Shown: positions 1 through 64,000 of the stretch, one piece after another | Layout of the letters: every line of letters begins with the position of its first letter | Position numbering within the stretch: the first letter of the stretch is position 1 | Assembly (NCBI GenBank): GCA_019638115.1 | Contig: JAHBUK010000004.1 | Location: 1-64,000, forward strand | DNA length: 64,000 bases | Direction of reading: 5' to 3' | From: Flavobacteriales bacterium | Lineage (GTDB): Bacteria > Bacteroidota > Bacteroidia > Flavobacteriales_F > PHOS-HE28 | Program-made: the position numbers and the translations under genes | Notes under the pieces: generated by a model | What the model was told of the DNA's origin: nothing | The model's input: the letters and a program-made list of their open reading frames with translations, nothing else | Database searches by the model: none

Positions 1-200
1 CCGAAGGGTGTCGCAGCATGTAGCCAGATCGCGCCAATCCCACACCAGCTGCATTTCGACACCGAAGGGCGTCGCAGCATGTAGCCAGATCGCGCCATTC
101 CAACACCAGCTGCATTTCGACCCCGAAGGGTGTCGCAGCATGTAGCATTGGCACATCGCACGTTCGATCGACCCCGAAGGGTGTCGCAGCCGCTGTTCGT
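1..200. repeat. REP-like palindromic repeat array (family 1)
   Basis: Four copies of a short palindrome-containing unit lie head to tail at about 1, 61, 122 and 173. The first is cut by the window edge. Each has the core CGACCCCGAAGGGTGTCG, able to form a hairpin with stem CGACCC/GGGTGTCG, followed by GCAGCATGTAGC in the first three copies. The first copies are about 60 bp apart and include a conserved spacer. The same family recurs at 40980-41450 mostly in the opposite orientation. The rest of the gap up to 422 shows no recognisable gene. Confidence 0.8.
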
Positions 201-422
201 ATTCACGCACCTCGGATGGTCCGCCCAAAGCCATCCATCACAACCCATTCAGCAGTACGGTCATGGCCATATCCTGCCCAACCGATCACGCATGTCAACA
301 TTCCTCCCAATGCCCGTTTGCACCACTTCCACTGCTGCTTCACAGAACTTAACAGCTCATCCGGTGCTGCCGATCGAACCTTGGCGACGTTGTTGCATCC
401 AACCTTTCAAATGCACACGACC

Positions 423-1103
423 ATGAGAACGATAAAGCAAGTGATGAGCGCAGCCCTGCTGTGCGCTGTGTTGGTGCCGGCAGTGCCGGTGCGTGCGCAG
501 GAAGGAAAAGAGGAAGGCAAGGAGCGCGCGGCCCGCATGGAACGCATGAGCCAAGAGCTTGGCCTAAGCCAGGAACAGAACGACCGCATGAAGGCCATCG
601 AAAAGGCCTATGCGGAAAAGGCGCAAGCGATCCGCGCCATGGAAGACAAGGACGCACAACTGAAAGCGCGCAAGGCCATGCATGAGGAGAAGCACGCAGC
701 GATCCAAGCCGTTCTGAGCCCGGAGCAACAGGCCAAAGCCGAAGCAATGCGCAAGGAGCGCATGCAGGAGCACAAAGGCAGGCACAGCGAAAAGGCCAGC
801 GTGGAGGAGCGTGCCGAGCGGCGCACCGAATGGTTGACCAAGGAGCTGGAACTCTCCGGTGATCAAGCGGCCAAGGTGAAAGCCATACACGTGCAGCACC
901 TGGGCAAGATGGAGCACATCCGCAGCATGCCCGACGAGGAGCAGCGCCGCAAGGCCATGCACGAGGTACACACCTCCCAACAGAAAGCCCTGGAAGCCGT
1001 GCTGACCGCCGCACAACAGGAGCGGCTGCAAGCGTTGAAGGCCGAACGGAAAGCCAAACACCAAGAGCGCCAAGGCCGCGAACCCGGCCAGCGCAAAGGC
1101 TGA
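423..1103 (+). CDS. Spy/CpxP-like periplasmic helical protein with two LTXXQ-type repeats
   Basis: Protein of 226 residues. The N-terminus MRTIKQVMSAALLCAVLVPAVPVRAQ is a convincing signal peptide, which decides the start at 423; an ATG at 411 in the same frame is possible. The mature protein is highly charged (Lys, Glu, Arg, His, Met) and helical. It has two similar halves, each with an 'ELxLSxxQ' turn (residues about 45 and 142) and a later 'LSPEQQAKAEA' or 'LTAAQQERLQA' motif. That is the Spy/CpxP LTXXQ pattern of extracytoplasmic chaperone or metal-sensing proteins. Function is inferred from this pattern only. A strong terminator follows at 1124. Confidence 0.7.
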   Translation: MRTIKQVMSAALLCAVLVPAVPVRAQEGKEEGKERAARMERMSQELGLSQEQNDRMKAIEKAYAEKAQAIRAMEDKDAQLKARKAMHEEKHAAIQAVLSPEQQAKAEAMRKERMQEHKGRHSEKASVEERAERRTEWLTKELELSGDQAAKVKAIHVQHLGKMEHIRSMPDEEQRRKAMHEVHTSQQKALEAVLTAAQQERLQALKAERKAKHQERQGREPGQRKG

Positions 1104-1123
1104 TCGACACGTCTGAGAACAGA

Positions 1124-1160
1124 AGCGGCCCGTGCAGATCCTGCACGGGCCGCTTTCGTT
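1124..1160 (+). terminator. Intrinsic terminator after the Spy-like gene
   Basis: A perfect 14-bp stem (1124-1137 with 1141-1154) with a 3-base loop is followed by TTCGTT. It lies 20 bp after the stop of the + gene and just before the end of the convergent TonB_C gene, so it may serve both strands. Confidence 0.8.
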
Positions 1161-1175
1161 AACGGGTCACAGCCG

Positions 1176-1943
1176 CTACTTCTTCGTGTACTTGGGGAAA
1201 GGCACATCCACCTCCACCAACGAACGCACGGTGCGCGTCTTCACCAGCGCCGGTTGCCATTGCGGCATGGCGCTCACCACCAACAGAGCCTCCGTATCCA
1301 GCTTCGGATGCAGGCTGCCTACCACCACGGGGTTGCGCACGTTGCCGTCGCGGTCCACCTCGAAACGCACTTTCACCACGCCGCTCACCTTGCGCGCGGC
1401 CTTGTCGTGCGTGGCATTGTCCTTCAAGTATTGCTGCAGGGCCGCTTCGCCACCGGGGAAACGGGCCAGCACGTCCACTTCCGAAAAGAGCCTGTCTTCA
1501 CGCGGCACACCACCTCCGGTCAGGGTGTACTTGATCGGCAGGTTGTACTGCACCAGCACCGGCTTGCCACGTTGAATACCGGGCTTCCAGCGGGGCATTG
1601 CGCGCACCACACGCAGGGCCTCCTCGTCGCAGCCGCCACCAATACCGCGCAGCACCTTGGCATCGGTGATCTCGCCCTCCTTGTTCACCACGAAAGTGAC
1701 GTACACCGTGCCTGAGATGCCCGCATCAAGCGCCTCCTCGGGGTACTTGATGTTGGAACCGAGATAGCGGTACAAAGCCTCCTGACCTCCCGGGTACTCG
1801 GGCATCACCTCCACCATGGTGAAGACCTCGCCATCGCCCTTTTTGTCCGGCTCGGGGATAAGGTCATCCTGGGCATGCAGCAGCGGTGCAAGGGCCAGGC
1901 ACATCAGCAGCGGTAGGGATCGAAGCAGGCGCATGGTGCTCAT
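1176..1943 (-). CDS. Secreted protein with two TonB C-terminal domains
   Basis: Protein of 255 residues. After MSTMRLLRSLPLL there is a signal-peptide-like stretch ending in HAQ. Two TonB_C (PF03544-type) domains follow, at about residues 40-125 and 155-250. The first contains 'GTVYVTFVV', 'RGIGGGCDEEA' and 'MPRWKPG'; the second has 'GVVKVRFEV' and 'MPQWQPA'. Unlike classical TonB there is no proline-rich spanner, and the N-terminus looks cleavable rather than anchoring. ATG 1943 is favoured because it overlaps the upstream stop as TAATG, which implies translational coupling to the preceding TonB_C gene; ATG 1934 is an alternative. Its role in energy transduction is uncertain. Confidence 0.8.
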   Translation of the reverse strand: MSTMRLLRSLPLLMCLALAPLLHAQDDLIPEPDKKGDGEVFTMVEVMPEYPGGQEALYRYLGSNIKYPEEALDAGISGTVYVTFVVNKEGEITDAKVLRGIGGGCDEEALRVVRAMPRWKPGIQRGKPVLVQYNLPIKYTLTGGGVPREDRLFSEVDVLARFPGGEAALQQYLKDNATHDKAARKVSGVVKVRFEVDRDGNVRNPVVVGSLHPKLDTEALLVVSAMPQWQPALVKTRTVRSLVEVDVPFPKYTKK

Positions 1944-2392
1944 TATTTGAAGCGGACCGGCAGGTTGTATTGCACCGGAACGGCTACGCCACGTTGCGTA
2001 CCGGGTTTCCAGTTGGGCATACTCTTCACCACGCGTTGGGCCTCCTCGTCGCAACCACCGCCAATGCCGCGCAGCACCTTGGCATCCGTGATGCTGCCAT
2101 CGGGGCGCACCACGAAGGTGACATAGACCGTACCGCTGATCCCTGCCGCCTGGGCCTTGGGCGGGTACACCACGTTCTTCTGTAGGTACTCCAACAAGGC
2201 CTCCTTTCCTCCGGGGAATTCGGGCATCACTTCCACGATGGTGTAAATGACATCCTGCTCTTCCTCCACAGCGTGGCGCGGCACTTCGATGATCGGCTCG
2301 TGCACCGGCGCATCCACCTGGGCATGCAAAGCAGTGGTGGGCATGGCGAATAGCAGTGCCAGCGCAGTGCCGGCGAAAAGGTGTTGTTGCAT
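1943..2392 (-). CDS. Secreted single TonB C-terminal domain protein
   Basis: Protein of 149 residues with a signal peptide (MQQHLFAGTALALLFAM...ALHAQ) and one TonB_C domain from about residue 55, containing 'GTVYVTFVV', 'KVLRGIGGGCDEEA', 'MPNWKPGTQRG' and 'VQYNLPVRF'. These motifs are nearly identical to the first domain of the gene that follows, so the two are tandem duplicates. The stop codon shares one base with the downstream ATG (TAATG). As in the neighbour, the membrane anchor and proline-rich region of a true TonB are missing. Confidence 0.8.
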   Translation of the reverse strand: MQQHLFAGTALALLFAMPTTALHAQVDAPVHEPIIEVPRHAVEEEQDVIYTIVEVMPEFPGGKEALLEYLQKNVVYPPKAQAAGISGTVYVTFVVRPDGSITDAKVLRGIGGGCDEEAQRVVKSMPNWKPGTQRGVAVPVQYNLPVRFK

Positions 2393-2491
2393 GTCCGGAT
2401 GTATTTACGCCCCCGAAGGTGCGCGATCGCACGCACTCCACCAAGGCGTGGTACGGCATCCTTGCACGCATCGGGCTCACAGCAGCAACGC

Positions 2492-2498
2492 TATCTTG
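2492..2498 (+). promoter_or_regulatory. Bacteroidota -7-type box before the PrsW-like gene
   Basis: TATCTTG matches the TAnnTTG core of the Bacteroidota -7 element and sits only 8 bp before the ATG at 2507. If used, the mRNA would be leaderless or nearly so. No clear -33 element is visible. Confidence 0.4.
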
Positions 2499-2506
2499 CC
2501 CCGACC

Positions 2507-4015
2507 ATGTTCGCACTGCTTCCCTTCCTGGCCTTGGTGGCGCTCACCATCACCCAACTGCGGCGCGACATCCGCATGGTGGACCGTCTGGCACCGGCCG
2601 ATGTGCTGCACTCCCCCATCAAGCGCGCGGGGCTCGTGTTCGTACTGCTGCTCTTCGTGCCAGCGCTTTTCGTGCAATACAGCGGCCTGGGCGCGCAGCT
2701 GCACCTGGGCAAGGAGGGCCTGTTGGCCGTGGTGGCCAGCCTTTCCCTGCTCATCTCCTACACCTGGTACCGCTACCTCACCTGGCTGGACAAGTTCGAG
2801 CGCGAATCGCGGCGCTGGGAACTGGCCGTGTTCCTGGTGGGCAGCGCATGCACCTTCCTCACCTACCCGCTCACCGACCTGGTGGTGCCCACATTGGGCT
2901 TGCGCTTGGACGGCAGCATGGTCAACGATTGGTGGTACTGCGTGATCGGCATCGGGCTGGTGGAAGAAAGCGTGAAGCTGCTGCCCTTGGTGCTGCTGCT
3001 CCTCTTCACCAAGCAGGCCGACGAGCCCTTCGACCTCATCCTCTACGGCAGCATCAGCGCGCTGGGCTTCGCCTTCGTGGAGAACACCCTGTACCTGAGC
3101 AACAGCAGCCTGCACGCCGTGGGCGGCCGCGTGCTCTACGCCAGTGTGGCACACATGTTCTTCAGCTCCATCATCGCTTACGCCATCGCATTGGCACGGC
3201 ATCGTGGGCATTCGGTGCTGCTCTATGGCGCCGGTGGGCTGGTGCTGGCCTCCTTCGCACACGGCTACTACGACTTCTGGCTGCTCTCGCCCGCACGTCC
3301 GGGGCTGCTCACACTGCTCTTCTTCCTGGCCAGCATACACCTGTGGGTGGCCATGAAGACCACGCTCGTGAACCTCTCCCCACACTACCGCGCGGACATG
3401 CTGCCCCAGCCCGTGATGTTCCGCTACCGCATGATCAACGCGCTGCTGGCCATCTTCCTCTGCACCTACGTGCTGAAGTTCCTGCTGGAAGGGAGCGATG
3501 CCGCTGACGAACTGCTGGCCGGGCAAGGCTTCACCATGGCCGCCACCCTGCTCTTCCTGGCCATCAGCTTCAGCAGCTTCCGTTTCGTGCCGGGCTACAT
3601 CGCACCCTTCCGTCCCAAGGGCGATGTGTGGCGCCTGCTGATGCCCGTGGTGCAATGGGGCGAGGACCTCAGCGGCAAACGGCTGCTGTTGCGCATCCCC
3701 GAAAAACGCTCCGACGCCCGCCACTACATGACCCTGCACCGCATGCTGCCCCTGGAAGGCAGCCTCAGCCAGCGCGTGATCATGGATGATGACAAGGACT
3801 GGTACCTCTTCCGTCCCGACCGCGCCATCCCCTTCGACGGTGCCGACAACCACGCGCTGCTCATCCGCCCGCACCGCGCCAACGACACCATCCCGAACGA
3901 CCGATACGTGCTGATCGCCGCCATGGCATTCACCGCGCAACCGCGGCTGGCCAACGGCAAAGCCGACAAACAACAGCTGGAGTTCACAGGCTTCGTGCAC
4001 GCTAAGCTGCTGTAG
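2507..4015 (+). CDS. PrsW family intramembrane metalloprotease
   Basis: Protein of 502 residues. The first two thirds hold about 8-10 hydrophobic segments. PrsW/CAAX-protease-fold motifs appear in order: 'GLVEESVKLLP' (EExxK, about 150-160), 'FAFVENTLY' (about 188-196), 'VAHMFFS' (His about 215) and 'FAHGYYDF' (His about 250). These are the Glu and His residues expected to form the catalytic or metal site. PrsW proteases cleave membrane proteins such as anti-sigma factors; no sigma or anti-sigma gene is adjacent here, so the substrate is unknown. A further 200-residue C-terminal part with two or three hydrophobic segments and a soluble end is not assigned. The start is taken at MFALLPFLAL. 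Confidence 0.8.
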   Translation: MFALLPFLALVALTITQLRRDIRMVDRLAPADVLHSPIKRAGLVFVLLLFVPALFVQYSGLGAQLHLGKEGLLAVVASLSLLISYTWYRYLTWLDKFERESRRWELAVFLVGSACTFLTYPLTDLVVPTLGLRLDGSMVNDWWYCVIGIGLVEESVKLLPLVLLLLFTKQADEPFDLILYGSISALGFAFVENTLYLSNSSLHAVGGRVLYASVAHMFFSSIIAYAIALARHRGHSVLLYGAGGLVLASFAHGYYDFWLLSPARPGLLTLLFFLASIHLWVAMKTTLVNLSPHYRADMLPQPVMFRYRMINALLAIFLCTYVLKFLLEGSDAADELLAGQGFTMAATLLFLAISFSSFRFVPGYIAPFRPKGDVWRLLMPVVQWGEDLSGKRLLLRIPEKRSDARHYMTLHRMLPLEGSLSQRVIMDDDKDWYLFRPDRAIPFDGADNHALLIRPHRANDTIPNDRYVLIAAMAFTAQPRLANGKADKQQLEFTGFVHAKLL

Positions 4016-4017
4016 CG

Positions 4018-4172
4018 AAGGGAGGTAAGGGAAGTAAGGGAAGTAAGGGAGGTAAGGGAGGTAAGGGAGGTAAGGGAGGCCTTCTCCTCCATCCCTTCCA
4101 TCTCCTGCATCTCCTCCATTCCCTCCATCTCCTGCATCTCCTCCATCCCCTCCATCCCCTCCTACCCCTCCA
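4018..4172. repeat. Low-complexity purine/pyrimidine tract
   Basis: A GGGA(A/G)GTAA 9-bp tandem run (about 4018-4077) is followed by a pyrimidine-rich run built on CTCC(A/T)(T/G)C. It lies between convergent genes and has no sign of coding. Confidence 0.8.
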
Positions 4173-4640
4173 TCACTTCCCCTTTCTCCCCTCCAACTTC
4201 ACCAAGAACTTGAGCAATGCAGCGCTGAGACCGTTCAGAAGATCGATGACAGATTGTGCCTCCTCCATGGTGATGTACTCCTGATCCACGGCGATGAGCA
4301 ACTGGGTTTCGATCTCCGCCACCGAACCACGCGCATAGGTGAGCCCCATCTGAAAGTAGCCCATCCGGTTGCGTGCCCAACCCTCTGCCACGTTGGATGG
4401 AACGGAAACAGCCGCTCTTCGCAATTGTGACGTAAGGCCATAGATCTCATCCTTGGGGAATTTCCGGGTCAGCTTATAGATACTGCTGGTCAGCACCATG
4501 CCTTGCTTCCAGACCCACAATTCCTTGAAGCCATACACTGTACGTCCCTCTGGCTCCGACAGAACGGATATAGTTCCACCCGGCTCAAAGTAGCCTTCGA
4601 TGTTCCAGTCCCGATAAGTGGGGTCGTTCGTTGCGTTCAT
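4173..4640 (-). CDS. Four-helix bundle protein (23S rRNA intervening-sequence type)
   Basis: Protein of 155 residues. From about residue 36 it carries the signature of the four-helix bundle/IVP family (TIGR02436-like): 'FKELWVWKQGM', 'KFPKDEIYGLTSQLRRAAVSVPSNVAEG', 'GSVAEIETQL' and 'LNGLSAAL' (the second motif is residues 62-89). The family is usually about 120 residues; the first 35 residues here (MNATNDPTYRDWNIEGYF...) are an extension. The ATG at 4640 is the only sensible start if that extension is real. These proteins form small oligomers of unknown function, and many occur alone, away from rRNA, as here. Confidence 0.85.
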   Translation of the reverse strand: MNATNDPTYRDWNIEGYFEPGGTISVLSEPEGRTVYGFKELWVWKQGMVLTSSIYKLTRKFPKDEIYGLTSQLRRAAVSVPSNVAEGWARNRMGYFQMGLTYARGSVAEIETQLLIAVDQEYITMEEAQSVIDLLNGLSAALLKFLVKLEGRKGK

Positions 4641-4682
4641 TGTTCCATGTTGTTCGGATGCTCACCTGAAAGACCTCGGCCC

Positions 4683-4853
4683 ACTACACCTCCATCTCTT
4701 CCATTTCCTCCATCTCTTCCCTTTCCTCCATCTCTTCCCTTTCCTCCCTCACTTCCTTACCCCTCCCTCTCCTCCCTCTCTTCCTTCTCCTTCTCCTCCT
4801 TCTCCTCCTTCTCCTCCCTCTCCTCCCTCTCCTCCATCCCCTCCATCCCCCTC
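4683..4853. repeat. Low-complexity pyrimidine tract
   Basis: Tandem (CCTCCAT)CTCTTCC/TTCTCCTCC units run for about 170 bp. They resemble the tract at 4080-4172, and together the two flank the four-helix-bundle gene. All frames look like simple-sequence artefacts. Confidence 0.8.
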
Positions 4854-4855
4854 CC

Positions 4856-5329
4856 TCACCGCAACTCGTATCGCATCGGTATCCGCATCCGCACACGCAC
4901 CGCATGCCCATCCTTGCGGCCCGGGGTGAAACGACCGAGACCCTTGGCAGCACAGCGTGCATAGGCCATCAGCTCCGGACAAACACCCGGCTCCACCTGC
5001 ACCTGGGAAACACGGCCATCACGCTCCACCACGAAGGAGAGCAACACACGCGTGGTGGTGTAGCACGCTTCATCCAGATCGCTGAGCGCACAATCCGGCG
5101 CGTGGCCCATCTGCCGCAGCAAGGCCTGGTCGCCTTCCGGATACACCGGCTGCACCTCCACCTCCGCAGCATCATGGATCACCGTATCGCGCGGCACGGC
5201 GGTGTTCATCACCCGGCGCTCAAAGACCCCTTGCCCGGCATCCGACGAGCCACGCAACGCGGGCACGCTCTCTTGCGCACTGGCCAGCGCAGTGCAGCAA
5301 ACGGCGAACAGAAGATGCAGCGGGCGCAT
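4856..5329 (-). CDS. Secreted TonB C-terminal domain-like protein
   Basis: Protein of 157 residues with a short signal peptide (MRPLHLLFAVCCTALASAQ). A TonB_C-like fold is suggested at residues about 60-155 by 'TRVLLSFVVERDGRVSQVQVEPG', 'GLGRFTPGRKDG' and a C-terminal 'VRMRIPMRYELR', which mirror the neighbouring TonB_C genes. Two pairs of cysteines (ALSDLDEACY, VCPELMAYARCA) suggest disulphides. Function unknown. Confidence 0.65.
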   Translation of the reverse strand: MRPLHLLFAVCCTALASAQESVPALRGSSDAGQGVFERRVMNTAVPRDTVIHDAAEVEVQPVYPEGDQALLRQMGHAPDCALSDLDEACYTTTRVLLSFVVERDGRVSQVQVEPGVCPELMAYARCAAKGLGRFTPGRKDGHAVRVRMRIPMRYELR

Positions 5330-5462
5330 GGCTTAAAGGTAGAACACTTGTGCATCCATCTCGATCTCGCACTGCGGGCCACATGTAGCGTTTGTGCAAG
5401 CCGCAAGCTCATGATCGGCGCTGCGACCGGATGCCGATTGCGCATGCCGGAATTGAAGTGGA

Positions 5463-5657
5463 TCAGTTGCCGCCGTGGTCGTCACCCGGAGGATCGTCGT
5501 TGCCATGACCACCGTTATCATCGTACTGACCACTACCCGCGGAGGAAGGTGCTACCACATCGTCCCGCTTGCAAGCGGTGAACGATCCGATGACGACAAG
5601 CAGAACAAAAAGCTTGAAGAAGATGCCGGTAGGGAGGAAGGAGCGGGCAGGGTTCAT
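5463..5657 (-). CDS. Small putative lipoprotein with acidic Gly/Asp/His tail
   Basis: Protein of 64 residues: a hydrophobic N-terminus (FFKLFVLLVVIG) runs into a lipobox-like SFTAC at Cys28. The mature peptide is only about 37 residues, rich in Asp, Gly, Asn and His (DDNGGHGNDD...), suggestive of metal or surface binding. The start at 5657 gives a normal lipoprotein signal; longer in-frame extensions have no plausible signal. It is divergent from the tryptophan dioxygenase gene. Confidence 0.55.
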   Translation of the reverse strand: MNPARSFLPTGIFFKLFVLLVVIGSFTACKRDDVVAPSSAGSGQYDDNGGHGNDDPPGDDHGGN

Positions 5658-5678
5658 GGCCGTATGCGTTTGCTGATG

Positions 5679-5686
5679 CGAACGTA
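5679..5686 (-). promoter_or_regulatory. -7-type box for the small lipoprotein gene
   Basis: On the minus strand TACGTTCG matches TAnnTTTG with one change, 21 bp upstream of the ATG at 5657. Confidence 0.35.
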
Positions 5687-5856
5687 TTCCTACACCAATG
5701 CGTCCGACGAAACCAAGTGGACGAAGCGAGAGGAATGGTTGATGGAACGGGATGGTCCGATCGCCGGGGCATTGCACAGGGTGATCGATCGTAGCCAAAG
5801 TGTACATCACATCCCCCCCACCTGATCATCCTCAACCTCGCCCAAGCGGGGGCAGC

Positions 5857-5864
5857 TACATTTG
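5857..5864 (+). promoter_or_regulatory. -7-type box for tryptophan 2,3-dioxygenase
   Basis: TACATTTG is an exact match to the Bacteroidota TAnnTTTG element, 30 bp upstream of the ATG at 5895. A start site about 7 bp downstream would leave a leader of roughly 24 nt. Confidence 0.5.
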
Positions 5865-5894
5865 GCGCCTGCCCAGCAACGGGCTTCCGCACCG

Positions 5895-6899
5895 ATGAGC
5901 AACGTGTACTACCCCGACTACCTGCAGCTGGACAAGATCCTCGGCGCGCAGGCCCCCGAGAGCGACAAGCACGGCGTGAAAGCGCACGACGAGATGCTCT
6001 TCATCGTGATCCACCAGGCCTACGAGCTGTGGTTCAAACAGGTGTTGCACGAGGTGGGCAGCGTGATCGAGCTCTTTGCCGACGAGCACGTGGACGACAA
6101 CGGTGGCGAGCTGAACATCGCGGTACACCGGCTGGAGCGCGTGAAGACGATCCTGGGGGTGCTGGTGCACCAGATGGACATCATGGAAACGATGACGCCG
6201 CTGGACTTTTTGGATTTCCGCGACCTGCTGCGCCCGGCGAGCGGTTTCCAGAGCATGCAGTTCAAGGTGCTGGAGGCCCGGCTGGGACTGCGCATGGAGA
6301 AGCGCTTCGGCAAGCAGTACTACACCAGCCAACTGAAGCCCGAGCACAAGGCGGAGATCGAGGCGCTGGAAGCCCTGCCCACGCTGCTGGAACTGGTGAA
6401 CCGCTGGCTGGAGCGCATGCCCTTCCTGGATGCCCAGTATTGGCCGGGGCAGGAGAAGCCCTTCTTCGTGCACCTGGAGGAGCGCTACACCGCCAGCCTG
6501 GTACAGGGCGAGGAGGGCAATGCGGCCCTGTGGCGCAAGCTCTTCGTGGATGGCGATCCCGAGCGGCAACTATCGCCCGCCGCAGCGCGCAGTGCACTGT
6601 TCATCATGCTCTACCGCGATGAGCCCATCTTCCAGCAGGCCTTCCGTTTCCTGCAGTCCCTGCTCGACATCGACGAGGGACTGGCCGCATGGCGGAACCG
6701 GCACATCAACATGGTGCACCGCATGATCGGCCTGCGCGTGGGCACCGGCGGCAGCACCGGCAAAGCCTACCTGAAAGGCGCCATGGACAGCCATTACATC
6801 TTCAGCGAGATCGCCGACTTGAGCAGTTTCCTCTTCGAGCGCCGCAAATTGCCCGCCCTGCCCCAGGCCCTGAAACGGGCGGTTGGATTCGGAGGGTGA
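5895..6899 (+). CDS. kynA: Tryptophan 2,3-dioxygenase
   Basis: Protein of 334 residues. It catalyses the first step of the kynurenine pathway, heme-dependent oxidation of L-tryptophan to N-formylkynurenine, in the cytosol. The family signature 'FIVIHQAYELWFKQ' (36-49) supplies the substrate-pocket Phe and His. 'NMVHRMIGLRVGTGGSTG' (about 272-289) carries the proximal heme histidine (about 275) and the Gly-Thr-Gly-Gly loop. Length is longer than the compact bacterial form (about 280-300 residues). The start MSNVYYPDYL was chosen because homologues begin close to this point and the preceding residues look untranslated. No other kynurenine-pathway gene is in the window. Confidence 0.92.
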   Translation: MSNVYYPDYLQLDKILGAQAPESDKHGVKAHDEMLFIVIHQAYELWFKQVLHEVGSVIELFADEHVDDNGGELNIAVHRLERVKTILGVLVHQMDIMETMTPLDFLDFRDLLRPASGFQSMQFKVLEARLGLRMEKRFGKQYYTSQLKPEHKAEIEALEALPTLLELVNRWLERMPFLDAQYWPGQEKPFFVHLEERYTASLVQGEEGNAALWRKLFVDGDPERQLSPAAARSALFIMLYRDEPIFQQAFRFLQSLLDIDEGLAAWRNRHINMVHRMIGLRVGTGGSTGKAYLKGAMDSHYIFSEIADLSSFLFERRKLPALPQALKRAVGFGG

Positions 6900-6939
6900 G
6901 GGGAAATGTAGGAATGTGAAAATGTGCCGAATGTGGAGA

Positions 6940-7314
6940 TGTGGGATCTCCTACGCACCTGAAGCGTAGACCCTCGCTGAACTGTCACGAGCTCTGGTCG
7001 AGGGGCGAAGCGGGGACGACCAACCACGACCGTCTCGACCCTCGCTGAGCGGAGTCGAAGCGGGGGCGACCTACCACGCACCTGCCCAAACCCCCTCGAC
7101 CCTCGCTGAGCGGAGTCGAAGCGGGGGCGAAGCGGGGGCGACCAACCGTCACCTGCCCTACGCTGTTGAATTCGGCGGGTGCCTCCGACCTGATCGGTGG
7201 CACCCGTAGCGTCGACCCACACTGAGCGGAGTCGAAGTGGGATCGACCTACCACCACCACCTGCCCACCCCTCGACCCTCGCTGAGCGGAGTCGAAGCGG
7301 GGTTGACCGATCGA
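6940..7314. repeat. Dispersed repeat cluster, family 2 (CGACCCTCGCTGAGCGGAGTCGAA)
   Basis: This gap of about 415 bp holds at least five copies of CTCGCTGAGCGGAGTCGAAG or close variants (near 6972, 7041, 7097, 7218 and 7272), interleaved with GGGGCGACC. The same element recurs at 23150-23270, 24850-25040, inside mtaB, and at 49410. No gene is seen. Confidence 0.8.
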
Positions 7315-7656
7315 TCAGCTCACCGCATTGCGGACCCGATCGCCGACGAGGACCCCGAGGCCGCCGAGCAGTCCACCGAGGGCGGCGGTGATGAGCACCA
7401 TGCCCGTGGCGCTGGTGCTGAAGAGCGTGCCGATGCGGGTGGCGAGGATGTGCGCATTAGCACTGTCGGCGCTCCAGGCGAGGATGCCCCAGAGCAGGCC
7501 CGCACCCAACAGCCCGGCCACGAAGGCGCGCCAGCCGCCGGGATGGATGAGGAAGCCCACCAGGAGCGCGGCCAGCGAGAGGCTCCAGTAGGGCAGCCAA
7601 AGGCCGAGCACGTAAGCGAGCGCGGCATTGATGAGAGCGGCAAGGAGGGTCCTCAT
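7315..7656 (-). CDS. Small membrane protein coupled to the acylase gene
   Basis: Protein of 113 residues with about four hydrophobic helices (from MRTLLAALINAALAYVLGLW to ALGGLLGGLGVLVG). The ATG at 7656 overlaps the stop of the upstream acylase as ATGA, which fixes the start and implies translational coupling. No family recognised. The pairing suggests a function at the cytoplasmic membrane linked to the acylase. Confidence 0.7.
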   Translation of the reverse strand: MRTLLAALINAALAYVLGLWLPYWSLSLAALLVGFLIHPGGWRAFVAGLLGAGLLWGILAWSADSANAHILATRIGTLFSTSATGMVLITAALGGLLGGLGVLVGDRVRNAVS

Positions 7657-10055
7657 GGTTTGAAGGTGGTGATGGCGAAACCCTGGTCGGCGGCCTGGCG
7701 TGCGGTGCTGAGGAAGTGGACCGGGCGGTAGGTGCTGGTGTGCCACTCGGCCAGCAGGTCGTCGTAGCGCGGGCTGCCGGGGTTGCCGCTGAGCCCGCCG
7801 GGCAGCTGGAACCAGGCCTTGGGCGGCGAGCTGAGCTCCACCACGAAACGTTGCGAGGGACCGTGGTTGCCCCGTTGCGCATTGATGGCGGTGCCACTGC
7901 CGTTCACGGGCAGGTTCTCGAGGCTGAAGGCCGGCAGCCGGGCCAGGTGCATCACTCGCGCGTTGTTCAGCGCCTGCCAGGTGATGCTGCCCTCCGCCTT
8001 GCGCTGCTCCACGGTTGCCACGAAAGTGCTTTGCACGAGCGCCCGGGCATCCACGCCCAGGGCCTGTTCCACGGTGTGGCGCAGGCTGCTGTCCGCCAGG
8101 ATGCGGATGGTGTTGTAGGCCGTGGGTTCACCCAGGGGCAGCGGGTGCTTCTGCAAGGGCTGCCACAGTGCCGTGCGCGTGCTGTCGAACCACAGTTGGA
8201 AGAGCGCCTCCTCCTCGCGCTGGTGGTCCACCACGTGGTCCCAGCTGCGCAGCAGGCGGTACACCTCGGCGGCATCGGCGCTTAGCGCGGCGGTGTCCAG
8301 CAGCGGCAGCAGGGCTGCCAGCCCTTCGCGCGAGCGGAGGTCCAGGCCGCTGTGCTGCAGGGCCTGCATGTCCTGCACGGTCCAGGGGCGCTGTTCGGCC
8401 AGGCTGTTGTTCACCGAGCGATTGCGGTAGTACTCCAGGTGGCCGTTGTAGAACCAGTAGGGGTACTGCTCGTCCACGCTGTGCTGGTTGGCGCTGCTCA
8501 CGAAACCGCGCTCGGGATCCACCTGCGTGGCGTTGTGCTCATGGGGAATGAAGCTCTGCCAGGCGTGTGCGGGGTCGGCGGCATCGAGCACGAAGCGCCC
8601 CTGCCCTTTCCACTTGTTGGGGAAGCGGCCCTGCACACGCATGGCGATGCTGCCCTCGGTGCTGGCGAAGACCCAGTTCTGCGCCGGTGCCTCGAAGTAG
8701 CGCAGGGCCTCCACGTATCCCGCATGGTCCTTCACGCGGTTCATCAGGTAGAGGGCCTTCTGGGTGAGGCTGGCATCGTGGCCCAGCCAGCGCAGGGCCA
8801 GTTGCGCGCGCGCCGGGGCCTGCCCGAAATGCTCATCGTACATCACCGGACCCAGGTGGGTAACGCGGATGCTGTCCGTGAAGGGCTTGTCGCCGCGCAC
8901 CTTGTACACCTCCACGCGGTGTTCCACGGGCAGCCATGCGTCGTTGTGGCGGTAGGCCAGCCGGCGTTCATCCTGCCAGGTTACGCGGTACCAGTCGCGG
9001 GTGTCGCGCGGGGCATTGGTGACCCCGAAGGCCGCATGTTCGTTGTGGCCGATGATGACACCACAAGCGCCGGGGATGGTGAAGCCGAACACGCGGTGCT
9101 CGGGCGTGGCCAACTGCATGGGGATCCAGATGGGCGGGAAGTTGAGGCCCAGGTGCGTGTCGTTGGCCAGCAGGGGCGAACCGCTCTCGGTGCGGCTGCC
9201 GTGCACCGCCCAGTTGTTGCTGCCGTTGGTGGGGTCGCTGCGTTGTCCATCCACGGTGAAGCCCGCACCGGGGTCGTAGGCGGGCGGCGGCGCCACGGTC
9301 TCTGGCACGAAGTCCCAGGGCTTGTCGGTGGGCACGGTGGGCACCACGCCGGGCGGGCGTTCGGGGAAGAGCAGCTCGAAGAGCGGCTCGCCCAGGATGG
9401 CACGCGCGTGGGTGTCCTCCACATCGCGGTCCCAGCCGCTCAGGTTGTCCACCATGTATTGCTGGATCAGCGCCGAGCGCAGGGGCGTCCATTCCTCGGG
9501 GCGGTAGTGCAGCAGCTTGTATTCCACCGGCAGGTCGCGGTAGCGCAGCGTGGCGATGTACTGGTTCACGCCATCGGCATAGGCGTTCAGCAGGGGCCCC
9601 ATGATGCTGTCCGCCGCAAGTGCCGCGGCGCTGCGTTCTGCACCGAGCAGCATGCCCTTCCGCCGCTGCCCGCGATCGAACTCCAAGGCCGTGGCGCCCA
9701 CCACCTCGCTGATGCGCCCTGCCGCAGCACGCGCGATGAAGTCCAGCTGCCACAGCCGCAGTTGCGCCACCACGTAGCCTTGTGCACGGTACAGGTCGCT
9801 GTCGTTGCGGGCGAAGAGGTGCGGCACGCCGCTCTCATCCCACGCCACCTGCACCGCTTCCGCCAGCCCGCTCAGCCGCAGTTCCGCCGGACGCTTCGCA
9901 GCAACAGGTTCCGCGTTGCGCCAAAAACCTTCCTGCGGCGACAGGAAACGACCCATGGGAGGCAACGGCGCGCCGCCCAGTTCCAGCCGTGTTCCAAGGA
10001 ACGCGTTGAGGCTTACCAGCAGCAACAGAAGTAAGGCGGTGAAGAGTAATCGCAT
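7653..10055 (-). CDS. Penicillin acylase family Ntn-hydrolase
   Basis: Protein of 800 residues with an N-terminal hydrophobic anchor or signal (MRLLFTALLLLLLVSLNAFLG). The alpha-chain region includes 'VPHLFARNDSDLYRAQGYVVAQLRLWQLD', typical of this family. After a spacer, 'TNGSNNWAVHG' (near residue 279) supplies the autoprocessing catalytic Ser, followed by 'LANDTHLGL' and 'GVIIGHNEHAAFGVTN'. A late 'GNHGPSQRFVVEL' and 'GGLSGNPGSPRYDDL' match the beta-chain C-terminus. These periplasmic enzymes hydrolyse amides such as acyl-homoserine lactones or beta-lactam side chains; the substrate cannot be read from sequence. It is translationally coupled to the small membrane protein downstream. Confidence 0.88.
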   Translation of the reverse strand: MRLLFTALLLLLLVSLNAFLGTRLELGGAPLPPMGRFLSPQEGFWRNAEPVAAKRPAELRLSGLAEAVQVAWDESGVPHLFARNDSDLYRAQGYVVAQLRLWQLDFIARAAAGRISEVVGATALEFDRGQRRKGMLLGAERSAAALAADSIMGPLLNAYADGVNQYIATLRYRDLPVEYKLLHYRPEEWTPLRSALIQQYMVDNLSGWDRDVEDTHARAILGEPLFELLFPERPPGVVPTVPTDKPWDFVPETVAPPPAYDPGAGFTVDGQRSDPTNGSNNWAVHGSRTESGSPLLANDTHLGLNFPPIWIPMQLATPEHRVFGFTIPGACGVIIGHNEHAAFGVTNAPRDTRDWYRVTWQDERRLAYRHNDAWLPVEHRVEVYKVRGDKPFTDSIRVTHLGPVMYDEHFGQAPARAQLALRWLGHDASLTQKALYLMNRVKDHAGYVEALRYFEAPAQNWVFASTEGSIAMRVQGRFPNKWKGQGRFVLDAADPAHAWQSFIPHEHNATQVDPERGFVSSANQHSVDEQYPYWFYNGHLEYYRNRSVNNSLAEQRPWTVQDMQALQHSGLDLRSREGLAALLPLLDTAALSADAAEVYRLLRSWDHVVDHQREEEALFQLWFDSTRTALWQPLQKHPLPLGEPTAYNTIRILADSSLRHTVEQALGVDARALVQSTFVATVEQRKAEGSITWQALNNARVMHLARLPAFSLENLPVNGSGTAINAQRGNHGPSQRFVVELSSPPKAWFQLPGGLSGNPGSPRYDDLLAEWHTSTYRPVHFLSTARQAADQGFAITTFKP

Positions 10056-10094
10056 GTGCAGGGGGAGCCAAGGTCGGAATTGCGCGCGGAGTTG

Positions 10095-10740
10095 CGAAGG
10101 GGGATGAGAAGGAGTTGAGAGGTTGAGGAGTTGAGAGGTTGAGAGGTTCAGAGGTTGAGGAGTTGAGGAGTTGAGGAGTTGATGAGGTTGAGGAGTTGAG
10201 AGGTTGAGAGGTTGAGAGGTTGATGAGTTGAGGGGTTGAGAGGTTGAAGAGTTGAAGAGTTGAAGAGTTTTTTTGGGGGGATCTTGGGTCTTGAGCTGTG
10301 AAACTTGTCCGTTGATTATTGACTCTTGAGCCTTGTGACTTGAAGCTTGTGATTTGGGTCTTGTGATTTGATCCTTGAAGCTTGTGACTTGGGTCTTGAT
10401 ACTTGAAGCTTATACCCTTGAGGCTTGAAGCTTGATACTTGAGCCTTGAAGCTTGTGATTTGAAGCTTGTTGCTTGTGATTTGAAGCTTGTGACCTTGAG
10501 GCTTATGTCTTGAAGCTTGATGCTTGTGATTTGAAGCTTGTAACTTGAAGCTTGATGCTTGTGATTTGAAACTTATGACCTTGAGACTTATGTCTTGAAG
10601 CTTGACACTTGAGCCTTGAAGCTTGTGATTTGAAGCTTGTGACCTTCAGACTTGTGTCTTGAATCTTGTGACCTTGAAGCTTGTGACCTTGAAGCTTGTG
10701 ACCTTGACACTTGCGACTTGAAACTTGAACCCTGCTCCCT
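10095..10740. repeat. Degenerate tandem repeats (TTGAG(A/G)(A/G)G and CTTGAAGCTTGTGA types)
   Basis: From 10095 to 10270 a TTGAGGAG/TTGAGAGG octamer is repeated more than 15 times. From 10290 to 10735 a 15-24 bp unit built on CTTGAAGCTTGTGA(C/T)TTG continues, rich in HindIII-like AAGCTT. An open frame on the minus strand across it is simply repeat-encoded. No gene is seen in this 688-bp gap. Confidence 0.85.
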
Positions 10741-10743
10741 TCC

Positions 10744-12372
10744 TCACCCCACCACCACCCGCACCACCTGCCCCTCGCTCCCATCCTTCGCCGTCCAGCG
10801 GATCAGGTACACTCCAGGAGTTCGCGTAGGAGGTTGCAGTTCAAGCCTTCCATCGCCAGCTTGCACCGCGCCGCTCCAGAGAACACGTCCGACTGCATCG
10901 TGCAAGCTCAAGACACCGGGCTTCAGGCCGCTCAGCTGGATCGGCATGCCCGCTTCCACCACCGTGCCGTTCACCTGGAACCCCGGCTCCCTTCCCTCCT
11001 CTTCAAGCCCCACGGTGAAGAGGCAGAGGTCGATCGGCACCCGTGCTTCCAAGTCGCTGACGGACACGAAGAGGTCCGACCACGTGATGCTGGGCAACAG
11101 GTCCGTGAGCAGCACCGGTGCCGGCGTGGTGGCCGCCAACGAAGCGGGGTCCATGCGGGTGAAGCCGAAGCCCTGCACCTCGTCGAGCTGGCAGCCGCTG
11201 GGATCGTCCAGCAAGTGCAGGGCGAAGTGCGGCATGATGCGCTGGGTGTTGAACTGGATGAGGATCTGCTGCAGAACGCCCTGCATCCACAGCATGCCGT
11301 CCTTCACCGCCAAGCTGTTCAGCGATCGCGTGTAGCCGTAGGTGTCCATCGTCCAGTTCTGCAGCACCCAGGCGCGCAACACCTCCCCTTCCTCCTGCAG
11401 GCGGTAGATCCAGGGTGCGTCCATCACCACCGCACCATTGCCCGGCACCAGAAAGAGCCGCCTGCCGATGTCGAACTGGTAACGCGTGAGGCGGTCCACC
11501 TCCCAGTTCTCATTCAAGGCCATGAGCATGCCGCCTGACGGTGCGGTCGACGCGGCGAGACGCCCCAGGAGCAGCACACGCGTTCCGGTCTCGAAGACCA
11601 GGTCGTACAGTTCCACCCCGTACTCCGATAGGTTCTGGAGGCGCTGTGCTGCGGCCAATGTGCCATCCGCTGCCAGGTGCACCAGATCCAGGTGACCCAG
11701 CGCCTGCTCGGAACGCGCCAGCAGGATGCCGCCGTTGGGATCGGGCGCAGCGCGTGTGAAACCGTCGCCCCAAGCCGTGGTGCCGGCCGCATTGCTTTGG
11801 CTGAGCGCGTAGGCCCAGAGCAGCTCACCGTTGGCGGAGACCTTCAGCACGTTGAGCACGGGATCGCCGGGCGCCACGGTGTACTGCAGGATGAAGATGC
11901 CCTGGTCGGCACTGGGGAAACACTTCAAGCGCGGTGCCGGTGGCTGCTCGGTGGGCAGGCCCAGGGCCAGGCGTTTGCCCCAAGCGGCATTGCCGGTGGC
12001 ATCCACAGCGAGCAGGGCCAGTTCCAGTTCGTTCTGTTCGGGTACGAGCGACAGCAGCGGCGAACTGCAGGCGATGCTGCCGGAATCGCCGGAAGGCACC
12101 AACTCACCGAAGACCCAATCGCTCCAATCGGTCTCGAAACGGCGTTGCCAGAGCGGCAGGCCTTCCACATCGAAGGCGCGGTACTCCAGGGCGTTGGCCT
12201 GCTGCGCGCGGATCACCTGCCCGAAGCCCTCGGTCACGTAGCCGTTCATGGCGGCCCCCAGGGCCAGGGAGCTGTCCACCACCAATTGCAGTGGGAACTG
12301 GGCGAGCGCCCCTCCGCAGGCCACAAGGGCGAGCGCCAGGGCGGTGTTGCGGAGTGCAGGTGCAGCGTTCAT
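10744..12372 (-). CDS. Secreted beta-propeller-like protein with T9SS C-terminal sorting domain
   Basis: Protein of 542 residues. The signal peptide is MNAAPALRNTALALALVACGGALAQ, so the start is at 12372 although the frame stays open upstream. The body contains repeated hydrophobic beta-type segments with 'DATGNAAWGKRL', 'SANGELLWAYAL' and 'AADGTLAAAQRL', like the cargo proteins of Bacteroidota with kelch/WD-type propellers. The end, 'SLHDAVGRVLWSG...TPGVYLIRWTAKDG', is a type A sorting domain for type IX secretion (residues about 470-542). Likely cell-surface or secreted; ligand unknown. Confidence 0.75.
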   Translation of the reverse strand: MNAAPALRNTALALALVACGGALAQFPLQLVVDSSLALGAAMNGYVTEGFGQVIRAQQANALEYRAFDVEGLPLWQRRFETDWSDWVFGELVPSGDSGSIACSSPLLSLVPEQNELELALLAVDATGNAAWGKRLALGLPTEQPPAPRLKCFPSADQGIFILQYTVAPGDPVLNVLKVSANGELLWAYALSQSNAAGTTAWGDGFTRAAPDPNGGILLARSEQALGHLDLVHLAADGTLAAAQRLQNLSEYGVELYDLVFETGTRVLLLGRLAASTAPSGGMLMALNENWEVDRLTRYQFDIGRRLFLVPGNGAVVMDAPWIYRLQEEGEVLRAWVLQNWTMDTYGYTRSLNSLAVKDGMLWMQGVLQQILIQFNTQRIMPHFALHLLDDPSGCQLDEVQGFGFTRMDPASLAATTPAPVLLTDLLPSITWSDLFVSVSDLEARVPIDLCLFTVGLEEEGREPGFQVNGTVVEAGMPIQLSGLKPGVLSLHDAVGRVLWSGAVQAGDGRLELQPPTRTPGVYLIRWTAKDGSEGQVVRVVVG

Positions 12373-12489
12373 CGACCTTGGGAACACCCGGTGGACCAAA
12401 GCGTTCGCTCGCACCAAGGTATCCGCTTGCCGCATACGGGCAGTGGCGGAACGAGGAACGAGGTGTTTGGAGCACGCCCTGCGGGCGCG

Positions 12490-12780
12490 CTGGTGAGGAA
12501 TACAAACCGCAGATGACGCGGATGGTCCGATACATATCGGACGCGGATGAGTGCGCTGCGCAAGGGCAGCGGTACGTTATCTATCCGGGCACGCCCTGCG
12601 GGCGCGCTGGTGAAGAATACAAACCGCGGATGACTCGGATGGTCCGATGCATATCGGACGCGGATGAATGCCTCCATGGCAGCATGGATGATCGCTAACC
12701 TGGCGTGGTCGCGCAGCGCATTGGGGTGAGCCCCATCCGCGCCCATCTGCGTCATCCGCGGTTAATACTGCATAAGAGCA
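12490..12780. repeat. Dispersed repeat cluster, family 3 (CGCGGATGA / CATATCGGACGCGGATG)
   Basis: Two near-identical blocks, about 12475-12552 and 12592-12667, both contain GCGGGCGCGCTGGTGA, AATACAAACCGC and GATGGTCCGATNCATATCGG. They are followed by CCGCGCCCATCTGCGTCATCCGCGGTTAA. The same pieces occur at 14495-14650. No gene is seen between 12373 and 12873. Confidence 0.75.
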
Positions 12781-12873
12781 CGAAGGGCGAGCGTAGCGAA
12801 GCACTGTGGTTCCTGCATTTCAACCCACCACACCGCAAGACGCTGTGCAGGCGACCCAAGCAAGGAACGGCGC

Positions 12874-14307
12874 TCAGAGCTCCACGACTTCCCGCATGCG
12901 GGGCAGCAGCACCTGCTTGAAGCCGGCTTGCAGGCAACGCTCGCGCAAGGACTCGCGCGCTTGGTCGATTCCGTGCACCAGGATCAGCTTCTCCACCACC
13001 GCGGCATCCTGGCAGGCGAGGTAGCGTAGCAGTTCGTTGCGGTCGGCGTGGGCGCTGTAGAACTCCATGCGGTGGATGGCGGCCTTCACCGGCACCAGCT
13101 CGCCGAAGATGTGCACCTCGCGCGCACCGCCGAGCAGCGCTGCACCCAGCGTGCCCGGCGCGCAGAAGCCGATGGCCAGCACGGCGTTCTCCGCGTGTGC
13201 CAGCCCGTGGAAGAGGTGGTGGCGCACCCGGCCCGCCTCCATCATGCCGCTGGCCGCGATCACGATGCGCGGGCCCTTCATGCCGTTGAGCTGCATGCTG
13301 CGCTTGGGCTCGCGCACGTACTCCACACCGGGAAAGGTGAAGAGGTCGGGGTCGTGCTCCAACTCGGCGCGCACGGCTTCACGCAGCAACTGCGGGTACT
13401 GGCGTGCGATGTGCGTGGCGCTGATCGCCAACGGACTGTCCACGAACACGGGCACGCGGGGCAGGCGGCCGGCATTGCTCAGGCTGTTCAGGGTGTAGAG
13501 CACCTCCTGCGTTTTGCCGATGCTGAATGCGGGGATGATCAAGGCGCCCTGCTGCTCCACGCAGACCTGATGCACATGGCGCAGCAGCTCCTCCTCGGCA
13601 TCCTTGATCGGCATGTGATCGCGATCGCCGTAGGTGCTTTCGCAGAGGATCACGTCGGCCTGCGGGAAGGGTGCGGGCTCGGGCAGGATGCGTTCCACAT
13701 AGCGCCCCACATCGGCGGTGTTCGAGAGGCGCAGCACACGCTCGCCGTCATCGAGCACCAGTTGGATCGCCGCACTGCCCAGGATGTGGCCCGCCTCGGT
13801 GAAGGCCAGGTGCACGCCCGGTGCGATGGTGATGGTCTCGTTGATGTCCACCACCTGGAAGAGGGCCATGGCCGGTTTCACATCCTCCACCGTGTAGAGC
13901 GGCTGCAGGTCCCTGGTGGGCTGCCCGCGTTTCTTGGCACGCTTGCGGTCGTACTCGGTGTCATATTCCTGTATCCGGGCGCTGTCCTCCAGCATGATGG
14001 CGCAGAGGTCGCGCGTGGCGGCCGTGGCGTAGATCGGTCCACGGAAACCTTCGCGCACCAAACGGGGAATGAGGCCGCTGTGGTCGATGTGCGCGTGGCT
14101 GAGCACCAGCACATCCACCGAAGCCGGGTCGAAGCCGAAGCGGCGGTTGCGGTCCTTGCCGCCGGGCCCCTGCAACGCTTCGCCTTGGAACATGCCGCAA
14201 TCCATCAGGATGCGGGAGCTGCTGCCATCGCTGCGGGTCAGTTCGAGCAGGTGCTTGCTTCCGGTAACGGTGCCGGCGGCGCCGTGGCTGGTGAGGGTGA
14301 AGGGCAT
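12874..14307 (-). CDS. Metallo-beta-lactamase/beta-CASP RNA-processing exonuclease-like protein
   Basis: Protein of 477 residues. The metal site is 'SHAHIDHSG' (His71-x-His73-x-Asp75-His76), with 'GHILGS' and 'TADVGR' supplying further ligands. The beta-CASP inserts are 'ESTYGDR', 'IPAFSIGKTQEVLYTL' and 'IAASGMMEAGRVRHHL'. The RMMBL part contains 'FYSAHADRNELLRYL'. This is the arrangement of the CPSF-73-like/YsH1 family of predicted endo- or exoribonucleases. The family usually has 'SGDLGR' where this protein reads 'NTADVGR', but the metal-binding Asp is kept. Cytoplasmic; no operon partner. Confidence 0.9.
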   Translation of the reverse strand: MPFTLTSHGAAGTVTGSKHLLELTRSDGSSSRILMDCGMFQGEALQGPGGKDRNRRFGFDPASVDVLVLSHAHIDHSGLIPRLVREGFRGPIYATAATRDLCAIMLEDSARIQEYDTEYDRKRAKKRGQPTRDLQPLYTVEDVKPAMALFQVVDINETITIAPGVHLAFTEAGHILGSAAIQLVLDDGERVLRLSNTADVGRYVERILPEPAPFPQADVILCESTYGDRDHMPIKDAEEELLRHVHQVCVEQQGALIIPAFSIGKTQEVLYTLNSLSNAGRLPRVPVFVDSPLAISATHIARQYPQLLREAVRAELEHDPDLFTFPGVEYVREPKRSMQLNGMKGPRIVIAASGMMEAGRVRHHLFHGLAHAENAVLAIGFCAPGTLGAALLGGAREVHIFGELVPVKAAIHRMEFYSAHADRNELLRYLACQDAAVVEKLILVHGIDQARESLRERCLQAGFKQVLLPRMREVVEL

Positions 14308-14489
14308 GGCGCGAAGGTGCGGAACCTTGGATCAATGGGGCATGACCACCGCAGGGTCATCGCCTCTTTTCCTGCGATCCGCCGTGCGGCGGATCCGGAT
14401 CGTAATGGACGATGGTCGGGAGTGCATGGAAGTAATACGCGATCGGCAGCAAGTCGCCGACCTGGCCAATATCGCAACAGCGCCATTCG

Positions 14490-14665
14490 GTGCAGAATAC
14501 AAGGAACCGCGGATGACGCAGATCTACGCGGATGAAAGCCTGCATTGGCAGCATCGATGGTCGCCTACCCGACGAAGACGCTCAGAGCTGCTGTGTGAGC
14601 CCGATCCGCGTCCGATATGCATCGGACCATCCGCGTCATCCGCGGTTAAAAATTACGAGCCCGAA
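14490..14665. repeat. Dispersed repeat cluster, family 3, second locus
   Basis: AATACAAGGAACCGCGGATGACGC, ATATGCATCGGACCATCCGCG and TCATCCGCGGTTAAAA match pieces of the 12490-12780 block, partly inverted. The two loci bracket the beta-CASP gene. Nothing else is recognisable between 14308 and 14756. Confidence 0.7.
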
Positions 14666-14756
14666 GGGCGAGCCCCTCCCGCGAGGCTTCGTGATGCAGA
14701 CCGAAGCACCGTGGTTAAAGCATTACCCACCCTGTGTTGCAAGGCGCTGCAACTCC

Positions 14757-17753
14757 TCACCGCGCCCCAACCGACATGCGCTCGGGCTTGATGCGGGCCG
14801 CCACTGCGGCGTGCACCACCTCCTGGATCTTGGTGCGGATGCCCAGCTCCACCAGCTTGTTGCGCTCCGCGTTGGGGTACACCCGGTTGCTGAGGAACAC
14901 GTAGATCACCCCGTGCTCGGGATCGGCCCAGACCATGGTGCCGGTGAAGCCCGTGTGGCCGAAGCTGGCATAGCTCACGCAATCGCAGGTGGGGCCCTTG
15001 CCGCTGCGCGCCGGTTTGTCGAAGCCCAGCGCCCTGCGGTTGCCGCTGCCATCGGGCTTGCAGAACTGGCACTTGGTGAACTCCGTGATGACCGCCTCGC
15101 TGATGTAGCGCCGCCCGCCGTAGGTACCGCCGTTCAGCAGCAGCTGCATGAGGATGGCCAGGTCGTTGGCACTGCTGAAGAGCCCGGCATGACCGGCCAC
15201 GCCGCCTTTCAGGGCCGCACCAGGGTCGTGCACATCACCCTGTATCTGGCGCTGGCGGAAGGCCACATCGTATTCCGTGGGTGCGATGCGCTCCTTCGGG
15301 AACCGCTTCCAAGGCTGGTAGCCCATGCCCGCAGCGCCCAGCGGACGGTAGAACTCCTGTTGCAGGAAGTCCTGCAGCGGCTTTTGGGTGATGCGTTCCA
15401 CGGTGGCCTGCAGCAGGTAGTAGCCCATGTCGCTGTACACGTATTCGCCGCGCGTGCCCAGCGGCGTGCGCAGCACCCACGGCAGCAGGCTGTCCGTGTA
15501 GGCGCGGTGCAGGTAGAGCCCTTCGGCGATGCGCGTGGGAAAGGTGTCCGAGGCCGTGGGGCTCACCGTGTTGGGCTTGAACTTACCGTCCTTCATCAGC
15601 CGCAGGTGGAAGGGCACGAAGGCCTTCAGGCCGGCCTGGTGGGTGAGGATGTCGCGCAGCTGCATCTTGGCGTGCGCCGGGTATTCGGCCGCGAGCTCCG
15701 GCAGGTAATGCCCCAGGCGCTGGTCCAGGTCCAGGCTGCCCTGGTCCACCAGCTTCATCAAGGCCAGCGTGGTGGCGGCCACCTTGGTGATGGAGGCCAG
15801 GTCGTAGAGGTCGTCGGTGCGCACGGCCCGCTTCTTCTCGTAGGTCTGGTGCCCATAGGCCTTGTTCATGATCACCTGCCCATCCACGGCCACCAGCACC
15901 TGGCAACCGGGGTAGGCCTGCCCCTCGATGCCGCGCTTCACGATGTCGTCGATGGCACGCAGTTCCGCCGAGCGGATGCCCACCGCTTCGGGCGCCGCAT
16001 AACCCAGGCGCGGCAGGGCCTTCACCACCACCCCATCGCCCGCGGCATAGAAGGCGGAAGCGGTGACCGGCAGCGCCCCGTCGGCGTTGCGTGCGCCGAA
16101 GATCACCTGCGCCACCAGGTCCTGCGTGTCGTCGGTCTCCTCGTAGGCCACCACCACCGTGGCCAGCATCTCCGGCCCCACGGCTTTGGCCAGGCTGTAG
16201 GGGTTGGCGAAGAGCGCCAGCACCGTGGGCTGCTGTTGTGCGATGGCGCGGATGATCTCGTGGCTGCTGGCGGGTACCCCGAAATCCTTGTTCACCCGGA
16301 AGGTGGTGCCGTGCACGGAGACCACCACGCGGTTGAAGCCCTTGAGCTGCTTCAATAGGCCGGCCAGGCTGTCGGCCTTCATGGCCTTGTCGGCACGGAA
16401 GAGCGTTACCTCGGCGTAGCGCTTCAGGTGCTTCTGGAAGGCATTGTCCAGCTCGTCGCCGATCACCACCGAGGCGATGCGCAGGGTATCGAGCTCGCGG
16501 ATCGGCAGCAGGCCGTAGTGGTCCTTGGCCACGGTGATGGCCGCGCCGTAGAGCGAGCGCCGCAACTCCTGCCCGTAGGGCGTGTTCAGGTCCTCGTGCA
16601 GGCCCTTCAGCTCAATGGGCTTGCGCTCGGCCAGCCCCGCCCACTCCTTGGCGCGCAGCAGCTTCAGGCAGCGGCTGTCGATGATCGTGCTGTCCACTTC
16701 GCCATTGGCCACCGCCAGCTTGATGCGTTCGATCGCCTTCACGGGGTCCTGCGGGAAGAGCATCACGTCGTTGCCGGCCAGCAGCGCGCGCAGCTCGATC
16801 TCGCCCGGCTTGTCGGCGTTGGCCACGCCCTTCATGTTCAGCGCATCGGTGAAGACCAGTCCGCGGAAACCCAGTTGCTTGCCCAGCAGTTCGGTGACGA
16901 TGGCCTTGCTCAGCGTGCTCGGCACACCCTTGGCGGGGTCCAGCGCGGGCACCTCCAGGTGGGCCACCATCAGGGCGCCCAGGCCGGCGTTCACGATCCG
17001 GCGGAAGGGCTCCAGTTCCATGGAATCCAGGCGGCCGCGGCCGTGCGCGATGAAGGGCAGGGCGTGGTGCGAATCGCTGTCCGTGTCGCCGTGACCGGGG
17101 AAGTGCTTGGCCGTGGCGAGCACCCCGCCGCGCTGCAGGCCGCGCATGTAGGCGATGCCCTTGCGCGCCACGTTGTCCACACCTTCCCCGAAGCTGCGGT
17201 CGTTGATCACCGGGTTCTTCGGGTTGTTGTTCACGTCCACCACCGGGCTGAAGCTCACGTGCACGCCCAGGCGTTTCATCTGCCGGGCGATCTCCAGGCC
17301 CATCTCCTCCACCAGCGCCTCGTTGCGCAGCGCGCCCAAGGCCATCTGGCGCGGAAAGCGGATCGTGCTGTCCAAGCGCATGGCCAGCCCCCACTCCAGG
17401 TCCATGCCCAGCATCAGGGGCGTCTTGGCAAGGGCCTGGTAGCGGTTGGTGAGCTTCGCCTGGCGGTGCGGACCGCCCTGGAAGAAGATGAGGCCGCCGA
17501 TGTTGCGCTCCTTCACCAGTTGCTCGATCTCCGCTTCGTGCTTCGCGTCCTTGTTGCTGTAGGCCGCCACCATCATCAGCTGCGCGATGCGCTCATCCAG
17601 CGAGAGCGTGGCGTACACCGAATCCGCCCAGGGCGTGGCACGGTCCAGAAAGGGCGGCGCACCGGGATCGGCACCGCGCTCGGGCGGCGCCTGCCCACCC
17701 ATGCCCAGGGTGACGGCGGAAAGCAACAGAAGCAAGGAGGAACGGACCATCAT
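14757..17753 (-). CDS. Glycoside hydrolase family 3 / serine beta-lactamase-type fusion protein
   Basis: Protein of 998 residues with a signal peptide (MMVRSSLLLLLSAVTLGMGGQ). Residues about 45-380 form a GH3 N-terminal domain of the NagZ type, with 'FPRQMALGA', 'SFSPVVDVN', 'KHFPGHGDTDSDSHH' (about 214-228) and nucleophile Asp in 'FTDALNMKG' (about 302). A GH3-like alpha/beta domain follows (about 400-590). The last 400 residues are a beta-lactamase/serine hydrolase with 'SITK' (SxxK, about 652), 'YSDMGYY' in the YxN position (Asp instead of Asn), and 'GHTGFTGT' for the third motif. The fusion is known in Bacteroidota and is presumed to act on peptidoglycan N-acetylglucosamine or muropeptides in the periplasm. 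The promoter lies within a duplicated segment upstream. Confidence 0.88.
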   Translation of the reverse strand: MMVRSSLLLLLSAVTLGMGGQAPPERGADPGAPPFLDRATPWADSVYATLSLDERIAQLMMVAAYSNKDAKHEAEIEQLVKERNIGGLIFFQGGPHRQAKLTNRYQALAKTPLMLGMDLEWGLAMRLDSTIRFPRQMALGALRNEALVEEMGLEIARQMKRLGVHVSFSPVVDVNNNPKNPVINDRSFGEGVDNVARKGIAYMRGLQRGGVLATAKHFPGHGDTDSDSHHALPFIAHGRGRLDSMELEPFRRIVNAGLGALMVAHLEVPALDPAKGVPSTLSKAIVTELLGKQLGFRGLVFTDALNMKGVANADKPGEIELRALLAGNDVMLFPQDPVKAIERIKLAVANGEVDSTIIDSRCLKLLRAKEWAGLAERKPIELKGLHEDLNTPYGQELRRSLYGAAITVAKDHYGLLPIRELDTLRIASVVIGDELDNAFQKHLKRYAEVTLFRADKAMKADSLAGLLKQLKGFNRVVVSVHGTTFRVNKDFGVPASSHEIIRAIAQQQPTVLALFANPYSLAKAVGPEMLATVVVAYEETDDTQDLVAQVIFGARNADGALPVTASAFYAAGDGVVVKALPRLGYAAPEAVGIRSAELRAIDDIVKRGIEGQAYPGCQVLVAVDGQVIMNKAYGHQTYEKKRAVRTDDLYDLASITKVAATTLALMKLVDQGSLDLDQRLGHYLPELAAEYPAHAKMQLRDILTHQAGLKAFVPFHLRLMKDGKFKPNTVSPTASDTFPTRIAEGLYLHRAYTDSLLPWVLRTPLGTRGEYVYSDMGYYLLQATVERITQKPLQDFLQQEFYRPLGAAGMGYQPWKRFPKERIAPTEYDVAFRQRQIQGDVHDPGAALKGGVAGHAGLFSSANDLAILMQLLLNGGTYGGRRYISEAVITEFTKCQFCKPDGSGNRRALGFDKPARSGKGPTCDCVSYASFGHTGFTGTMVWADPEHGVIYVFLSNRVYPNAERNKLVELGIRTKIQEVVHAAVAARIKPERMSVGAR

Positions 17754-17893
17754 CGGAACAACGCAAGGAAGAACGGGACAAGTACCCGGCGCGCAGCAGT
17801 ACTCGCAAGCACCATGCCCCGCGCCAGGGACCAAAGCTACCGGGGCCCGCAGGGGCGCTTGGGCGGGTGGGGCGGCAGTTTTGAACAGGGGCG
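17754..17893. repeat. Duplicated 140-bp segment, copy A
   Basis: This segment is repeated almost perfectly at 19074-19213, exactly 1320 bp away and in the same orientation. It abuts the start codon of the GH3 gene and contains that gene's presumed -7 box. Confidence 0.9.
17832..17839 (-). promoter_or_regulatory. -7-type box for the GH3/beta-lactamase gene
   Basis: The minus strand reads TAGCTTTG, an exact TAnnTTTG match, about 79 bp upstream of the start codon. The box is duplicated at 19152-19159, where no minus-strand gene follows. Confidence 0.45.
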
Positions 17894-17928
17894 TTTGGGG
17901 AAGCGACGTGCCCCCGCACCTTCGTTGG

Positions 17929-18000
17929 CTCTCCTGTAAAGTACCCTGCGCCTCATGGCATCCGTTGCATGCAGGGCCCCCTCGTACCTCGGGAGAGCCA
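17929..18000. repeat. About 70-bp imperfect palindrome, copy B
   Basis: The ends GGCTCTCC and GGGAGAGCC pair, and the middle holds CCGTTGCATGCAGGG. A diverged copy in the same orientation lies at 18992-19062 next to segment A'. A related 'TCTCCTGCAAGGGACCCTGCGG' motif (22 bp) occurs near 23286. Confidence 0.7.
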
Positions 18001-18167
18001 TGCGGAGGGTCCGGGCGGTTGCGGTCCATCGCACCTTGAATTCACTGGCGCATGCCTGTCCGTGTGCGCCGCTGCCTATGCGGCCCACAGCAGCAAGGTG
18101 CAAACATCAGGGTGTGGCAGATCATGCAGTGAAAGCGATCACGATCAATGCGTACTTTCAAGCGCTC

Positions 18168-18959
18168 ATGTCCTTCGCCACGGGCCCTTGGCATACCCCT
18201 CCGAACTTACCGGACGATCCGGCCGAGTGGTGTTTGGTGCTGCTTTTCCGAAAGGGTGCGCATTACCGCTACGATGTGCTCCGATACAAGGACGGTTGGG
18301 TGCAACAGAACGGCGAAGCGCTGGGGCCGGAAACTTGGGTATCGCGCTGGGCCTATGTTGCAAGCAGCATCGAGCGCATGAGCGAGTTGCCACCACTTGA
18401 TCAACTGCCCACGGAAAGCCGCTTGTTCGTTGGTGATGCACTCACCGACGCTGAGCGTATGCGGCTGCTGGTATCCTATGTGGGTGCCCTGAAGCGAGAC
18501 TTGGCACAGGCAAAGGAAGAACTCGACCGGGCCCATGAGCGCAACCCGAGCTCAAGGCATCTGGAAAGTAAGTTGCGCTGCTTGGAGAATGAACGCAAGT
18601 TGCAACTTGCCAGCCGCGAAAAGCGGTTGGACGAACAGCGTGTCCAGCTGATCTCCCTGCGCGAACAGGTGCAGAAACTCACCTCAGCCTTGGCCAAACA
18701 GCAGCAGGCCGAGCGCTTGAAGGAACGCTTGGCAGAGGCTGAACAGCGAGCGGCCGCCTACCGTTCCGAAAGTGTACGCTTGAAGAGCGCCTTGGAACAG
18801 GCACAGGCAAAGGAGAAGGCCCAACGCGTGGAGGCTGTGAAGGAAAAGGCCTTGCGGGACAAGAAGATCCACGAACAACGCCGAACACTGGTGGACCTTG
18901 AGGCCTTGGTGCTCAAACTGAAGGAGCGCTTGAACCGGGGCACACCTGCGGACCGCTGA
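18168..18959 (+). CDS. Coiled-coil protein of unknown function
   Basis: Protein of 263 residues if started at ATG 18168 (MSFATGPWHTPP). The frame is open further upstream, so a GTG start near 18129 is possible. Residues 1-95 form a small globular region rich in aromatics (WCLVLLFRKGAHYRYDVLRYKDGWVQQ). Residues about 100-255 are almost continuous Glu/Lys/Arg/Gln/Leu heptads, a long coiled coil. No family recognised. The gene sits between two pairs of duplicated segments (A/B upstream, B'/A' downstream), which suggests it arrived by insertion or amplification. Confidence 0.6.
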   Translation: MSFATGPWHTPPNLPDDPAEWCLVLLFRKGAHYRYDVLRYKDGWVQQNGEALGPETWVSRWAYVASSIERMSELPPLDQLPTESRLFVGDALTDAERMRLLVSYVGALKRDLAQAKEELDRAHERNPSSRHLESKLRCLENERKLQLASREKRLDEQRVQLISLREQVQKLTSALAKQQQAERLKERLAEAEQRAAAYRSESVRLKSALEQAQAKEKAQRVEAVKEKALRDKKIHEQRRTLVDLEALVLKLKERLNRGTPADR

Positions 18960-18991
18960 TGCAATACCCTCAGCCCTCCACACCTCCGCTG

Positions 18992-19062
18992 CCTCTCCTG
19001 AAAGGCCCCCTGCGTTTCGTGGGATCCGTTGCATGCAGGGTCCCCTCGTACCTCATGAGACC
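18992..19062. repeat. Copy B' of the 70-bp imperfect palindrome
   Basis: Shares ATCCGTTGCATGCAGGG and CCCTCGTACCTC with copy B at 17929-18000, with about 20% divergence elsewhere. Confidence 0.7.
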
Positions 19063-19073
19063 TGCATAGGTTT

Positions 19074-19213
19074 CGGAACAACGCAAGGAAGAACGGGACA
19101 AGTACCCGGCGCGCAGCAGCACTCGCAAGCACCATGCCCCGCGCCAGGGACCAAAGCTACCGGGACCCGCAGGGGCGCTTGGGCGGGTGGGGTGGCAGTT
19201 TTGAACAGGGGCG
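19074..19213. repeat. Duplicated 140-bp segment, copy A'
   Basis: Differs from 17754-17893 at only a few positions over 140 bp, with a constant offset of 1320. It lies about 110 bp upstream of the EEP gene. The gap of 364 bp between 18960 and 19323 contains only B', A' and a short unique stretch. Confidence 0.9.
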
Positions 19214-19323
19214 ATGGGAAGAGGTCTGCTCGATATGCATCGGGGGGGGAAGGGAATGCGCAACACCCGCCCACCCGATGTTGTAAGTTCAACCTCCCTA
19301 CCAACCCAACGAAAGCGCGCGCC

Positions 19324-20265
19324 ATGCCACCCTTCCCCAAGCCCCGCATCACCTACACCGTGGATCTGGCCGCTGAGCGGCGACACCTGCGTGCACATGC
19401 CACCCACCGGCAGGTGCCCGCGCGGGATAAGGACCACCTGCTGCTGGCCACCTGGAACATCGCCAACCTGGGCTTGCAGGAACGCGATGAGGTGCACTAT
19501 CAGCTCCTGGCCGACATCATTGGCCGTTTCGACCTGGTGGCCATCCAGGAGGTGAACGTGGACCTGGGTGGCTTGCGCGCCATCCAGCGGCACCTGCCAG
19601 CGCATTACGCCTGCGTGTTCACCGATGCGGGCGGCAACAACGAGCGGAGCTGCTTCGTGTACGATGCCTCGGTGCTCAGCCTGCTGGAACTGGTGGGCGA
19701 AGTGGCTGTGCCGCCCAGCGATTTCCGGCACATCAAGCTGCCGGGGGTGCAGCAAGCCTTCGCGGGTTTCGATCGCAATCCCTTCATTGCCAGCTTCGGG
19801 TGGCGCGACCGCACCTTCAGCATGGTAACGGTACACAGCTTCTTCGGATCGGACAGCGACCCGGCCGACCTGGACCGCCGCGCCTTGGAGACCTTCGCCG
19901 TGGGCCGCTGGGCCGACCTCGAAAGCCGCAGCCGACATGCCTACAGCAGCGACATCCTCGTCATGGGCGATTTCAACCTGCCCAAAGTGGCAACGGGCGA
20001 CCCCATCTACGAGGCACTACGCAAACGCGGCCTGCTGCTGCCCGAGCACACCAGCAAGGTGTACAGCAACATCACCGACGACAAACAATACGACCAGATC
20101 GCCTTCCTGCCCGGCCTCCGGGGGCGCCTGCGCCAAGCCGGCATCTACGACATGGACAACGCCCTCTTCCCCGACCTCTGGACCGCCGACAAGCGCGGCT
20201 TCCGGAGCTACATGCGCTACTACATCAGCGACCACCGGCCTTATTGGATGCAACTGGGGGTGTAA
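19324..20265 (+). CDS. Endonuclease/exonuclease/phosphatase (EEP) family protein
   Basis: Protein of 313 residues, with no signal peptide. EEP (DNase I-like) motifs are in order: 'LATWNIANLG' (about 38-47), 'LVAIQEVN' (about 69-76), 'VTVHSFFGSD', 'ILVMGDFNLPK' (about 213-223), 'YDQIAFLP' and 'ISDHRPYWMQL' near the C-terminus, carrying the Asn, Glu, Asp and His metal and catalytic residues. The substrate may be nucleic acid or a phosphoester. The start at MPPFPKPRITYT is supported by the lack of homology-like sequence upstream. A possible -7 box (TAAGTTCA) lies near 19284. Confidence 0.85.
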   Translation: MPPFPKPRITYTVDLAAERRHLRAHATHRQVPARDKDHLLLATWNIANLGLQERDEVHYQLLADIIGRFDLVAIQEVNVDLGGLRAIQRHLPAHYACVFTDAGGNNERSCFVYDASVLSLLELVGEVAVPPSDFRHIKLPGVQQAFAGFDRNPFIASFGWRDRTFSMVTVHSFFGSDSDPADLDRRALETFAVGRWADLESRSRHAYSSDILVMGDFNLPKVATGDPIYEALRKRGLLLPEHTSKVYSNITDDKQYDQIAFLPGLRGRLRQAGIYDMDNALFPDLWTADKRGFRSYMRYYISDHRPYWMQLGV

Positions 20266-20390
20266 GGGGGGCAAGCTTCTCGTTCGCGCTGGCGAGAAGC
20301 GCAGGATCGCAGTGTCACGAACGCTATGGACCTTCATGGGTTGTTGTACAGACCCGATCACACTCCAGGCAGGACACTGTGGTTACCCTA

Positions 20391-21245
20391 TCAGACCCGG
20401 TGCACCAGTTCGGCACATATCGTGGCGACCGCGAAGGCTGTAACGTCCACTATGGTCATGTCCAATGCCAGCCACTCCTTCGCCACCAAGGCTACGATGA
20501 GGAACCCTGCGAAAACACCGACCATCAAATTCGCAGAGCGTTCAGACCTGTAGAACGGCTGCGACCCAAGGATCTCGTGTCCGAAGCGTTTCCAGTACAC
20601 ATAGAGCAGAACTGGCACGAAAATGTACTTCGCATGCGGATCCTTAATGATATCCGTTGCGGCGTGAGCCCCCGTGGCCGGCGCTACGAAGAGGAACACG
20701 GTTGCAATGATGCGCTGTGGGAGGGGAGATCGAGCACCGCTCTTCTTGCCCTTCGATCCATCCGGGATACTCGGCGGTTCATCCTTCTTGCGACGCCGTA
20801 GAGACGATGGATTTCTCGGTATTTCTCTGCTGAGTTCGCACTTTGCACTGTGCCTGATGGCCATCCAGACCTTCCTCTGGACCGCACTCCGCTCACGGGA
20901 CAATGCTTTGTGGCAAAGCTCCCTTTCCTTGCGATGAGCTCCGTACACTTCCGATTCAACGTTCACCTTGCGAACTGGATCCTGCTCCAGCACACCCAGG
21001 ATCGCCTGTTGCAGATCAGCTTCGCGCCATCCATTCGAATAAGCTTCCAGGTCGCTCTCCCCGGTATCGATCGCGGCAAGTATTGGAGTAACTACTTGGA
21101 AGTAGCGGTCCACGCATTGACGTCGGCTGCTCAACGCGAGACCCGAGCGTCGTATCGAACTGATCGCTTCATCCGCCTGCGTTCTTGCACGGGTCTGGAC
21201 GATGGCTACTGCATTGCGGTAAGGGGAGGGAGTAAATTGGTACAT
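20391..21245 (-). CDS. Hypothetical protein with C-terminal membrane helices
   Basis: Protein of 284 residues, not recognised. Residues 1-165 are charged and helical, with a basic stretch near 150-175 (SSLRRRKKDEPP, SKGKKSGARS). Three hydrophobic segments follow: 'IIATVFLFVAPATGA', 'YIFVPVLLYVYW' and 'LMVGVFAGFLIVALVAKEWLALDM', then 'VDVTAFAVATICAEL'. Base composition is visibly less GC-rich than the flanks, which hints at acquisition. The ATG at 21245 gives a start with no obvious ribosome site. Confidence 0.5.
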   Translation of the reverse strand: MYQFTPSPYRNAVAIVQTRARTQADEAISSIRRSGLALSSRRQCVDRYFQVVTPILAAIDTGESDLEAYSNGWREADLQQAILGVLEQDPVRKVNVESEVYGAHRKERELCHKALSRERSAVQRKVWMAIRHSAKCELSREIPRNPSSLRRRKKDEPPSIPDGSKGKKSGARSPLPQRIIATVFLFVAPATGAHAATDIIKDPHAKYIFVPVLLYVYWKRFGHEILGSQPFYRSERSANLMVGVFAGFLIVALVAKEWLALDMTIVDVTAFAVATICAELVHRV

Positions 21246-21436
21246 GGTGGAAATGGTGTTGAGTACGTTGAGCTACTGAACCGACCATTCCACGCGATAG
21301 ATGGCCAATGTGCCGACCACACGAGGGGTACCGCGGAGGCGGAGAACCCTATTGATGTCGAACACGTACATTTGGCCTCCATTATGGAATGGCGCCTCCC
21401 CTGATCGCTGCCAGGCATAAAGGGGGGCACTACCAG

Positions 21437-21464
21437 GGCCGCGGTTCGCACCGCGGCCTTTTTC
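21437..21464 (+). terminator. Strong hairpin with T-tract in a gene-free gap
   Basis: A 9-bp perfect stem (21437-21445 with 21450-21458) with a 4-base loop is followed by TTTTTCTTTC on the + strand. No + strand gene is recognised upstream for over 1 kb, so it may end an unrecognised transcript or be the remnant of a lost gene. The gap 21246-21608 holds nothing else I can name. Confidence 0.6.
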
Positions 21465-21608
21465 TTTCGCCATCCACACGATCCCACATCCTTCCATTCC
21501 CTACCTGCACGAACAGAGCAGGCCCACGCCGTATCACTCGGGTGGCGGCAGACCATGGGCTCAATTGCTATGCAGGGAACGGTGCTCATGAAGGTGTGTG
21601 AACAGCGA

Positions 21609-21929
21609 TCATTTCTTCGCAAAGGCTTGAGTGATGATCACTTCCAGCAGGTTGCTCGCCGAGCGGTTCTCCGAGGCGGCTCGCTCGCGGAGCTTCGCGA
21701 TCAAGGAAACATCCAAGTTGAAGCTCACCACCTTCTTTCTACTTCTCCGCTCAGATGCCCCCATACGCATCGCGGCCTCTACATGATCGACCGGCTCAAG
21801 GACCTTCCGGTATTTGATCGTGAAGGCTGCCGCCTGATTGAGTTCGCTTTCATCGAACTCCTTCTGCTGATGGCTCAGCTCCGCCTTCGAGAAAGGACTT
21901 ACAGCTTGGGTTTTCATGCTCTTGTTCAT
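21609..21929 (-). CDS. Putative ribbon-helix-helix/antitoxin-like DNA-binding protein
   Basis: Protein of 106 residues. The C-terminal 42 residues, beginning 'RKKVVSFNLDVSLIAKLR' and ending 'SASNLLEVIITQAF', have the strand-helix-helix pattern of CopG/MetJ-type ribbon-helix-helix proteins; the polar 'SASNLLEVII' is typical of helix B. The N-terminal half is charged and probably disordered. No toxin partner is adjacent: the next gene on the same strand ends at 20391. It may be an orphan antitoxin or a plasmid-type regulator. Confidence 0.55.
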   Translation of the reverse strand: MNKSMKTQAVSPFSKAELSHQQKEFDESELNQAAAFTIKYRKVLEPVDHVEAAMRMGASERRSRKKVVSFNLDVSLIAKLRERAASENRSASNLLEVIITQAFAKK

Positions 21930-22094
21930 TGCTCTCGAAAGGTAATGAGATCTTAATAAGGCACATTAGCATGTTAATAACTTCCAGCAAGACGAGTTCA
22001 ATCCAATCAGCGATCGTGAATAACTGGATCCTTACCATGCCACTCCTGGGTCCTGGAGCACCTCGCCCCCTTGCTGTGAACAGAGCCCCCTGAC

Positions 22095-22245
22095 GCTGAG
22101 CAGAAGCGAGGCAACACATCCTCTCATCCTCACATCCTCTCATCTTCACATCCTCACATCCTCTCATCTTCACATCATCACATCATCACATCTTCACATC
22201 CTCTCATCTTCACATCTTCACATCTTCACCACCTCCCCAACAAAA
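22095..22245. repeat. Low-complexity CATC(T/C)TCA tract
   Basis: Repeats of TCTTCACATC, TCCTCACATC and TCATCACATC fill about 150 bp between genes. Similar tracts lie at 25045-25235 and (as complement) 49258-49330. No gene is visible in the rest of 21930-22292. Confidence 0.8.
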
Positions 22246-22292
22246 AACCCCGGCTTCCGCCAGGGTCCCTTGCTCAGCAGCACTTCGGGGCT

Positions 22293-23090
22293 TCATGGCC
22301 AGGGCCATGCGTAGATCAGTTCCGGGCGGAAGGGGGGCGGGGTGCCCAGCACCAGGCGCAGGCTGGTGCTCGCTACGCAGTAGCCCCAGCCCTCCAACTG
22401 GGCGGCGGCGGCGCGGTTGCCTTCGGGCACCACCAGGTGCGCTTGCGCGGGCAGCAGCCAGCGTTGCAGTTCCAGGCCGGCGGCGGGGTGGTCGGCCACA
22501 ATGAGGCCATCGCCCAGCAGGGGCAATAGCACGCCGTGCACGCCCTGTGCGGTGGCGTACACGCGTGACGCGTAGCTGTGCTCCAGCAGCAATTGCGTGT
22601 GCTGCTGGCCGGTGGCGCGGTGATGGAGGCGGAGCAGCGCCATGCTGTGCACCGCTTCCAGCGGCACCACCTCGGCGCGCTCGGCCTCGGCGAAGCGTTC
22701 CTCGGGGTCGGGCTCCCAGGTCTCCAGCGCGGCCTGTTCCACGAAGCCGGCCTGCTGCCACCAGCAGGCATCGGCCGGCAGGGCCTGCAACACCAGCGGC
22801 ACCTGGCCGGCCGCGCGGCGCAGCGCCAGCAGCCCTTGCAGCAGCACGTGCAGCGCGTTGTCGGTGGCGGCGGGGTGGCAGCGCAGCCAGCGCAGCACCT
22901 GCAGGCCATCGCCGTGGTGCAGCACCGTGGCCAGCGCCTGTGCGCGGCCCTGTGCGCGGGCCACCAGCACGTGGGCCTGGGGCGTGTGCAGGCACCAGCG
23001 CAAATGCCCCAACAGCCGGGGCGGTGGGGCGGTGCAGTGGCGCAGGAGGCTCAGCAGGTCCTGCTCGGTATGGGGGTGCCAGAGGTGCAT
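22293..23090 (-). CDS. Probable GNAT-type acetyltransferase-like protein
   Basis: Protein of 265 residues from MHLWHPHTEQD. The layout suggests two tandem GNAT folds: residues about 50-150 ('VLVARAQGRAQALATVLHHGDGL', 'HPAATDNALHVLLQ' and 'CWWQQAGFVEQ') and a C-terminal one ending 'VPEGNRAAAAQLEGWGYCVASTSLRLVLGTPPPFRPELIYAWPWP' (residues about 221-265). The Leu-Gly-x-Pro-Pro...Arg-Pro-Glu-Leu-Ile-Tyr ending resembles the second domain of YitH-like GNAT proteins as I remember them. No acetyl-CoA Q/RxxGxG/A motif is clear in the C-terminal half. The start excludes an open upstream stretch made of repeat sequence. Confidence 0.45.
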   Translation of the reverse strand: MHLWHPHTEQDLLSLLRHCTAPPPRLLGHLRWCLHTPQAHVLVARAQGRAQALATVLHHGDGLQVLRWLRCHPAATDNALHVLLQGLLALRRAAGQVPLVLQALPADACWWQQAGFVEQAALETWEPDPEERFAEAERAEVVPLEAVHSMALLRLHHRATGQQHTQLLLEHSYASRVYATAQGVHGVLLPLLGDGLIVADHPAAGLELQRWLLPAQAHLVVPEGNRAAAAQLEGWGYCVASTSLRLVLGTPPPFRPELIYAWPWP

Positions 23091-23099
23091 GGGGGTGGG

Positions 23100-23275
23100 G
23101 GATGAGAAAATGAGAAAATGTGGAGATGAGAAAATGGGGGGATGAGAGAATGTGGACGCTTCGACTTCGCTCAGCGTGATGGGGAGATGGGGGCGCTTCG
23201 ACTTCGCTCCACTTCGACTTCGCTCCACTTCGACTCCGCTCCACTTCGACTCCGCTCAGTGTTCGACTTCGTTAC
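23100..23275. repeat. Family 2 repeats and GAGAATGTGG tract
   Basis: A GATGAGAAAATG-type run is followed by five or more CTTCGACTTCGCT or CTTCGACTCCGCT units. These are the same element as at 6970-7310. The gap 23091-23394 contains no gene. Confidence 0.75.
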
Positions 23276-23394
23276 CTGCGCCGGGTCTCCTGCAAGGGAC
23301 CCTGCGGCTCGTTGGAGGTGTGGTGGTGCACAACGACCGCGGCCCCGGCATGCCCAATTGCAGCGCCGGGGCCTTGGTCATCGTTGTCATGACA

Positions 23395-24027
23395 TCAGGC
23401 GGCTTTGGCGCTGGTGATGTCGCTTACCGGGCTCACGCCAGCGGCGCCCAGGGCCTCCACGCGGAAGAAGTAGCTCTTGCCGCTCTCCAGGCCGTCCACC
23501 TGCACACGGGTCTTGCCCGTTACGGTGTGCAGGCGCCAGTTGGCCTCCACCAGCGGGTCGCTGTCGCAGATGTAGAGCTGGTAGGCCAGGCGGCGCTTCA
23601 CCCCGCCGAAGCGCACTTCCAAGCTGCCGGGGAAGGGGCGCACCAGGGCCAGCACATCCTTGGGAGCGGGCAGCAGGCCCACCGGCTTGGGGCTGGCGGC
23701 CATCTCGAAACCGGCACTGGTGATCAGCTCCGGATCCCCGTTGCTGGTGGTCTGCACGTAGCCACCGAGGTCCTGGCGCAGCAACTTCAGCTCGCGGAAG
23801 GCGATGTCGCGCTCCTGCTTGTCAAGCCGGCTGCGGCTGAACAGGTAGGCCTGCGTGGCCGCTTCCAACCGGGCCGCAGCGGCCGTAAGCGCGGCCAGCG
23901 TGGGGCTGGGCGTGGGGAACGCGGCGTTGCCCGTGAGCATGCTCACGTTGGTGCCCGTCATGTCCACCAGCTTCTCGAAACCTACCCGGGAGTGCCCGAG
24001 CTTCACTACATAATACTGCTTCTTCAT
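23395..24027 (-). CDS. Fibronectin type III domain protein
   Basis: Protein of 210 residues with no signal peptide. The N-terminal half is helical ('AALTAAAARLEAATQAYLFSRSRLDKQERD'). The C-terminal ~85 residues form an FnIII domain with 'LEVRFGGVKRRLAYQLYICDSDP', 'WRLHTVTGKTRVQVDGLESGKSYFFRVEALGAAGVSPVSDI', the typical Trp, Leu, Tyr and Phe framework. These two quotations are discontinuous stretches of about residues 132-210. Similar short proteins are common in Bacteroidota genomes and their role is unknown. The start ATG at 24027 gives MKKQYYVVKL. Confidence 0.65.
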   Translation of the reverse strand: MKKQYYVVKLGHSRVGFEKLVDMTGTNVSMLTGNAAFPTPSPTLAALTAAAARLEAATQAYLFSRSRLDKQERDIAFRELKLLRQDLGGYVQTTSNGDPELITSAGFEMAASPKPVGLLPAPKDVLALVRPFPGSLEVRFGGVKRRLAYQLYICDSDPLVEANWRLHTVTGKTRVQVDGLESGKSYFFRVEALGAAGVSPVSDITSAKAA

Positions 24028-24109
24028 GGTGCGAGGGCCTGTCATGCTGTACCCACAAAAGCGTTGGTTAGGGGCCCTTATCCGCAGCAGAACAAGGCCG
24101 GGTTGGCGC

Positions 24110-24155
24110 ACTACCGGATACCCGGTAGTCAAACAACTACCGGATACCCGGTAGT
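24110..24155. repeat. Two tandem perfect 20-bp palindromes
   Basis: ACTACCGG-ATAC-CCGGTAGT occurs at 24110-24129 and again, identical, at 24136-24155, 26 bp centre to centre. They lie 83 bp upstream of the FnIII gene on the minus strand, in a position where an operator could act. They could equally be REP-like. Confidence 0.6.
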
Positions 24156-24289
24156 CGAAGCGCTGTAAACCCCGTTAACAGTGGCCTGCAGCAATTCTTC
24201 CTGTCCTGCTCATTTTCCGCAGTTGCCGCAGCGGTCCAGCAGCCCGGGAAGCACCCCCGCCTCCCCTTCCGTGCTCAGCGGTACCGGGT

Positions 24290-24610
24290 ATCACGCCGCG
24301 CGGCACGCGACGCACGCCACGGGACACGCGGCATACGCCGCAAGGCACATGGCACACGCCACGAGGCGCGCGTCACACGCCGCGAGGCACGCGTCACACG
24401 CCACAAGGCGCGCGACACACAACGCGAGGCAAGAATCACACGCCACGAGGCACGTGTCACACGGCGCAAGGCACGCGTCACAGCGCGCGAGGCACAGGTC
24501 ACAGCGCACGAGGCACGCGTCACACGCCACACGGCACGTGTCACCCGAAGCGAGGCACGCGTCACACGTTAAGAGGCACGCGTCACACGCCACGCAGCAA
24601 GCGGCACGCG
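24290..24610. repeat. 21-bp minisatellite, about 15 units
   Basis: A unit of consensus GCACGCGTCACACGCCACGAG repeats with an exact 21-bp period. I could follow the phase through 24352, 24373, 24394 and so on to 24583 without a single indel. Degenerate units extend left to about 24290. Units differ by substitutions only. Because 21 is divisible by three, the array is open in three frames, but none looks like an ordinary gene. Confidence 0.85.
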
Positions 24611-24849
24611 CTGTCATACACGTGCCTCAGCGCAGCATACACTGTTCTCCTGGCAGCAGCGTGCCGCAAAATGGCGCTTCACAGCCCGCAGGCAACGAGC
24701 GCCGCACCCTCCCCACCACCATCCAGCAGCCAAGCCATGGACCACCAGGGTGGCGCACATTCCCATTACCCACCTGCCGGCCCTGCGGGTTTATACAAGA
24801 ACCGACAATTCGATAGCTATCCACATGTCGCCCCTACGGGGCTTATCCG

Positions 24850-25045
24850 CTCTCACTTCGACTCCGCTCCACTTCGACTTCGCTCCACTTCGACTCCGCT
24901 CAGTGTGAGCGTTCTCCTACGCTGAGCGCAGGCGAACGCTGAGCGAAGTCGAACGCTGAGCGAAGTCGAACGCTGAGCGAAGTCGAACGCTGAGCGAAGT
25001 CGAACGCTGAGCGAAGTCGAACGCTGAGCGAAGTCGAAGCGTCAT
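24850..25045. repeat. Family 2 repeats, including a 17-bp tandem array
   Basis: CGACTCCGCTCCACTTCGA units at 24855-24900 are followed by six exact copies of CGAACGCTGAGCGAAGT (17-bp period, 24935-25039). The two arrays have complementary sequence. Confidence 0.85.
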
Positions 25046-25235
25046 CACATCTTCACATCTTCACATCCAATAATCTTCACATCCTCACATTTTCACATCA
25101 TCACATCTGTCATTGCGAGCAAAGCGAAGCAACACATCTTCACATCATCACATCATCACATCATCACATCATCACATCATCACATCATCACATCATCACA
25201 TCCTCACATCCTCACATCCTCACATCTTCACATCA
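25045..25235. repeat. CACATCAT octamer array
   Basis: About 190 bp of CACATCAT/CACATCTT units, interrupted once by TGTCATTGCGAGCAAAGCGAAGCAA. The whole gap from 24028 to 25241 (1214 bp) is repeat sequence apart from a unique stretch of about 24615-24850 in which I see no gene. Confidence 0.85.
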
Positions 25236-25241
25236 CGCTGA

Positions 25242-25907
25242 TCAACTCTCCCTCAACCCATTCAACAACACCAAGCGCATCAGCTCATCCTTCCCGTGGA
25301 TGCCCAGCTTCTTGTAGCCGTTGCGGCGGTGCGTTTCGGCGGTGTGGAGAGCAATGCCCAGGCGCGTGGCCACCTCGGCCAGGTCGCGCACCCCTTCGCT
25401 CACATAAAGCAGCAGCAGCTCCTGCTCGCGGGGGCAGAGCGTGCCCCAGCGCTCGGCCGGCCGCTCGCCTTCCGCCTCCACCGTGCGCAACAGGTCGCGG
25501 CTCACGTACTGGTTCACGTAGTAGCCCGTGCTCATCACCGCGTTCATGGCGCGGTGCAGCTCCTTCAGGCCAACGCCCTTGCCCAGCACCGTGCAGGCGT
25601 GGCTCTGCAGCGCCTTGCGCACCACGGCGGGCGCCGGGTCGTAGGTGATGGCCAGGGCCTTGGTGCGCGGCTGGTGCTTGTGCATCCAGCGCATCGTTTC
25701 GTAGCCGTCGCGCCGGGGCATCCGCACATCCACCAAGGCCAGGTGCACATGCCCCCAGTCCGCGCAGCGCTCCGCATAGTCCACCCCATCCTCCGCCTCC
25801 AACACCTCCAGGGTATAGGGCCACTCCCGCACCGTATCCACGATCCCCCGGCGCGTCAACGCAAAGTCCTCGATCACAGCAATACGTAGCGACTTCTCAG
25901 CTATCAT
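25242..25907 (-). CDS. LuxR-family response regulator (receiver plus HTH)
   Basis: Protein of 221 residues. The receiver domain (about 7-125) has 'IAVIEDF' (acidic pocket), 'LALVDVRMPRRDGYE' (phospho-acceptor Asp), 'LAITYD' and 'VLGKGVGLKEL' (conserved Lys). The C-terminal 65 residues are a LuxR/NarL-type HTH: 'LCPREQELLLLYVSEGVRDLAEVATRLGIALHTAETHRRNGYKKLGI' (split over residues about 155-201). The start ATG 25907 (MIAEKSLRI) is preferred to upstream extensions. No sensor kinase is adjacent and the gene stands alone beside repeat arrays. Confidence 0.88.
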   Translation of the reverse strand: MIAEKSLRIAVIEDFALTRRGIVDTVREWPYTLEVLEAEDGVDYAERCADWGHVHLALVDVRMPRRDGYETMRWMHKHQPRTKALAITYDPAPAVVRKALQSHACTVLGKGVGLKELHRAMNAVMSTGYYVNQYVSRDLLRTVEAEGERPAERWGTLCPREQELLLLYVSEGVRDLAEVATRLGIALHTAETHRRNGYKKLGIHGKDELMRLVLLNGLRES

Positions 25908-26405
25908 GGCCAACTCTGTTTTGCGCCACCGGCAGCGCACGGGCCGCATGCCGGCAGCAGGTGTGCGGTTGAAAATAGACAGCCTTCGCTCCCTCCCCGC
26001 TTCCTCCCCTGCCAATTTCTTCCGCTTCTATACAGCCCCGACCGGCTCTTGCAGCGGCGGCACACGGGTTATGGGGCGGTGGTTTTTAGGTGCGCAGCAA
26101 GGGCTTGAGCTTAGGGGCCTTGGGCATTTAGGCTTCAGGCCTAAGTTCACTTCAATGCCGGGTGCTCTATGGCCTTTGGGGCTTCACGGCATTGGGCCAT
26201 GGGTTCTCAGGCCATCGGCGCCGGGAATTATTGGCCTTTTCACATCAGACCTCGGGACGATCTACCATCATAGGCATCCTCGGGACGCAAATGACCCAAG
26301 CCAATAATCAGCCGCTCCAGCTCATTGCGGAAATAGAAGAAAGACGATCAAGCCACTTGCCAGCGGTACCCGATCCGTGGAACAACTATTTTGAGCCCCT
26401 GAACC
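25908..26405. other. Gap before the restriction operon
   Basis: Nearly 500 bp without a convincing gene. 26070-26250 has a run of GGCATTGGGC/GGCCTTTGGG-like words that look like decayed repeats. A 56-codon frame (26291-26461, starting MTQANNQPLQLIAEIEERR) overlaps the start of hsdM in another frame; it has a plausible amino-acid make-up but no support beyond that. Confidence 0.5.
26387..26393 (+). promoter_or_regulatory. -7-type box for the type I RM operon
   Basis: TATTTTG lies 12 bp before the hsdM ATG at 26406 and matches the TAnnTTG core; it would give a very short leader. No -33 partner at the usual distance. Confidence 0.4.
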
Positions 26406-28721
26406 ATGGACCACGCCCAACACACCCGCATCGTTTCCTTCATCTGGGGCATCGCCGATGATGTGCTCCGCGATGTGTACACCCGCGGCAAGTACCGCGA
26501 TGTCATCCTGCCCTTCACCGTGCTGCGCCGACTGGACGCCGTGCTGGAGCCCACCAAGAAGGCCGTGCTGGACATGAAGGCCATGCTGGACAAGCAGGGC
26601 ATCGTGAACCAGGACGAGGCCCTGCGCGCCGCCGCCCAGCAGGCCTTCTACAACACCAGCCCCTTCACCCTGCGCGACCTGAAGAACCGCGCCAACGCCC
26701 AGACGCTGAAGGCCGACTTCGAGGCCTACCTCGCCGGCTTCAGCCCCAACGTGCAGGACATCCTGCTCAACTTCGGCTTCCACACCCAGGTGCCCAAGCT
26801 GGCCAAGGCGGATGCGCTGGGCTATGTGATCGAGAAGTACCTCGACCCCACCATCAACCTCAGCCCGCATCCGGTGGGCAACCTGCCCGGCCTGGACAAC
26901 CACGCCATGGGCACCATCTTCGAGGAGCTGGTCCGCAAGTTCAACGAGGAGAACAACGAGGAGGCCGGCGAGCACTGGACCCCGCGCGACATCGTGAAGC
27001 TGATGACGCGCCTGATGTTCGTGCCCATCGCCGACAAGATCGAGAGCGGCACCTACCTGCTCTACGATTGTGCCTGCGGCACCGGCGGCATGCTCACCGT
27101 GGCGGAAGAGACACTGAAGGAGCTCGCCACCCAGCACAAGAAGCAGGTGGCCACCCACCTCTACGGGCAGGAGATCAACGACGAGACCTACGCCATCTGC
27201 AAGGCGGACATGCTGATGAAGGGCGAGGGCGACAACGCCGACAACATCGTGGGTGGCGGTGAGCACAGCACCCTCAGCAACGATGCCTTCCCCGGCAAGG
27301 AGTTCGACTTCATGCTGGCCAACCCGCCCTACGGCAAGAGCTGGAAGAAGGACCAGGAGCGCATGGGCGGCAAAGGCGGAATGCGCGACCCGCGCTTCAT
27401 CATCGAGCACGACGGCGATCAGGAGTACTCCCTCGTCACGCGCAGCAGCGACGGCCAGATGCTCTTCCTGGCCAACATGCTCAGCAAGATGAAGCGGAAC
27501 ACGCCGCTGGGCAGCCGCATCGCCGAGATCCACAACGGCAGTTCACTCTTCACCGGTGATGCCGGGCAGGGCGAAAGCAACATCCGCCGCTGGATCATCG
27601 AGAACGACTGGCTGGAAGCCATCGTGGCCCTGCCGCTCAACATCTTCTACAACACCGGCATCGCCACTTACATCTGGGTGCTCACCAACCGCAAGCCCGC
27701 CCACCGCAAGGGCCATGTGCAGCTCATCGACGCTACGCAGTGGTACAAGCCGCTGCGCAAGAACCTGGGCAGCAAGAACTGTGAGCTGGGCGAGGACGAC
27801 ATCCAGCGCATCGTGGACCTCTTCCTTCAGTTCAAGGAGACCGAGCACAGCAAGATCTTCCCCAACAAGGCCTTCGGCTATTGGAAGGTGAAGGTGGAGC
27901 GCCCCCTGAAGCTGCGTGCCCGTTTCACCCGCGAGGCGGTGGATGCCCTGCGCTTTGGCAGCGGCGATGAGGAGTTGCGTAGCGCGTTGTATGAGGAGTT
28001 CGGCGATGAACTCGGCACCAACTTCGGCAGCGTGCGCAAGGCCGTGGAAGCCTGGCTGGATGCCCAAGGCAACGAGCCCGAGGAGGCCGAAGGCGACGAG
28101 GACGCACCCAAGGCAAAGTCCATCCCCGAAAAGAAGCGCAAGAAACTGCTGGACCCCAAGACCTGGGAACGCGACCTGCGGTTGGCTGACACCGCCACCC
28201 GGCTGCTGAAGCACTTCGGCGACCGCGTGTTCAACGACCTGGAGGAGCTGGACCGCGAACTGGACGCTGCGGAGAAGAAGCTGAAGCTGGACCTGGGCAA
28301 AGCCGAGCGCAAGCTGCTGGTGAACGCTGTAAGCTACCGCGACGAAAGCGCCCCGCCCGTGATCAAGAAGGTTTACAAGCCCGGCAAAGCAAAGGCCGAC
28401 CCCATCCATGGGCTCTTCGAGGCCACCGTGGATGGCAAGCCCGCCGTGGTGGAGTACGAGCCGGACAGCGAGCTGCGCGACCACGAGCAGATCCCGCTCC
28501 TAAAGGAAGGCGGCATCGAGGCCTTCATCCGCCGCGAGGTGCTGCCCTACGCCCCCGATGCCTGGGTGGATGAGGGCGCCACCAAGGTGGGCTACGAGGT
28601 CAGCTTCAACCGCTACTTCTACAAGCCGCAGCCGCTGCGCAGCTTGGAAGAGATCCGAAAGGACATCGTGGCGTTGGAGAAGGAGACGGAGGGCTTGTTG
28701 AACGAGATCATCAGTGCTTGA
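26406..28721 (+). CDS. hsdM: Type I restriction-modification methyltransferase subunit HsdM
   Basis: Protein of 771 residues. It methylates adenine N6 within the sequence chosen by HsdS, and is required for both modification and restriction complexes. An N-terminal HsdM helical domain ('IVSFIWGIADDVLRD...FTVLRRLD', residues 9-42) is followed by the SAM-binding motif 'DCACGTGGML' (221-230) and the amino-methyltransferase motif NPPY (306-309). 'GEHWTPRDIVKLM' is also typical. Family members are often about 500-550 residues; here the region after about 520 adds some 250 residues, with an acidic linker (EEAEGDEDAPKAK) and helical segments. It heads an operon of six genes. Confidence 0.95.
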   Translation: MDHAQHTRIVSFIWGIADDVLRDVYTRGKYRDVILPFTVLRRLDAVLEPTKKAVLDMKAMLDKQGIVNQDEALRAAAQQAFYNTSPFTLRDLKNRANAQTLKADFEAYLAGFSPNVQDILLNFGFHTQVPKLAKADALGYVIEKYLDPTINLSPHPVGNLPGLDNHAMGTIFEELVRKFNEENNEEAGEHWTPRDIVKLMTRLMFVPIADKIESGTYLLYDCACGTGGMLTVAEETLKELATQHKKQVATHLYGQEINDETYAICKADMLMKGEGDNADNIVGGGEHSTLSNDAFPGKEFDFMLANPPYGKSWKKDQERMGGKGGMRDPRFIIEHDGDQEYSLVTRSSDGQMLFLANMLSKMKRNTPLGSRIAEIHNGSSLFTGDAGQGESNIRRWIIENDWLEAIVALPLNIFYNTGIATYIWVLTNRKPAHRKGHVQLIDATQWYKPLRKNLGSKNCELGEDDIQRIVDLFLQFKETEHSKIFPNKAFGYWKVKVERPLKLRARFTREAVDALRFGSGDEELRSALYEEFGDELGTNFGSVRKAVEAWLDAQGNEPEEAEGDEDAPKAKSIPEKKRKKLLDPKTWERDLRLADTATRLLKHFGDRVFNDLEELDRELDAAEKKLKLDLGKAERKLLVNAVSYRDESAPPVIKKVYKPGKAKADPIHGLFEATVDGKPAVVEYEPDSELRDHEQIPLLKEGGIEAFIRREVLPYAPDAWVDEGATKVGYEVSFNRYFYKPQPLRSLEEIRKDIVALEKETEGLLNEIISA

Positions 28722-28723
28722 CC

Positions 28724-29854
28724 ATGGCCAAGTCCAGTAAACTCCGCGTAATGCTCTCGAGTCGATGTAACGATTCCTTCCCTATTGGTCAGACCAAGCG
28801 CAAACTGTCCGACCTGCGGAAGGACTTGAAGCAGGAGATTGAAGCGATCAAGATCGGCGAGCGCGATTTGTTCGAGGTTTGGATCAACGAGGACACGCCA
28901 CCTCAAAGTGGCAATGCGAACGCATGGGAAGTTTGCCTTGATGCGGCACGAGAGTGTGACATCTTCATCGCATTGTGCAATGGTGATGCGGGATGGGCGC
29001 GCCCCAAGCATGCCAGTGACCTTGGAGTGTGCCATGCTGAACTGGAGCAAGCATTCAGTTCTACTACAGCCAAGGTGTATGTGGTCCAGTTGGAGGGCAA
29101 GCCAGCGAGGAAAGGCGCAGCAGGCAAAAGAAACAAGGCCTTTGAGGATTATGTCAAGCGCTTGGGACCATTTCGTGGCGGTAAGATCGCAAGCACTGAG
29201 GCGGACGCCAAGGAACTTGTGCTTGGTGCGCTCAGCGAGGCAATAGTGAAGCTCACGCAATCTGGCGTGGTAGAAGCTTCAAAAGGAAGGAACCACAATG
29301 GTGCAGCATTGGACTGGACACGCCTTGATTTCAAGGCACGACGGGATGCCATGGTGGCGGTGCTTCATAAAGCGCTGTTCGATCGACCGGGTTCGAAGGA
29401 AGAGGGATCTAATGTGGTTGTCGAGTTCGGCGGGCATAAGGTTCTGATGGTGCCGCATGCCATACCTGCCGCATTTGGTGTTGGTCCAGCACGTGAATTG
29501 GTGGGTCAGCCCTTCTTGAATGACCATCGGTTGGCGCCTTCATTGAGCCGTGGACGCGGCGGTCCGGTCCACGTGATCGCGTGCCACAAGAATGCTACAG
29601 AGAACCAAGCTGCCGCACTCCTTGGCTTTCCCGATGCAACGATCATTTCAGCACCGTTCGGGGTGTTCGTTGCTGACCGTATCAATAAGGTCCAATTCGT
29701 TTTCCTTACCCATTGCCAAGATCCATCCTCCACCAAGCATGCCGTCCAACGGTTCATGGATTGGCTGGATGAAACAGGCGAGGCGCTCCTGATGGCCAAC
29801 CGAGCAAAAGCGAGGGCTAGCATTGTACGGATCATTGCAAAGGAGATGATATGA
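28724..29854 (+). CDS. DUF4062-type protein inside the RM operon
   Basis: Protein of 376 residues from ATG 28724; a TTG at 28718 would overlap the hsdM stop. The N-terminus 'KLRVMLSSRCNDSF' followed by 'LFEVWINEDTPP', 'CLDAARECDIFIALCNGDAGWA' and 'GVCHAELEQAF' matches the DUF4062 pattern, a TIR/nucleoside-binding-like alpha/beta fold found in many defence and signalling proteins. The C-terminal 200 residues ('VVVEFGGHKVLMVPHAIPAAF', 'HVIACHKNATENQAAALLGFPD') are not recognised. GC content is lower than in hsdM. The stop overlaps the hsdS start as ATGA, so it is translated as part of the operon. Role in restriction is inference. Confidence 0.75.
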   Translation: MAKSSKLRVMLSSRCNDSFPIGQTKRKLSDLRKDLKQEIEAIKIGERDLFEVWINEDTPPQSGNANAWEVCLDAARECDIFIALCNGDAGWARPKHASDLGVCHAELEQAFSSTTAKVYVVQLEGKPARKGAAGKRNKAFEDYVKRLGPFRGGKIASTEADAKELVLGALSEAIVKLTQSGVVEASKGRNHNGAALDWTRLDFKARRDAMVAVLHKALFDRPGSKEEGSNVVVEFGGHKVLMVPHAIPAAFGVGPARELVGQPFLNDHRLAPSLSRGRGGPVHVIACHKNATENQAAALLGFPDATIISAPFGVFVADRINKVQFVFLTHCQDPSSTKHAVQRFMDWLDETGEALLMANRAKARASIVRIIAKEMI

Positions 29855-31263
29855 TGAGCAGCCATTCGCCAACAACCTACACCGCCTACAAGCCCACCGG
29901 CATCCCCTGGCTCCCTCAAGCTCCGGAGCATTGGGAGGTACAAAGCCTTGGCTCGCTCACAACGGCTGTGACCGGCCGGAATCGCACGGACCTGCCGTTG
30001 CTTTCGGTGGTTCGCGAGAAGGGTGTGATCCTCCGTTCATCCATGAGTGATGATGAGAACCACAACCGGATCCCGGATGACCTGAGAAACTACAAGTATG
30101 TCCGGAAGGGCAACCTGGTCATCAATAAGATGAAGGCCTGGCAAGGCTCTTTGGGTATTGCGCCAGTTGATGGCATTGTGAGTCCCGCGTATTATGTGTT
30201 CGCCCTACATGTTGCGGAACCTATGTACGGCCATGCGCTACTGCGCAGCAAGCCATACGTCGGTGCCTTTGCACGCTACTCCGATGGAGTTCGTATTGGG
30301 CAATGGGACCTTTCGATCCACGGTATGCGAAGGATTCCTGTTGTGCTTCCTCCTAAAGACGAACAACACCTCATCGTCCGCTACCTGCGCGCCCTGGACG
30401 CCAAGGTGAAGCGCTACATCCGCACCAAGCGCAAGCTCATCGCTGCCTTGCAGGAGCAGAAGCAGGCCATCATCCAGCGGGCCGTTACGCGAGGGCTGGA
30501 CCCCAACGTGAAGCTGAAGCCCAGCGGCGTGGAGTGGCTGGGGGAGGTGCCGGAGCATTGGGAGGTGAGGAGAAGTAAAACACTCTTCCGTGAAAGAAAG
30601 GAGTTGGCTCGGCCGAGCGATGTTCAGCTGTCTGCCACCCAAGCCTATGGGGTGATACCACAAGACGAGTTTGAAGCACGAGTGGGAAGGCGCGTGGTGA
30701 AGATCTCGATGCACTTGGAAAAGCGGAAGCACGTTGAGCTTGATGATTTTGTCATAAGCATGCGCAGCTTTCAGGGTGGTCTCGAGCGAGCGTGGGCGGC
30801 CGGTGCTATCCGGTCGTCTTATGTGATACTCAAGCCTTTGGCGGAAGTTGATGTTGACTTTTTCACGTATGTCCTTAAGGCACCCGGGTACATAAAGGCA
30901 CTTCAGTCTACGGCTGACTTCATTAGGGACGGCCAGGACTTGAACTTCGCTGATTTCAGCAAGGTTCCGCTGCCATTGCCACCCCATGATGAACAACGAG
31001 GAATCGCCCTCCACATTAGAGAGGCCATAATCAGCACAGAGGAAGCTATGACCCGAGTTGCACGTGAGATTGACGTCATCCAGGAGTACCACACGCGCCT
31101 GATCGCGGATGTGGTGACGGGCGCGGTGGATGTGCGGGAGGCGGCGGTCATGTTGCCGGATGAGGATCAGATGATCGGGCGATCAGAAGATCAGATGATG
31201 GAGGAAGAGCCGTTGAGCATGGCGGCGGAGGGGGAGGCGGAGTATGGCGAGGAGGGTCAATGA
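29851..31263 (+). CDS. hsdS: Type I restriction specificity subunit HsdS
   Basis: Protein of 470 residues, with two target-recognition domains (TRDs). TRD1 opens with 'GIPWLPQAPEHWEVQSLGSL' (about 17-36) and TRD2 with 'GVEWLGEVPEHWEVRRSKTL' (about 227-246), the duplicated GxxWL-x-PxHWE signature. Each is followed by a helical spacer ('DEQHLIVRYLRALDAKVKRYI', 'DEQRGIALHIREAIISTEEAM'; about residues 170-190 and 380-400). The C-terminal ~35 residues are an acidic, Met/Glu-rich tail not usual for the family. An AGGAG precedes the ATGA overlap with the DUF4062 gene at 29851. TRD1 and TRD2 are the least GC-rich parts, as expected for exchanged specificity domains. Confidence 0.93.
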   Translation: MMSSHSPTTYTAYKPTGIPWLPQAPEHWEVQSLGSLTTAVTGRNRTDLPLLSVVREKGVILRSSMSDDENHNRIPDDLRNYKYVRKGNLVINKMKAWQGSLGIAPVDGIVSPAYYVFALHVAEPMYGHALLRSKPYVGAFARYSDGVRIGQWDLSIHGMRRIPVVLPPKDEQHLIVRYLRALDAKVKRYIRTKRKLIAALQEQKQAIIQRAVTRGLDPNVKLKPSGVEWLGEVPEHWEVRRSKTLFRERKELARPSDVQLSATQAYGVIPQDEFEARVGRRVVKISMHLEKRKHVELDDFVISMRSFQGGLERAWAAGAIRSSYVILKPLAEVDVDFFTYVLKAPGYIKALQSTADFIRDGQDLNFADFSKVPLPLPPHDEQRGIALHIREAIISTEEAMTRVAREIDVIQEYHTRLIADVVTGAVDVREAAVMLPDEDQMIGRSEDQMMEEEPLSMAAEGEAEYGEEGQ

Positions 31264-31295
31264 CGAACTAACTTTGAAGACTACACGCACTTAAC

Positions 31296-31766
31296 ATGGG
31301 CAAGACAGCAGTAGCAACCAAGCGAACCGTAGCGACCAAGAAGACCGCCAAACGAGCGTCGAAGCGGGCACCGAAATTGGACCTCGTCATTCGGCTGAGT
31401 CTTTCCGCAAACCGCAAGTGGGGCACTACCATGAGCGCGACAGCTGTGCGCAATGCGATGCAGACTTCGTTCATCAGCCAAACGCAGATCCTGAAGGCCA
31501 TTGACCTGAAGCCCACCGAGTGGTCGCGGCTCAACGAAAGTCGGAAGGATCTGGACGTGCTGCGCTCCGATCGGTTGAAGCTCGTGGACCAGTTGGTGGA
31601 TCGGAGCATTGAAGTGTACGGTGATAAGGGGAAAGCGGAGCGCTGGTTGAAGCGCGCGAACCCCTACCTGGGCAATAAGGCACCCGTGGAGTTGTTGGGA
31701 AGCATAGAGGGCATCGCCAAAGCGATGGCGGAGCTGGACAGGATCGAAGCCGGGGTGTTCGCATGA
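31296..31766 (+). CDS. Xre/MbcA/ParS-type antitoxin of a RES-Xre pair
   Basis: Protein of 156 residues. The C-terminus, with 'AERWLKRANPYLGNKAPVELL' (residues about 113-133) and 'GSIEGIAKAMAELDRIEAGVFA', is the toxin-binding DUF2384/MbcA domain. The middle ('FISQTQILKAIDLKPTEWSRLNESRKD', roughly residues 59-85) resembles an Xre-like HTH. The first 28 residues are a basic tail rich in Lys, Thr and Ala (TAVATKRTVATKKTAKRASKR), not typical of this family. It lies 32 bp after hsdS, and its stop overlaps the toxin start as ATGA. The antitoxin would neutralise the toxin and repress the module. Confidence 0.85.
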   Translation: MGKTAVATKRTVATKKTAKRASKRAPKLDLVIRLSLSANRKWGTTMSATAVRNAMQTSFISQTQILKAIDLKPTEWSRLNESRKDLDVLRSDRLKLVDQLVDRSIEVYGDKGKAERWLKRANPYLGNKAPVELLGSIEGIAKAMAELDRIEAGVFA

Positions 31767-32251
31767 TCCTGTACCGCTTCACGGACCGGAAGTACGCCAA
31801 CGACCTGAATGGAAAGGGAGCGGCGAAGAACGGCGGACGCTGGAACAGCCCCGGTACCCGCGTGGTCTATTGTTGCGCGGCAGAGGCTTCCACGCTGTTG
31901 GAAGTGCTCGCACACGCCGAAGAGGCCCCCGAGAACCATGTGTTGGTGATCATGGACGTGCCGGATGACGTGGTCATCGCGGATCCTGGACGATTGCCGG
32001 CAACGTGGAAGGCCTTGGATTACCACACTGCCACGCAAGCTGTAGGTGACACCTTCGTGAACGAAGGAAAGGCCTTGCTGCTGCGTGTGCCATCCGCCAT
32101 CACCACCACCGATCAGAATTACCTGCTCAATCCGGACCATCCCGATGCGAAGCATGTGACGTGGAAGGTCGTTGATCCCTACACTTTCGATAAGCGGCTC
32201 TTCAAGAAGGTGAAGAAGAAGCCGAAAAAGAAGGCGAAGCCGAAGCCATGA
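31763..32251 (+). CDS. RES-domain toxin
   Basis: Protein of 162 residues. 'YRFTDRKYA' (4-12), 'GGRWNSPGT' (24-32), Tyr36 and 'TLLEVLAH' with Glu47 supply the conserved Arg, Tyr and Glu of RES toxins, which in studied cases (MbcT-like) degrade NAD+ by phosphorolysis. The last 15 residues are a lysine/proline tail (KKVKKKPKKKAKPKP) beyond the usual domain. Translation is coupled on both sides: ATGA overlaps with the antitoxin upstream and with hsdR downstream. The activity against NAD+ is assumed from family, not shown here. Confidence 0.88.
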   Translation: MILYRFTDRKYANDLNGKGAAKNGGRWNSPGTRVVYCCAAEASTLLEVLAHAEEAPENHVLVIMDVPDDVVIADPGRLPATWKALDYHTATQAVGDTFVNEGKALLLRVPSAITTTDQNYLLNPDHPDAKHVTWKVVDPYTFDKRLFKKVKKKPKKKAKPKP

Positions 32252-35238
32252 CCACCGATACCTCTGAAAAAGGCCTCGAAAGCCTGATCGTGGCCCAGAT
32301 GACCGCGAAGCCCAATGGCTCCGCCACCGAAGGCCTGTCCGCCATGGCAGCCGATGGCCAAGCCACCTATGGCCAGTGCTGGATACCCGGAAGCCCCACT
32401 GACTACGACAAGGACCACGCGGTGGACCTGCGGCAGCTGCGCCTCTTCCTGGAGGCCACCCAGCCCCGCGTGGCCGCCGAGCTGGACCTGGATACCGACA
32501 GCCACAAGCGCCGCAGCTTCCTGGCCCGCCTGCAAGGTGTGATCGCCAAGGAGGGCGTGATACAGGTGCTGCGCAAAGGCCTCGACGATGGTCCGCTTCA
32601 CATCGACCTGTACTACCCGCGCCCCACACCGGGTAACACCGCTGCCTCCGAGCGCTACAACGCTAACCGCTTCAGCGTTACGCGGCAACTGCACTTCAGC
32701 AAGGACAACACCAAGCTCTCGCTGGACCTGTGCTGCTTCCTCAACGGCCTGCCCATCGCCACCTTCGAGCTGAAGAACAGCCTCACCAAGCAGACAGTGG
32801 AGGATGCCGTGGAGCAGTACAAGCGCGACCGCGACCCCAAGGAACTGCTCTTCCAGTTCGGCCGCTGCGTGGTGCACTTCGCGGTGGACGATGACCAGGT
32901 GCGCTTCTGCACCGAGCTAAAGGGCAAGGCCAGCTGGTTCCTGCCCTTCAACAAGGGCCACCAGGATGGGGCCGGCAATCCGCCCAATCCCCTCGGCCTG
33001 AAGACCGACTACCTGTGGAGGCAAGTGCTGGCCCCGCACAGCCTGAGCGACCTGCTGGAGAACTACGCCCAGGTGGTGAAGCTCACTGACCCCAAGACCA
33101 ACAAGAAGAAGGAGAGCCAGATCTGGCCGCGCTACCACCAGTTCGATGTGGTGCGTGCGCTGCTGGCCCACGCACGGGAGCATGGCGCCGGGCAGCGCTA
33201 CCTGATCCAGCACAGCGCGGGCAGCGGCAAGAGCAACAGCATTGCCTGGCTGGCCCACCAGCTCAACGGCCTGGAGCATGGCGGCGGCGTCCTTTTCGAC
33301 AGCATCATCGTGGTCACGGACCGCCGCAACCTGGATACGCAGATCAACCAGACCATCCGGCAGTTCATGCAGGTGGGCAGCACCGTCGGCCACGCCGACC
33401 GCAGCGGTGACCTTCGACGCTTCATCACCGAGGGCAAGAAGATCATCATCACCACGGTGCAGAAGTTCCCCTTCGTGCTGGACGAGATCGGCAGTGAGCA
33501 CAGCGGGCGCCGCTTCGCCATCCTCATCGACGAGGCGCACAGCAGCCAGGGCGGGCGCACCGCTGCGGCCATGGCGCAGGCCCTCAGCGGTGTGGAGGAT
33601 GACGAGGAGCTCGACATCGAGGACCGCATCAATGCCCTGATCGAGGCCAAGAAGCTGCTGCCCAATGCCAGCTACTTCGCCTTCACCGCCACGCCGAAGA
33701 ACAAGACGCTGGAGATCTTCGGTACGCCCTACCAGGACGGCGAAAAGAAGAAGTTCCGTCCCTTCCACAGCTACACCATGAAGCAGGCCATTCAGGAAGG
33801 CTTCATCATGGACGTGCTGAAGTACTACACGCCGGTGGACAGCTATTACAAGCTGGTGAAGCGTGTGGAGGACGACCCGGAGTTCGACAGTAAGCGCGCG
33901 AATAAGAAGCTGCGGCGCTATGTGGAGGGCCACGAGCACGCCATCCGGATGAAGGCCGAGATCATGGTGGACCACTTCCATGAGCAGGTGCTAGCCCAGA
34001 ACAAGGTGGGCGGTCAGGCCCGCGCCATGGTGGTCACCAACGGCATCGACAGGGCCATCCAGTACTTCCAGGCCTTCAACGCCTACCTCACCGAGCGCAA
34101 GAGCCCCTACAAGGCCATCGTGGCCTTCAGCGGCGAGAAGGAACTGGACGGCGCGAAGGTGACCGAGGCCATGCTGAACGGTTTCCCTAGCAAGGACATC
34201 GAAGTCATGGTGGAGCAGGATCCCTACCGCTTCCTCATCGCGGCCGACAAGTTCCAGACCGGCTACGACCAGCCCTTGCTCCACACCATGTACGTGGACA
34301 AGACGCTGAGCGGGATCAAGGCCGTGCAGACGCTGAGCCGCCTGAACCGTGCCCACCCGAAGAAGCACGACGTGTTCGTGCTCGACTTCATGAACGATGT
34401 GGACACCATCCAGGCCGCCTTCGCCGAGTTCTACCGCACCACCATTCTGGCCGGCGAGACCGACCCCAACAAGCTGCACGACCTGAAAGCCGATCTGGAC
34501 CGTGCCGAGGTGTACGCCTGGCATCAAGTGGATGACCTCGTAGCCCGCTATCTCGGCGGCGCCCAGCGCGACCAACTGGACCCCATCCTGGACCTGTGCC
34601 GCGACATCTACCTGCAACTGGACGAGGACGGTCAGGTGGATTTCAAGAGCAAGGCCAAGGCCTTCACCCGCACCTATGGCTTCCTCAGCGGTGTGTTGCC
34701 CTACGCCAAGCCCGAATGGGAGAAGCTGAGCATCTTCCTCAACTTCCTCATCCCGAAGCTACCTGCGCCTGTTGAAGAAGACCTTTCACGCGGCATTCTG
34801 GAGGCCATCGACATGGATAGCTACCGGGTGGAGAAGAAGGCCATCCAACAGATCAGCCTTCCCGACCAGGAAACGGAGATCGAACCTGTGCCCACTGCTG
34901 GTGGCGGCCGTAGGCAAGAGCCGGAACTGGAACGGTTGAGCGCCATCCTCCGCAGCTTCAACGATGCGTGGGGGAATATCCCTTGGGAGGACAAGGACCG
35001 GATCACACAGCGTCTAACCGTGGAAGTTCCGCAGAAAGTCGCTGCCGATCAAGCCTACCAGAACGCCATCAAGAACAGCGACAAGCAGAACGCCCGCATC
35101 GAGATGGACAAGGCCCTGCTCCGCGTGATGATCGGCCTGATGAAGGACGAGACGGAGCTCTTCAAGCAGTTCAGCGACAACGACGGCTTCAGGCGGTGGT
35201 TGAGCGATGCGGTGTTCCAGCAGACGTATGGAAGGTAG
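32248..35238 (+). CDS. hsdR: Type I restriction enzyme HsdR, nuclease/helicase subunit
   Basis: Protein of 996 residues. The N-terminal nuclease has a PD-(D/E)xK-type core: 'DLCCFLNGLPIATFELKN' with Glu174-x-Lys176 and an upstream Asp. The SF2 translocase has Walker A 'HSAGSGKSNS' (322-331), 'DEAH' (428-431), 'TATPK', and motif VI-like 'QTLSRLNRAHP'. The C-terminal 250 residues are the helical HsdR coupling region. It cuts unmodified DNA after translocation, with HsdM and HsdS. ATG overlaps the RES toxin stop (ATGA), so restriction and toxin output are tied. No frameshift or missing catalytic motif seen, so it looks active. Confidence 0.95.
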   Translation: MTTDTSEKGLESLIVAQMTAKPNGSATEGLSAMAADGQATYGQCWIPGSPTDYDKDHAVDLRQLRLFLEATQPRVAAELDLDTDSHKRRSFLARLQGVIAKEGVIQVLRKGLDDGPLHIDLYYPRPTPGNTAASERYNANRFSVTRQLHFSKDNTKLSLDLCCFLNGLPIATFELKNSLTKQTVEDAVEQYKRDRDPKELLFQFGRCVVHFAVDDDQVRFCTELKGKASWFLPFNKGHQDGAGNPPNPLGLKTDYLWRQVLAPHSLSDLLENYAQVVKLTDPKTNKKKESQIWPRYHQFDVVRALLAHAREHGAGQRYLIQHSAGSGKSNSIAWLAHQLNGLEHGGGVLFDSIIVVTDRRNLDTQINQTIRQFMQVGSTVGHADRSGDLRRFITEGKKIIITTVQKFPFVLDEIGSEHSGRRFAILIDEAHSSQGGRTAAAMAQALSGVEDDEELDIEDRINALIEAKKLLPNASYFAFTATPKNKTLEIFGTPYQDGEKKKFRPFHSYTMKQAIQEGFIMDVLKYYTPVDSYYKLVKRVEDDPEFDSKRANKKLRRYVEGHEHAIRMKAEIMVDHFHEQVLAQNKVGGQARAMVVTNGIDRAIQYFQAFNAYLTERKSPYKAIVAFSGEKELDGAKVTEAMLNGFPSKDIEVMVEQDPYRFLIAADKFQTGYDQPLLHTMYVDKTLSGIKAVQTLSRLNRAHPKKHDVFVLDFMNDVDTIQAAFAEFYRTTILAGETDPNKLHDLKADLDRAEVYAWHQVDDLVARYLGGAQRDQLDPILDLCRDIYLQLDEDGQVDFKSKAKAFTRTYGFLSGVLPYAKPEWEKLSIFLNFLIPKLPAPVEEDLSRGILEAIDMDSYRVEKKAIQQISLPDQETEIEPVPTAGGGRRQEPELERLSAILRSFNDAWGNIPWEDKDRITQRLTVEVPQKVAADQAYQNAIKNSDKQNARIEMDKALLRVMIGLMKDETELFKQFSDNDGFRRWLSDAVFQQTYGR

Positions 35239-35431
35239 CAGATGAACCTCAGACCGGCGCAGGGTCTCACGCAGTGGACCCTGCGGCTAACCCAATGCCA
35301 CACGTTCAAGAGTCGCTGGCCGGGGTGTGCGGGCATTACCACGTTCACAGCTTGCTGTTCGCAACCTGTGGCGTGTAGCACTTCGATCCGCAGCACCACG
35401 CTACTTCCTTTGGGTATAACCACACCCTGCC

Positions 35432-35701
35432 ATGCGTACCATAGACTTCACCAATGGCCCCATACGCTACAAAGCACACGTGGAACTTTCCCGATATGGC
35501 GCGTTGAGCGTTAGCGTGCACCGCCACGACCAGGAGCACCTAATGCTCCATTTGTGCGGCGATCCACGGCGGCACTGGCAACAGTTGGTGCAGAGTGATG
35601 AATTCGTTCCCTTGGGTGTGGTGCGTCGCACGCTGCAGATCTTCGACGATCATTACGCCAAGGTAAAGCGGGGCGACCTGCAAGGGCTGGCCGCTGATTA
35701 G
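35432..35701 (+). CDS. Small hypothetical protein
   Basis: Protein of 89 residues ('MRTIDFTNGPIRYKAHVELSR'...). No family recognised; mixed alpha/beta composition with several His and Asp. It begins about 190 bp after hsdR, and the intergenic sequence carries a GGGTCTCACGC-AGTGGACCCTGCGG palindrome-like element near 35262-35286. Reading frame and start codon are convincing for a short gene but function is unknown. The 228 bp following it to 35929 shows nothing distinct. Confidence 0.5.
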   Translation: MRTIDFTNGPIRYKAHVELSRYGALSVSVHRHDQEHLMLHLCGDPRRHWQQLVQSDEFVPLGVVRRTLQIFDDHYAKVKRGDLQGLAAD

Positions 35702-35914
35702 GGCCCGCGGCGCGGTCGTTCGCATTGTGCGTTCCGAAAGAGAAGGGCATTGAACGTGGAAGGACCAGGCCTTCAGGTGCGTGGTGCTGCTCGGCCATTG
35801 AAGCATCGCTGGTCTCCCGTAGCGGCCGCTCCGGCTTCAACCCGCGCCCGCTCAGAGCCGCCCCACCAACACCACGGCCTCGAACAGCCCCCCTCCCCCT
35901 TCCCCCCCCATCGC

Positions 35915-35922
35915 TACCTTTG
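35915..35922 (+). promoter_or_regulatory. -7-type box upstream of the mutL operon
   Basis: TACCTTTG, an exact TAnnTTTG match, is 7 bp before the ATG at 35930, so transcription would begin at or close to the start codon. Confidence 0.5.
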
Positions 35923-35929
35923 CACAGCG

Positions 35930-36235
35930 ATGTCAGTTCCACGCGTAACGGCCAAGTTCTCCATCTTCAAGCTGCGGCAGCCGCGCGGCTTCGATCTGGT
36001 GACGCGCTATTACGACCCGCTGAAGGAGGCGCGCGATGAGCGGCTGAAGCGGGTGCGTGCCGAGGCCGATGCGGAGGCGGTGCGCGCGGCCGACCGCGAG
36101 CTGCTGGGGGCGCGGATGCGCCACTCGTGGCAGCGGAGCGGCAGCGAGCGGGCCTCGGTGCTGCGCTTGCTGCTGATCCTGGGGGTGGTGCTGGTGATCC
36201 TGTACGCCCTGGCCAAACGATTCCAGCTGATCTAA
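35930..36235 (+). CDS. Small membrane protein upstream of mutL
   Basis: Protein of 101 residues from MSVPRVTAKFSIFKLRQPRGF. Residues 1-70 are basic and charged; residues about 76-97 form one transmembrane helix (VLRLLLILGVVLVILYALAKRF). The stop is 5 bp before mutL. Frame is open further upstream but the -7 box at 35915 and amino-acid quality favour this start. Function unknown; co-transcription with mutL is likely from spacing. Confidence 0.6.
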   Translation: MSVPRVTAKFSIFKLRQPRGFDLVTRYYDPLKEARDERLKRVRAEADAEAVRAADRELLGARMRHSWQRSGSERASVLRLLLILGVVLVILYALAKRFQLI

Positions 36236-36240
36236 GGGGG

Positions 36241-38064
36241 ATGGCCGACATCATCAGGCTGTTGCCCGACCATGTGGCGAACCAGATCGCGGCCGGCGAG
36301 GTGGTGCAGCGCCCCGCCAGCGTGGTGAAGGAGCTGTTGGAGAACAGCGTGGACAGTGGCGCCACGCGCATCACGCTGGTGGTGCGCGATGCGGGCCGCA
36401 CGCTGGTGCAGGTGAGCGACGATGGCAAGGGCATGAGCCCCACCGATGCGCGCATGTGCTGGGAGCGGCACGCCACCAGCAAGATCCGCGTGGCCGACGA
36501 CCTGAACAGCGTGGTGACCAAGGGTTTCCGCGGGGAGGCGCTGGCGAGCATAGCGGCGGTGGCCCAGGTGGAGCTGAAGACGCGGGAGCACGAGCAGGAA
36601 CTGGGCACGCGGATCGTGATCGAGGGCAGCCGGGTGCGCACGCAGGAGGCCTTCGCCGGTGCGCCGGGCACGAGCATCGCGGTGCGCAGCCTGTTCTACA
36701 ACGTGCCGGCGCGGCGCCAGTTCCTGAAGAGCGACGGGGTGGAGCTGAAGCACGTGGTGGAGGAGTTCCAGCGGGTGGCGCTGGCGCATCCGGAGATCGC
36801 CTTCAAGCTGATCAACAACGAGCAGGAGGAGTTCAATCTGCCGCCGGCCAACCACCGGCAGCGGATCGTGGGGCTCTTCGGCCGCAAGTTCGACGAGCGG
36901 CTGGTGCCGGTGGAGGACGCCACCGAGGTGCTGGGGGTGAGCGGTTTCGTGGGCAAGCCCGAGTTCGCGCGGCGCAGCCGGGGCGAGCAGTACTTCTTCG
37001 TGAACCGCCGCTACATCCGCAGCGCCTACCTGGAGCACGCGCTGCGCAAGGCTTACGACGAGCTGGTGACGCGCGAGAACTTCCCCTCGTGGTTCCTCTT
37101 CCTGGAGCTCGATCCGGCGCAGATCGACATCAACATACACCCCACCAAGACGGAGATCAAGTTCCGCGACGACCGCCTGGTGTACGCCATCGTGCATGCG
37201 GCGGTGCGGCGCGCGCTGGGGCGTTTCAACATCGTGCCCAGCCTCGATTTCGAGCCCGAACCGGCGATCATCGCGGCCTTCAGCGGCGGCGGCGCGGCAG
37301 CGGCCCCGGCGTCGGTGCCCGCGTGGCGTCCGCAGGACCTGGGGGCCTTCAGCCAGCCACCGCGCCAGCGCGCCGAGGGCTGGCAGCAGCTCTTCGACCT
37401 GGGTGCGGGCCAGACAGCCGGCGCGGAGGTGCCCCTGCCCGATGCAACACCCGCCACGGCCCGCGTGTTGCCCATGCGCGAGCACGAGGGCTTGCCCGGC
37501 GAGCGGCCCGTGTTCCAGCTGCACGGTACGTACATCATGGCCCAGCTGCGCAGCGGTTTCATGGTGATCGACCAGCAGCGCGCCCACGAGCGGATCCTGT
37601 ACGAACGCAACCTGCGCCACCTGGAACAGGGTGCGGGGCTGAGCCAGACGCTGCTCTTTCCGCGCAACGTGGACCTGCCCCCGGCCGACCTGGCGCTGGT
37701 GGAGGACCTGCTGCCCGAGCTGCGGGCCCTGGGCATGGACCTGCAACCCTTCGGCGGCCGCACGCTGCAGGTGAACGGCATGCCGGCCGAAGCGCCGGAC
37801 GATGACCCGGCCCAGCTGCTGGAGAGCGTGCTGGAGCAGCTGAAGCACGAGCGCGGGGCACTGCGCAACGAGCGCCACCAGGCCCTGGCGCGCGGCATGG
37901 CGCGCAGCATGGCCATGCGCCCCGGCCGCGTGCTGAGCAGCAGCGCCATGCACGAGCTGATCGACCAGCTCTTCGCCTGCGCCATGCCCACGGTATCGCC
38001 CAGCGGCAAACCCACTCTGATCACTTACGGGCTCGATGAGCTCAACGAACGCTTCCAACGCTGA
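36241..38064 (+). CDS. mutL: DNA mismatch repair protein MutL
   Basis: Protein of 607 residues. The GHKL ATPase motifs are intact: 'ELLENSVDSGA' (31-41), 'DDGKGM' (about 60-65) and 'HATSKI' (about 77-82), followed by 'GFRGEALASI'. MutL couples MutS mismatch recognition to strand removal. The C-terminal domain has 'DQQRAHERILYE' where endonuclease-type MutL proteins have DQHAxxE, and the late metal-binding Cys-Pro-His-Gly motif is also not visible, so nuclease activity is doubtful (a substitution I believe is common in Bacteroidota). The stop overlaps the next ATG by one base (TGATG). Confidence 0.95.
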   Translation: MADIIRLLPDHVANQIAAGEVVQRPASVVKELLENSVDSGATRITLVVRDAGRTLVQVSDDGKGMSPTDARMCWERHATSKIRVADDLNSVVTKGFRGEALASIAAVAQVELKTREHEQELGTRIVIEGSRVRTQEAFAGAPGTSIAVRSLFYNVPARRQFLKSDGVELKHVVEEFQRVALAHPEIAFKLINNEQEEFNLPPANHRQRIVGLFGRKFDERLVPVEDATEVLGVSGFVGKPEFARRSRGEQYFFVNRRYIRSAYLEHALRKAYDELVTRENFPSWFLFLELDPAQIDINIHPTKTEIKFRDDRLVYAIVHAAVRRALGRFNIVPSLDFEPEPAIIAAFSGGGAAAAPASVPAWRPQDLGAFSQPPRQRAEGWQQLFDLGAGQTAGAEVPLPDATPATARVLPMREHEGLPGERPVFQLHGTYIMAQLRSGFMVIDQQRAHERILYERNLRHLEQGAGLSQTLLFPRNVDLPPADLALVEDLLPELRALGMDLQPFGGRTLQVNGMPAEAPDDDPAQLLESVLEQLKHERGALRNERHQALARGMARSMAMRPGRVLSSSAMHELIDQLFACAMPTVSPSGKPTLITYGLDELNERFQR

Positions 38065-38798
38065 TGAATTTCTCGGCCCTGCCCACCGTGGTGAAGAACC
38101 TGCTGATCATCAACGTGATCATGTTCCTGCTGATGTACACCGGCATGGGCAACATCATGGGGCAGTCCATGACGAAGCTGCTCGGCCTGCACTACTTCGC
38201 CTCGCCCCTCTTCCAGCCCTGGCAGCTGGTAACGCATATGTTCATGCACGGCGGGCTGGGGCACCTGGCGCTGAACATGCTGGGCCTCTTCATGCTGGGA
38301 CCGCCCCTGGAGTACCGCTGGGGCTCGCAGCGCTTCCTCACCTTCTACATGGTGACGGGCATCGGCGCCGGACTGCTGTACAGCGGCGCCCACGCCTTCG
38401 AGTACTTCCGCCTGGTGGAGCTGCTGAGCCCCGCCGAGGTGGCCGAAGTGAAGGACCGCGTGGTGAGCCAGGTGTGGTACACCGGCTACCCCGAGGCCAT
38501 GTACGACCTGGGCCGCCTGCTGAGCATGCCCATGGTGGGCGCCAGCGGTGCGCTCTACGGGGTACTGCTGGCCTTCGGCATGACCTACCCCAACGTGGAG
38601 CTGATGGTGTTCCCGCTCTTCATCCCGATCAAGGCGAAGTACTTCGTGCTGATCCTGGGCGGCATAGCGGTGGCCATGGCCTACATCAATGCCGATGGCG
38701 ACAACGTGGCGCACCTGGCACACCTGGGCGGCATGGCCATGGGCTACGTGATGATCCGCCTGTGGCGCCACCGCGATCAGCGGAACTTCTGGCAATGA
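38064..38798 (+). CDS. Rhomboid family intramembrane serine protease (first)
   Basis: Protein of 244 residues with six or so transmembrane helices. 'HMFMHGGLGHLALNMLGLFMLG' (residues about 58-79) is the conserved L1/TM2 region. 'MVGASGALYG' has catalytic Ser161 and 'AHLGGM' has catalytic His220. The insertion between TM helices (about 113-150, 'FEYFRLVELLSPAEVAEVKD') is typical of this subfamily. Rhomboids cleave transmembrane substrates within the membrane. It is translationally coupled to mutL and followed by a second rhomboid. Confidence 0.9.
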   Translation: MNFSALPTVVKNLLIINVIMFLLMYTGMGNIMGQSMTKLLGLHYFASPLFQPWQLVTHMFMHGGLGHLALNMLGLFMLGPPLEYRWGSQRFLTFYMVTGIGAGLLYSGAHAFEYFRLVELLSPAEVAEVKDRVVSQVWYTGYPEAMYDLGRLLSMPMVGASGALYGVLLAFGMTYPNVELMVFPLFIPIKAKYFVLILGGIAVAMAYINADGDNVAHLAHLGGMAMGYVMIRLWRHRDQRNFWQ

Positions 38799-38871
38799 GC
38801 GCCGCGCGTGCGAACTTTGTGCGGACGAACGGATCCGCAGCACGGAGACGTTGCCCATTGAACACCCGGCC

Positions 38872-39780
38872 ATGAGCTTGAAGGACGACCTGCGGATGCA
38901 GTGGCGGATAGGCGGCACCACCGTGCGCCTGCTGCTGGTGAACGTGGCCGTGTTCGTGCTGATGGTGCTGGCCTACCTGCTGCTGTTGCCCGCGGGTGGC
39001 GGCGGGCAGGGCGCCCTGGCGCTGCGCAGCGCGTGGGTGTTGCAGTGGCTGCAGAGCACCGCCGACCTGGGCACCCTGGCCACGCGGCCGTGGACGGTGC
39101 TCACCTACATGTTCCTGCACGTGGGGGTGGGCCACATCTTCTGGAACATGCTGATCCTGTGGTGGACCGGCCGCCTCTTCCAGGACCTGCTGGGCGGCAA
39201 GCGGCTGCTGGGCAACTACCTGCTGGGCGGTTTCGCGGGGCTGCTGCTCTTCATCGTAAGCAGCAACCTCACTACGCCTGCGGGCCAGGCCATGCCGGCC
39301 GTGATGGGCGCCTCGGCCGCGGTGATGAGCGTGCTGGTGGGCATTGCCACCTACCGCCCCACCATGGTGGTGCACCTGCTGCTCTTCGGTCCGGTGAAGC
39401 TGATGTACATCGCCGCCGTGGTGGTGCTGCTGGACCTGATGGGCATCGGCACGGGCGACGGCGTGGCGCACGAGGCGCACATCGGCGGTGCGCTCTACGG
39501 TTTCCTGGCCGCGCAGCAGTTGAAACGTGGGAACGACTGGTCGCTGCGCTTCGTGGAACTGCTGGAGAAGCTGGGGAGCCTCTTCCAGCGGAAGCGGGGG
39601 CCGCGCATGCGGGTGGCGAAGAAGCCCGGCCGCAGCGTGGTGGACCGCGATGCGGCGTTCCGCGCGGCGAAGAACGACCAGCAGGCGCGGGTGGACCACA
39701 TCCTGGACAAGATCAGCCGCAGTGGCTATGACAGCCTGAGCAAGGAGGAGAAGGACTTCCTCTTCAAGGCCAGCAAGTGA
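38872..39780 (+). CDS. Rhomboid family intramembrane serine protease (second), with C-terminal extension
   Basis: Protein of 302 residues from MSLKDDLRMQW. The membrane core contains 'YMFLHVGVGHIFWNML', 'VMGASAAVMS' (Ser148) and 'HEAHIGGALYG' (His203). Residues about 230-302 form a soluble, basic tail ending 'DHILDKISRSGYDSLSKEEKDFLFKASK', the DUF6576-like ending common on Bacteroidota rhomboids. It is a paralogue of the upstream gene, 73 bp away. 'GCGAACTTTGTG' upstream is a weak candidate -7 element. Confidence 0.9.
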   Translation: MSLKDDLRMQWRIGGTTVRLLLVNVAVFVLMVLAYLLLLPAGGGGQGALALRSAWVLQWLQSTADLGTLATRPWTVLTYMFLHVGVGHIFWNMLILWWTGRLFQDLLGGKRLLGNYLLGGFAGLLLFIVSSNLTTPAGQAMPAVMGASAAVMSVLVGIATYRPTMVVHLLLFGPVKLMYIAAVVVLLDLMGIGTGDGVAHEAHIGGALYGFLAAQQLKRGNDWSLRFVELLEKLGSLFQRKRGPRMRVAKKPGRSVVDRDAAFRAAKNDQQARVDHILDKISRSGYDSLSKEEKDFLFKASK

Positions 39781-39808
39781 ATCCGTGCAGAACAAGCGCG
39801 CGAACACG

Positions 39809-40963
39809 ATGAGGGATCCGGCACGGCCCGAGGCTGTGCCCGCCACGCCGCTGCGCAAACGTTTCCCCTTGTGGCAGTACCCCCTATGGTGGGCCAATGG
39901 GCTGGCGGCCGGCGCGCTGCTGCTCACCTACCTGGCGCCACACCTCTCGCCGGAACATTTCTGGATGCTGGGCCTGCTGGCCCTGGCCTACCCTTACCAG
40001 CTGCTGGTACACCTGGGTTTCCTGCTGTGGTGGGCGCTGTTCCGTCCGCGGCGCATGCTGCTCTCGGTGGCCGTGGTGGCGCTGGGCTGGGGGCATGTGG
40101 GCGACCACTACCAACTGCTGGGCAGCAGCAGCGCACCGGCGGAATTGCGCAGCGGTCCGGTGAAGCTGATGAGCTGGAACGTGCGCCTCTTCGACCTGTA
40201 CAACTGGACCGGCAACAAGGTGACGCGCGATTCCATCTTCGCCGCCCTGCACCGCGCCGATGCCGACATCCTGTGCCTGCAGGAGTTCTTCCAGAGCAGC
40301 GACAAGCGCTACTTCAAGACGCGGTCGGCGCTGATGAAGGACTTCCGCTACGGCCACCTGCACGAGCGCTACAGCCAGAAGACGCGTTTCGACCAACACT
40401 TCGGCATCGCCACCTTCAGCGCGCACCCGATCGTGGCCAAGGGGCACATCGCCTTCCCGGACAACCCCAACAACCAGTGCATCTGGAGCGACATCGCCCT
40501 AGGGGCGGACACCATCCGCGTGTACAATGCGCACCTGGCCAGCTACCACCTGGGCGACAAGGATGTGGACTTCATTGCCGGGCTTGACACGGTGCGGGAG
40601 AGCGAGGCCCTGAAGCGCGGTGGCCTGCGGATCCTGAAGCTGCTGCGGGCCGGCATGAAACAGCGGGCCAGCGAGGTGCGGCGCATCGCCGAGCACATGG
40701 CCGAAAGCCCCCACCCGGTGGTGTATTGCGGCGACATGAACGATGTGCCGATGAGCTACGGCTACCACCTGCTGCGCGGCGACATGCGCGATGCCTTCCG
40801 CGAGAGCGGCAGCGGCAGCGGGGGCACCTACATCGGCAAGCTGCCCAGCCTGCGGATCGACCACATCCTGCATGATCCCCGGATCCGTTCGTGGGATTTC
40901 ACCACCCACCGCGAGGTGCTGAGCGACCACCGCGCGATCTCGTGCGTGTTGGGGGTGGAATGA
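39809..40963 (+). CDS. Membrane-anchored EEP family phosphohydrolase
   Basis: Protein of 384 residues from ATG 39809; a GTG at 39785 would add eight residues. The first ~100 residues hold three hydrophobic helices ('WWANGLAAGALLLTYLA', 'LGLLALAYPYQLLVHLGFLLWWALF', 'MLLSVAVVALGWGHVG'; the middle is two joined segments). The soluble EEP domain has 'LMSWNVRLFD', 'CLQEFFQ', 'VYCGDMNDVP', 'RIDHILHD' and 'LSDHRAISC'. This placement and topology, with the active site outside or inside the membrane unknown, is common after the rhomboids in this phylum. Confidence 0.85.
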   Translation: MRDPARPEAVPATPLRKRFPLWQYPLWWANGLAAGALLLTYLAPHLSPEHFWMLGLLALAYPYQLLVHLGFLLWWALFRPRRMLLSVAVVALGWGHVGDHYQLLGSSSAPAELRSGPVKLMSWNVRLFDLYNWTGNKVTRDSIFAALHRADADILCLQEFFQSSDKRYFKTRSALMKDFRYGHLHERYSQKTRFDQHFGIATFSAHPIVAKGHIAFPDNPNNQCIWSDIALGADTIRVYNAHLASYHLGDKDVDFIAGLDTVRESEALKRGGLRILKLLRAGMKQRASEVRRIAEHMAESPHPVVYCGDMNDVPMSYGYHLLRGDMRDAFRESGSGSGGTYIGKLPSLRIDHILHDPRIRSWDFTTHREVLSDHRAISCVLGVE

Positions 40964-40974
40964 GGGGGTGAATT

Positions 40975-41455
40975 GCTTGTTACAGGCTGCGACACCCTTC
41001 GGGGTCGAAATACAGCTGGTGTGGGATGGGCGCGATACGGGCTACATGCTGCGACACCCTTCGGGGTCGAAATGCACGCTACATGCTGCGACCCCTTCAG
41101 GGTCGAAATGCAGCTTGTGTGGGATGGGCGCGATCCGGGCTACATGCTGCGACGCCCTTCGGGGTCGAAATACAGGCTACATGCTGCGACCCCTTCAGGG
41201 TCGAAATGCACGCTACATGCTGCGCCCCCTTCAGGGTCGAAATACAGCTGGTGTGGGATGGGCGCGTGCTACATGCTGCGACGCCCTTCGGGGTCGAAAT
41301 ACAGCTGGTGTGGGATGGGCGGCAACCGCTATCCATCTCCCAACGATCACGTGCTATGTGCGGTCGGTGAGGAACGACCCTGAAGGGGTCGCAGCATGTA
41401 GCTCGAAAATACCCCTGTGCGGCATTCCGACCCTGAAGGGGTCGCAGCGGCTGTT
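40975..41455. repeat. REP-like palindromic repeat array (family 1), nine copies
   Basis: Seven copies of GCGAC(A/G/C)CCCTTC(G/A)GGGTCGAAAT run in one direction (about 40988 to 41290) and two in the other (near 41375 and 41429). Flanks ACATGCTGC and the spacer CAGCTGGTGTGGGATGGGCGCG are also repeated. This is the same family as at 1-200. Spacers are themselves conserved and short, so it is not a CRISPR array. No gene lies in this 515-bp gap. Confidence 0.85.
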
Positions 41456-41478
41456 GTTCCAGCGCGGAATTGACCGAT

Positions 41479-43086
41479 CTACTTCCGCACCCGGCGCAGG
41501 TCCAGCTGGCTCATGGGGTCTGCGGGGAGGCCGGTGACGGTGTTGCGGAGGAAGTGGACCACCTCGTTGTGCGTGAGGTAGATGGCCGGTGCCGCATCGA
41601 TGACGAGGCTGTCCATGCGCTGGTAATAGGCGATGCGCAGGCTGTCGTCCACGGCTTGTTGGGCGGCGGCGTAGAGGGCGTCGTAGGCGGGGCTGTTGAA
41701 GCAGGTGTAGTTGGGTCCGGCCGGGGTGCTGTTGGCGCTGGCGAAGAGCATGAGGAAGTTCTCCGCATCGGGGTAGTCGGCCGACCAGTTCTTGCGGAAG
41801 AAGGCATGCTCGCGGTTGGCCACGCCGGAGATGTGGGTGCTGAGGGGCAGCACGTTCACCTCCAGGCGGATGCCGAAGGCGGCGAGGTCGTGCTGGATGA
41901 ATTCGCAGAGCTCCAGCCCGGTGGCGGTGGTGGCCACGGAAAGCGGCGGCAGGCCCTTCCCTCCGGGAAAGCCGGCCTCCGCCAGCAGGGCACGCACGGC
42001 CTGGGGATCGAAACCCTGCCCACGTCCGGAAGCGCCGGGCAACGCGGGGGGCAGCATGCTGAGCGCGGGCACGCCGATGCCGTGTTGGAGGTGGGTGATG
42101 ATGCGCTGCCGATCGATGGCCATGCCCAGCGCACGGCGCAGGCGCACATCGGCCCAGGGACCGAGCAGCTTGGGGTCGGCGTTCATGAGGAAGCCCAGGT
42201 AGCTGGTCTCCAGCGATGGCGCGCGCACCAGGTGGATGCGGTCGGCGTACTTGGGGCGGATGCGGCCCAAGGGATCGAGCAGTTCGTTGGCAGCGCCGCC
42301 CTCCACGCCGCTCATCATGTCCAGCTCGCCTTTCAGCAGGGAGAGCAGCTCGGCGTTGCGGTCCTTCACGAAGGAAATGGTGACGGCATCCAGATATGGC
42401 AATGGGGTGCCCTGCTCATCGCGCTGGTAATAGTGGGCGTTGCGCTGCATGGCCAGCTTCACGCCCTCCTCCCAGTGGAAGAAGCGGAAGGGCCCCGCTC
42501 CCACCGGATTGCTGCGCCACTCGCCCCCGAAATGGGCCACGGCCTCGTGGGGCACCACGCTGGCGTAGACCATGGCCAGTATGCCGAGGAAGGGCGGGAA
42601 GGGCCGTGTGAGGCGGATGGCGAAGGTGCTGTCGTCCACCACGTGGAAACCGGCCTCACCGGGCAGCACGGGATCGAAGATCCAGCGGCCTGGCGAGGCC
42701 ACGCGGGGATCGCGGATGCGCTCGAAGCTGTACTGCACATCGGCGGCCACCACAGGGCGTCCGATGCCGCCGGGGAAGGCCTCGGAATCGTGGAAACGCA
42801 CATCGTTGCGGAGGTGGAAGGTGTAGAGCCGGCCGCTGTCGGCAATGGTCCAGTGCCGGGCGATGGCCGGGCGCACACGCAGGGCGCTGTCCATCTCCAC
42901 CAGCCCGTCGAAGAACTGGTCGCCCACCTTCACGTTCTGCATGTGGCTGGCGAAGGCGGGATCGAGGTTGGTGAGCGCGGCCGCCTGGTTGAAGCGGAAC
43001 ACGCTGCGGGTTTCGCCACTGCGCTCCGGGCCGCAAGCGCAGAGCAGTGCGGCGCAAACCAGCGCGGGAATAAGGTGCTTGCTCAT
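41479..43086 (-). CDS. Peptide/nickel-type ABC transporter substrate-binding lipoprotein
   Basis: Protein of 535 residues. The signal ends in a lipobox (ALLCAC, Cys near 17). The SBP_bac_5 fold is shown by 'ALTNLDPAFASHMQNVKVGDQFFDGL', 'RPAIARHWTIADSGRLYTFHLRNDVRFHD', 'GAGPFRFFHWEEG' and 'RRALGMAIDRQRII' (discontinuous quotations). It binds an oligopeptide or similar ligand outside the cell membrane. No permease or ATPase gene is adjacent. The ATG at 43086 overlaps the TraB gene stop as ATGA, so the two are cotranslated. Confidence 0.9.
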   Translation of the reverse strand: MSKHLIPALVCAALLCACGPERSGETRSVFRFNQAAALTNLDPAFASHMQNVKVGDQFFDGLVEMDSALRVRPAIARHWTIADSGRLYTFHLRNDVRFHDSEAFPGGIGRPVVAADVQYSFERIRDPRVASPGRWIFDPVLPGEAGFHVVDDSTFAIRLTRPFPPFLGILAMVYASVVPHEAVAHFGGEWRSNPVGAGPFRFFHWEEGVKLAMQRNAHYYQRDEQGTPLPYLDAVTISFVKDRNAELLSLLKGELDMMSGVEGGAANELLDPLGRIRPKYADRIHLVRAPSLETSYLGFLMNADPKLLGPWADVRLRRALGMAIDRQRIITHLQHGIGVPALSMLPPALPGASGRGQGFDPQAVRALLAEAGFPGGKGLPPLSVATTATGLELCEFIQHDLAAFGIRLEVNVLPLSTHISGVANREHAFFRKNWSADYPDAENFLMLFASANSTPAGPNYTCFNSPAYDALYAAAQQAVDDSLRIAYYQRMDSLVIDAAPAIYLTHNEVVHFLRNTVTGLPADPMSQLDLRRVRK

Positions 43087-44429
43087 TCGTGGATCACCCT
43101 GAAACTGTCCAGGAAGCTCTGTGCATCGCGTTGCCCGGCCTTGGTGCGCCATCCGGCCATAAGCACATAGGCGCGCTCCCGCTCCCAACGGTATACCCAC
43201 ATGCGGGACTCCATACCGCTTTTGGCATGCAGCAGGTCTACCTCCAGCATGGAGCCCTGCTGTGTAAGGATCTCGCGTTGCCCGATCAATTGCAGACTTC
43301 GTCTGCCATCGCGGGCCACCATGCGCTGCACGAGGCTGTCGCTGGTAATGGAAAGATCGCTCTCGGCCAGATCCAGGGTGTGTACTTGGAAAGCGCTGCC
43401 ATCCTCCTGTTCAGCAAGCCAGGTGACCATGCGTCCCCCACCCTGCGCGCTGAAATCCTGCGTCAGCTTCATCCGTGCAGGAGGCAGGAGCACCTCAAAA
43501 TCCAGTGTGTCGTTGCGGAACAAGGAATTGGCATTGGCCAGCTTCCCCGGATGCTCTTCGTCCGGGATCATGTCCACCGGATCCACCGTGTAACCGCGCG
43601 CCCGCAGCTGTTCGATCACGCCTTCCTTGCCGGGCAAGTGGCCCGCGCCCACCATGAACATGGAAGGCCCGTCCACGCGGAGCACGCTGTCCATGCGGTG
43701 GGCCATCACCCGGTTGCGGTCTACGATGAGGGACTTCTGCAGGCCGCTGGGCATGGAGGGGCTTTCGGCCATGAGGCGCAGGAGCAGGTCGAGGTCCTGG
43801 CGGGCATAGGCATCGAGCAATTCGTTCATTTCGGCAGTGCCATCGCTGCGCAGGTGGGCCAGCAGGGCCTTGGCCTGCTCCTTCACGGGCAGGGCATCCA
43901 CGGCGGCCACCTGCTCCTTCATGGTCTCCAGGCCGAACACCCGCTTGTCCAACTGCCGGCCGTGTTCCATGAGGTAGGCATCCAGCACTTCCGGCCGATC
44001 GGTGCCCACGCTGCTTTCGGAGAGCATGGCCATCACGAAGAAGGGTTTCATGCGCATGAGCATGCCGGCCATCATACCCAGCCGCTCGCGTAGCACGGGT
44101 TCCACTTCCTTCCACTGCTTCTTGCTGTAAAGGTCCTCCAGGCGCTGCCCGTTGGGCATCATCATCATGCTCATGATGGCCAGGGAGGACTTGCCCACCT
44201 CGGTGAAGTCCAACTCGCCGGCCACGCTGTGCATGCCGTCCATGGCCCCCATCACGTGCATGCTGTAGGTGTAGGCGCGTTCCTGCTTGCTGTGCACCGT
44301 GCCGTAGAGGTAGCCGGGTGCGGCCAGCTCGTTGCCGGAAACGGTCCAGAGCAGCGCCTGCGGCGTGGGCTGTGCCAGTGCCGAGGCGAGGGAGAGTGCG
44401 AGAAGAAGGACGGAGGTACTGCGCTTCAT
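43083..44429 (-). CDS. TraB/GumN family protein
   Basis: Protein of 448 residues with signal peptide (MKRSTSVLLLALSLASALAQ). 'LLWTVSGNELAAPGYLYGTVHSK' (about 26-48), containing GTVH, and 'SMFMVGAGHLPGKEGVIEQLRARGYTV' (about 255-281) are hallmark TraB/GumN motifs, thought to include metal-binding His and Glu residues of a Tiki-like protease fold. The last 150 residues, with beta-strand character and Trp-rich ends, form an unassigned domain. Coupled by ATGA to the substrate-binding lipoprotein. Confidence 0.85.
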   Translation of the reverse strand: MKRSTSVLLLALSLASALAQPTPQALLWTVSGNELAAPGYLYGTVHSKQERAYTYSMHVMGAMDGMHSVAGELDFTEVGKSSLAIMSMMMMPNGQRLEDLYSKKQWKEVEPVLRERLGMMAGMLMRMKPFFVMAMLSESSVGTDRPEVLDAYLMEHGRQLDKRVFGLETMKEQVAAVDALPVKEQAKALLAHLRSDGTAEMNELLDAYARQDLDLLLRLMAESPSMPSGLQKSLIVDRNRVMAHRMDSVLRVDGPSMFMVGAGHLPGKEGVIEQLRARGYTVDPVDMIPDEEHPGKLANANSLFRNDTLDFEVLLPPARMKLTQDFSAQGGGRMVTWLAEQEDGSAFQVHTLDLAESDLSITSDSLVQRMVARDGRRSLQLIGQREILTQQGSMLEVDLLHAKSGMESRMWVYRWERERAYVLMAGWRTKAGQRDAQSFLDSFRVIHE

Positions 44430-44670
44430 GCCCGAAATGTAGCGGGCGCGGAAGCTTTGGCGGAGCGGGGGCCTACCAAGGCAGGCGGGAGAGGGCGAAC
44501 GAGAGCACGGACAAGGCGGTGAACAGTACCATGCTCAATTTGATCACTTGGGCGCGGGGGGCGGGTCGAGTGCGTTCCATGGGTCGGTTCTGGTCAGAGT
44601 ATTGCAAAGACGCGGCCCCTTGAAAGGGTTGCCCCTGCTGGTTGCCGATGGCGCAAATTTTCTTTGACCC

Positions 44671-44702
44671 AAAAAGACAAGCCCTTGTTCACCAAGGGCT
44701 TG
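44671..44702 (-). terminator. Terminator for the small secreted-protein gene
   Basis: CAAGCCCTTG pairs with CAAGGGCTTG (44678-44687 with 44693-44702, 5-base loop), followed on the minus strand by TCTTTTTGG. It lies about 90 bp after the stop of the minus-strand gene at 44794. The gap 44430-44793 holds nothing else. Confidence 0.75.
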
Positions 44703-44793
44703 TAGGAGCGCAAACGAGATGATCGGAGAAGGCCCGCGGCGGCAGTGCACGTTCCGGAGCAGCGCCAACGCGCAGCCGAGGTGCGTGCGCCGC

Positions 44794-45429
44794 TCAGTAT
44801 CGCTGCACGGGTGATGGGCTGGGCCTGACCGTACCGCCGCCGTTGGAGGGCTCGGTGCGCGATGGGCCTTCACGCGGCGTGGCCGTGCGGGGGCCGGGGT
44901 TGCCGGTACCGCCGCCCCCATCGCGATCACGCATTTGGGGGCCCACCCGGGTGGTGGGGCGTGAATCCATGGGCCGGTACGGCTTGCTGGTGGGCCGCAC
45001 CGGTTGTGTGCCGGACGCCTCCGCCCCTTTTTTACCGGGTGCGATACTGTCCTGCTTCAAAGGCATGGAGCCGGGCCACTTGTCGTTGCAAGGGATGGTG
45101 CTCTCCACATGGCGCATGCCGATCACGCCACAGCCCTCGGCCTGGTTGCCCTCGGCGTCCACCACGGTGAAACACACGTAGCCGTTCGCTTCGGAGCGTT
45201 CGCGCACCACGCGGTAAGGAGCCACACCGCCCACGGGATGCCAGGAGGCGCTGCCCGGTTTGCGTTCGATGAACACGTCCATGGGTTCCTGGATGTCCTG
45301 GTCGATGCGCTGGCAATCGCGGTAAATACGGTTCTCCACCGCATCCGTGGTGCGCACCACGATGTGGAACTCCGCGTTGGCCGCGGTACCCAAAAGCGAC
45401 AAGGCCGGAAGGAGGATAAGTGCACGCAT
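44794..45429 (-). CDS. Secreted protein with C-terminal Pro/Gly/Arg-rich low-complexity region
   Basis: Protein of 211 residues: signal peptide MRALILLPALSLLGTAANA, then about 110 residues with four Cys (DCQRID, GYVCFTV, EGCGVI, TIPCND) suggesting disulphides, then a Pro/Arg/Gly/Thr-rich disordered tail ('RPTSKPYRPMDSRPTTR', 'GGGGTGNPGPRTA'). Not recognised. The start is set at the signal peptide; the frame is open upstream, including 'MRPAFRSLARSG', but with no signal. A weak -7 (TACCTTCA) lies at 45465-45472 on the minus strand. Confidence 0.6.
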   Translation of the reverse strand: MRALILLPALSLLGTAANAEFHIVVRTTDAVENRIYRDCQRIDQDIQEPMDVFIERKPGSASWHPVGGVAPYRVVRERSEANGYVCFTVVDAEGNQAEGCGVIGMRHVESTIPCNDKWPGSMPLKQDSIAPGKKGAEASGTQPVRPTSKPYRPMDSRPTTRVGPQMRDRDGGGGTGNPGPRTATPREGPSRTEPSNGGGTVRPSPSPVQRY

Positions 45430-45530
45430 GGGAGTATAGGTATGTTGGTGAGGATGAAGGTACTGCAATAACCGCTCCGCGATGCTTCCAAGCGCTGGAA
45501 AACGAGGAACGGTGATCGGCTGTGCCGGGC

Positions 45531-45538
45531 TACCTTTG
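45531..45538 (+). promoter_or_regulatory. -7-type box for the mtaB operon
   Basis: TACCTTTG, an exact TAnnTTTG match, 79 bp upstream of the mtaB ATG at 45618. Confidence 0.5.
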
Positions 45539-45617
45539 GCGCCGCTCCGCGCAAGCGATCGGAAAGCAGGCCGCACACCGGTGCCCCGCCCCGACCCGCA
45601 CGGAGGCCAAGCCCGCC

Positions 45618-47261
45618 ATGAGCTCCCCCCGCACGGTCGCCTTCCACACCCTGGGCTGCAAGCTGAACTTCAGCGAGACCAGCACCCTGGCCCGTTCGCT
45701 TGAGGAGGCCGGTTACGCGCGGGTGCGGCAGGAAGAGCGCCCTGACGTGTTCGTGCTGAACACCTGCAGCGTGACGGAGAACGCCGACAAGGAGTGCCGC
45801 CAGTGGGTGCGCAGGTTCCAGCGCATCAACCCCGGGGCCTTCGTTGCCGTGGTGGGCTGCTACGCCCAACTGAAGCCGCAGGAGATCGCCGCCATACCCG
45901 GCGTGGACCTGGTGCTGGGTGCCAACGAGAAGTTCGACCTGGCTGCGCACATCGAGGAGGTCCTCGCAGCTTGTCACTCCGGCCTTGAGCCGGAGTCGCA
46001 AGCTTATGGAGAGGAGGAAGGATCGGTGCGACACCGGGTCGAGCCCGGTGTGACAAACGCGGGTGGCGTGGTGCGACACCGGGTCGAGCCCGGTGTGACA
46101 AAGGACGAGGTGCCCGGTGTGACAACGCCTGGCGGCGTTGTGAAGGCAGGGGCGATCAAGGAGGTGAAGCGCTTCATCCCCTCCTACAACGCCAACGACC
46201 GCACGCGCACCTTTTTGAAGGTGCAGGACGGCTGCGACTACTTCTGCTCCTTCTGCACCATTCCCTTGGCGCGTGGGCGCAGCCGCAGCGGCACCATTGC
46301 GGAGACCGTGGCCATTGCCGAGCGCATCGCGGCAACGGGCGTGAAGGAGATCGTGTTGACGGGCGTGAACACCGGCGATTTCGGGCGGGCGCCCTTCGAC
46401 CCTGCTCAGGGCAAGCCCTTCGACTCCGCTCAGGGCAAGCCCGCCGACTCCGCTCAGGGCAGGCCCGCCGACTCCGCTCAGGGCAGGCCCGCAGAGGACT
46501 TCCTGGGCCTGATCCAGGCGCTGGACCAGGTGGAGGGCATTGAGCGTTTCCGCATCAGCAGCATCGAACCCAACCTCTGCCACGACGGCATCATCGACTT
46601 CGTGGCCGGCAGCAAACGTTTTGCACCACACTTCCACATGCCACTGCAGAGCGGCAGCGACGCCATCCTGGAACGCATGCGCCGCCGCTACGACACGGCG
46701 CTCTATGCCGAACGCGTACAGCGGATCAAGGAGCGCATGCCCCACGCTTGCATCGGGGTGGACGTGATCACCGGCACACCCGGCGAAACGGAGGAGGAAT
46801 TCCAGAAGACCCACGCCTTCCTGCGCAGCATAGCGGTGGACTACCTGCACGTGTTCACCTACAGCGAGCGGGCCAACACCACGGCCGTGCGCATGGAGGA
46901 CAGCGTGCCGATGGAACTGCGCCGCGAGCGCACCAAGCAACTGCGCATCCTGAGCAGCAAGCTGCAACGCGCCTTCCATGAGCGGCACTTGGGCAGTGTG
47001 CGTCCCGTGCTGTTCGAGCTGGGGGAAGGCGGTGACCACCTGGAAGGCTATACGGACAACTACATCCGCGTGGTGCTGCCCCATGACCCCGCGTTGGTGA
47101 ACCGCCTGGTGCCCGTGGCGCTGGAGCGGATCAACGGCGATGGGCAGGTGGTGGGGATGATCCGTACGGATGATACGCCATTAGTCGACCCCGCTTCGAC
47201 TCCGCTCAGCGAGGGTCGCGGTTACAGGATCCCTGTAGCGAACGAAACCGTTGCCGACTGA
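45618..47261 (+). CDS. mtaB: tRNA t6A37 methylthiotransferase MtaB, with in-frame repeat insertions
   Basis: Protein of 547 residues; family members are about 430-450. It adds a methylthio group to t6A37 in tRNA using two 4Fe-4S clusters. The N-terminal cluster Cys are at 14, 50 and 81 ('TLGCKLN', 'NTCSVT', 'GCYAQ'), and the radical SAM triad is 'CDYFCSFC' (206, 210, 213). 'HTLGCKLNFSETSTL' is the MtaB form rather than MiaB or RimO. Extra length is explained by three repeat-derived insertions: residues about 119-176, 257-293 and 522-547. These keep the frame and fall between conserved blocks. It is the first gene of a tight mtaB-lgt-IMPase operon. Confidence 0.92.
   Translation: MSSPRTVAFHTLGCKLNFSETSTLARSLEEAGYARVRQEERPDVFVLNTCSVTENADKECRQWVRRFQRINPGAFVAVVGCYAQLKPQEIAAIPGVDLVLGANEKFDLAAHIEEVLAACHSGLEPESQAYGEEEGSVRHRVEPGVTNAGGVVRHRVEPGVTKDEVPGVTTPGGVVKAGAIKEVKRFIPSYNANDRTRTFLKVQDGCDYFCSFCTIPLARGRSRSGTIAETVAIAERIAATGVKEIVLTGVNTGDFGRAPFDPAQGKPFDSAQGKPADSAQGRPADSAQGRPAEDFLGLIQALDQVEGIERFRISSIEPNLCHDGIIDFVAGSKRFAPHFHMPLQSGSDAILERMRRRYDTALYAERVQRIKERMPHACIGVDVITGTPGETEEEFQKTHAFLRSIAVDYLHVFTYSERANTTAVRMEDSVPMELRRERTKQLRILSSKLQRAFHERHLGSVRPVLFELGEGGDHLEGYTDNYIRVVLPHDPALVNRLVPVALERINGDGQVVGMIRTDDTPLVDPASTPLSEGRGYRIPVANETVAD
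45972..46145 (+). repeat. Palindromic repeat insertion inside mtaB
   Basis: Two copies of GTGCGACACCGGGTCGAGCCC plus GGTGTGACAAA (27-30 bp palindromes) and a diverged third, preceded by CACTCCGGCCTTGAGCCGGAGTC, all in frame within the coding sequence. They encode HRVEPGVTN and HRVEPGVTK. The inserted stretch is about 58 codons. Confidence 0.8.
46386..46497 (+). repeat. 24-bp tandem repeat insertion inside mtaB (family 2)
   Basis: Units of CCCTTCGACTCCGCTCAGGGCAAG (24 bp, about four and a half copies) encode PFDSAQGK/PADSAQGR in frame. The core CTTCGACTCCGCTCAG is the intergenic family 2 element. Confidence 0.85.
47182..47220 (+). repeat. Family 2 element at the mtaB 3' end
   Basis: GTCGACCCCGCTTCGACTCCGCTCAGCGAGGGTCG encodes the DPASTPLSEGRG just before the last 13 residues, so the protein ends in repeat-derived sequence. 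Confidence 0.75.
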
Positions 47262-47265
47262 CCCC

Positions 47266-48438
47266 ATGTACCCCACGCTGTACCACGCCTTACTGGACCT
47301 GACGGGATTGGACCTGCCCTTCCTGAAATTCCTGAACAGCTTCGGGTTCTTCGTGGCGGTATCCTTCATACTGGCCAGTTGGACCTTGGGCCTGGAACTG
47401 CGTCGCAAGGCTGCACAGGGCCTGCTGCGGCCCAGCAAGCGCACGGTGACCGTGGGGCTTCCGGCCACGCCGATGGAACTGGTCAGCAGTGGTCTGCTGG
47501 GTTTCCTGCTGGGCTGGAAGGGCCTGTACCTGCTGCTCAACTTCAGCGAGGCCACCAGCGATCCGCAAGGCTTCCTGCTCAGCGGCAAGGGCATGTTCCT
47601 GGGCGGCCTGCTCGGTGGCGGCCTGATGGCCTGGGCCAAGTGGCGCGAGAAGGACAAGCAGAAGCTGGCGAAACCGCGCACGGAAGAAGTGACGATGCAG
47701 CCCCACGAGCACGCGGGCAACATCACCCTGGTGGCCGCCCTGTGGGGACTGATCGGCGCCAAGCTCTTCCACTGGTTGGAGAACCCCTCGGAGTTCGTGG
47801 CCTTCCTGAAGAACCCCGGTGGCGACGCCATCTTCAGTGGCCTTACCATGTACGGCGGGCTCATCGTGGCCGGTGCCATGGTGATCCGCTACTTCGCGAA
47901 GCACGGCATACCCGTGTGGCACGGGGCCGACAGTGCCGCGCCCGGCGTGATGCTGGCCTACGGCGTGGGCCGCATGGGCTGCCAGGTGAGCGGCGATGGC
48001 GACTGGGGCATCGTGAACACCACCTTCCTCGGTCCCGGCCCCACGTGGTTGTGGCAATACGACTACCCCAACAACGTGAACGGCGTGGGCCTGCCGCTGG
48101 CCGATGGGCGCCCCTGTTTCGAGGGCTACTGCACCGTGCTTCCGCAGACCGTGTTCCCCACCCCGCTGTACGAGACCATCGTGTGCGTGGGCTTCTTCTT
48201 CCTGCTGTGGGCCTTGCGCAAACGCCTGCAGCCCGCCGGCATGATCTTCTTCGCCTTCCTCTTCCTGAACGGCCTGGAGCGCTTCTGGGTGGAGAAGATC
48301 CGCGTGAACGTGAAGGTGCTGGGCGACATCACCCAGGCGGAGATCATCTCCAGCGTGCTGATGCTGGCCGGTATCGCCGGCATGGTGTGGCTGCGCAGCA
48401 GGAACAAGCAGGGAACGGAAAGCAGCAGCGCTGCATAG
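47266..48438 (+). CDS. lgt: Prolipoprotein diacylglyceryl transferase Lgt
   Basis: Protein of 390 residues from MYPTLYHALL, starting 4 bp after mtaB. Seven or so transmembrane helices. 'GLTMYGGLIVAG' and 'YGVGRMGCQVSGDGDWG' match the Lgt signature region in the Bacteroidota form (Arg, Gly, Cys/Ser, Gly-Asp), and 'LERFWVEKIRVN' has the conserved Glu-Arg pair near the C-terminus. It transfers diacylglycerol to the lipobox Cys at the inner membrane. A variable cytoplasmic stretch between about 125 and 150 (REKDKQKLAKPRTEE) lengthens it. Confidence 0.9.
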   Translation: MYPTLYHALLDLTGLDLPFLKFLNSFGFFVAVSFILASWTLGLELRRKAAQGLLRPSKRTVTVGLPATPMELVSSGLLGFLLGWKGLYLLLNFSEATSDPQGFLLSGKGMFLGGLLGGGLMAWAKWREKDKQKLAKPRTEEVTMQPHEHAGNITLVAALWGLIGAKLFHWLENPSEFVAFLKNPGGDAIFSGLTMYGGLIVAGAMVIRYFAKHGIPVWHGADSAAPGVMLAYGVGRMGCQVSGDGDWGIVNTTFLGPGPTWLWQYDYPNNVNGVGLPLADGRPCFEGYCTVLPQTVFPTPLYETIVCVGFFFLLWALRKRLQPAGMIFFAFLFLNGLERFWVEKIRVNVKVLGDITQAEIISSVLMLAGIAGMVWLRSRNKQGTESSSAA

Positions 48439-48450
48439 AACATTAGGACC

Positions 48451-49257
48451 ATGGACAAGAGCCAACTTGAACAACTTACCCGGCAGGTCGAAGCGATCTG
48501 CGTGGAGATCGCCGCATTCATCCGCGAGGAAGCACCGAAGCTCACCGAGGCCGGTGTGAGCAGCAAGAGCGCCAACAACCTGGTGACGCACGTGGACCAC
48601 ACGGCCGAAGACCGCATCGTGGAAGCGCTGGAGCGCATCCTGCCCGAGGCCGGCTTCATTGCCGAGGAAGGCAGCGGCGTGCAGGGCCAGGGGCTCAACT
48701 GGGTGATCGACCCGCTGGACGGCACCACCAACTTCGTGCACGGCGTGCCCTGCTACTGCATCAGCATTGCGCTGGTGGACGGCACGGAACCCATCCTCGG
48801 CGTGGTGCTGGAGGTGACGCGCGACGAACGCTTCACCGCATGGAAGGGCGGCGGGGCCTACTTGAACGGCAGCCCCATCCGCGTTTCCGGCCGCAAGGAA
48901 CTACAGGACAGCTTGCTGGCCACCGGCTTCCCCTACGACGACTTCGGCTACGAGACCGAGTACATGGACCTGCTGCGCGAGCTGATGCACCGCACCCGCG
49001 GCATCCGCAGGCTGGGCAGTGCCGCGGCCGACCTGGCCTACGTGGCCTGCGGCCGTTTCGAGGCCTTCTACGAGTACGGCCTGAACAGCTGGGACGTGGC
49101 CGCCGGCGTGCTGCTGGTGCGCGAGGCAGGCGGCAAGGTGAGCGGCTTCCGCATCACGAAGGACCCGGTGTTCGACGAGGAGATCGTGGCCACCAACAGC
49201 GCCATCCATACGGAGTTGCTGGAGGTGATCGAAAGGAACTGGGCGAGGCAGGATTAG
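48451..49257 (+). CDS. Inositol monophosphatase family protein
   Basis: Protein of 268 residues. Metal-binding motifs of the family are intact: 'EEGSG' (about 72-76), 'WVIDPLDGTTNFVHG' (about 88-102) and 'NSWDVAAGVLLVREAGG' (about 212-228). Substrate could be inositol phosphate, 3'-phosphoadenosine 5'-phosphate or fructose bisphosphate; sequence alone does not decide. It begins 12 bp after lgt and probably shares its transcript. Confidence 0.92.
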   Translation: MDKSQLEQLTRQVEAICVEIAAFIREEAPKLTEAGVSSKSANNLVTHVDHTAEDRIVEALERILPEAGFIAEEGSGVQGQGLNWVIDPLDGTTNFVHGVPCYCISIALVDGTEPILGVVLEVTRDERFTAWKGGGAYLNGSPIRVSGRKELQDSLLATGFPYDDFGYETEYMDLLRELMHRTRGIRRLGSAAADLAYVACGRFEAFYEYGLNSWDVAAGVLLVREAGGKVSGFRITKDPVFDEEIVATNSAIHTELLEVIERNWARQD

Positions 49258-49500
49258 GGGGGATGTGGGGATGTGGAGATGTTTAGATGTGGAGATGTTT
49301 AGATGTGGAGATGTGAGGATGAGAGGGATGTGAGGGATGAGAGGATGTGTTCCTTCGCTTCGCTCGGAATGACAGATGTGAGGATGTGAGGGATGTGAGG
49401 ATGTGGACGCTTCGACTTCGCTCAGCGTGAGGGATGTGTTCCTTCGCTTTGCTTCGGCAAGCCTCGCAATGACGGCTCGGAATGACAAATGAGAGGATGT
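49258..49500. repeat. GGATGTG(A/G)G low-complexity tract with family 2 element
   Basis: Repeated GATGTGGAGATGTTTA and GAGGGATGTGAGGATGTG units with CTTCGCTCGGAATGACA and GACGCTTCGACTTCGCTCAGCGTGA. Nothing gene-like is seen in 49258-49625; a possible -7 (TATCTTC, about 49595) precedes the next gene. Confidence 0.8.
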
Positions 49501-49625
49501 GAGCGGGATGGAAGGCCGCTTTTCTGCCTGCTCGATTGCGTAGATCCCCTTGGCAGACGGGGGAATTATAGCGCACTACGAGGCGATCATTGTCGTATCT
49601 TCAAGGGGTACTTAACACCCATTGA

Positions 49626-50075
49626 ATGTTCGAATACAAGCCTGAGAGCACCCTTCATTTCGTCGGTATACATGCCATCCATCTGGAGTACGAGTCGAAC
49701 TGCGGGGCCTTGGACCTGGAGCGCACGTACCACTGCATACAAGGTGAGTTCCTGTATTGCGGGCTGCTCACCGATGGGCAGTTGCTGGTAAGCGATGAGG
49801 AGCTGGATGAATTGCTTCCGCTGCTGGAACTGCAGGTGTTCAAGGTGGAAGGAAAGTCTTTGTACGTGAGTTCCGATGAGGCCTGCACGGCGGTCCCACT
49901 GCATGTGGAGCATGTGAGTACGGAACATTTCGAGGACGACGATGAGGAGGATGAAGAGATGATCTTCGTTGCTCGCAGGAAGCGCGGAAGCATCGTGGCT
50001 AAAGTGAAGAACGTCTCCGCAGAGCAGCGCTTGTCGAAACACATGCTGGGACGTATCGATCTGGGCTTTGCTTAG
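49626..50075 (+). CDS. Hypothetical protein with acidic patch
   Basis: Protein of 149 residues, not recognised. The N-terminal two thirds are mixed alpha/beta ('FVGIHAIHLEYESNCG', 'LLELQVFKVEGKSLYVSSDE'). An acidic patch (EDDDEEDEEM, about 103-112) leads to a basic C-terminal ~35 residues ('RRKRGSIVAKVK'). No signal peptide or membrane helix. Confidence 0.55.
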   Translation: MFEYKPESTLHFVGIHAIHLEYESNCGALDLERTYHCIQGEFLYCGLLTDGQLLVSDEELDELLPLLELQVFKVEGKSLYVSSDEACTAVPLHVEHVSTEHFEDDDEEDEEMIFVARRKRGSIVAKVKNVSAEQRLSKHMLGRIDLGFA

Positions 50076-50105
50076 CTTTCGTTCGGCAGCAGCCCCGTCC
50101 AGCGC

Positions 50106-51368
50106 ATGTCTAACCACCTTCTTACAGCCCTTTGTGCGACACTGCTCTCCAGCATGTGCGCCGCCCAGGACTGCACCCTTCCCTTCACGCAACCCTTGTT
50201 CCCGGTGCAGGCCGAAGCGGACCTGTGGTATGGGAACGCCATCCGCTTCAATGGTGCCACGGACAGTCTGCGGCTCAACCTCTTCAAACCCGCAGGTGAT
50301 GGGCAGGTGGAGCGTCCGCTGGTGATCGCCATACACGGCGGGGGCTTCAGCGCGGGCAACCGCGGCGAGATGGACCAGTTCTGCAACACGCTGGCGAGCA
50401 TGGGCTGGTCCTGCGCCACCATCAGCTACCGCCTGGGCTTCTACGGCACCGGCCTGTTGGACCCGCCCTATGCCTACGACCCCAACGAGGTCCGCCGCGC
50501 CACCTACCGGGCCATGCAGGACACCAAGGGCGCCATCCGCTACCTGAAGGGCCGCAGCGCGCAGGACAGCACCAGCACCAACAAGGTGCTGCTGGTGGGC
50601 TTCAGTGCCGGTGCTTTCACGGCCATGCACGCCGCCTACCTGGACCAGCCCAACGAGAAACCCGCGGCTGCCAACGCGATCGGGCAGGTGCAGCACTTCC
50701 TCAACTTCTACCCGCGCCCCGACCTCGGTACGGTGGAAGGCACGCTGAACCTCGGCACCCACGATGCCACCGTGCTCGGTGTGGTGAACATGTACGGCGC
50801 AGTGCTGGACACCACGTACATCGAAAGCCCGAACGATCCCGCGCTCTACAGCTACCACCAGACGCTGGACCCCGTGGTGGGCTGCGGGCTCCAACGTCCG
50901 TATTGGGGTATCGGCCTTGGGGTGCCGGACAACTACCCCTGGGTGCACGGCTCCTGCTCCATCGATACGCGGATTCAGCACCTTGGCTTCGCACCGGGTC
51001 GCTACCACTTCAACCTGCACAGCGGCAACGCGCACGACATACATGATCCGGTGGGCGTGCTGCTGGAAACCTTGCAATGGATGCGCGCCTTGATCTGCAG
51101 CGCGAGCACAGGAACAGGCGAAGTCCCGGTAAACGATGGGTTCACCCTGTTCCCGAATCCCGGCTCAGGCGTGATAACGGTGCAACGCAACTCGGACCTG
51201 CCCGCTCCCTACGAAGTACATGATGCGCTTGGACGCCTGCTGATGCAAGGAACGCTGCTCGGTGACAGGCATCCGATCGATGTGGGCGGATGGCCGCCAG
51301 GAGTCTACCTGTTGCGAGTTGTGGTGGATGGGCACGCAGTGGTGACCCGTTTCGTGATGGAGCGGTGA
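50106..51368 (+). CDS. T9SS-exported alpha/beta hydrolase (carboxylesterase-like)
   Basis: Protein of 420 residues. After the signal peptide (MSNHLLTALCATLLSSMCAAQ) comes an alpha/beta-hydrolase domain: oxyanion 'IAIHGGGFSAGN' (about 75-86) and nucleophile elbow 'GFSAGA' (Ser167). A 'HSGNAHD' late in the domain may hold the catalytic His. The last ~70 residues ('FTLFPNPGSGVITV', 'YEVHDALGRLL', 'PPGVYLLRVVVDGH') form a type A T9SS sorting domain, so the enzyme should be secreted or surface-anchored. Substrate unknown. Confidence 0.85.
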   Translation: MSNHLLTALCATLLSSMCAAQDCTLPFTQPLFPVQAEADLWYGNAIRFNGATDSLRLNLFKPAGDGQVERPLVIAIHGGGFSAGNRGEMDQFCNTLASMGWSCATISYRLGFYGTGLLDPPYAYDPNEVRRATYRAMQDTKGAIRYLKGRSAQDSTSTNKVLLVGFSAGAFTAMHAAYLDQPNEKPAAANAIGQVQHFLNFYPRPDLGTVEGTLNLGTHDATVLGVVNMYGAVLDTTYIESPNDPALYSYHQTLDPVVGCGLQRPYWGIGLGVPDNYPWVHGSCSIDTRIQHLGFAPGRYHFNLHSGNAHDIHDPVGVLLETLQWMRALICSASTGTGEVPVNDGFTLFPNPGSGVITVQRNSDLPAPYEVHDALGRLLMQGTLLGDRHPIDVGGWPPGVYLLRVVVDGHAVVTRFVMER

Positions 51369-52814
51369 TCAGCTGGACCTCTGCCGCAACAGCACCAATC
51401 CCAGGAAAGTGAGCGCGCCGTTCACCAGCAGCAGCTCGAAGCCGAAGGTGTAGCCGCCGAAGAGCTCGTTGCTGTAGCGGTCCAGCACGTAGGTGAGCAC
51501 CGGTGCGAGCACTGCCACCAGCGGCACCCAGCGGTCCTTCACGGCCCAGGTGGTGAACATGCCGAAGGCGAAAAGGCCCAGCAGTGGTCCGTAGGTGAAG
51601 CCTGCCACACGGAACACGGTCTTGATTACACTGTCGTCGTTGAGCGCCTTGAAGGCCAGGATGAGCAGCACCATGACAATGCTTACGAGCACGTGTACGC
51701 GACGGCGCAGTGCCACACGTTGTTCCTCCGGCCGCTTGTCGATCTCCAGGATGTCCACGCACGCGCTGGTGGTGAGCGCGGTGAGTGCGCTATCGGCACT
51801 GGAGTAGGCCGCGGCAATGAGGCCCAGGATGAAAAGCAGTCCCACGGATACCGGCAACCAGCCATCGGTGGCGAGCATGGGGTAGATCTGGTCAGGGCGG
51901 TGTGGCACGATGTGGTACTCCTGCATGTAGCGCCAGAGCAGCGCGCCCAGCGCCAGGAAAACGAGGTTGACCACCACGAGCACAAGGCTGAAGGAGACCA
52001 TGTTCTTCTGGGCCTCGCGGATGTTGCGGCAGCTGAGGTTCTTCTGCATCATGTCCTGGTCGAGCCCGGTCATGGCAATGGCGATGAACATGCCGCCGAG
52101 GAACTGTTTCCAGAAGTAGGTGCCGGGCTTGGGATCATCGAAAAAGAACACGCGGCTGAAGTCGCTGGACCGCACTTGCGCCAGCGCCTCACCCAGGCTC
52201 CAGCCCAGCTTCTGCCCCACCAGCACCACTGTAACGCACACGGCCACCAGCATGAAGAGCGTCTGCAGGGTATCCGTCCAGATGATGGTGCGGATGCCGC
52301 CGCGCTGGGTGTAGGACCAGATGAGCGCGATGGTGAGCACCACGGTGGCCCAGAAGGGAATGCCCCAGGCATCGAAGAGCAGGAACTGCAGCACCACCGC
52401 CACCAGGTACAAGCGGGCCGCCGAGCCCAGGCTCCTGCTGAGCAGGAAGAACCAAGCCCCTGCGAGGTAGCTGTTGCGCCCGAAGCGCTGGCCGAGGTAG
52501 CCGTAGATGCTGGTAAGCTGCAGGCGGTAGTAGAGCGGCATCAGCACGAAGGCGATCACCGCATAGCCCGGCAGGTAGCCCAGCACCATCTGCAGGTAGC
52601 TGAACTGGTCGTTGCCCACCATGCCCGGCACGCTGATGAAGGTGACCCCGCTGAGCGAGGCACCGATCATGCCGAAGGCCACGATGTACCAGGGCGACTT
52701 GCGATCGCCGAGGAAGAAGCTGCTGTTGCCCGCACCCTTGCCCGTGATGCGCGCGATGACCGCCAGCAACAGGAAGTAGGCCAGGACCACCAGCAGGATG
52801 AGCGTGCTTGACAT
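51369..52814 (-). CDS. Sodium:solute symporter family transporter
   Basis: Protein of 481 residues with about 13 transmembrane helices. Family features include 'FFLGDRKSPWYIVAFGMIGASLSGVTFISVPG' (about 33-64), 'SIYGYLGQRFGR' and 'AAAYSSADSALTALTTSACVDI' (about 340-361) with the Ser/Thr-rich sodium-site helix. Substrate cannot be named. The start is MSSTLILLVVLAYF at 52814. It converges on the T9SS hydrolase gene with no gap. Confidence 0.9.
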   Translation of the reverse strand: MSSTLILLVVLAYFLLLAVIARITGKGAGNSSFFLGDRKSPWYIVAFGMIGASLSGVTFISVPGMVGNDQFSYLQMVLGYLPGYAVIAFVLMPLYYRLQLTSIYGYLGQRFGRNSYLAGAWFFLLSRSLGSAARLYLVAVVLQFLLFDAWGIPFWATVVLTIALIWSYTQRGGIRTIIWTDTLQTLFMLVAVCVTVVLVGQKLGWSLGEALAQVRSSDFSRVFFFDDPKPGTYFWKQFLGGMFIAIAMTGLDQDMMQKNLSCRNIREAQKNMVSFSLVLVVVNLVFLALGALLWRYMQEYHIVPHRPDQIYPMLATDGWLPVSVGLLFILGLIAAAYSSADSALTALTTSACVDILEIDKRPEEQRVALRRRVHVLVSIVMVLLILAFKALNDDSVIKTVFRVAGFTYGPLLGLFAFGMFTTWAVKDRWVPLVAVLAPVLTYVLDRYSNELFGGYTFGFELLLVNGALTFLGLVLLRQRSS

Positions 52815-52923
52815 GACGATCGGAAGGGCTTGCGCCGCTACGAAGCAAGGGCAGCGGGCGGCGTTCGGCGGTGGAGGTCGGCCCAAGTTATCCCGGTCGC
52901 CTTGTCGGAAGCGGCGCGGCTGC

Positions 52924-52931
52924 TACCTTCG
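52924..52931 (+). promoter_or_regulatory. -7-type box for the small membrane protein gene
   Basis: TACCTTCG (TAnnTTTG with one change), 23 bp upstream of the ATG at 52955. Confidence 0.4.
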
Positions 52932-52954
52932 AACAACAAGCAAACCCAACCATC

Positions 52955-53290
52955 ATGGTCGAAGAAGCACCGGACAAGGCCGAACAGGAAGCCTATTCAC
53001 TCGCCCTGATGATGATGGCGCAAGAGCAACGATCGCCGCACAACACCAAACGCGCGTTGGTGGAGCAAGGCATTGATGAGGCAGTGGCCAACAGCGTGTT
53101 GGAGCGGATCAACGCGGAGTTGGCCGAAGCACACGAGAATGAGGCTTCGAAGAACATGCTCTACGGCGCTTTGTGGTGCGCAGGAGGTACCGTGGCGACC
53201 CTGGCGGACATCGGTTACATCTTCTGGGGTGCCATCGTGTTCGGGGCCATCCAGTTCATCAAAGGGCTGTACGACTACACCAAGAAGTGA
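52955..53290 (+). CDS. Small protein with C-terminal membrane hairpin
   Basis: Protein of 111 residues from MVEEAPDKAEQ. Residues 1-65 are helical and charged ('NTKRALVEQGIDEAVANSVLERINAELAEA', roughly residues 27-56), and two hydrophobic segments follow ('GALWCAGGTVATLADIGYIFW', 'GAIVFGAIQFIKGLYDY'). Not recognised. It ends 8 bp before the next gene. Confidence 0.6.
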   Translation: MVEEAPDKAEQEAYSLALMMMAQEQRSPHNTKRALVEQGIDEAVANSVLERINAELAEAHENEASKNMLYGALWCAGGTVATLADIGYIFWGAIVFGAIQFIKGLYDYTKK

Positions 53291-53298
53291 CACACCCG

Positions 53299-54027
53299 AT
53301 GCCTCTCTGCCCCGGACCTGCTGGCATGCTGCTGCGTGTGTTGCTCTTCGCGTGTGCATGGCCTTTGCTGAGCATGGCACAAGCGCAGTCCGTGCAACGC
53401 GATACGCTGGTAGGCCTGGCGCGTGGCAAGGCGCTGGAAGTGGTGCGTGTGGATGATCTGGAGGAGAGTGAACTCTTCGTGCTCGGGGAGAACTTCCAGC
53501 GCTCGGAAGGCCGCTTCTCCAGATTCAGCAGCGTGAACGGGGTAACGACGGACAAGCGGCAGCGCTTCATCCGCATCAGCACCTGCGCGGAACCCGGTGA
53601 CACGTTGGACCTGCGCGTGATCGTGGTGCGCGATGGCGACACACTGCGGCACGAGACCTGGGGCGTCCATGTGCTACCCATAGCACCCAAGGAGACCTAT
53701 TGGTACACGGAGGACTCCCGCCTCAGCCCGCTCTTCGAGCATGCTGGTGGCAAGTCCCGCAACCCTGCGGAGGGCAGCTTGCACCTGAGTTCCAGCACGG
53801 GCAGGAGCGCATTGACGAAGAACGAGGTGATCTCCTACTCCGTGGCCGTGCTCTCCAAAGGCAAGCTCATGGCCGAGTGGATCAACCCAGGTGTTGCGCT
53901 ATCGCCACCTGCCCAATTGAAGTTGAAGCGCATCCGAACGGGCACGCTGCTTGTGCGCGACATCGTAGGCAATGGCCCTTGCGATGGGCCGGGTGAATTC
54001 CATGCTCCTCCCCCGCTGAATTGGTGA
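53299..54027 (+). CDS. Secreted hypothetical protein
   Basis: Protein of 242 residues with a signal peptide (MLLRVLLFACAWPLLSMAQA, positions about 9-28 of this start). Ser/Thr/Asp-rich beta-type body with 'RFIRISTCAEPGDTLDLRVIV' and a C-terminal 'KLKRIRTGTLLVRDIVGNGP'. No family recognised. An ATG at 53323 would be a shorter start at the signal peptide itself. Close spacing suggests cotranscription with the preceding small gene. Confidence 0.6.
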   Translation: MPLCPGPAGMLLRVLLFACAWPLLSMAQAQSVQRDTLVGLARGKALEVVRVDDLEESELFVLGENFQRSEGRFSRFSSVNGVTTDKRQRFIRISTCAEPGDTLDLRVIVVRDGDTLRHETWGVHVLPIAPKETYWYTEDSRLSPLFEHAGGKSRNPAEGSLHLSSSTGRSALTKNEVISYSVAVLSKGKLMAEWINPGVALSPPAQLKLKRIRTGTLLVRDIVGNGPCDGPGEFHAPPPLNW

Positions 54028-54223
54028 GCGGGTTAAGTGTGGCGCCTTGCTCGGAAAATTTCGAGTGAACCCTTTCTCGGTAGTGAAGACACGCAGCGCA
54101 GGAAGTCCTGCAATGAGCGAAATTGAGGTCAAGGAAGGCTGCGCTGGGGCATACATCATTCACTTTCCGCTCTTCCCAGAAACAAGTTCCCTACCGACCG
54201 CTTTTGTGTCGCCTCAGTATTGC

Positions 54224-56674
54224 TCACACCCGCCTATACCCCTTCTCCACCTTCTTCCCCCTCACCTTCTCCATTTCGCGGCGCGCTGTGGCCTCGTCGG
54301 CGAATTGTTTGATGAGTGATTGGCCGGCGGTACCGATGCGGCCGTAGCGCACGGTGTAAGCAGCGCCTTCCACCTTCACCTCCCAGAACTTGCTGCTGCC
54401 ATCCTCCACGCATTCGTAGCGCTCGAAGGACGCGTCGTTGGTAGAGGCGATCGGCTCCGGCGGAGGTTCAACCACGCTGGGTGAGGGCTCCGAAGCATCT
54501 GGTGCAACAGTGATCGGCTTCGGCTCTGGAACAGGCAAGGGCTCCACAACCACCTCCGGCGCTGCTTCCTCTTTTCCTGCGAGCACGCGCTCCACACGCG
54601 CCATCAGCTGATCCGGATCATTGAACCAGTCCTTGGCGAGGATGCTGATCACCTCCCAACCGAATGCGCGCAGCAAGGCCGGACGCTGGCAGTACTGCTC
54701 CAGCACATCGTCGTTGCGGTAGTGAACATCGGAATCGATGAGGATGCCGAGGCGGTAACCCTTGCCATCGCTGGCACGCACGGCAAGGTCGCAGCGGAAG
54801 TAGGAACTGCCCACGTTGCGGTCCACGTGATGGCCCTGGGACTGGAGCCGTTCCGCGATGCGCACGGTAACGGCGGCCACCTGATCGCTGCTGTGCTCTG
54901 CGCCGCGTAACGAGAGGCTATCGAGCACCGTGGACGCACCATCCTGTTCACCGGCGGACAACCGTTCGGCGTATTGCAGGAAACGGCGCAGGTAGTTGGC
55001 GCCCTCGTTGTGTTCGTTCTTGATGTCGTTGGCGGTGATGCTGCTCACCACGGCCATATGTCGCTTCGCACGTGAGAAGATCACGTTCAGGCGCTTCTCC
55101 CCGCCCCTCCGGTTGATCGGACCGAAGTTCATGAGCATGCGTCCGTTGGCGTTGGGCGCGTAGCACACGCTCATGATGATCACATCGCGCTCATCGCCCT
55201 GCACGTTCTCCAGGTTCTTGATGAAGAGGCCCACGAACTGGTCGTCCTCCACGCGCTGGTATTCCTCCTCCAACCTAGCCTCGAAGGCCTTGTCCGCAGC
55301 GGCCAATTCCTGCAAGGCCTCTTCAATGGCCGACTGCTGCTCGATGGAGAAGGCCACGACGCCGATGCTGCGCCCTTGACCGAGCATCTGCTGAATGAGC
55401 AGTGCGATGTACCGCGCCTCCTGACTGTTTCGGCGCTCGTGGTACACGCCGTTGCGCACATGGTGGAAACTGATCGGACGATCGGAAAGCGCGCTCGCAT
55501 GCTGCACGGCTTCGGCGGCATCCGCCACGCTGATGGGCGTTTGCTGGGCTTGCAGCAGTTGCTGGTCAGGGATGGTGAGCAGGTCACGGCCATAGAACGC
55601 CGCATTGCTGAAGCTGATGAGGCTCTCGTGGCGGCTGCGGTAATGCCAGCCGAGCATCACGCCCGGAAGCTTGCGCACGCCCTGGCTCAGCAGGCTGTCC
55701 GCATCAAGGGCGATGCCGATGCGTTCCTCGGTTGCGTCCTCTTCCTCGTCCACGTCGCCGCTGGTGGTGTTGAAGAAATTAGTGGGCGGCATCTGCATCT
55801 CGTCGCCCACAATGATGGTCTGCGCGGTGCGGAACAAGGCGGGCACCCCTTCCTCCAAGGTGATCTGGCTGGCCTCGTCGTAGATGACCACATCGAAGAG
55901 CTTGGTGTCCAATGGCAGGATGTCCGACACGCTCTGCGGGCTCATGAGCCAAACGGGCTTCAGGCCCATCACCACCGGCCCGCTCTCCTTCCCGATCAGC
56001 TCGCGCACGCTCTTGTAGCGCATCGATTTGCCGAACTCGTTCTCGAGGATGCGGCGACCCACGGTCCACTTCTTCTTGATGGCGCGCTCCTCCGGCCCCA
56101 TGCCCGATACGCTCGTATCGGAGATCCGCACGTGCTGCTTGAAGCGGGCACGCACCGATGAACGGATCATGTCCACGTTCACATCGAGGTAGCGTTTCTC
56201 CAGTGCGTTGAGCTGCTTCACGCTATGCAGGATCGCCAAGCCATCGAGGCGATCGAAGAGCCGATCATTGCGATACACCTCGCGCAGCGACTTGTAGGCC
56301 GTGAGGTAGGCCATGGCATCGGCACTGATGCGCTGCTTGGTGACAAAAGCATGCAAGCGTGGTTCCATAGCGGCGATCTCGCGCAGGTAGGGCACCAGGC
56401 CACTGAAGCCGTTCAGCGCGGCTTTCACCTCCTGCATCCAGCGCTCCACGCCGTTCAGCGGAAGTTCATCACAGTAAGCGTTCAGTAAGCGTGCCTGTGC
56501 GGTGAAGCGATCCAGGTCGGCGCCGAGTTCCACCAGCTCAGTGATCTCCGATGCCGGCATGGCGAGAAGTGCGTTCCACTTCGCATCGCGCTGACGATCA
56601 CGCAGCGCACGCACCAATTCGCGGCTGAGGGCATTTTCCTCCAAGCCATAACGATCGTGCATGCCTTGCTCCAA
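54224..56674 (-). CDS. C-terminal fragment of the DUF4011/AAA helicase (helicase, Vsr-like nuclease, WGR)
   Basis: About 816 residues from a TTG at 56674, or 812 from ATG 56662. Neither start has a visible ribosome-binding site, so independent translation is doubtful. Carries DEAS, helicase motifs IV-VI, the Vsr/DUF559-like segment, a Pro/Glu/Val-rich linker ('VVEPLPVPEPKPITV', 'SPSVVEPPPEPI') and the WGR domain. Confidence 0.75.
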   Translation of the reverse strand: MEQGMHDRYGLEENALSRELVRALRDRQRDAKWNALLAMPASEITELVELGADLDRFTAQARLLNAYCDELPLNGVERWMQEVKAALNGFSGLVPYLREIAAMEPRLHAFVTKQRISADAMAYLTAYKSLREVYRNDRLFDRLDGLAILHSVKQLNALEKRYLDVNVDMIRSSVRARFKQHVRISDTSVSGMGPEERAIKKKWTVGRRILENEFGKSMRYKSVRELIGKESGPVVMGLKPVWLMSPQSVSDILPLDTKLFDVVIYDEASQITLEEGVPALFRTAQTIIVGDEMQMPPTNFFNTTSGDVDEEEDATEERIGIALDADSLLSQGVRKLPGVMLGWHYRSRHESLISFSNAAFYGRDLLTIPDQQLLQAQQTPISVADAAEAVQHASALSDRPISFHHVRNGVYHERRNSQEARYIALLIQQMLGQGRSIGVVAFSIEQQSAIEEALQELAAADKAFEARLEEEYQRVEDDQFVGLFIKNLENVQGDERDVIIMSVCYAPNANGRMLMNFGPINRRGGEKRLNVIFSRAKRHMAVVSSITANDIKNEHNEGANYLRRFLQYAERLSAGEQDGASTVLDSLSLRGAEHSSDQVAAVTVRIAERLQSQGHHVDRNVGSSYFRCDLAVRASDGKGYRLGILIDSDVHYRNDDVLEQYCQRPALLRAFGWEVISILAKDWFNDPDQLMARVERVLAGKEEAAPEVVVEPLPVPEPKPITVAPDASEPSPSVVEPPPEPIASTNDASFERYECVEDGSSKFWEVKVEGAAYTVRYGRIGTAGQSLIKQFADEATARREMEKVRGKKVEKGYRRV

Positions 56675-56695
56675 TGCAGTGAGCTTATCCAGTGC

Positions 56696-59653
56696 CTAAT
56701 GCTCGGCACACAGGTCGTCGAGCAGGCGCGCGATCTCCGGCGTTACCTGGTGCTTGCTGAGGTCGTAACTGTTCGCCACCATCGCCTTGATGCGGCGGTA
56801 GGTGCCGTTGAGGAACTTGAAGAAACCCTTGTTCACACGCTGCCATTGCTCGCGCGCGGCTTGCGCATCCACCGCGTTGGGCTTCTGCTTCCAATGCACC
56901 GTGGCTTTGGCTGCCTTCGCAACCGACTTCTTCTGCTTTTCGATGGCTTCCACATCGGCATCGTAGCGACGCGCTTCCTCATGCCTGCTCTCGAAGATGC
57001 CCAGCTTGTCGCGCGCAGCCACCGGCCCCAGTTGGCGCGCTCCACCGGCCAGCATGACCAGCTCGCCCAGCGTGGGGCGCATACCTGGCGGCAGGTCGAT
57101 GGCATCCAGTTGTTCGCTGATGCGCTCCCACACCGGTGAGGCTTTCTCCCATACTTCAGCAATGCGACCGAAGGGCTGATCATCGTTCAGGAGCTGTGCT
57201 TGCACGGCGATCAACGGATGCTCCGCCGCGATGAGCGAACGACCGAGGTCCTTCAGAGCTACGGATAGCTCGCGCACCAAACGCTCCACGGACAACCACG
57301 AAGCATGATCGGGGATGCGCTCCAAAGCGACGGCATCCGCTTCGTGCAGGCTGTCGTCGCGCTGCGCGATCAAGCGGTCCAACAAGTTATGAAGCGGTAT
57401 TCCCGTGGAAGCGTGGGCCTCGCGCATCCGCTGGTGGAAATGCTCCAAGCGACCGATCTCCTCCTCCATTCGGCCGATCACCGAGGCACGCTCCCGCGCG
57501 ATGGAGGCCTCGTCCATGGTGCTCTTCAGGAAGGTCTCGTAAGTCTGCTTCAGGTCCTGGATGAAGGTCTTCTTGTCCGCCTGCGAGTCGTGTACGCGGC
57601 AGCATACCTCATCGAGCTCGCGCTGCTTCAAGCGGTGGAAGACGACATCGAGCGCCGCACGTTTCTCGCAGACGAAGAGCACCTTCTTGCCCGCACCCAC
57701 ATAGTAGGCGATGAGGTTGGTGATGGTCTGCGACTTGCCCGTGCCCGGCGGCCCTTGGATGATGTAGCTCCCACCACCCGCAGCCTGTTCGATGGCGCGC
57801 GTTTGCGTGGGATCGGCCTGGATGATCGGGAAACGCTCAGCGAGTGGAGCACGCGTTGGAGCCTCCTCCTGCAACGGTCGCGGCTGGTCGCTGAAAAGCA
57901 TATTGAACACATCGTCCTTGGCGTTGGCTTCGATGATGTGATCGTAGTCTTGCACCAAGGACATGCGCCGCGCATTGAAGTTGCCCAACGTGACGTTGCA
58001 GAGGTCCACTTCCCAGTGATAAGGATTCGCGTCGCCCTCTTCCACCGTGTTGTAGAAGCTGCGGCCGCCATTGCCCTTGGCATGATCGACACCAGGACGG
58101 ATGTCCTCGTTGATGATGTACTCGAAGGTGCTTGCGGCGGGACGCACCTTGCGCTGGTACAGTTGCAGGCCCAGTGGCGTGAAGCCATCGCTGCCGTAGG
58201 AGTAACTGAAGCTGCGCGGATCCAGACCGCTCGCATGCCTTCGTGTACGACGCAGTGTGCGCGAGAACGCTTGTCGTGCAGCGGCATGCACCAGTTCGAT
58301 GCGTGGCTTGTCCACCAGATCGAGCTCGATCTCCGATCCGCTGCTCTTCGCCTGCTGGCGTATGCTGCTTACGAGGTCCTCCACACTGGATTCCTCCAGA
58401 TCGATCATGTCCGGCAATTCGATGCCGTAGAGCTCGCGGAAATAGTGGACCAGCACCGGGTTCACCTCGGCTTCCGCAGTCGGACATTCCAGCACGTACT
58501 GGTCCTTCACGCCTTTGCGCTTCACCAGTTCCACGGGCAGCAGGAGCAGCGGTGTGCTGATCTTCTCGTTGCCGTAGTCCTTGAAGTTGGTCCACCGCAG
58601 GAAGGCGATCACGAGCCGAAGTGGATCCACGCCGTATTCGTTCACCGCTTTGCGGGCCTCGCTGCGCACCTTGTCCAAGCGCGCGGGCAAGGTTGGGCGC
58701 TCCTTCAGATCGAGGTAACCGGTGAGGACCAAACGTTTCTTGCCGATCACCTTGTCGCGCACCGAACGGCTCCACGTGATCAGCGAGGCCGGATCGATGT
58801 TCTTGTGGTCCAGCAGAGGCGGCACGCTGGCCACGGTGAGGTTCACGAAGCCCTCGGTATCCCTGAAATAGAGCAGCCTGTTGCGCCGGCTCAGATCGAA
58901 AAGTCGCGCCTTGAGCTTGGCCAAGATCCAATTGTCGCGCGAGCTGAGGTCCTGTTGGCGGAACCCGGCCGTGCGCGTAAGGTCCATGTAGTTATCCGGG
59001 TCGTATTGCCTGAAATTCTTCAGCTTGGCAATGACCTCATCAAGACTGCGTGGACGGTCCTCACGATAGAGCTGCGTGCATTCCGTGATCACGCCCACCA
59101 GTGTGGGATGCACCTGATCGTTCAGCGCGAAGAGGTTGTCGCGGCGCTCAACGAAGGTCTCAAGGTCCTCGGGGTCGTTGAAGTCCAGGCCGAACGCAAG
59201 GCTGGCCAGGATGAGCCCGCAGATGTGGATATCGGTGATCGGATCATGATGGCCGATCTCCAGGTCCCACGCTGCATAACCCACCACGTACTTCGGCGTG
59301 CTGAGGGTCTCGCCTTCCGCGCGGATCAGCGCATTGCGATAGAGGCGATGATCATCGTCGTCAACTTCGGTCACCTCACGTGTGACCACCACCGGGCCTT
59401 CCTGTTTGGGCTTCGCGAAGAGGTGGCGTGCGTTGGAGATCGTGCCACTGGTGCGACCAAGGTCCAGATAGAGGCGCCCTTCCTCCACCCGTACGGCATC
59501 CGCGTTGCGCAAGCGAGCCACACGTCCTTCGATGTGGACGCCGTGCAGCGCCTCGAGCAAGGGCATGGCCACCGCGATCACGTCATCCGTGCGCAGGCCG
59601 CCCTGTTCATCGCAGTACCGCAGGAAGCCTCTGAAGTCCAGCACCTCGTTCAT
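56696..59653 (-). CDS. N-terminal fragment of the DUF4011/AAA helicase
   Basis: 985 residues before the TAG. Contains Walker A but no Walker B. If translated alone it would probably be inactive as an ATPase. The sequence just before the stop ('RLLDDLCAEH') continues smoothly into 'ALDKLTALEQGMHDRYG' after it, with no shift of frame. The start ATG 59653 is well placed 3 bp after the M48 gene stop. Confidence 0.8.
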   Translation of the reverse strand: MNEVLDFRGFLRYCDEQGGLRTDDVIAVAMPLLEALHGVHIEGRVARLRNADAVRVEEGRLYLDLGRTSGTISNARHLFAKPKQEGPVVVTREVTEVDDDDHRLYRNALIRAEGETLSTPKYVVGYAAWDLEIGHHDPITDIHICGLILASLAFGLDFNDPEDLETFVERRDNLFALNDQVHPTLVGVITECTQLYREDRPRSLDEVIAKLKNFRQYDPDNYMDLTRTAGFRQQDLSSRDNWILAKLKARLFDLSRRNRLLYFRDTEGFVNLTVASVPPLLDHKNIDPASLITWSRSVRDKVIGKKRLVLTGYLDLKERPTLPARLDKVRSEARKAVNEYGVDPLRLVIAFLRWTNFKDYGNEKISTPLLLLPVELVKRKGVKDQYVLECPTAEAEVNPVLVHYFRELYGIELPDMIDLEESSVEDLVSSIRQQAKSSGSEIELDLVDKPRIELVHAAARQAFSRTLRRTRRHASGLDPRSFSYSYGSDGFTPLGLQLYQRKVRPAASTFEYIINEDIRPGVDHAKGNGGRSFYNTVEEGDANPYHWEVDLCNVTLGNFNARRMSLVQDYDHIIEANAKDDVFNMLFSDQPRPLQEEAPTRAPLAERFPIIQADPTQTRAIEQAAGGGSYIIQGPPGTGKSQTITNLIAYYVGAGKKVLFVCEKRAALDVVFHRLKQRELDEVCCRVHDSQADKKTFIQDLKQTYETFLKSTMDEASIARERASVIGRMEEEIGRLEHFHQRMREAHASTGIPLHNLLDRLIAQRDDSLHEADAVALERIPDHASWLSVERLVRELSVALKDLGRSLIAAEHPLIAVQAQLLNDDQPFGRIAEVWEKASPVWERISEQLDAIDLPPGMRPTLGELVMLAGGARQLGPVAARDKLGIFESRHEEARRYDADVEAIEKQKKSVAKAAKATVHWKQKPNAVDAQAAREQWQRVNKGFFKFLNGTYRRIKAMVANSYDLSKHQVTPEIARLLDDLCAEH

Positions 59654-59656
59654 CGC

Positions 59657-60874
59657 TTATTCTTCTTGCAGGCTTTCCTCACCCACGTCCTTCATCTTCG
59701 AGAGGCTTTCCATGGCGCGGTCCTTCAACTGCTTCAGTTCACGTGCGCCCAGCTTCAGTTCCTTCCGCAGTATGGCATCGAACTCCGTGGTCAAGCCCAG
59801 CAGTTCCGCCAGTTCCAGCATATGGCCCATAGGCACTTCCTCTTGTTCGCTGTCGCAACGGGCCACATCGAGCAGCACATAGCAGAGGTAATTGCGCGTG
59901 TCCTTGGCGGCGTTCTTCACTTGCTCACGCAGGGCATCGGTCACGTAGGCATCGGGCCTGCGCTTCAGCTCAGGGAAATACGATCGGCACAAGGCGCCCA
60001 CTGCCGTACTGAAGATCCAGCCGGGCTTCACCGCCAACAGCAACACGTCCTGCGTGAGCGCCTGCAGCTCCTTCTGCCGGAAGAGATCCAGGTTGTTGAT
60101 GTCCAATGGCCCACGGATCAAGCGCTCGATGCGCTCGGTGCTGGCAACCGGATCGTTGTGCCAGTAGTGCAGCGCCAGGCAGCGCAGGTAGTTCTCGGGA
60201 TGCGTGGCGGCCTCACTGCCTTCGTTCGCGGCGGTCACCACTTCTTCGGCCTGCTGCACATAGCTGGTGGTGTTCACCTGCGCCAAGCCCGTGTGCAGCT
60301 TGATCAGGCAACTGAGCACGGCTTCAACATCTTGCGCGGCCAGCATGGCGCCGCGATCGCAGAACAGCTCCATGTAAAGGCTGTAGAGGCGCGCGGTCTC
60401 GACATGCACATCCTCACTGCGCTCATCGTTCGCAATGGCATAGACCACCCGGTTGGTGATCTCATGCTCGCCGCCATCCAAGGCGTAGAAGAGGTAGTGC
60501 GCCAACTCGTGACCCAGCAAGGCGAGCAGTTCCTTCTCGGTGAGCAATTCCATCAAGCGGCCACTGAGCACGATGTGCGCTTCCTTGCCGAGGATGGAGA
60601 TGCCGGCGTTCAACTGGGTGGTATTCTGCTCCTGATAGAGCGTCACCTCCGCATCGATGTTCAGTGCTTTCACCGCCTGTGCAGCCGATGCGTAAGCCGT
60701 GGCATAGGTGGCCGGATCGAGTCGATAGGTGTTCTTGAGCAGGGCCGTGCGATGCGCCTTCGCCTGCTCCTCCTTCACCTGCTGCTCGCTGAACCACTTC
60801 CACGTGCGCTCGCGCAACTTGAAGTGATCGCGCAGTTGAACGTGGAACGGGAAGGGTGAAAGGACGGCAGGCAT
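59657..60874 (-). CDS. M48-type zinc metallopeptidase-like protein
   Basis: Protein of 405 residues. 'LLALLGHELAHYLFYA' contains HExxH (122-126), with 'MELFCDRGAML' downstream providing the likely third zinc ligand Glu, so an active gluzincin is plausible. There is no signal peptide or membrane helix, unlike HtpX or Ste24, so it should be cytoplasmic. The C-terminal 150 residues are helical. The stop is 3 bp before the ATG of the helicase gene; the pair looks like one operon. The ending 'LKDRAMESLSKMKDVGEESLQEE' is a charged helix. Confidence 0.8.
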   Translation of the reverse strand: MPAVLSPFPFHVQLRDHFKLRERTWKWFSEQQVKEEQAKAHRTALLKNTYRLDPATYATAYASAAQAVKALNIDAEVTLYQEQNTTQLNAGISILGKEAHIVLSGRLMELLTEKELLALLGHELAHYLFYALDGGEHEITNRVVYAIANDERSEDVHVETARLYSLYMELFCDRGAMLAAQDVEAVLSCLIKLHTGLAQVNTTSYVQQAEEVVTAANEGSEAATHPENYLRCLALHYWHNDPVASTERIERLIRGPLDINNLDLFRQKELQALTQDVLLLAVKPGWIFSTAVGALCRSYFPELKRRPDAYVTDALREQVKNAAKDTRNYLCYVLLDVARCDSEQEEVPMGHMLELAELLGLTTEFDAILRKELKLGARELKQLKDRAMESLSKMKDVGEESLQEE

Positions 60875-60883
60875 GGCGGGTCC

Positions 60884-60891
60884 CGAAGCTA
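60884..60891 (-). promoter_or_regulatory. -7-type box for the M48/helicase operon
   Basis: TAGCTTCG on the minus strand, one change from TAnnTTTG, 10 bp upstream of ATG 60874. Confidence 0.4.
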
Positions 60892-60925
60892 CGCAGAGCT
60901 TGTAAGAGGTGATTGAGTTCCAAAG

Positions 60926-61100
60926 AAAGAAGCCCGGCTCATCACCAGGCTTCCCATTTGCTCATTTTCCGAACGGTCCTACCCCCGCACCAGCTTCTTA
61001 TACTTCAGGCGCTTCGGTACGATGTCCCCCACGCGCTTCTTGTAGTTCTCTGAAATGGTCGCGAAGCCGCTCCGGACCAGTACACCTTGCTGTCGCCCTC
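60926..61100 (-). pseudogene. Decayed duplicate of the ettA 3' end and its terminator
   Basis: Matches 61857-62040: the terminator hairpin, then 23 codons identical in protein to the end of EttA (ENYKKRVGDIVPKRLKYKKLV and stop). Further in, homology to the ettA codons continues ('AGTACACCTTGCT(G/A)TCGCCCTC') but with small indels that break the frame. The copied hairpin has one mismatch (CCAGGC for CCGGGC). Confidence 0.85.
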
Positions 61101-61141
61101 CCCGCATTTCAGCGGGACAGGCTCCGGCGAGGATGACAACT

Positions 61142-61600
61142 CTATCGTTCACCCGCCAACCGAAGAGCCTTTTCCTCCAGATCAGAGGAGATCCGGAAGC
61201 CCACACTTTTGAGATCGCTGAGAACAGGCTCCAATGCGGGGATCAAGCTTTGGGTCTTTGCCTTTAGCAGCACGCCTATCGTTCCTGTATGCGGTATCTC
61301 CAGGTCGGTGGCCAAGCGACGAGCGGCAAGATCATCGAGGATCACAACGCTGCGTTCTGTTTCCATGGCCAAGGCTATGGCACTCGCCTCACCACCATCC
61401 ACGAGATCCATAAAACGTGCGACCAGCTTCTCATCGATCGGATCCTTGAGTACAACCCAAACAGGAAGAGGCAGACCGAACTCTTGTGCCACTATGGAAG
61501 TGGTTGTGATCTGCCCATACACATGCTTGAGCAGCTCCAAGTGCCCAGCGTTGGTAAGCGTGATGAGGCAACTGCTGTCGGAAATGATGACCTCAGGCAT
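61142..61600 (-). CDS. DUF3368/PIN-like toxin
   Basis: Protein of 152 residues. PIN-type acidic residues are visible: 'IISDSSCLITL' (Asp8), 'VDGGEASAIALAME' (Glu) and 'VILDDLAARRLA' (Asp-Asp). This is the usual pattern of DUF3368 toxins, predicted RNases. The ATG at 61600 overlaps the antitoxin gene end by 8 nt. Between here and the M48 gene lies the ettA duplicate. Confidence 0.8.
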   Translation of the reverse strand: MPEVIISDSSCLITLTNAGHLELLKHVYGQITTTSIVAQEFGLPLPVWVVLKDPIDEKLVARFMDLVDGGEASAIALAMETERSVVILDDLAARRLATDLEIPHTGTIGVLLKAKTQSLIPALEPVLSDLKSVGFRISSDLEEKALRLAGER

Positions 61601-61823
61601 TCCGCAGGTCCTGCTCAAGGTCCGTTGCTGGGTAATTGAATACGGATACGCCGTACTTACCCAACCGCTCCATGAAGGCACGCTTGTCCAGACCTGCGAA
61701 CGCCGCAGCCTTACCCATGGCCAATTGGCCGCGGTCATAAAGTTGCGCAGCGAGCATCATGCGCAACTCTTGTAGGTCGACCTCCACTGAATCAGGGATC
61801 TCCAGAATTAGCTTCTTGGACAT
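61593..61823 (-). CDS. UPF0175 family antitoxin
   Basis: Protein of 76 residues; 'LAAQLYDRGQLAMGKAAAFAGLDKRAFMERLGKYGV' (residues about 24-59) is the UPF0175 pattern, an HTH-type DNA-binding element found next to DUF3368 toxins. Overlap with the toxin start supports coexpression. An ettA terminator lies just upstream, so the pair likely has its own promoter. Confidence 0.82.
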   Translation of the reverse strand: MSKKLILEIPDSVEVDLQELRMMLAAQLYDRGQLAMGKAAAFAGLDKRAFMERLGKYGVSVFNYPATDLEQDLRNA

Positions 61824-61852
61824 GCCCGAAAGTTAAGGTCGGATGGCCCTTT

Positions 61853-61883
61853 CAACAAGAAAGCCCGGCTCATCACCGGGCTT
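61853..61883 (-). terminator. ettA terminator
   Basis: AAGCCCGG pairs with CCGGGCTT (61861-61868 with 61876-61883), followed on the minus strand by TCTTGTTG. It lies about 35 bp after the ettA stop; the mismatched copy at 60930-60952 follows the toxin gene. Confidence 0.75.
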
Positions 61884-61917
61884 CCCATTTGCTTATCGTC
61901 CGATCATCCGATCAGTC

Positions 61918-63609
61918 CTACCCCCGCACCAGCTTCTTGTACTTCAGGCGCTTCGGTACGATGTCGCCCACGCGCTTCTTGTAGTTCTCCTCGTAGTCGC
62001 TGAAGCCGCCCTCGAACCAGTACACCTTGCTATCGCCCTCGAAGGCGAGGATGTGGGTGCAGACGCGGTCCATGAACCAGCGGTCGTGGCTGATGATGAC
62101 CGCGCAGCCGCTGTAGTCCTGGATGGCTTCCTCCAAGGCCCGGAGCGTGTTCACGTCCAGATCGTTGGTGGGTTCGTCAAGGAGGAGCACGTTGCTGCTC
62201 TGCTTCACGGTCATGGCCAGGTGCAGGCGGTTGCGTTCACCTCCGGAGAGGATGCCCACCTTCTTGTTCTGGTCGGTGCCGCTGAAGTTGAAGCGGCTCA
62301 GGTAGGCGCGTGAGTTCATCACCACGTTGCCGAAGGTGATGTTCTCCAGACCTCCTGTGAGCACCTCGTACACGGTCTTGTCCGGGTGAAGGTCCTTGTG
62401 GCTCTGGTCCACGTAAGCCACTTGCACGGTCTCGCCGATGGTTATGGTACCACTATCGGCGGGCTCCTGCCCCATGACCATGCGGAAGAGCGTGGTCTTA
62501 CCAGCACCGTTGGGACCGATGATGCCCACGATGCCGGCGGGCGGAAGCGCGAAGCTGAGGTCATCGATCAGCAGGCGGTCGCCAAAGCCTTTGCTCACGT
62601 TCTTGAACTCGATCACCTTGTCGCCCAGACGGGGTCCGTTGGGGATGAAGATCTCCAGCTTGGCTTCCTTCTCCTTCACGCTCTCGCCCTGCATTTTCTC
62701 GTAGTTGGCGAGACGGGCCTTGCTCTTGGTGCGGCGGGCGCTGGCATTGCTGCGCACCCACTCCAATTCCTGCTTCAGCACACGCTGGCGCTTGCTCTCC
62801 TGCTTCTCCTCCTGCGCCAGTCGGGCGGTCTTCTGCTCCAGCCAGTTGGTGTAGTTGCCCTTGTAGGGAATGCCCTCGCCGCGGTCCAACTCCAGGATCC
62901 AGCCGGCCACATTGTCCAGGAAGTAACGGTCGTGGGTGATGGCGATGACCGTGCCCTTGTAAGCGGCCAAGTGCTGCTCCAGCCAGGCCACGCTCTCGGC
63001 GTCAAGGTGGTTGGTGGGTTCGTCCAGCAGCAGGATGTCGGGGCTTTGCAGCAGCAGGCGGCACAGGGCCACGCGGCGGCGCTCACCACCGGAGAGCACG
63101 CTGATCTTCTGATCGGGTTCGGGGCAGCGCAGGGCGTCCATGGCGATGTCCAGCTTCTGGTCGATCTCCCAAGCACCCACCGCCTCGATCTTGTCCTGCA
63201 GCACACCCTGACGTGCGATGAGCTTGTCCATCTTGTCCGGGTCGTTCAGGATGTCCTCGTCGGCGAACTTGTTGTTCACGTCCTCATACTCCTTCAGCAG
63301 GTCCATGATGGGCTGCACGCCTTCGCGCACGATCTCGATCACGGTCTTGCTTTCGTCCAGATCGGGTTCCTGCTCCAGGTGGCCGATGGTGTAGCCCGGG
63401 GTGAGATGCACATCACCATCGAAGTTCTTGTCCTTGCCCGCGATAATGCGCATGAGCGTGGACTTACCGGAGCCGTTAAGACCGAGGATGCCGATCTTGG
63501 CGCCGTAGTAGAAGCCCAGGTAGATGTCGTTGAGGATCTTCTTTCCGGAAGGCAGGGTCTTGCCCACCTTCACCATGTTGTAAATGATCTGCCTGCCTTC
63601 TTCAGCCAT
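61918..63609 (-). CDS. ettA: Energy-dependent translational throttle protein EttA (ABC-F)
   Basis: Protein of 563 residues. Two ABC domains with Walker A at 43-51 (GLNGSGKST) and near 357 (GPNGAGKTT), each with LSGGE signature ('SVLSGGERRRVAL', 'GILSGGERNRLHL') and 'LLLDEPTNHLDAES' / 'LLLDEPTNDLDVNT'. The P-site tRNA-interaction linker ('RQRVLKQELEWVRSNASARRTKSKARL', residues about 270-296) and the EttA-type 'arm' insertion near 95-140 are present. It sits in the ribosomal E site and gates the first elongation cycles. The 3' end is duplicated at 60926-61100. Confidence 0.93.
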   Translation of the reverse strand: MAEEGRQIIYNMVKVGKTLPSGKKILNDIYLGFYYGAKIGILGLNGSGKSTLMRIIAGKDKNFDGDVHLTPGYTIGHLEQEPDLDESKTVIEIVREGVQPIMDLLKEYEDVNNKFADEDILNDPDKMDKLIARQGVLQDKIEAVGAWEIDQKLDIAMDALRCPEPDQKISVLSGGERRRVALCRLLLQSPDILLLDEPTNHLDAESVAWLEQHLAAYKGTVIAITHDRYFLDNVAGWILELDRGEGIPYKGNYTNWLEQKTARLAQEEKQESKRQRVLKQELEWVRSNASARRTKSKARLANYEKMQGESVKEKEAKLEIFIPNGPRLGDKVIEFKNVSKGFGDRLLIDDLSFALPPAGIVGIIGPNGAGKTTLFRMVMGQEPADSGTITIGETVQVAYVDQSHKDLHPDKTVYEVLTGGLENITFGNVVMNSRAYLSRFNFSGTDQNKKVGILSGGERNRLHLAMTVKQSSNVLLLDEPTNDLDVNTLRALEEAIQDYSGCAVIISHDRWFMDRVCTHILAFEGDSKVYWFEGGFSDYEENYKKRVGDIVPKRLKYKKLVRG

Positions 63610-63632
63610 GTCCGTAACGTTTTGGGGTCTTG

Positions 63633-64000
63633 TCAGGGTCCGGTCGGAGGTCCGAACGGGGCCGCAAAGATCTTTGTTCGATCGATCGCTTTGACGATCT
63701 CGAAGGTTCCGAGGCGTGAAGTGTCCGCTCCATGGTGCTTCAGGGCCGTTTCCACCGACTGTCCGAAGGTGGGTGCTACCACCACGAAAGCCTTGCTGCC
63801 GGGATCAGGTCCGAGGTGGAAATAACTGCGGTCCAACCCGGCGGCCACGGCATGGAATTCCAGCGGAGCTTCCCAGGGGAAGAGGGTGTAGACGCGGTCC
63901 CCGGGTCGCAGTTCGCGCATCAGCACTTCGGCCACATCCGGTGCTTCCGCGAAGCGCCAATGGCGCCCAGGGAGCGCAAGGATGCCCGTGACGGCGAACG
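63633..64000 (-). CDS. Partial hypothetical protein at window edge
   Basis: About 122 residues of the C-terminus, the rest outside the window; frame continues to the edge without a start. 'GDRVYTLFPWEAPLEFHAVAAGLDRSYFHLGPDPGSKAFVVVAP' (about 43 residues) and 'RLGTFEIVKAI' suggest a mixed alpha/beta soluble domain. It reads into ettA with a 23-bp gap. Could be the soluble end of a glycosyltransferase-type membrane protein, but that is a guess. Confidence 0.55.
   Translation of the reverse strand, partial: FAVTGILALPGRHWRFAEAPDVAEVLMRELRPGDRVYTLFPWEAPLEFHAVAAGLDRSYFHLGPDPGSKAFVVVAPTFGQSVETALKHHGADTSRLGTFEIVKAIDRTKIFAAPFGPPTGP

Follow-up and report, generated by a model that had tools for sequence, protein, structure and literature searches.

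The window analysed, a 64-kb stretch of a Flavobacteriales genome (contig JAHBUK010000004.1 of assembly GCA_019638115.1), contains a gene for a GH3 protein with a beta-lactamase domain, upstream of which a small coiled-coil gene is enclosed by two segments, A and B, and their second copies, B' and A' (Table 1). Comparison of the copies bears out the layout given in the original prediction. A and A' form a 146-nt direct repeat with 97% identity (differences at 5 of 145 compared positions) and a spacing of exactly 1320 bp, and B and B' (86 nt, 81% identity without gaps, spacing 1064 bp) lie inside them, giving the nested order A-B-gene-B'-A'. Because this order is nested even though every copy is direct, a plain tandem duplication was rejected. 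A BLAST search of the 4.06-Mb genome with A returned A' (E 1.1e-64) and no third copy, the remaining rows being short fragments or B, and viral contigs gave 0 matches to A. The earlier view that A' is a recent second copy is thereby supported. An assembly artefact is very unlikely, since the two copies and their flanks differ and the assembly consists of 9 contigs at 100% completeness.

Table 1. Features of the GH3 locus and its surroundings, in window coordinates
Feature	Position	Strand	Basis
GH3 and beta-lactamase domain gene with its promoter in A; core gene	14757..17753	-	Pfam PF00933 and PF00144; 42 of 45 genus genomes at E ≤ 1e-60
A, native copy, with the GH3 leader and promoter	17753..17898	-	Conserved promoter boxes ahead of GH3 in 20 of 29 relatives
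Promoter in A with two boxes, TGTTCAAAAC ... TAGCTTTG, whose starts are 48 bp apart	17832..17887	-	Box pattern
Block between GH3 and mutL, ~18 kb	17899..35900		tblastn against relatives; right limit approximate
B, REPIN doublet of two inverted hairpin units, degenerate	17915..18012	-	Covariance model R1, 68.8 bits, E 7.6e-19
Bracketed gene, DUF551-like N-terminal domain and long coiled coil, 263 aa	18168..18959	+	Homologue alignment, structure model
B', second REPIN doublet, starting 20 nt past the stop codon of the bracketed gene	18979..19074	-	Covariance model R1, 68.8 bits, E ~8e-19; spacer common with B
A', derived copy of A, adjoining B' at its outer end	19073..19218	-	Repeat comparison, BLAST
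Two-box promoter copy in A', intact, predicted to read into B', antisense to the bracketed gene	19152..19207	-	Box pattern
Endonuclease/exonuclease/phosphatase-family gene	19324..20265	+	PF03372; 1 of 45 genomes
HsdM, HsdS, and HsdR genes of a type I restriction system, enclosing that of an Xre-type antitoxin	26403..35235	+	Domain search
mutL, right neighbour of the block	36241..38064	+	PF01119, PF08676

The -7 box of the GH3 gene that had been proposed within A is real: in A and in A' alike the minus strand carries an intact TAGCTTTG, preceded 48 bp upstream by an equally intact TGTTCAAAAC. No third pair of boxes with such spacing was found in the 64-kb window. Upstream regions were compared for loci from 29 of the 41 relatives with a GH3 match, and a TGTTnAnAAC-like box followed by a TAnnTTyG-like box, 48-49 bp start to start, was present in 20 of them under the strict pattern; the remaining 9 carry variants or are cut within the gene. 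As the boxes are conserved upstream of GH3 in relatives, the copy on the GH3 side, A, is native and A' derived. The spacing of the boxes exceeds the usual distance between -33 and -7 elements, and in some relatives the upstream box is DnaA-box-like. In the genome studied the -7 box lies 86 nt from the GH3 start codon, and in 26 of the 28 relatives' loci measured it lies 23-52 nt ahead of the first aligned residue; the two others, at 70 and 136 nt, are loci in which the alignment begins late. The gap between promoter and GH3 is filled by a 21-codon leader ORF on the minus strand (17750-17815, MVLASTAARRVLVPFFLALFR), which is signal-peptide-like and whose stop codon overlaps the GH3 start codon. 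Transcription from the promoter in A' would enter B' and then the coiled-coil gene, antisense to the latter. The earlier statement that A' has the promoter and no minus-strand gene stands as regards the intact promoter and the lack of a GH3 gene; its second half is qualified by an ORF of 125 codons (18758-19135) that leaves A' and runs through B', and which is probably spurious.

The start codon of the bracketed gene is most likely at 18168 and not at 17955 inside B, since its homologues align from the methionine of MSFATGPW or close to it, one of them from residue 4. Homologues at E ≤ 1e-5 were found in 10 of 45 genomes, the genome studied included. Among the nine others, five match over most of the length and four in the first ~80 residues only, and all five long homologues lie on a contig other than that of GH3 in their genomes. 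Named relatives of the gene (5 loci) come from Flavobacteriales or Bacteroidota metagenome-assembled genomes. A phage or virus origin was considered and dropped, as no relative was present in viral contigs and no usable PHROGs match was obtained. Sequence searches of Pfam, NCBIfam, and PDB returned weak coiled-coil matches only. The structure model consists of a small beta domain and a long helix (pLDDT 83.8, pTM 0.29), and the N-terminal domain was also modelled alone (pLDDT 76.1, pTM 0.60). In a Foldseek search of a viral library with this domain, the best three matches were DUF551 proteins (E 2.2e-3 to 5.0e-3, TMq 0.54-0.57, probability 1.00), followed by many further matches, whereas nothing below E 0.8 was found among PDB structures, and DUF551 was absent from the matches listed in a Pfam scan of six members. 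The modelled domain is thus better called DUF551-like than a proven member: its closest fold matches among viral models are DUF551 proteins, but the Foldseek E values are 2e-3 or weaker and a coiled coil of ~165 residues follows the domain here. The same DUF551-like domain also occurs in a stand-alone small gene (L039, C6:138700-138927 of the genome studied; L035; L038), which in several genomes has a presumably fabG-like gene beside it.

B and B' are REPINs of a dispersed family; each is a doublet of inverted hairpin units of ~35 nt, built as AAACCTCCGCAGGGTCTCC...GGGACCCTGCGG, a spacer, and a mirror copy. When an 87-nt sequence of a different genus member was used as BLAST query, the genome studied gave 52 rows, palindromic places being counted on both strands. 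A covariance model built from 14 aligned doublets, 13 from the genome studied (G000) and one from G019, gave 45 rows there, which correspond to ~25 distinct places, and detected the family in 35 of the 45 genus genomes. Two-sided changes were seen in 4 of 21 consensus pairs, and the covariation term was small (-0.09). The model scores both B and B' best on the minus strand, so that they are direct to each other. The spacer of B and B' is common to the two and absent from the other doublets compared, and they are therefore taken as copies of one doublet. The main support for this kinship is that spacer; in a MAFFT alignment B and B' are alike at 69 of 96 positions (72%), and B' and one other REPIN at 67 of 87 (77%), making B' nearer overall to the latter. 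A pair of transcription terminators was also considered; the hairpins could serve as such, but the family is dispersed and also found inside genes. Among the papers listed by our literature search, none named this REPIN family and none dealt with a RAYT in Flavobacteriales, which is no proof of absence from print. The present analysis describes a REPIN family and its candidate transposase in a genus of uncultured Flavobacteriales.

The candidate transposase is a RAYT-like Y1 transposase gene (L105/L107, C1:718401-718985) with B-type hairpins, inverted to each other, on both flanks. A search of the genome with PF01797 gave six rows, four of them over the curated cut-off; this gene scored 18.2 bits, below it. 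Homologues at E ≤ 1e-10 were present in 16 of 44 genus genomes, that studied included, and many are likewise surrounded by hairpins, which by eye are of the same kind in close relatives and different in distant ones. TnpA_REP subclass 2.6, equivalent to RAYT group 5, is described as mostly from Bacteroidetes and as having atypical flanking hairpins without GT[AG]G (PMC6006769). The family studied here is likened to it by that published description rather than by family sequence (PMC6006769), both having doublets of inverted hairpins scattered over a Bacteroidota genome and a Y1/HuH gene flanked by hairpins that lack GT[AG]G. Measured against the motifs NH[LIV]H, YIH[QN]NP, and a serine tail, the protein, with NHAH, YIHANP, and PHSS, deviates slightly in the first two, and its relatives have NHVH or NHLH and in some cases YIHHNP or YMHNNP. 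With these deviations, the motifs of the transposase resemble those of the group 5 / subclass 2.6 type, and we infer that it moved these REPINs. A further difference from subclass 2.6 is that several doublet-rich genomes of the genus are without a close RAYT. Our own prediction that RAYT and doublets would co-occur across the genus genomes failed on inspection by eye: G053, with 41 doublet matches, has a RAYT match just 29% identical, and G046 (18 matches) and G010 (17) have no RAYT match at 1e-10.

REPINs of this family are strongly clustered. Of the 25 places in a hand-made list, drawn up from the covariance rows with overlapping rows merged, 20 have a neighbouring REPIN within 3 kb, against a mean of 0.85 for random placement, which never reached 20 in 5000 trials. 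The true figure is somewhat lower, because two listed places (C4:319260 and C4:321336) are parts of a longer repeat of a different kind. This longer repeat (L223, C4:317500-325500) is an array of same-strand orphan genes with long repeated spacers ~2.06-2.08 kb apart and 80-97% alike, cassette-like and distinct from A and B. Direct pairs were also found in other genomes of the genus (1057 bp apart and 100% alike in G054; 720 bp, 93% in G013; 3314 bp, 92% in G059). With close pairs frequent in both genome and genus, the pair B/B' is typical.

Pairs of this kind raise the question of a composite mobile unit, in which the RAYT would move B-gene-B' together and, with an end lying beyond the REPIN, take along the neighbouring 146 bp of A. 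Such a unit would fit the frequent closeness of REPINs, the start of A' at the end of B', and the presence in the same genome of a second orphan gene, lipoprotein-like (L193 1769-2715, C3), between two direct REPINs that are 91% identical and have a spacing of 845 bp. The genes between the REPIN pairs examined are, however, unlike each other, B and the bracketed gene are found together at no second place in the genome, and no B-family match (covariance model, E ≤ 1) surrounds the five long homologues of that gene (L030-L034); A/A' and B/B' moreover differ in age, as set out below. The arrangement was accordingly not classed as a composite transposon, in which like elements move the DNA between them, as there is no second B-gene-B' and the homologues lack REPINs. 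A composite unit is thus improbable here. The still more specific version, in which REPIN pairs in general act as unit ends, A-B-gene-B'-A' is a transposition product that includes flanking DNA, and orphan genes such as that flanked by the REPINs at C3:738271 and C3:739116 are further cargo, is very doubtful.

The whole arrangement forms the left edge of a block of ~18 kb that separates GH3 from mutL in the genome studied and that comprises, besides the bracketed gene, a nuclease gene, tandem arrays, and a type I restriction system. When the ORFs of the window were compared by tblastn with the 1.5 kb upstream of GH3 in the relatives, mutL was found to adjoin GH3 in 18 of 29; the neighbourhood is variable anyway, as the other 11 have no mutL within 1.5 kb. 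The PF03372 nuclease gene next to A' had no match at E ≤ 1e-30 in any of the other 44 genus genomes. These results uphold the expectation that the arrangement is derived and that relatives have a corresponding site without such DNA, and they mark the GH3-mutL junction as a place of restriction-gene addition. Within the restriction system, the Xre-type antitoxin gene lies between HsdS and HsdR and is followed by an ORF that we assume to be RES toxin-like. Between 22072 and 25274 lie short tandem arrays, whose periods are 8, 16, 17, and 21 bp and some of which are split over two separate stretches. The proposal that A-B-gene-B'-A' is one nested unit, made by a single insertion that brought in the coiled-coil gene, was not supported by the comparison: B and B' belong to a dispersed family in which close pairs are common, they are far more diverged than A and A', and the added block comprises ~18 kb and not only the coiled-coil gene.

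The difference in divergence is marked, with A and A' far more alike than B and B' (Fisher p 6e-8, using the gapped B alignment), and for this reason the two duplications probably took place at different times, unless the rate of change is higher in REPINs. On balance we favour, with moderate confidence, an account in which two independent processes met at one spot: dispersal of REPINs, and copying of the GH3 promoter during the addition of DNA between GH3 and mutL. In the first process, REPINs would be non-autonomous hairpin doublets, presumably copied by the single-strand transposase of the group 5 / subclass 2.6 RAYT, and one of B and B' would have given rise to the other nearby, across the small coiled-coil gene. 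In the second, the GH3-mutL stretch would be a variable place at which DNA was added in this lineage, and A would have been duplicated during one such addition. One side of the new DNA would have joined at A and the other, at the end of B', through a non-homologous joint, with A' left as a by-product. Both the mechanism of joining and the order of events, REPIN dispersal being the older and promoter duplication the younger, are what we infer from these comparisons. Homology at one end combined with an illegitimate joint at the other has been described in competent bacteria and in E. coli conjugation (PMC3240628). Such homology-facilitated illegitimate recombination, with its homologous anchor and illegitimate joint, could leave A-X-A'; it is put forward here as a candidate mechanism, no donor having been found. 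Nor was a genome close enough to show intermediate steps found, the GH3 proteins of the nearest relatives being 78% identical. The start of A' falls at the end of B', and this exact joint at a REPIN end, for which chance is no explanation, counts against the favoured account. So do the doublet-rich genomes without a close RAYT, the greater overall nearness of B' to another REPIN than to B, and the variable neighbourhood of GH3 in relatives.

Two other routes to the second copy of A were weighed. In a Campbell-type integration by a single crossover, a circle carrying A and B-gene-B' would have recombined with the chromosomal A to give A-X-A'. Direct homologous repeats around new DNA are the expected remnant of such an event, and the 97% identity would then equal the difference between donor and recipient; yet 146 bp is a short homology, and no carrier is seen, since the 1.3 kb holds the coiled-coil gene and no other. 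We regard this route as unlikely. Alternatively, template switching at a replication fork may simply have duplicated A locally, in an event unrelated to the block. To this tentative alternative we give slightly more credence: there are just two copies of A, A' is 1.3 kb away in direct orientation, and short repeats and arrays are frequent in the block, but it leaves unexplained why the ends of A' correspond to the REPIN end and the GH3 start codon. Under the favoured account, the striking sequence pattern would be accounted for by two known kinds of process. The hairpins belong to a type of mini-transposon that is already known, and the remainder resembles a scar left by gene insertion; the arrangement is therefore mostly ordinary.

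REPINs of the B family were also found in frame inside genes. Kynureninase contains one in the genome studied (L042/L210, C3:660390-660476), in G053 (L134), and in G058 (L136), and a UDG-family gene of the genome studied (L045, C1:105669-105886) contains two doublets in frame. Further cases are a 3-hydroxyacyl-CoA dehydrogenase in G046 (L138), a family 9 glycosyltransferase in G002 (L151), and an FmdE-domain protein in G019 (L026). Nine spanning ORFs picked from a longer list were searched with Pfam, of which seven had domains and two had none. Intragenic REPs are already known (PMC3733652), so that the in-frame copies here extend a known phenomenon. They resemble the palindromic elements of Rickettsia and the intragenic GTAG REPs of Opitutus terrae in that some copies lie in frame in conserved enzymes, and differ from both in that the family has a group 5-like RAYT and no GTAG; B and B' themselves, unlike Rickettsia-type in-frame elements, are extragenic. 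The family may in this way link REPINs to the in-frame palindromic elements of Rickettsia, and its in-frame copies in core enzymes and its strong clustering make it a candidate for testing the target choice of group 5 RAYTs. The reading frame through the in-frame REPINs is often, although not always, the same. A kynureninase query had matches in 42 of 45 genomes, which ran across the insert in the three genomes named above only; in the others, the two parts were matched separately, mostly with adjoining coordinates, or one part only was matched. Human kynureninase (7s3v) aligns to both flanks of the insert, and hardly any of its residues fall in between.

Follow-up and report, generated by a model that had tools for sequence, protein, structure and literature searches.

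The window analysed here is a 64,000-nucleotide stretch of DNA from a Flavobacteriales bacterium, and on its minus strand two adjoining genes encode a soluble M48-type metallopeptidase of 405 amino acids (59657..60874) and a large helicase. The helicase gene consists of a 5′ part of 985 codons (56696..59653), which runs up to a premature in-frame TAG at codon 986 (56696..56698), and a 3′ part of 823 codons (54224..56695) in the same frame. As the initial annotation had stated, the stop codon of the peptidase lies 3 bp from the helicase ATG at 59653, a gap so short that there is no space for a separate helicase promoter. The peptidase combines the features expected of the M48 family: an HExxH zinc motif (HELAH, residues 122-126; 60497..60511), a downstream Glu ligand within the third zinc ligand region (ELFCD, residues 169-173; 60356..60370), and a match to Peptidase_M48 (PF01435, 3.8e-9) of 37.1 bits against a Pfam cut-off of 20.3. 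Both motifs, the second as E-L-x-[CAS]-D, are intact in all 17 family members described below. The SprT-like family (PF10263) also matches the protein over its cut-off (1.7e-6, 28.3 bits), and a fold search returned weak matches at best, the nearest being ZMPSTE24, selecase, and HtpX, which is consistent with M48 peptidases and gluzincins. The C-terminal helical region (approximate limits 59750..60022) is TerB-like, as it is the part that aligns to a region of a fused homologue (L164, see below) where TerB (PF05099) matches at 2.8e-4, below the Pfam cut-off; in the window's peptidase itself, Pfam gave no TerB match.

The helicase had been annotated as one DUF4011/AAA/Vsr-like/WGR gene, and while its domain content holds, 54224-59653 is not a single open gene. 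DUF4011 (58445..58906; PF13195, 63.1 bits) and AAA_11 with the Walker A sequence GPPGTGKS (57440..57814) lie in the 5′ part, and the remaining SF1 core, represented by AAA_12 (55040..55669; PF13087, 1.4e-17), REase_MTES_1575, i.e., the Vsr/REase-like domain (54587..54862), and WGR (54230..54409; PF05406, 1.5e-14) lie in the 3′ part, all over the Pfam cut-off. All 16 peptidase-linked helicases retain intact Walker A, Walker B, and motif VI sequences, and motif III was present in the searched form in 12 of them. WGR, a nucleic-acid-binding domain, forms the C-terminal end of the protein in the window and at L160, L015, and L010, while none was found by Pfam in the L163 protein; the linker that precedes it is Pro/Glu-rich and unconserved in length and sequence.

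The first 217 residues of the helicase (59003..59653) had no Pfam match, and profile-profile comparison was used instead. Aligned with hhalign to 24 Ser/Thr kinases, this domain scored 97.0% (E 1e-10) over 165 C-lobe columns, compared to 0.1-0.4% for shuffled, reversed, and unrelated controls, and kinase columns 103-274, i.e., the C-lobe, were the only part aligned. The helix-F Asp/Gly and helix-H/I Arg typical of this lobe are represented by D141, G146, and R200, which are invariant in the 16 helicases. Sub-threshold PDB profile matches were for the most part kinases as well, and kinases made up all of the 50 best PDB matches listed by Foldseek for an AF2 model of low confidence (pLDDT 51.5). 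The N-lobe, HRDxK..N, and a conserved DFG are all absent from the domain, and with the catalytic motifs missing, an active kinase is ruled out. By these profile and fold comparisons, residues 1-217 are a predicted pseudokinase that resembles the kinase C-lobe and is catalytically dead.

The peptidase and the helicase form a unit. A search across 84,980 species genomes with the M48 sequence as query recovered five relatives, in metagenome-assembled genomes (MAGs) of three Flavobacteriales, one Lentisphaerales, and one Bacteroidetes, and the helicase was immediately downstream in all five. On closer sampling, 4 of 45 genomes from the window's genus had the pair, as did six from a second flavobacterial genus (5 of the 200 sampled and one from a phylum sample) and four more from the phylum of the Lentisphaerales MAG. 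Including the window, there are 16 adjacent pairs, spread over the two flavobacterial genera, the Bacteroidetes MAG, the Lentisphaerales MAG, and the four further genomes of its phylum, always in the same gene order and with a gap of -11 to +3 bp. Presence and absence are shared, too. Within the window's genus, profiles of the pseudokinase domain and of the M48 protein matched an identical set of four genomes. In the 396-genome phylum sample, a DUF4011-type helicase match was found in 57 genomes but spanned the C-terminal half from the start in only three, and the strong M48 matches fell in the same three genomes. Neither the family's peptidase nor its close helicase was found without the other in the sampled genomes; two remote M48 matches that lack an adjoining helicase (G226, 43.7 bits; G682, 40 bits) lie far outside the family. 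Pairwise distances of the peptidases and of the helicases were closely correlated (r = 0.993 over 66 comparisons, the values of which are not independent). Among 20 other DUF4011 helicases, none had a neighbouring M48 gene and none had the pseudokinase, and the M48-linked helicases formed one clade against these 20 (support 0.996), together with a natural fusion of the two proteins. This fusion (G814; L164:4269-9977) is a single open frame of 1902 amino acids in the order M48, TerB-like, DUF4011, SF1 helicase, and MTES_1575, with the peptidase motifs HEFGH and ELTAD, and neither pseudokinase nor WGR was detected in it. The neighbourhood survey that had been proposed for the M48 linkage thus came out in favour of a genuine module, with 16 adjacent pairs, one fusion, and empty sites.

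The empty sites come from the second flavobacterial genus, where the pair lies at five loci inside an operon that runs from nrtR and prs through NADAR, macro, Tpt1, and ADP-ribosylglycohydrolase genes to NAMPT. Among 14 genomes of this genus with a close nrtR homologue, nrtR and prs are spaced by about 77 bp in 12, and the remaining two contain the pair. At occupied sites, it starts 9-15 bp past the nrtR stop, and the usual nrtR-prs spacer follows the helicase. Between prs and NAMPT, the set of NADAR, macro, Tpt1/KptA, and ADP-ribosylglycohydrolase genes varies by genome (L053, L054, L015, and L016). Elsewhere the pair has other neighbours: in L056 it is flanked by gpsA and nadD and the NAD genes are absent, and in the window's genus it lies downstream of ettA in the window, L006, and L008, whose contigs reach far enough. 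The empty sites and the absence of the NAD genes at other loci rule out a functional tie to NAD metabolism and indicate that the NAD operon is an insertion site rather than a conserved partner. Because of the empty nrtR-prs sites and the placement in L056, we conclude that the pair is a discrete, mobile cassette. No relatives of the M48 protein were found in plasmid records, phage records, or IMG/VR, nor of the pseudokinase domain in plasmids, where the helicase search gave remote DUF4011 proteins only. No recognisable defence islands were found around the loci.

We also compared the helicase with known systems. The initial annotation had tied the helicase-Vsr architecture to defence, and this was borne out, as the DUF4011 class includes the named anti-phage proteins PDC-S37 and Hhe (PADLOC) and ProA and Hhe (NCBIfam). 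DUF4011, SF1 helicase, and MTES_1575 are joined in one polypeptide in L160, L163, L015, and L010, and are split by the TAG in the window. The PDC-S37 profile matched both halves of the window's helicase (263.6 and 453.1 bits), whereas the scores of the halves against Hhe (NF042953; 141.6 and 337.3 bits) and ProA (NF058533; 253.5 and 458.3 bits) were below the curated cut-offs of 2000 and 1500, respectively. The family thus shares with Hhe, ProA, and PDC-S37 the DUF4011 and/or SF1 core and the MTES_1575 REase-like region, and it differs from them in having a partner gene for an M48 peptidase, an N-terminus that resembles a kinase C-lobe, usually a WGR domain, and a degenerate nuclease motif. 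The last point departs from the Vsr-like nuclease that had been annotated. In the window, the canonical motif IDLAV...IECDG reads CDLAV...ILIDSD, and throughout the M48-linked clade the catalytic-type Glu of IECDG is lost (17 of 17 proteins), while the Asp of IDLAV is lost in 6 of 17. The canonical motif is present in many, not all, members of the superfamily: the 20 unlinked DUF4011 helicases kept the Asp in every case and the Glu in 13, so the loss of the Glu (7 of 20) is not unique to the M48-linked clade, and it may not amount to nuclease inactivity.

With the ATPase and peptidase intact and the nuclease decayed, the pair is most simply read as a helicase serving as sensor and gate and a peptidase serving as effector. 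We hypothesize, with a probability of about 45%, that the pair is a mobile surveillance module in which the helicase senses abnormal nucleic acid and gates an M48 peptidase effector. In such a module, the SF1, Upf1-like helicase would recognise nucleic acid in an abnormal state (DNA that is invading or damaged, or RNA), hydrolyse ATP, and then activate or position the peptidase by direct contact, and the activated peptidase would cut phage or host proteins, taking the place that a nuclease has in related DUF4011 proteins. Because of the fusion and the strict co-occurrence, we infer that the two proteins form a physical complex; the direction of control and the substrate of the peptidase are likewise inferred. 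Several points speak against this reading: the loci lie in no recognisable defence island, the scores fall short of the Hhe and ProA cut-offs, the Glu is also lost in some unlinked helicases, and the SprT-like match would fit crosslink repair. The pair is best read as a two-gene form of the DUF4011 helicase class (Hhe/ProA/PDC-S37), with a peptidase instead of a nuclease as the likely effector, and an immunity or anti-phage role is plausible. In the window genome the helicase carries a premature stop, so there the module is probably inactive or recently inactivated. A more specific proposal, which we put forward tentatively, is an uncharacterised kind of two-component immunity in prokaryotes: a pseudokinase-helicase whose nuclease is disarmed would act as the sensor and control a soluble M48-TerB peptidase, and proteolysis would halt the phage or the infected cell.

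Two published systems offer partial parallels. Hachiman HamAB is a two-gene system of a helicase sensor and a separate effector, the nuclease HamA (PMC12278908); the likeness is a working analogy with no homology claimed, as the candidate effector here is a peptidase. The RRDM island of EPEC is a functional anti-phage island that includes a predicted M48 zinc metallopeptidase (PMC12255303); this gene is linked to a Type I R-M and DarTG and not to a DUF4011 helicase, and we liken the two by description, not by sequence. If the protease-effector reading is true, a helicase-nuclease defence class would gain a branch with a protease as effector, and the natural fusion, a compact form suited to biochemistry, would show that both parts work together. 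The pseudokinase on the helicase and the decayed nuclease site also provide concrete mutants for testing. We found no description of the M48-helicase pair in the literature searched, the coverage of which was incomplete.

Control could also run in the opposite direction, as the initial annotation had suggested, with the peptidase cleaving the helicase after a trigger and thereby activating or removing it, e.g., at the junction of pseudokinase and core or in the linker before WGR. The strict adjacency and the fusion in one genome would fit such processing, and the pseudokinase might serve for inhibition or docking. However, a conserved cleavage site was not identified, that linker is conserved in neither length nor sequence, the peptidase would have to act in cis in the fusion protein, and the degenerate nuclease is better suited to a helicase that gates a peptidase effector, so we regard processing of the helicase as unlikely.

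A DNA-repair unit appears similarly improbable. Here, the helicase/WGR protein would locate DNA that is blocked or broken, and proteins stuck on this DNA would be digested by the M48/SprT-like peptidase, in a bacterial counterpart of DNA-protein crosslink repair by SPRTN/Wss1. WGR domains are known from PARP DNA-damage proteins, the SprT-like Pfam match exceeds its cut-off, and a DNA-protein-crosslink protease (6mdw) is among the weak fold matches; the peptidase thus resembles the SPRTN/Wss1-type crosslink proteases in its SprT-like zinc peptidase signature and in a possible joint action with a helicase. It differs from them in that its M48 Pfam score exceeds the SprT-like score and in that the folds match only weakly and in part. 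Moreover, the patchy occurrence (4 of 45 genomes of the genus, 3 of 396 of the phylum sample) and the cassette-like mobility would be unusual in housekeeping repair, and the helicase is related to proteins named as anti-phage.

More doubtful than either of these is that the window holds a decaying pseudogene and that no mechanism operates in this genome. The TAG parts Walker A from Walker B, which lie on opposite sides of it, and all three same-genus relatives (L006, L007, and L008) have a single intact helicase frame (1809, 1809, and 1808 amino acids), with GAA in L007 and GAT in L008 at the position of the stop. An alternative code with TAG as a sense codon is ruled out, as the neighbouring ettA uses TAG as its stop. 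A second family member, the Lentisphaerales helicase L009, has an in-frame TAA just after 10852, with flanks in one frame and at a site that differs from that in the window; the two stops may reflect recurrent inactivation, or a sequence error in either. Against long-standing decay, dN/dS between the window and L007 is about 0.11 overall and about 0.13 downstream of the stop, which places any loss in the recent past, and the TAG may be read through, may leave a split protein that still works, or may be an error in the sequence. Decay at this locus would also leave the family unexplained, and it is compatible with the other readings. That an unrelated peptidase gene and helicase gene abut by chance is barely credible, given that the adjacency is conserved in 16 loci, the two proteins are fused in one genome, their phylogenies match, they are present or absent together, and an empty site was found.

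On its upstream side, the M48 gene starts 55 bp past an ettA-like terminator repeat. This repeat is a copy of the ettA 3′ end and terminator (60930..61100, minus strand) that is duplicated at 61858-62040, with 85% identity over 181 aligned columns. Between the two copies lies a UPF0175-DUF3368 (PIN) toxin-antitoxin pair on the minus strand (61593-61823 and ~61142-61600), and a related PIN gene and a further ettA-end remnant occupy the same position in G005 (L127). Given these copies, remnants, and PIN genes, the 3′ end of ettA appears to be a hotspot for insertions.
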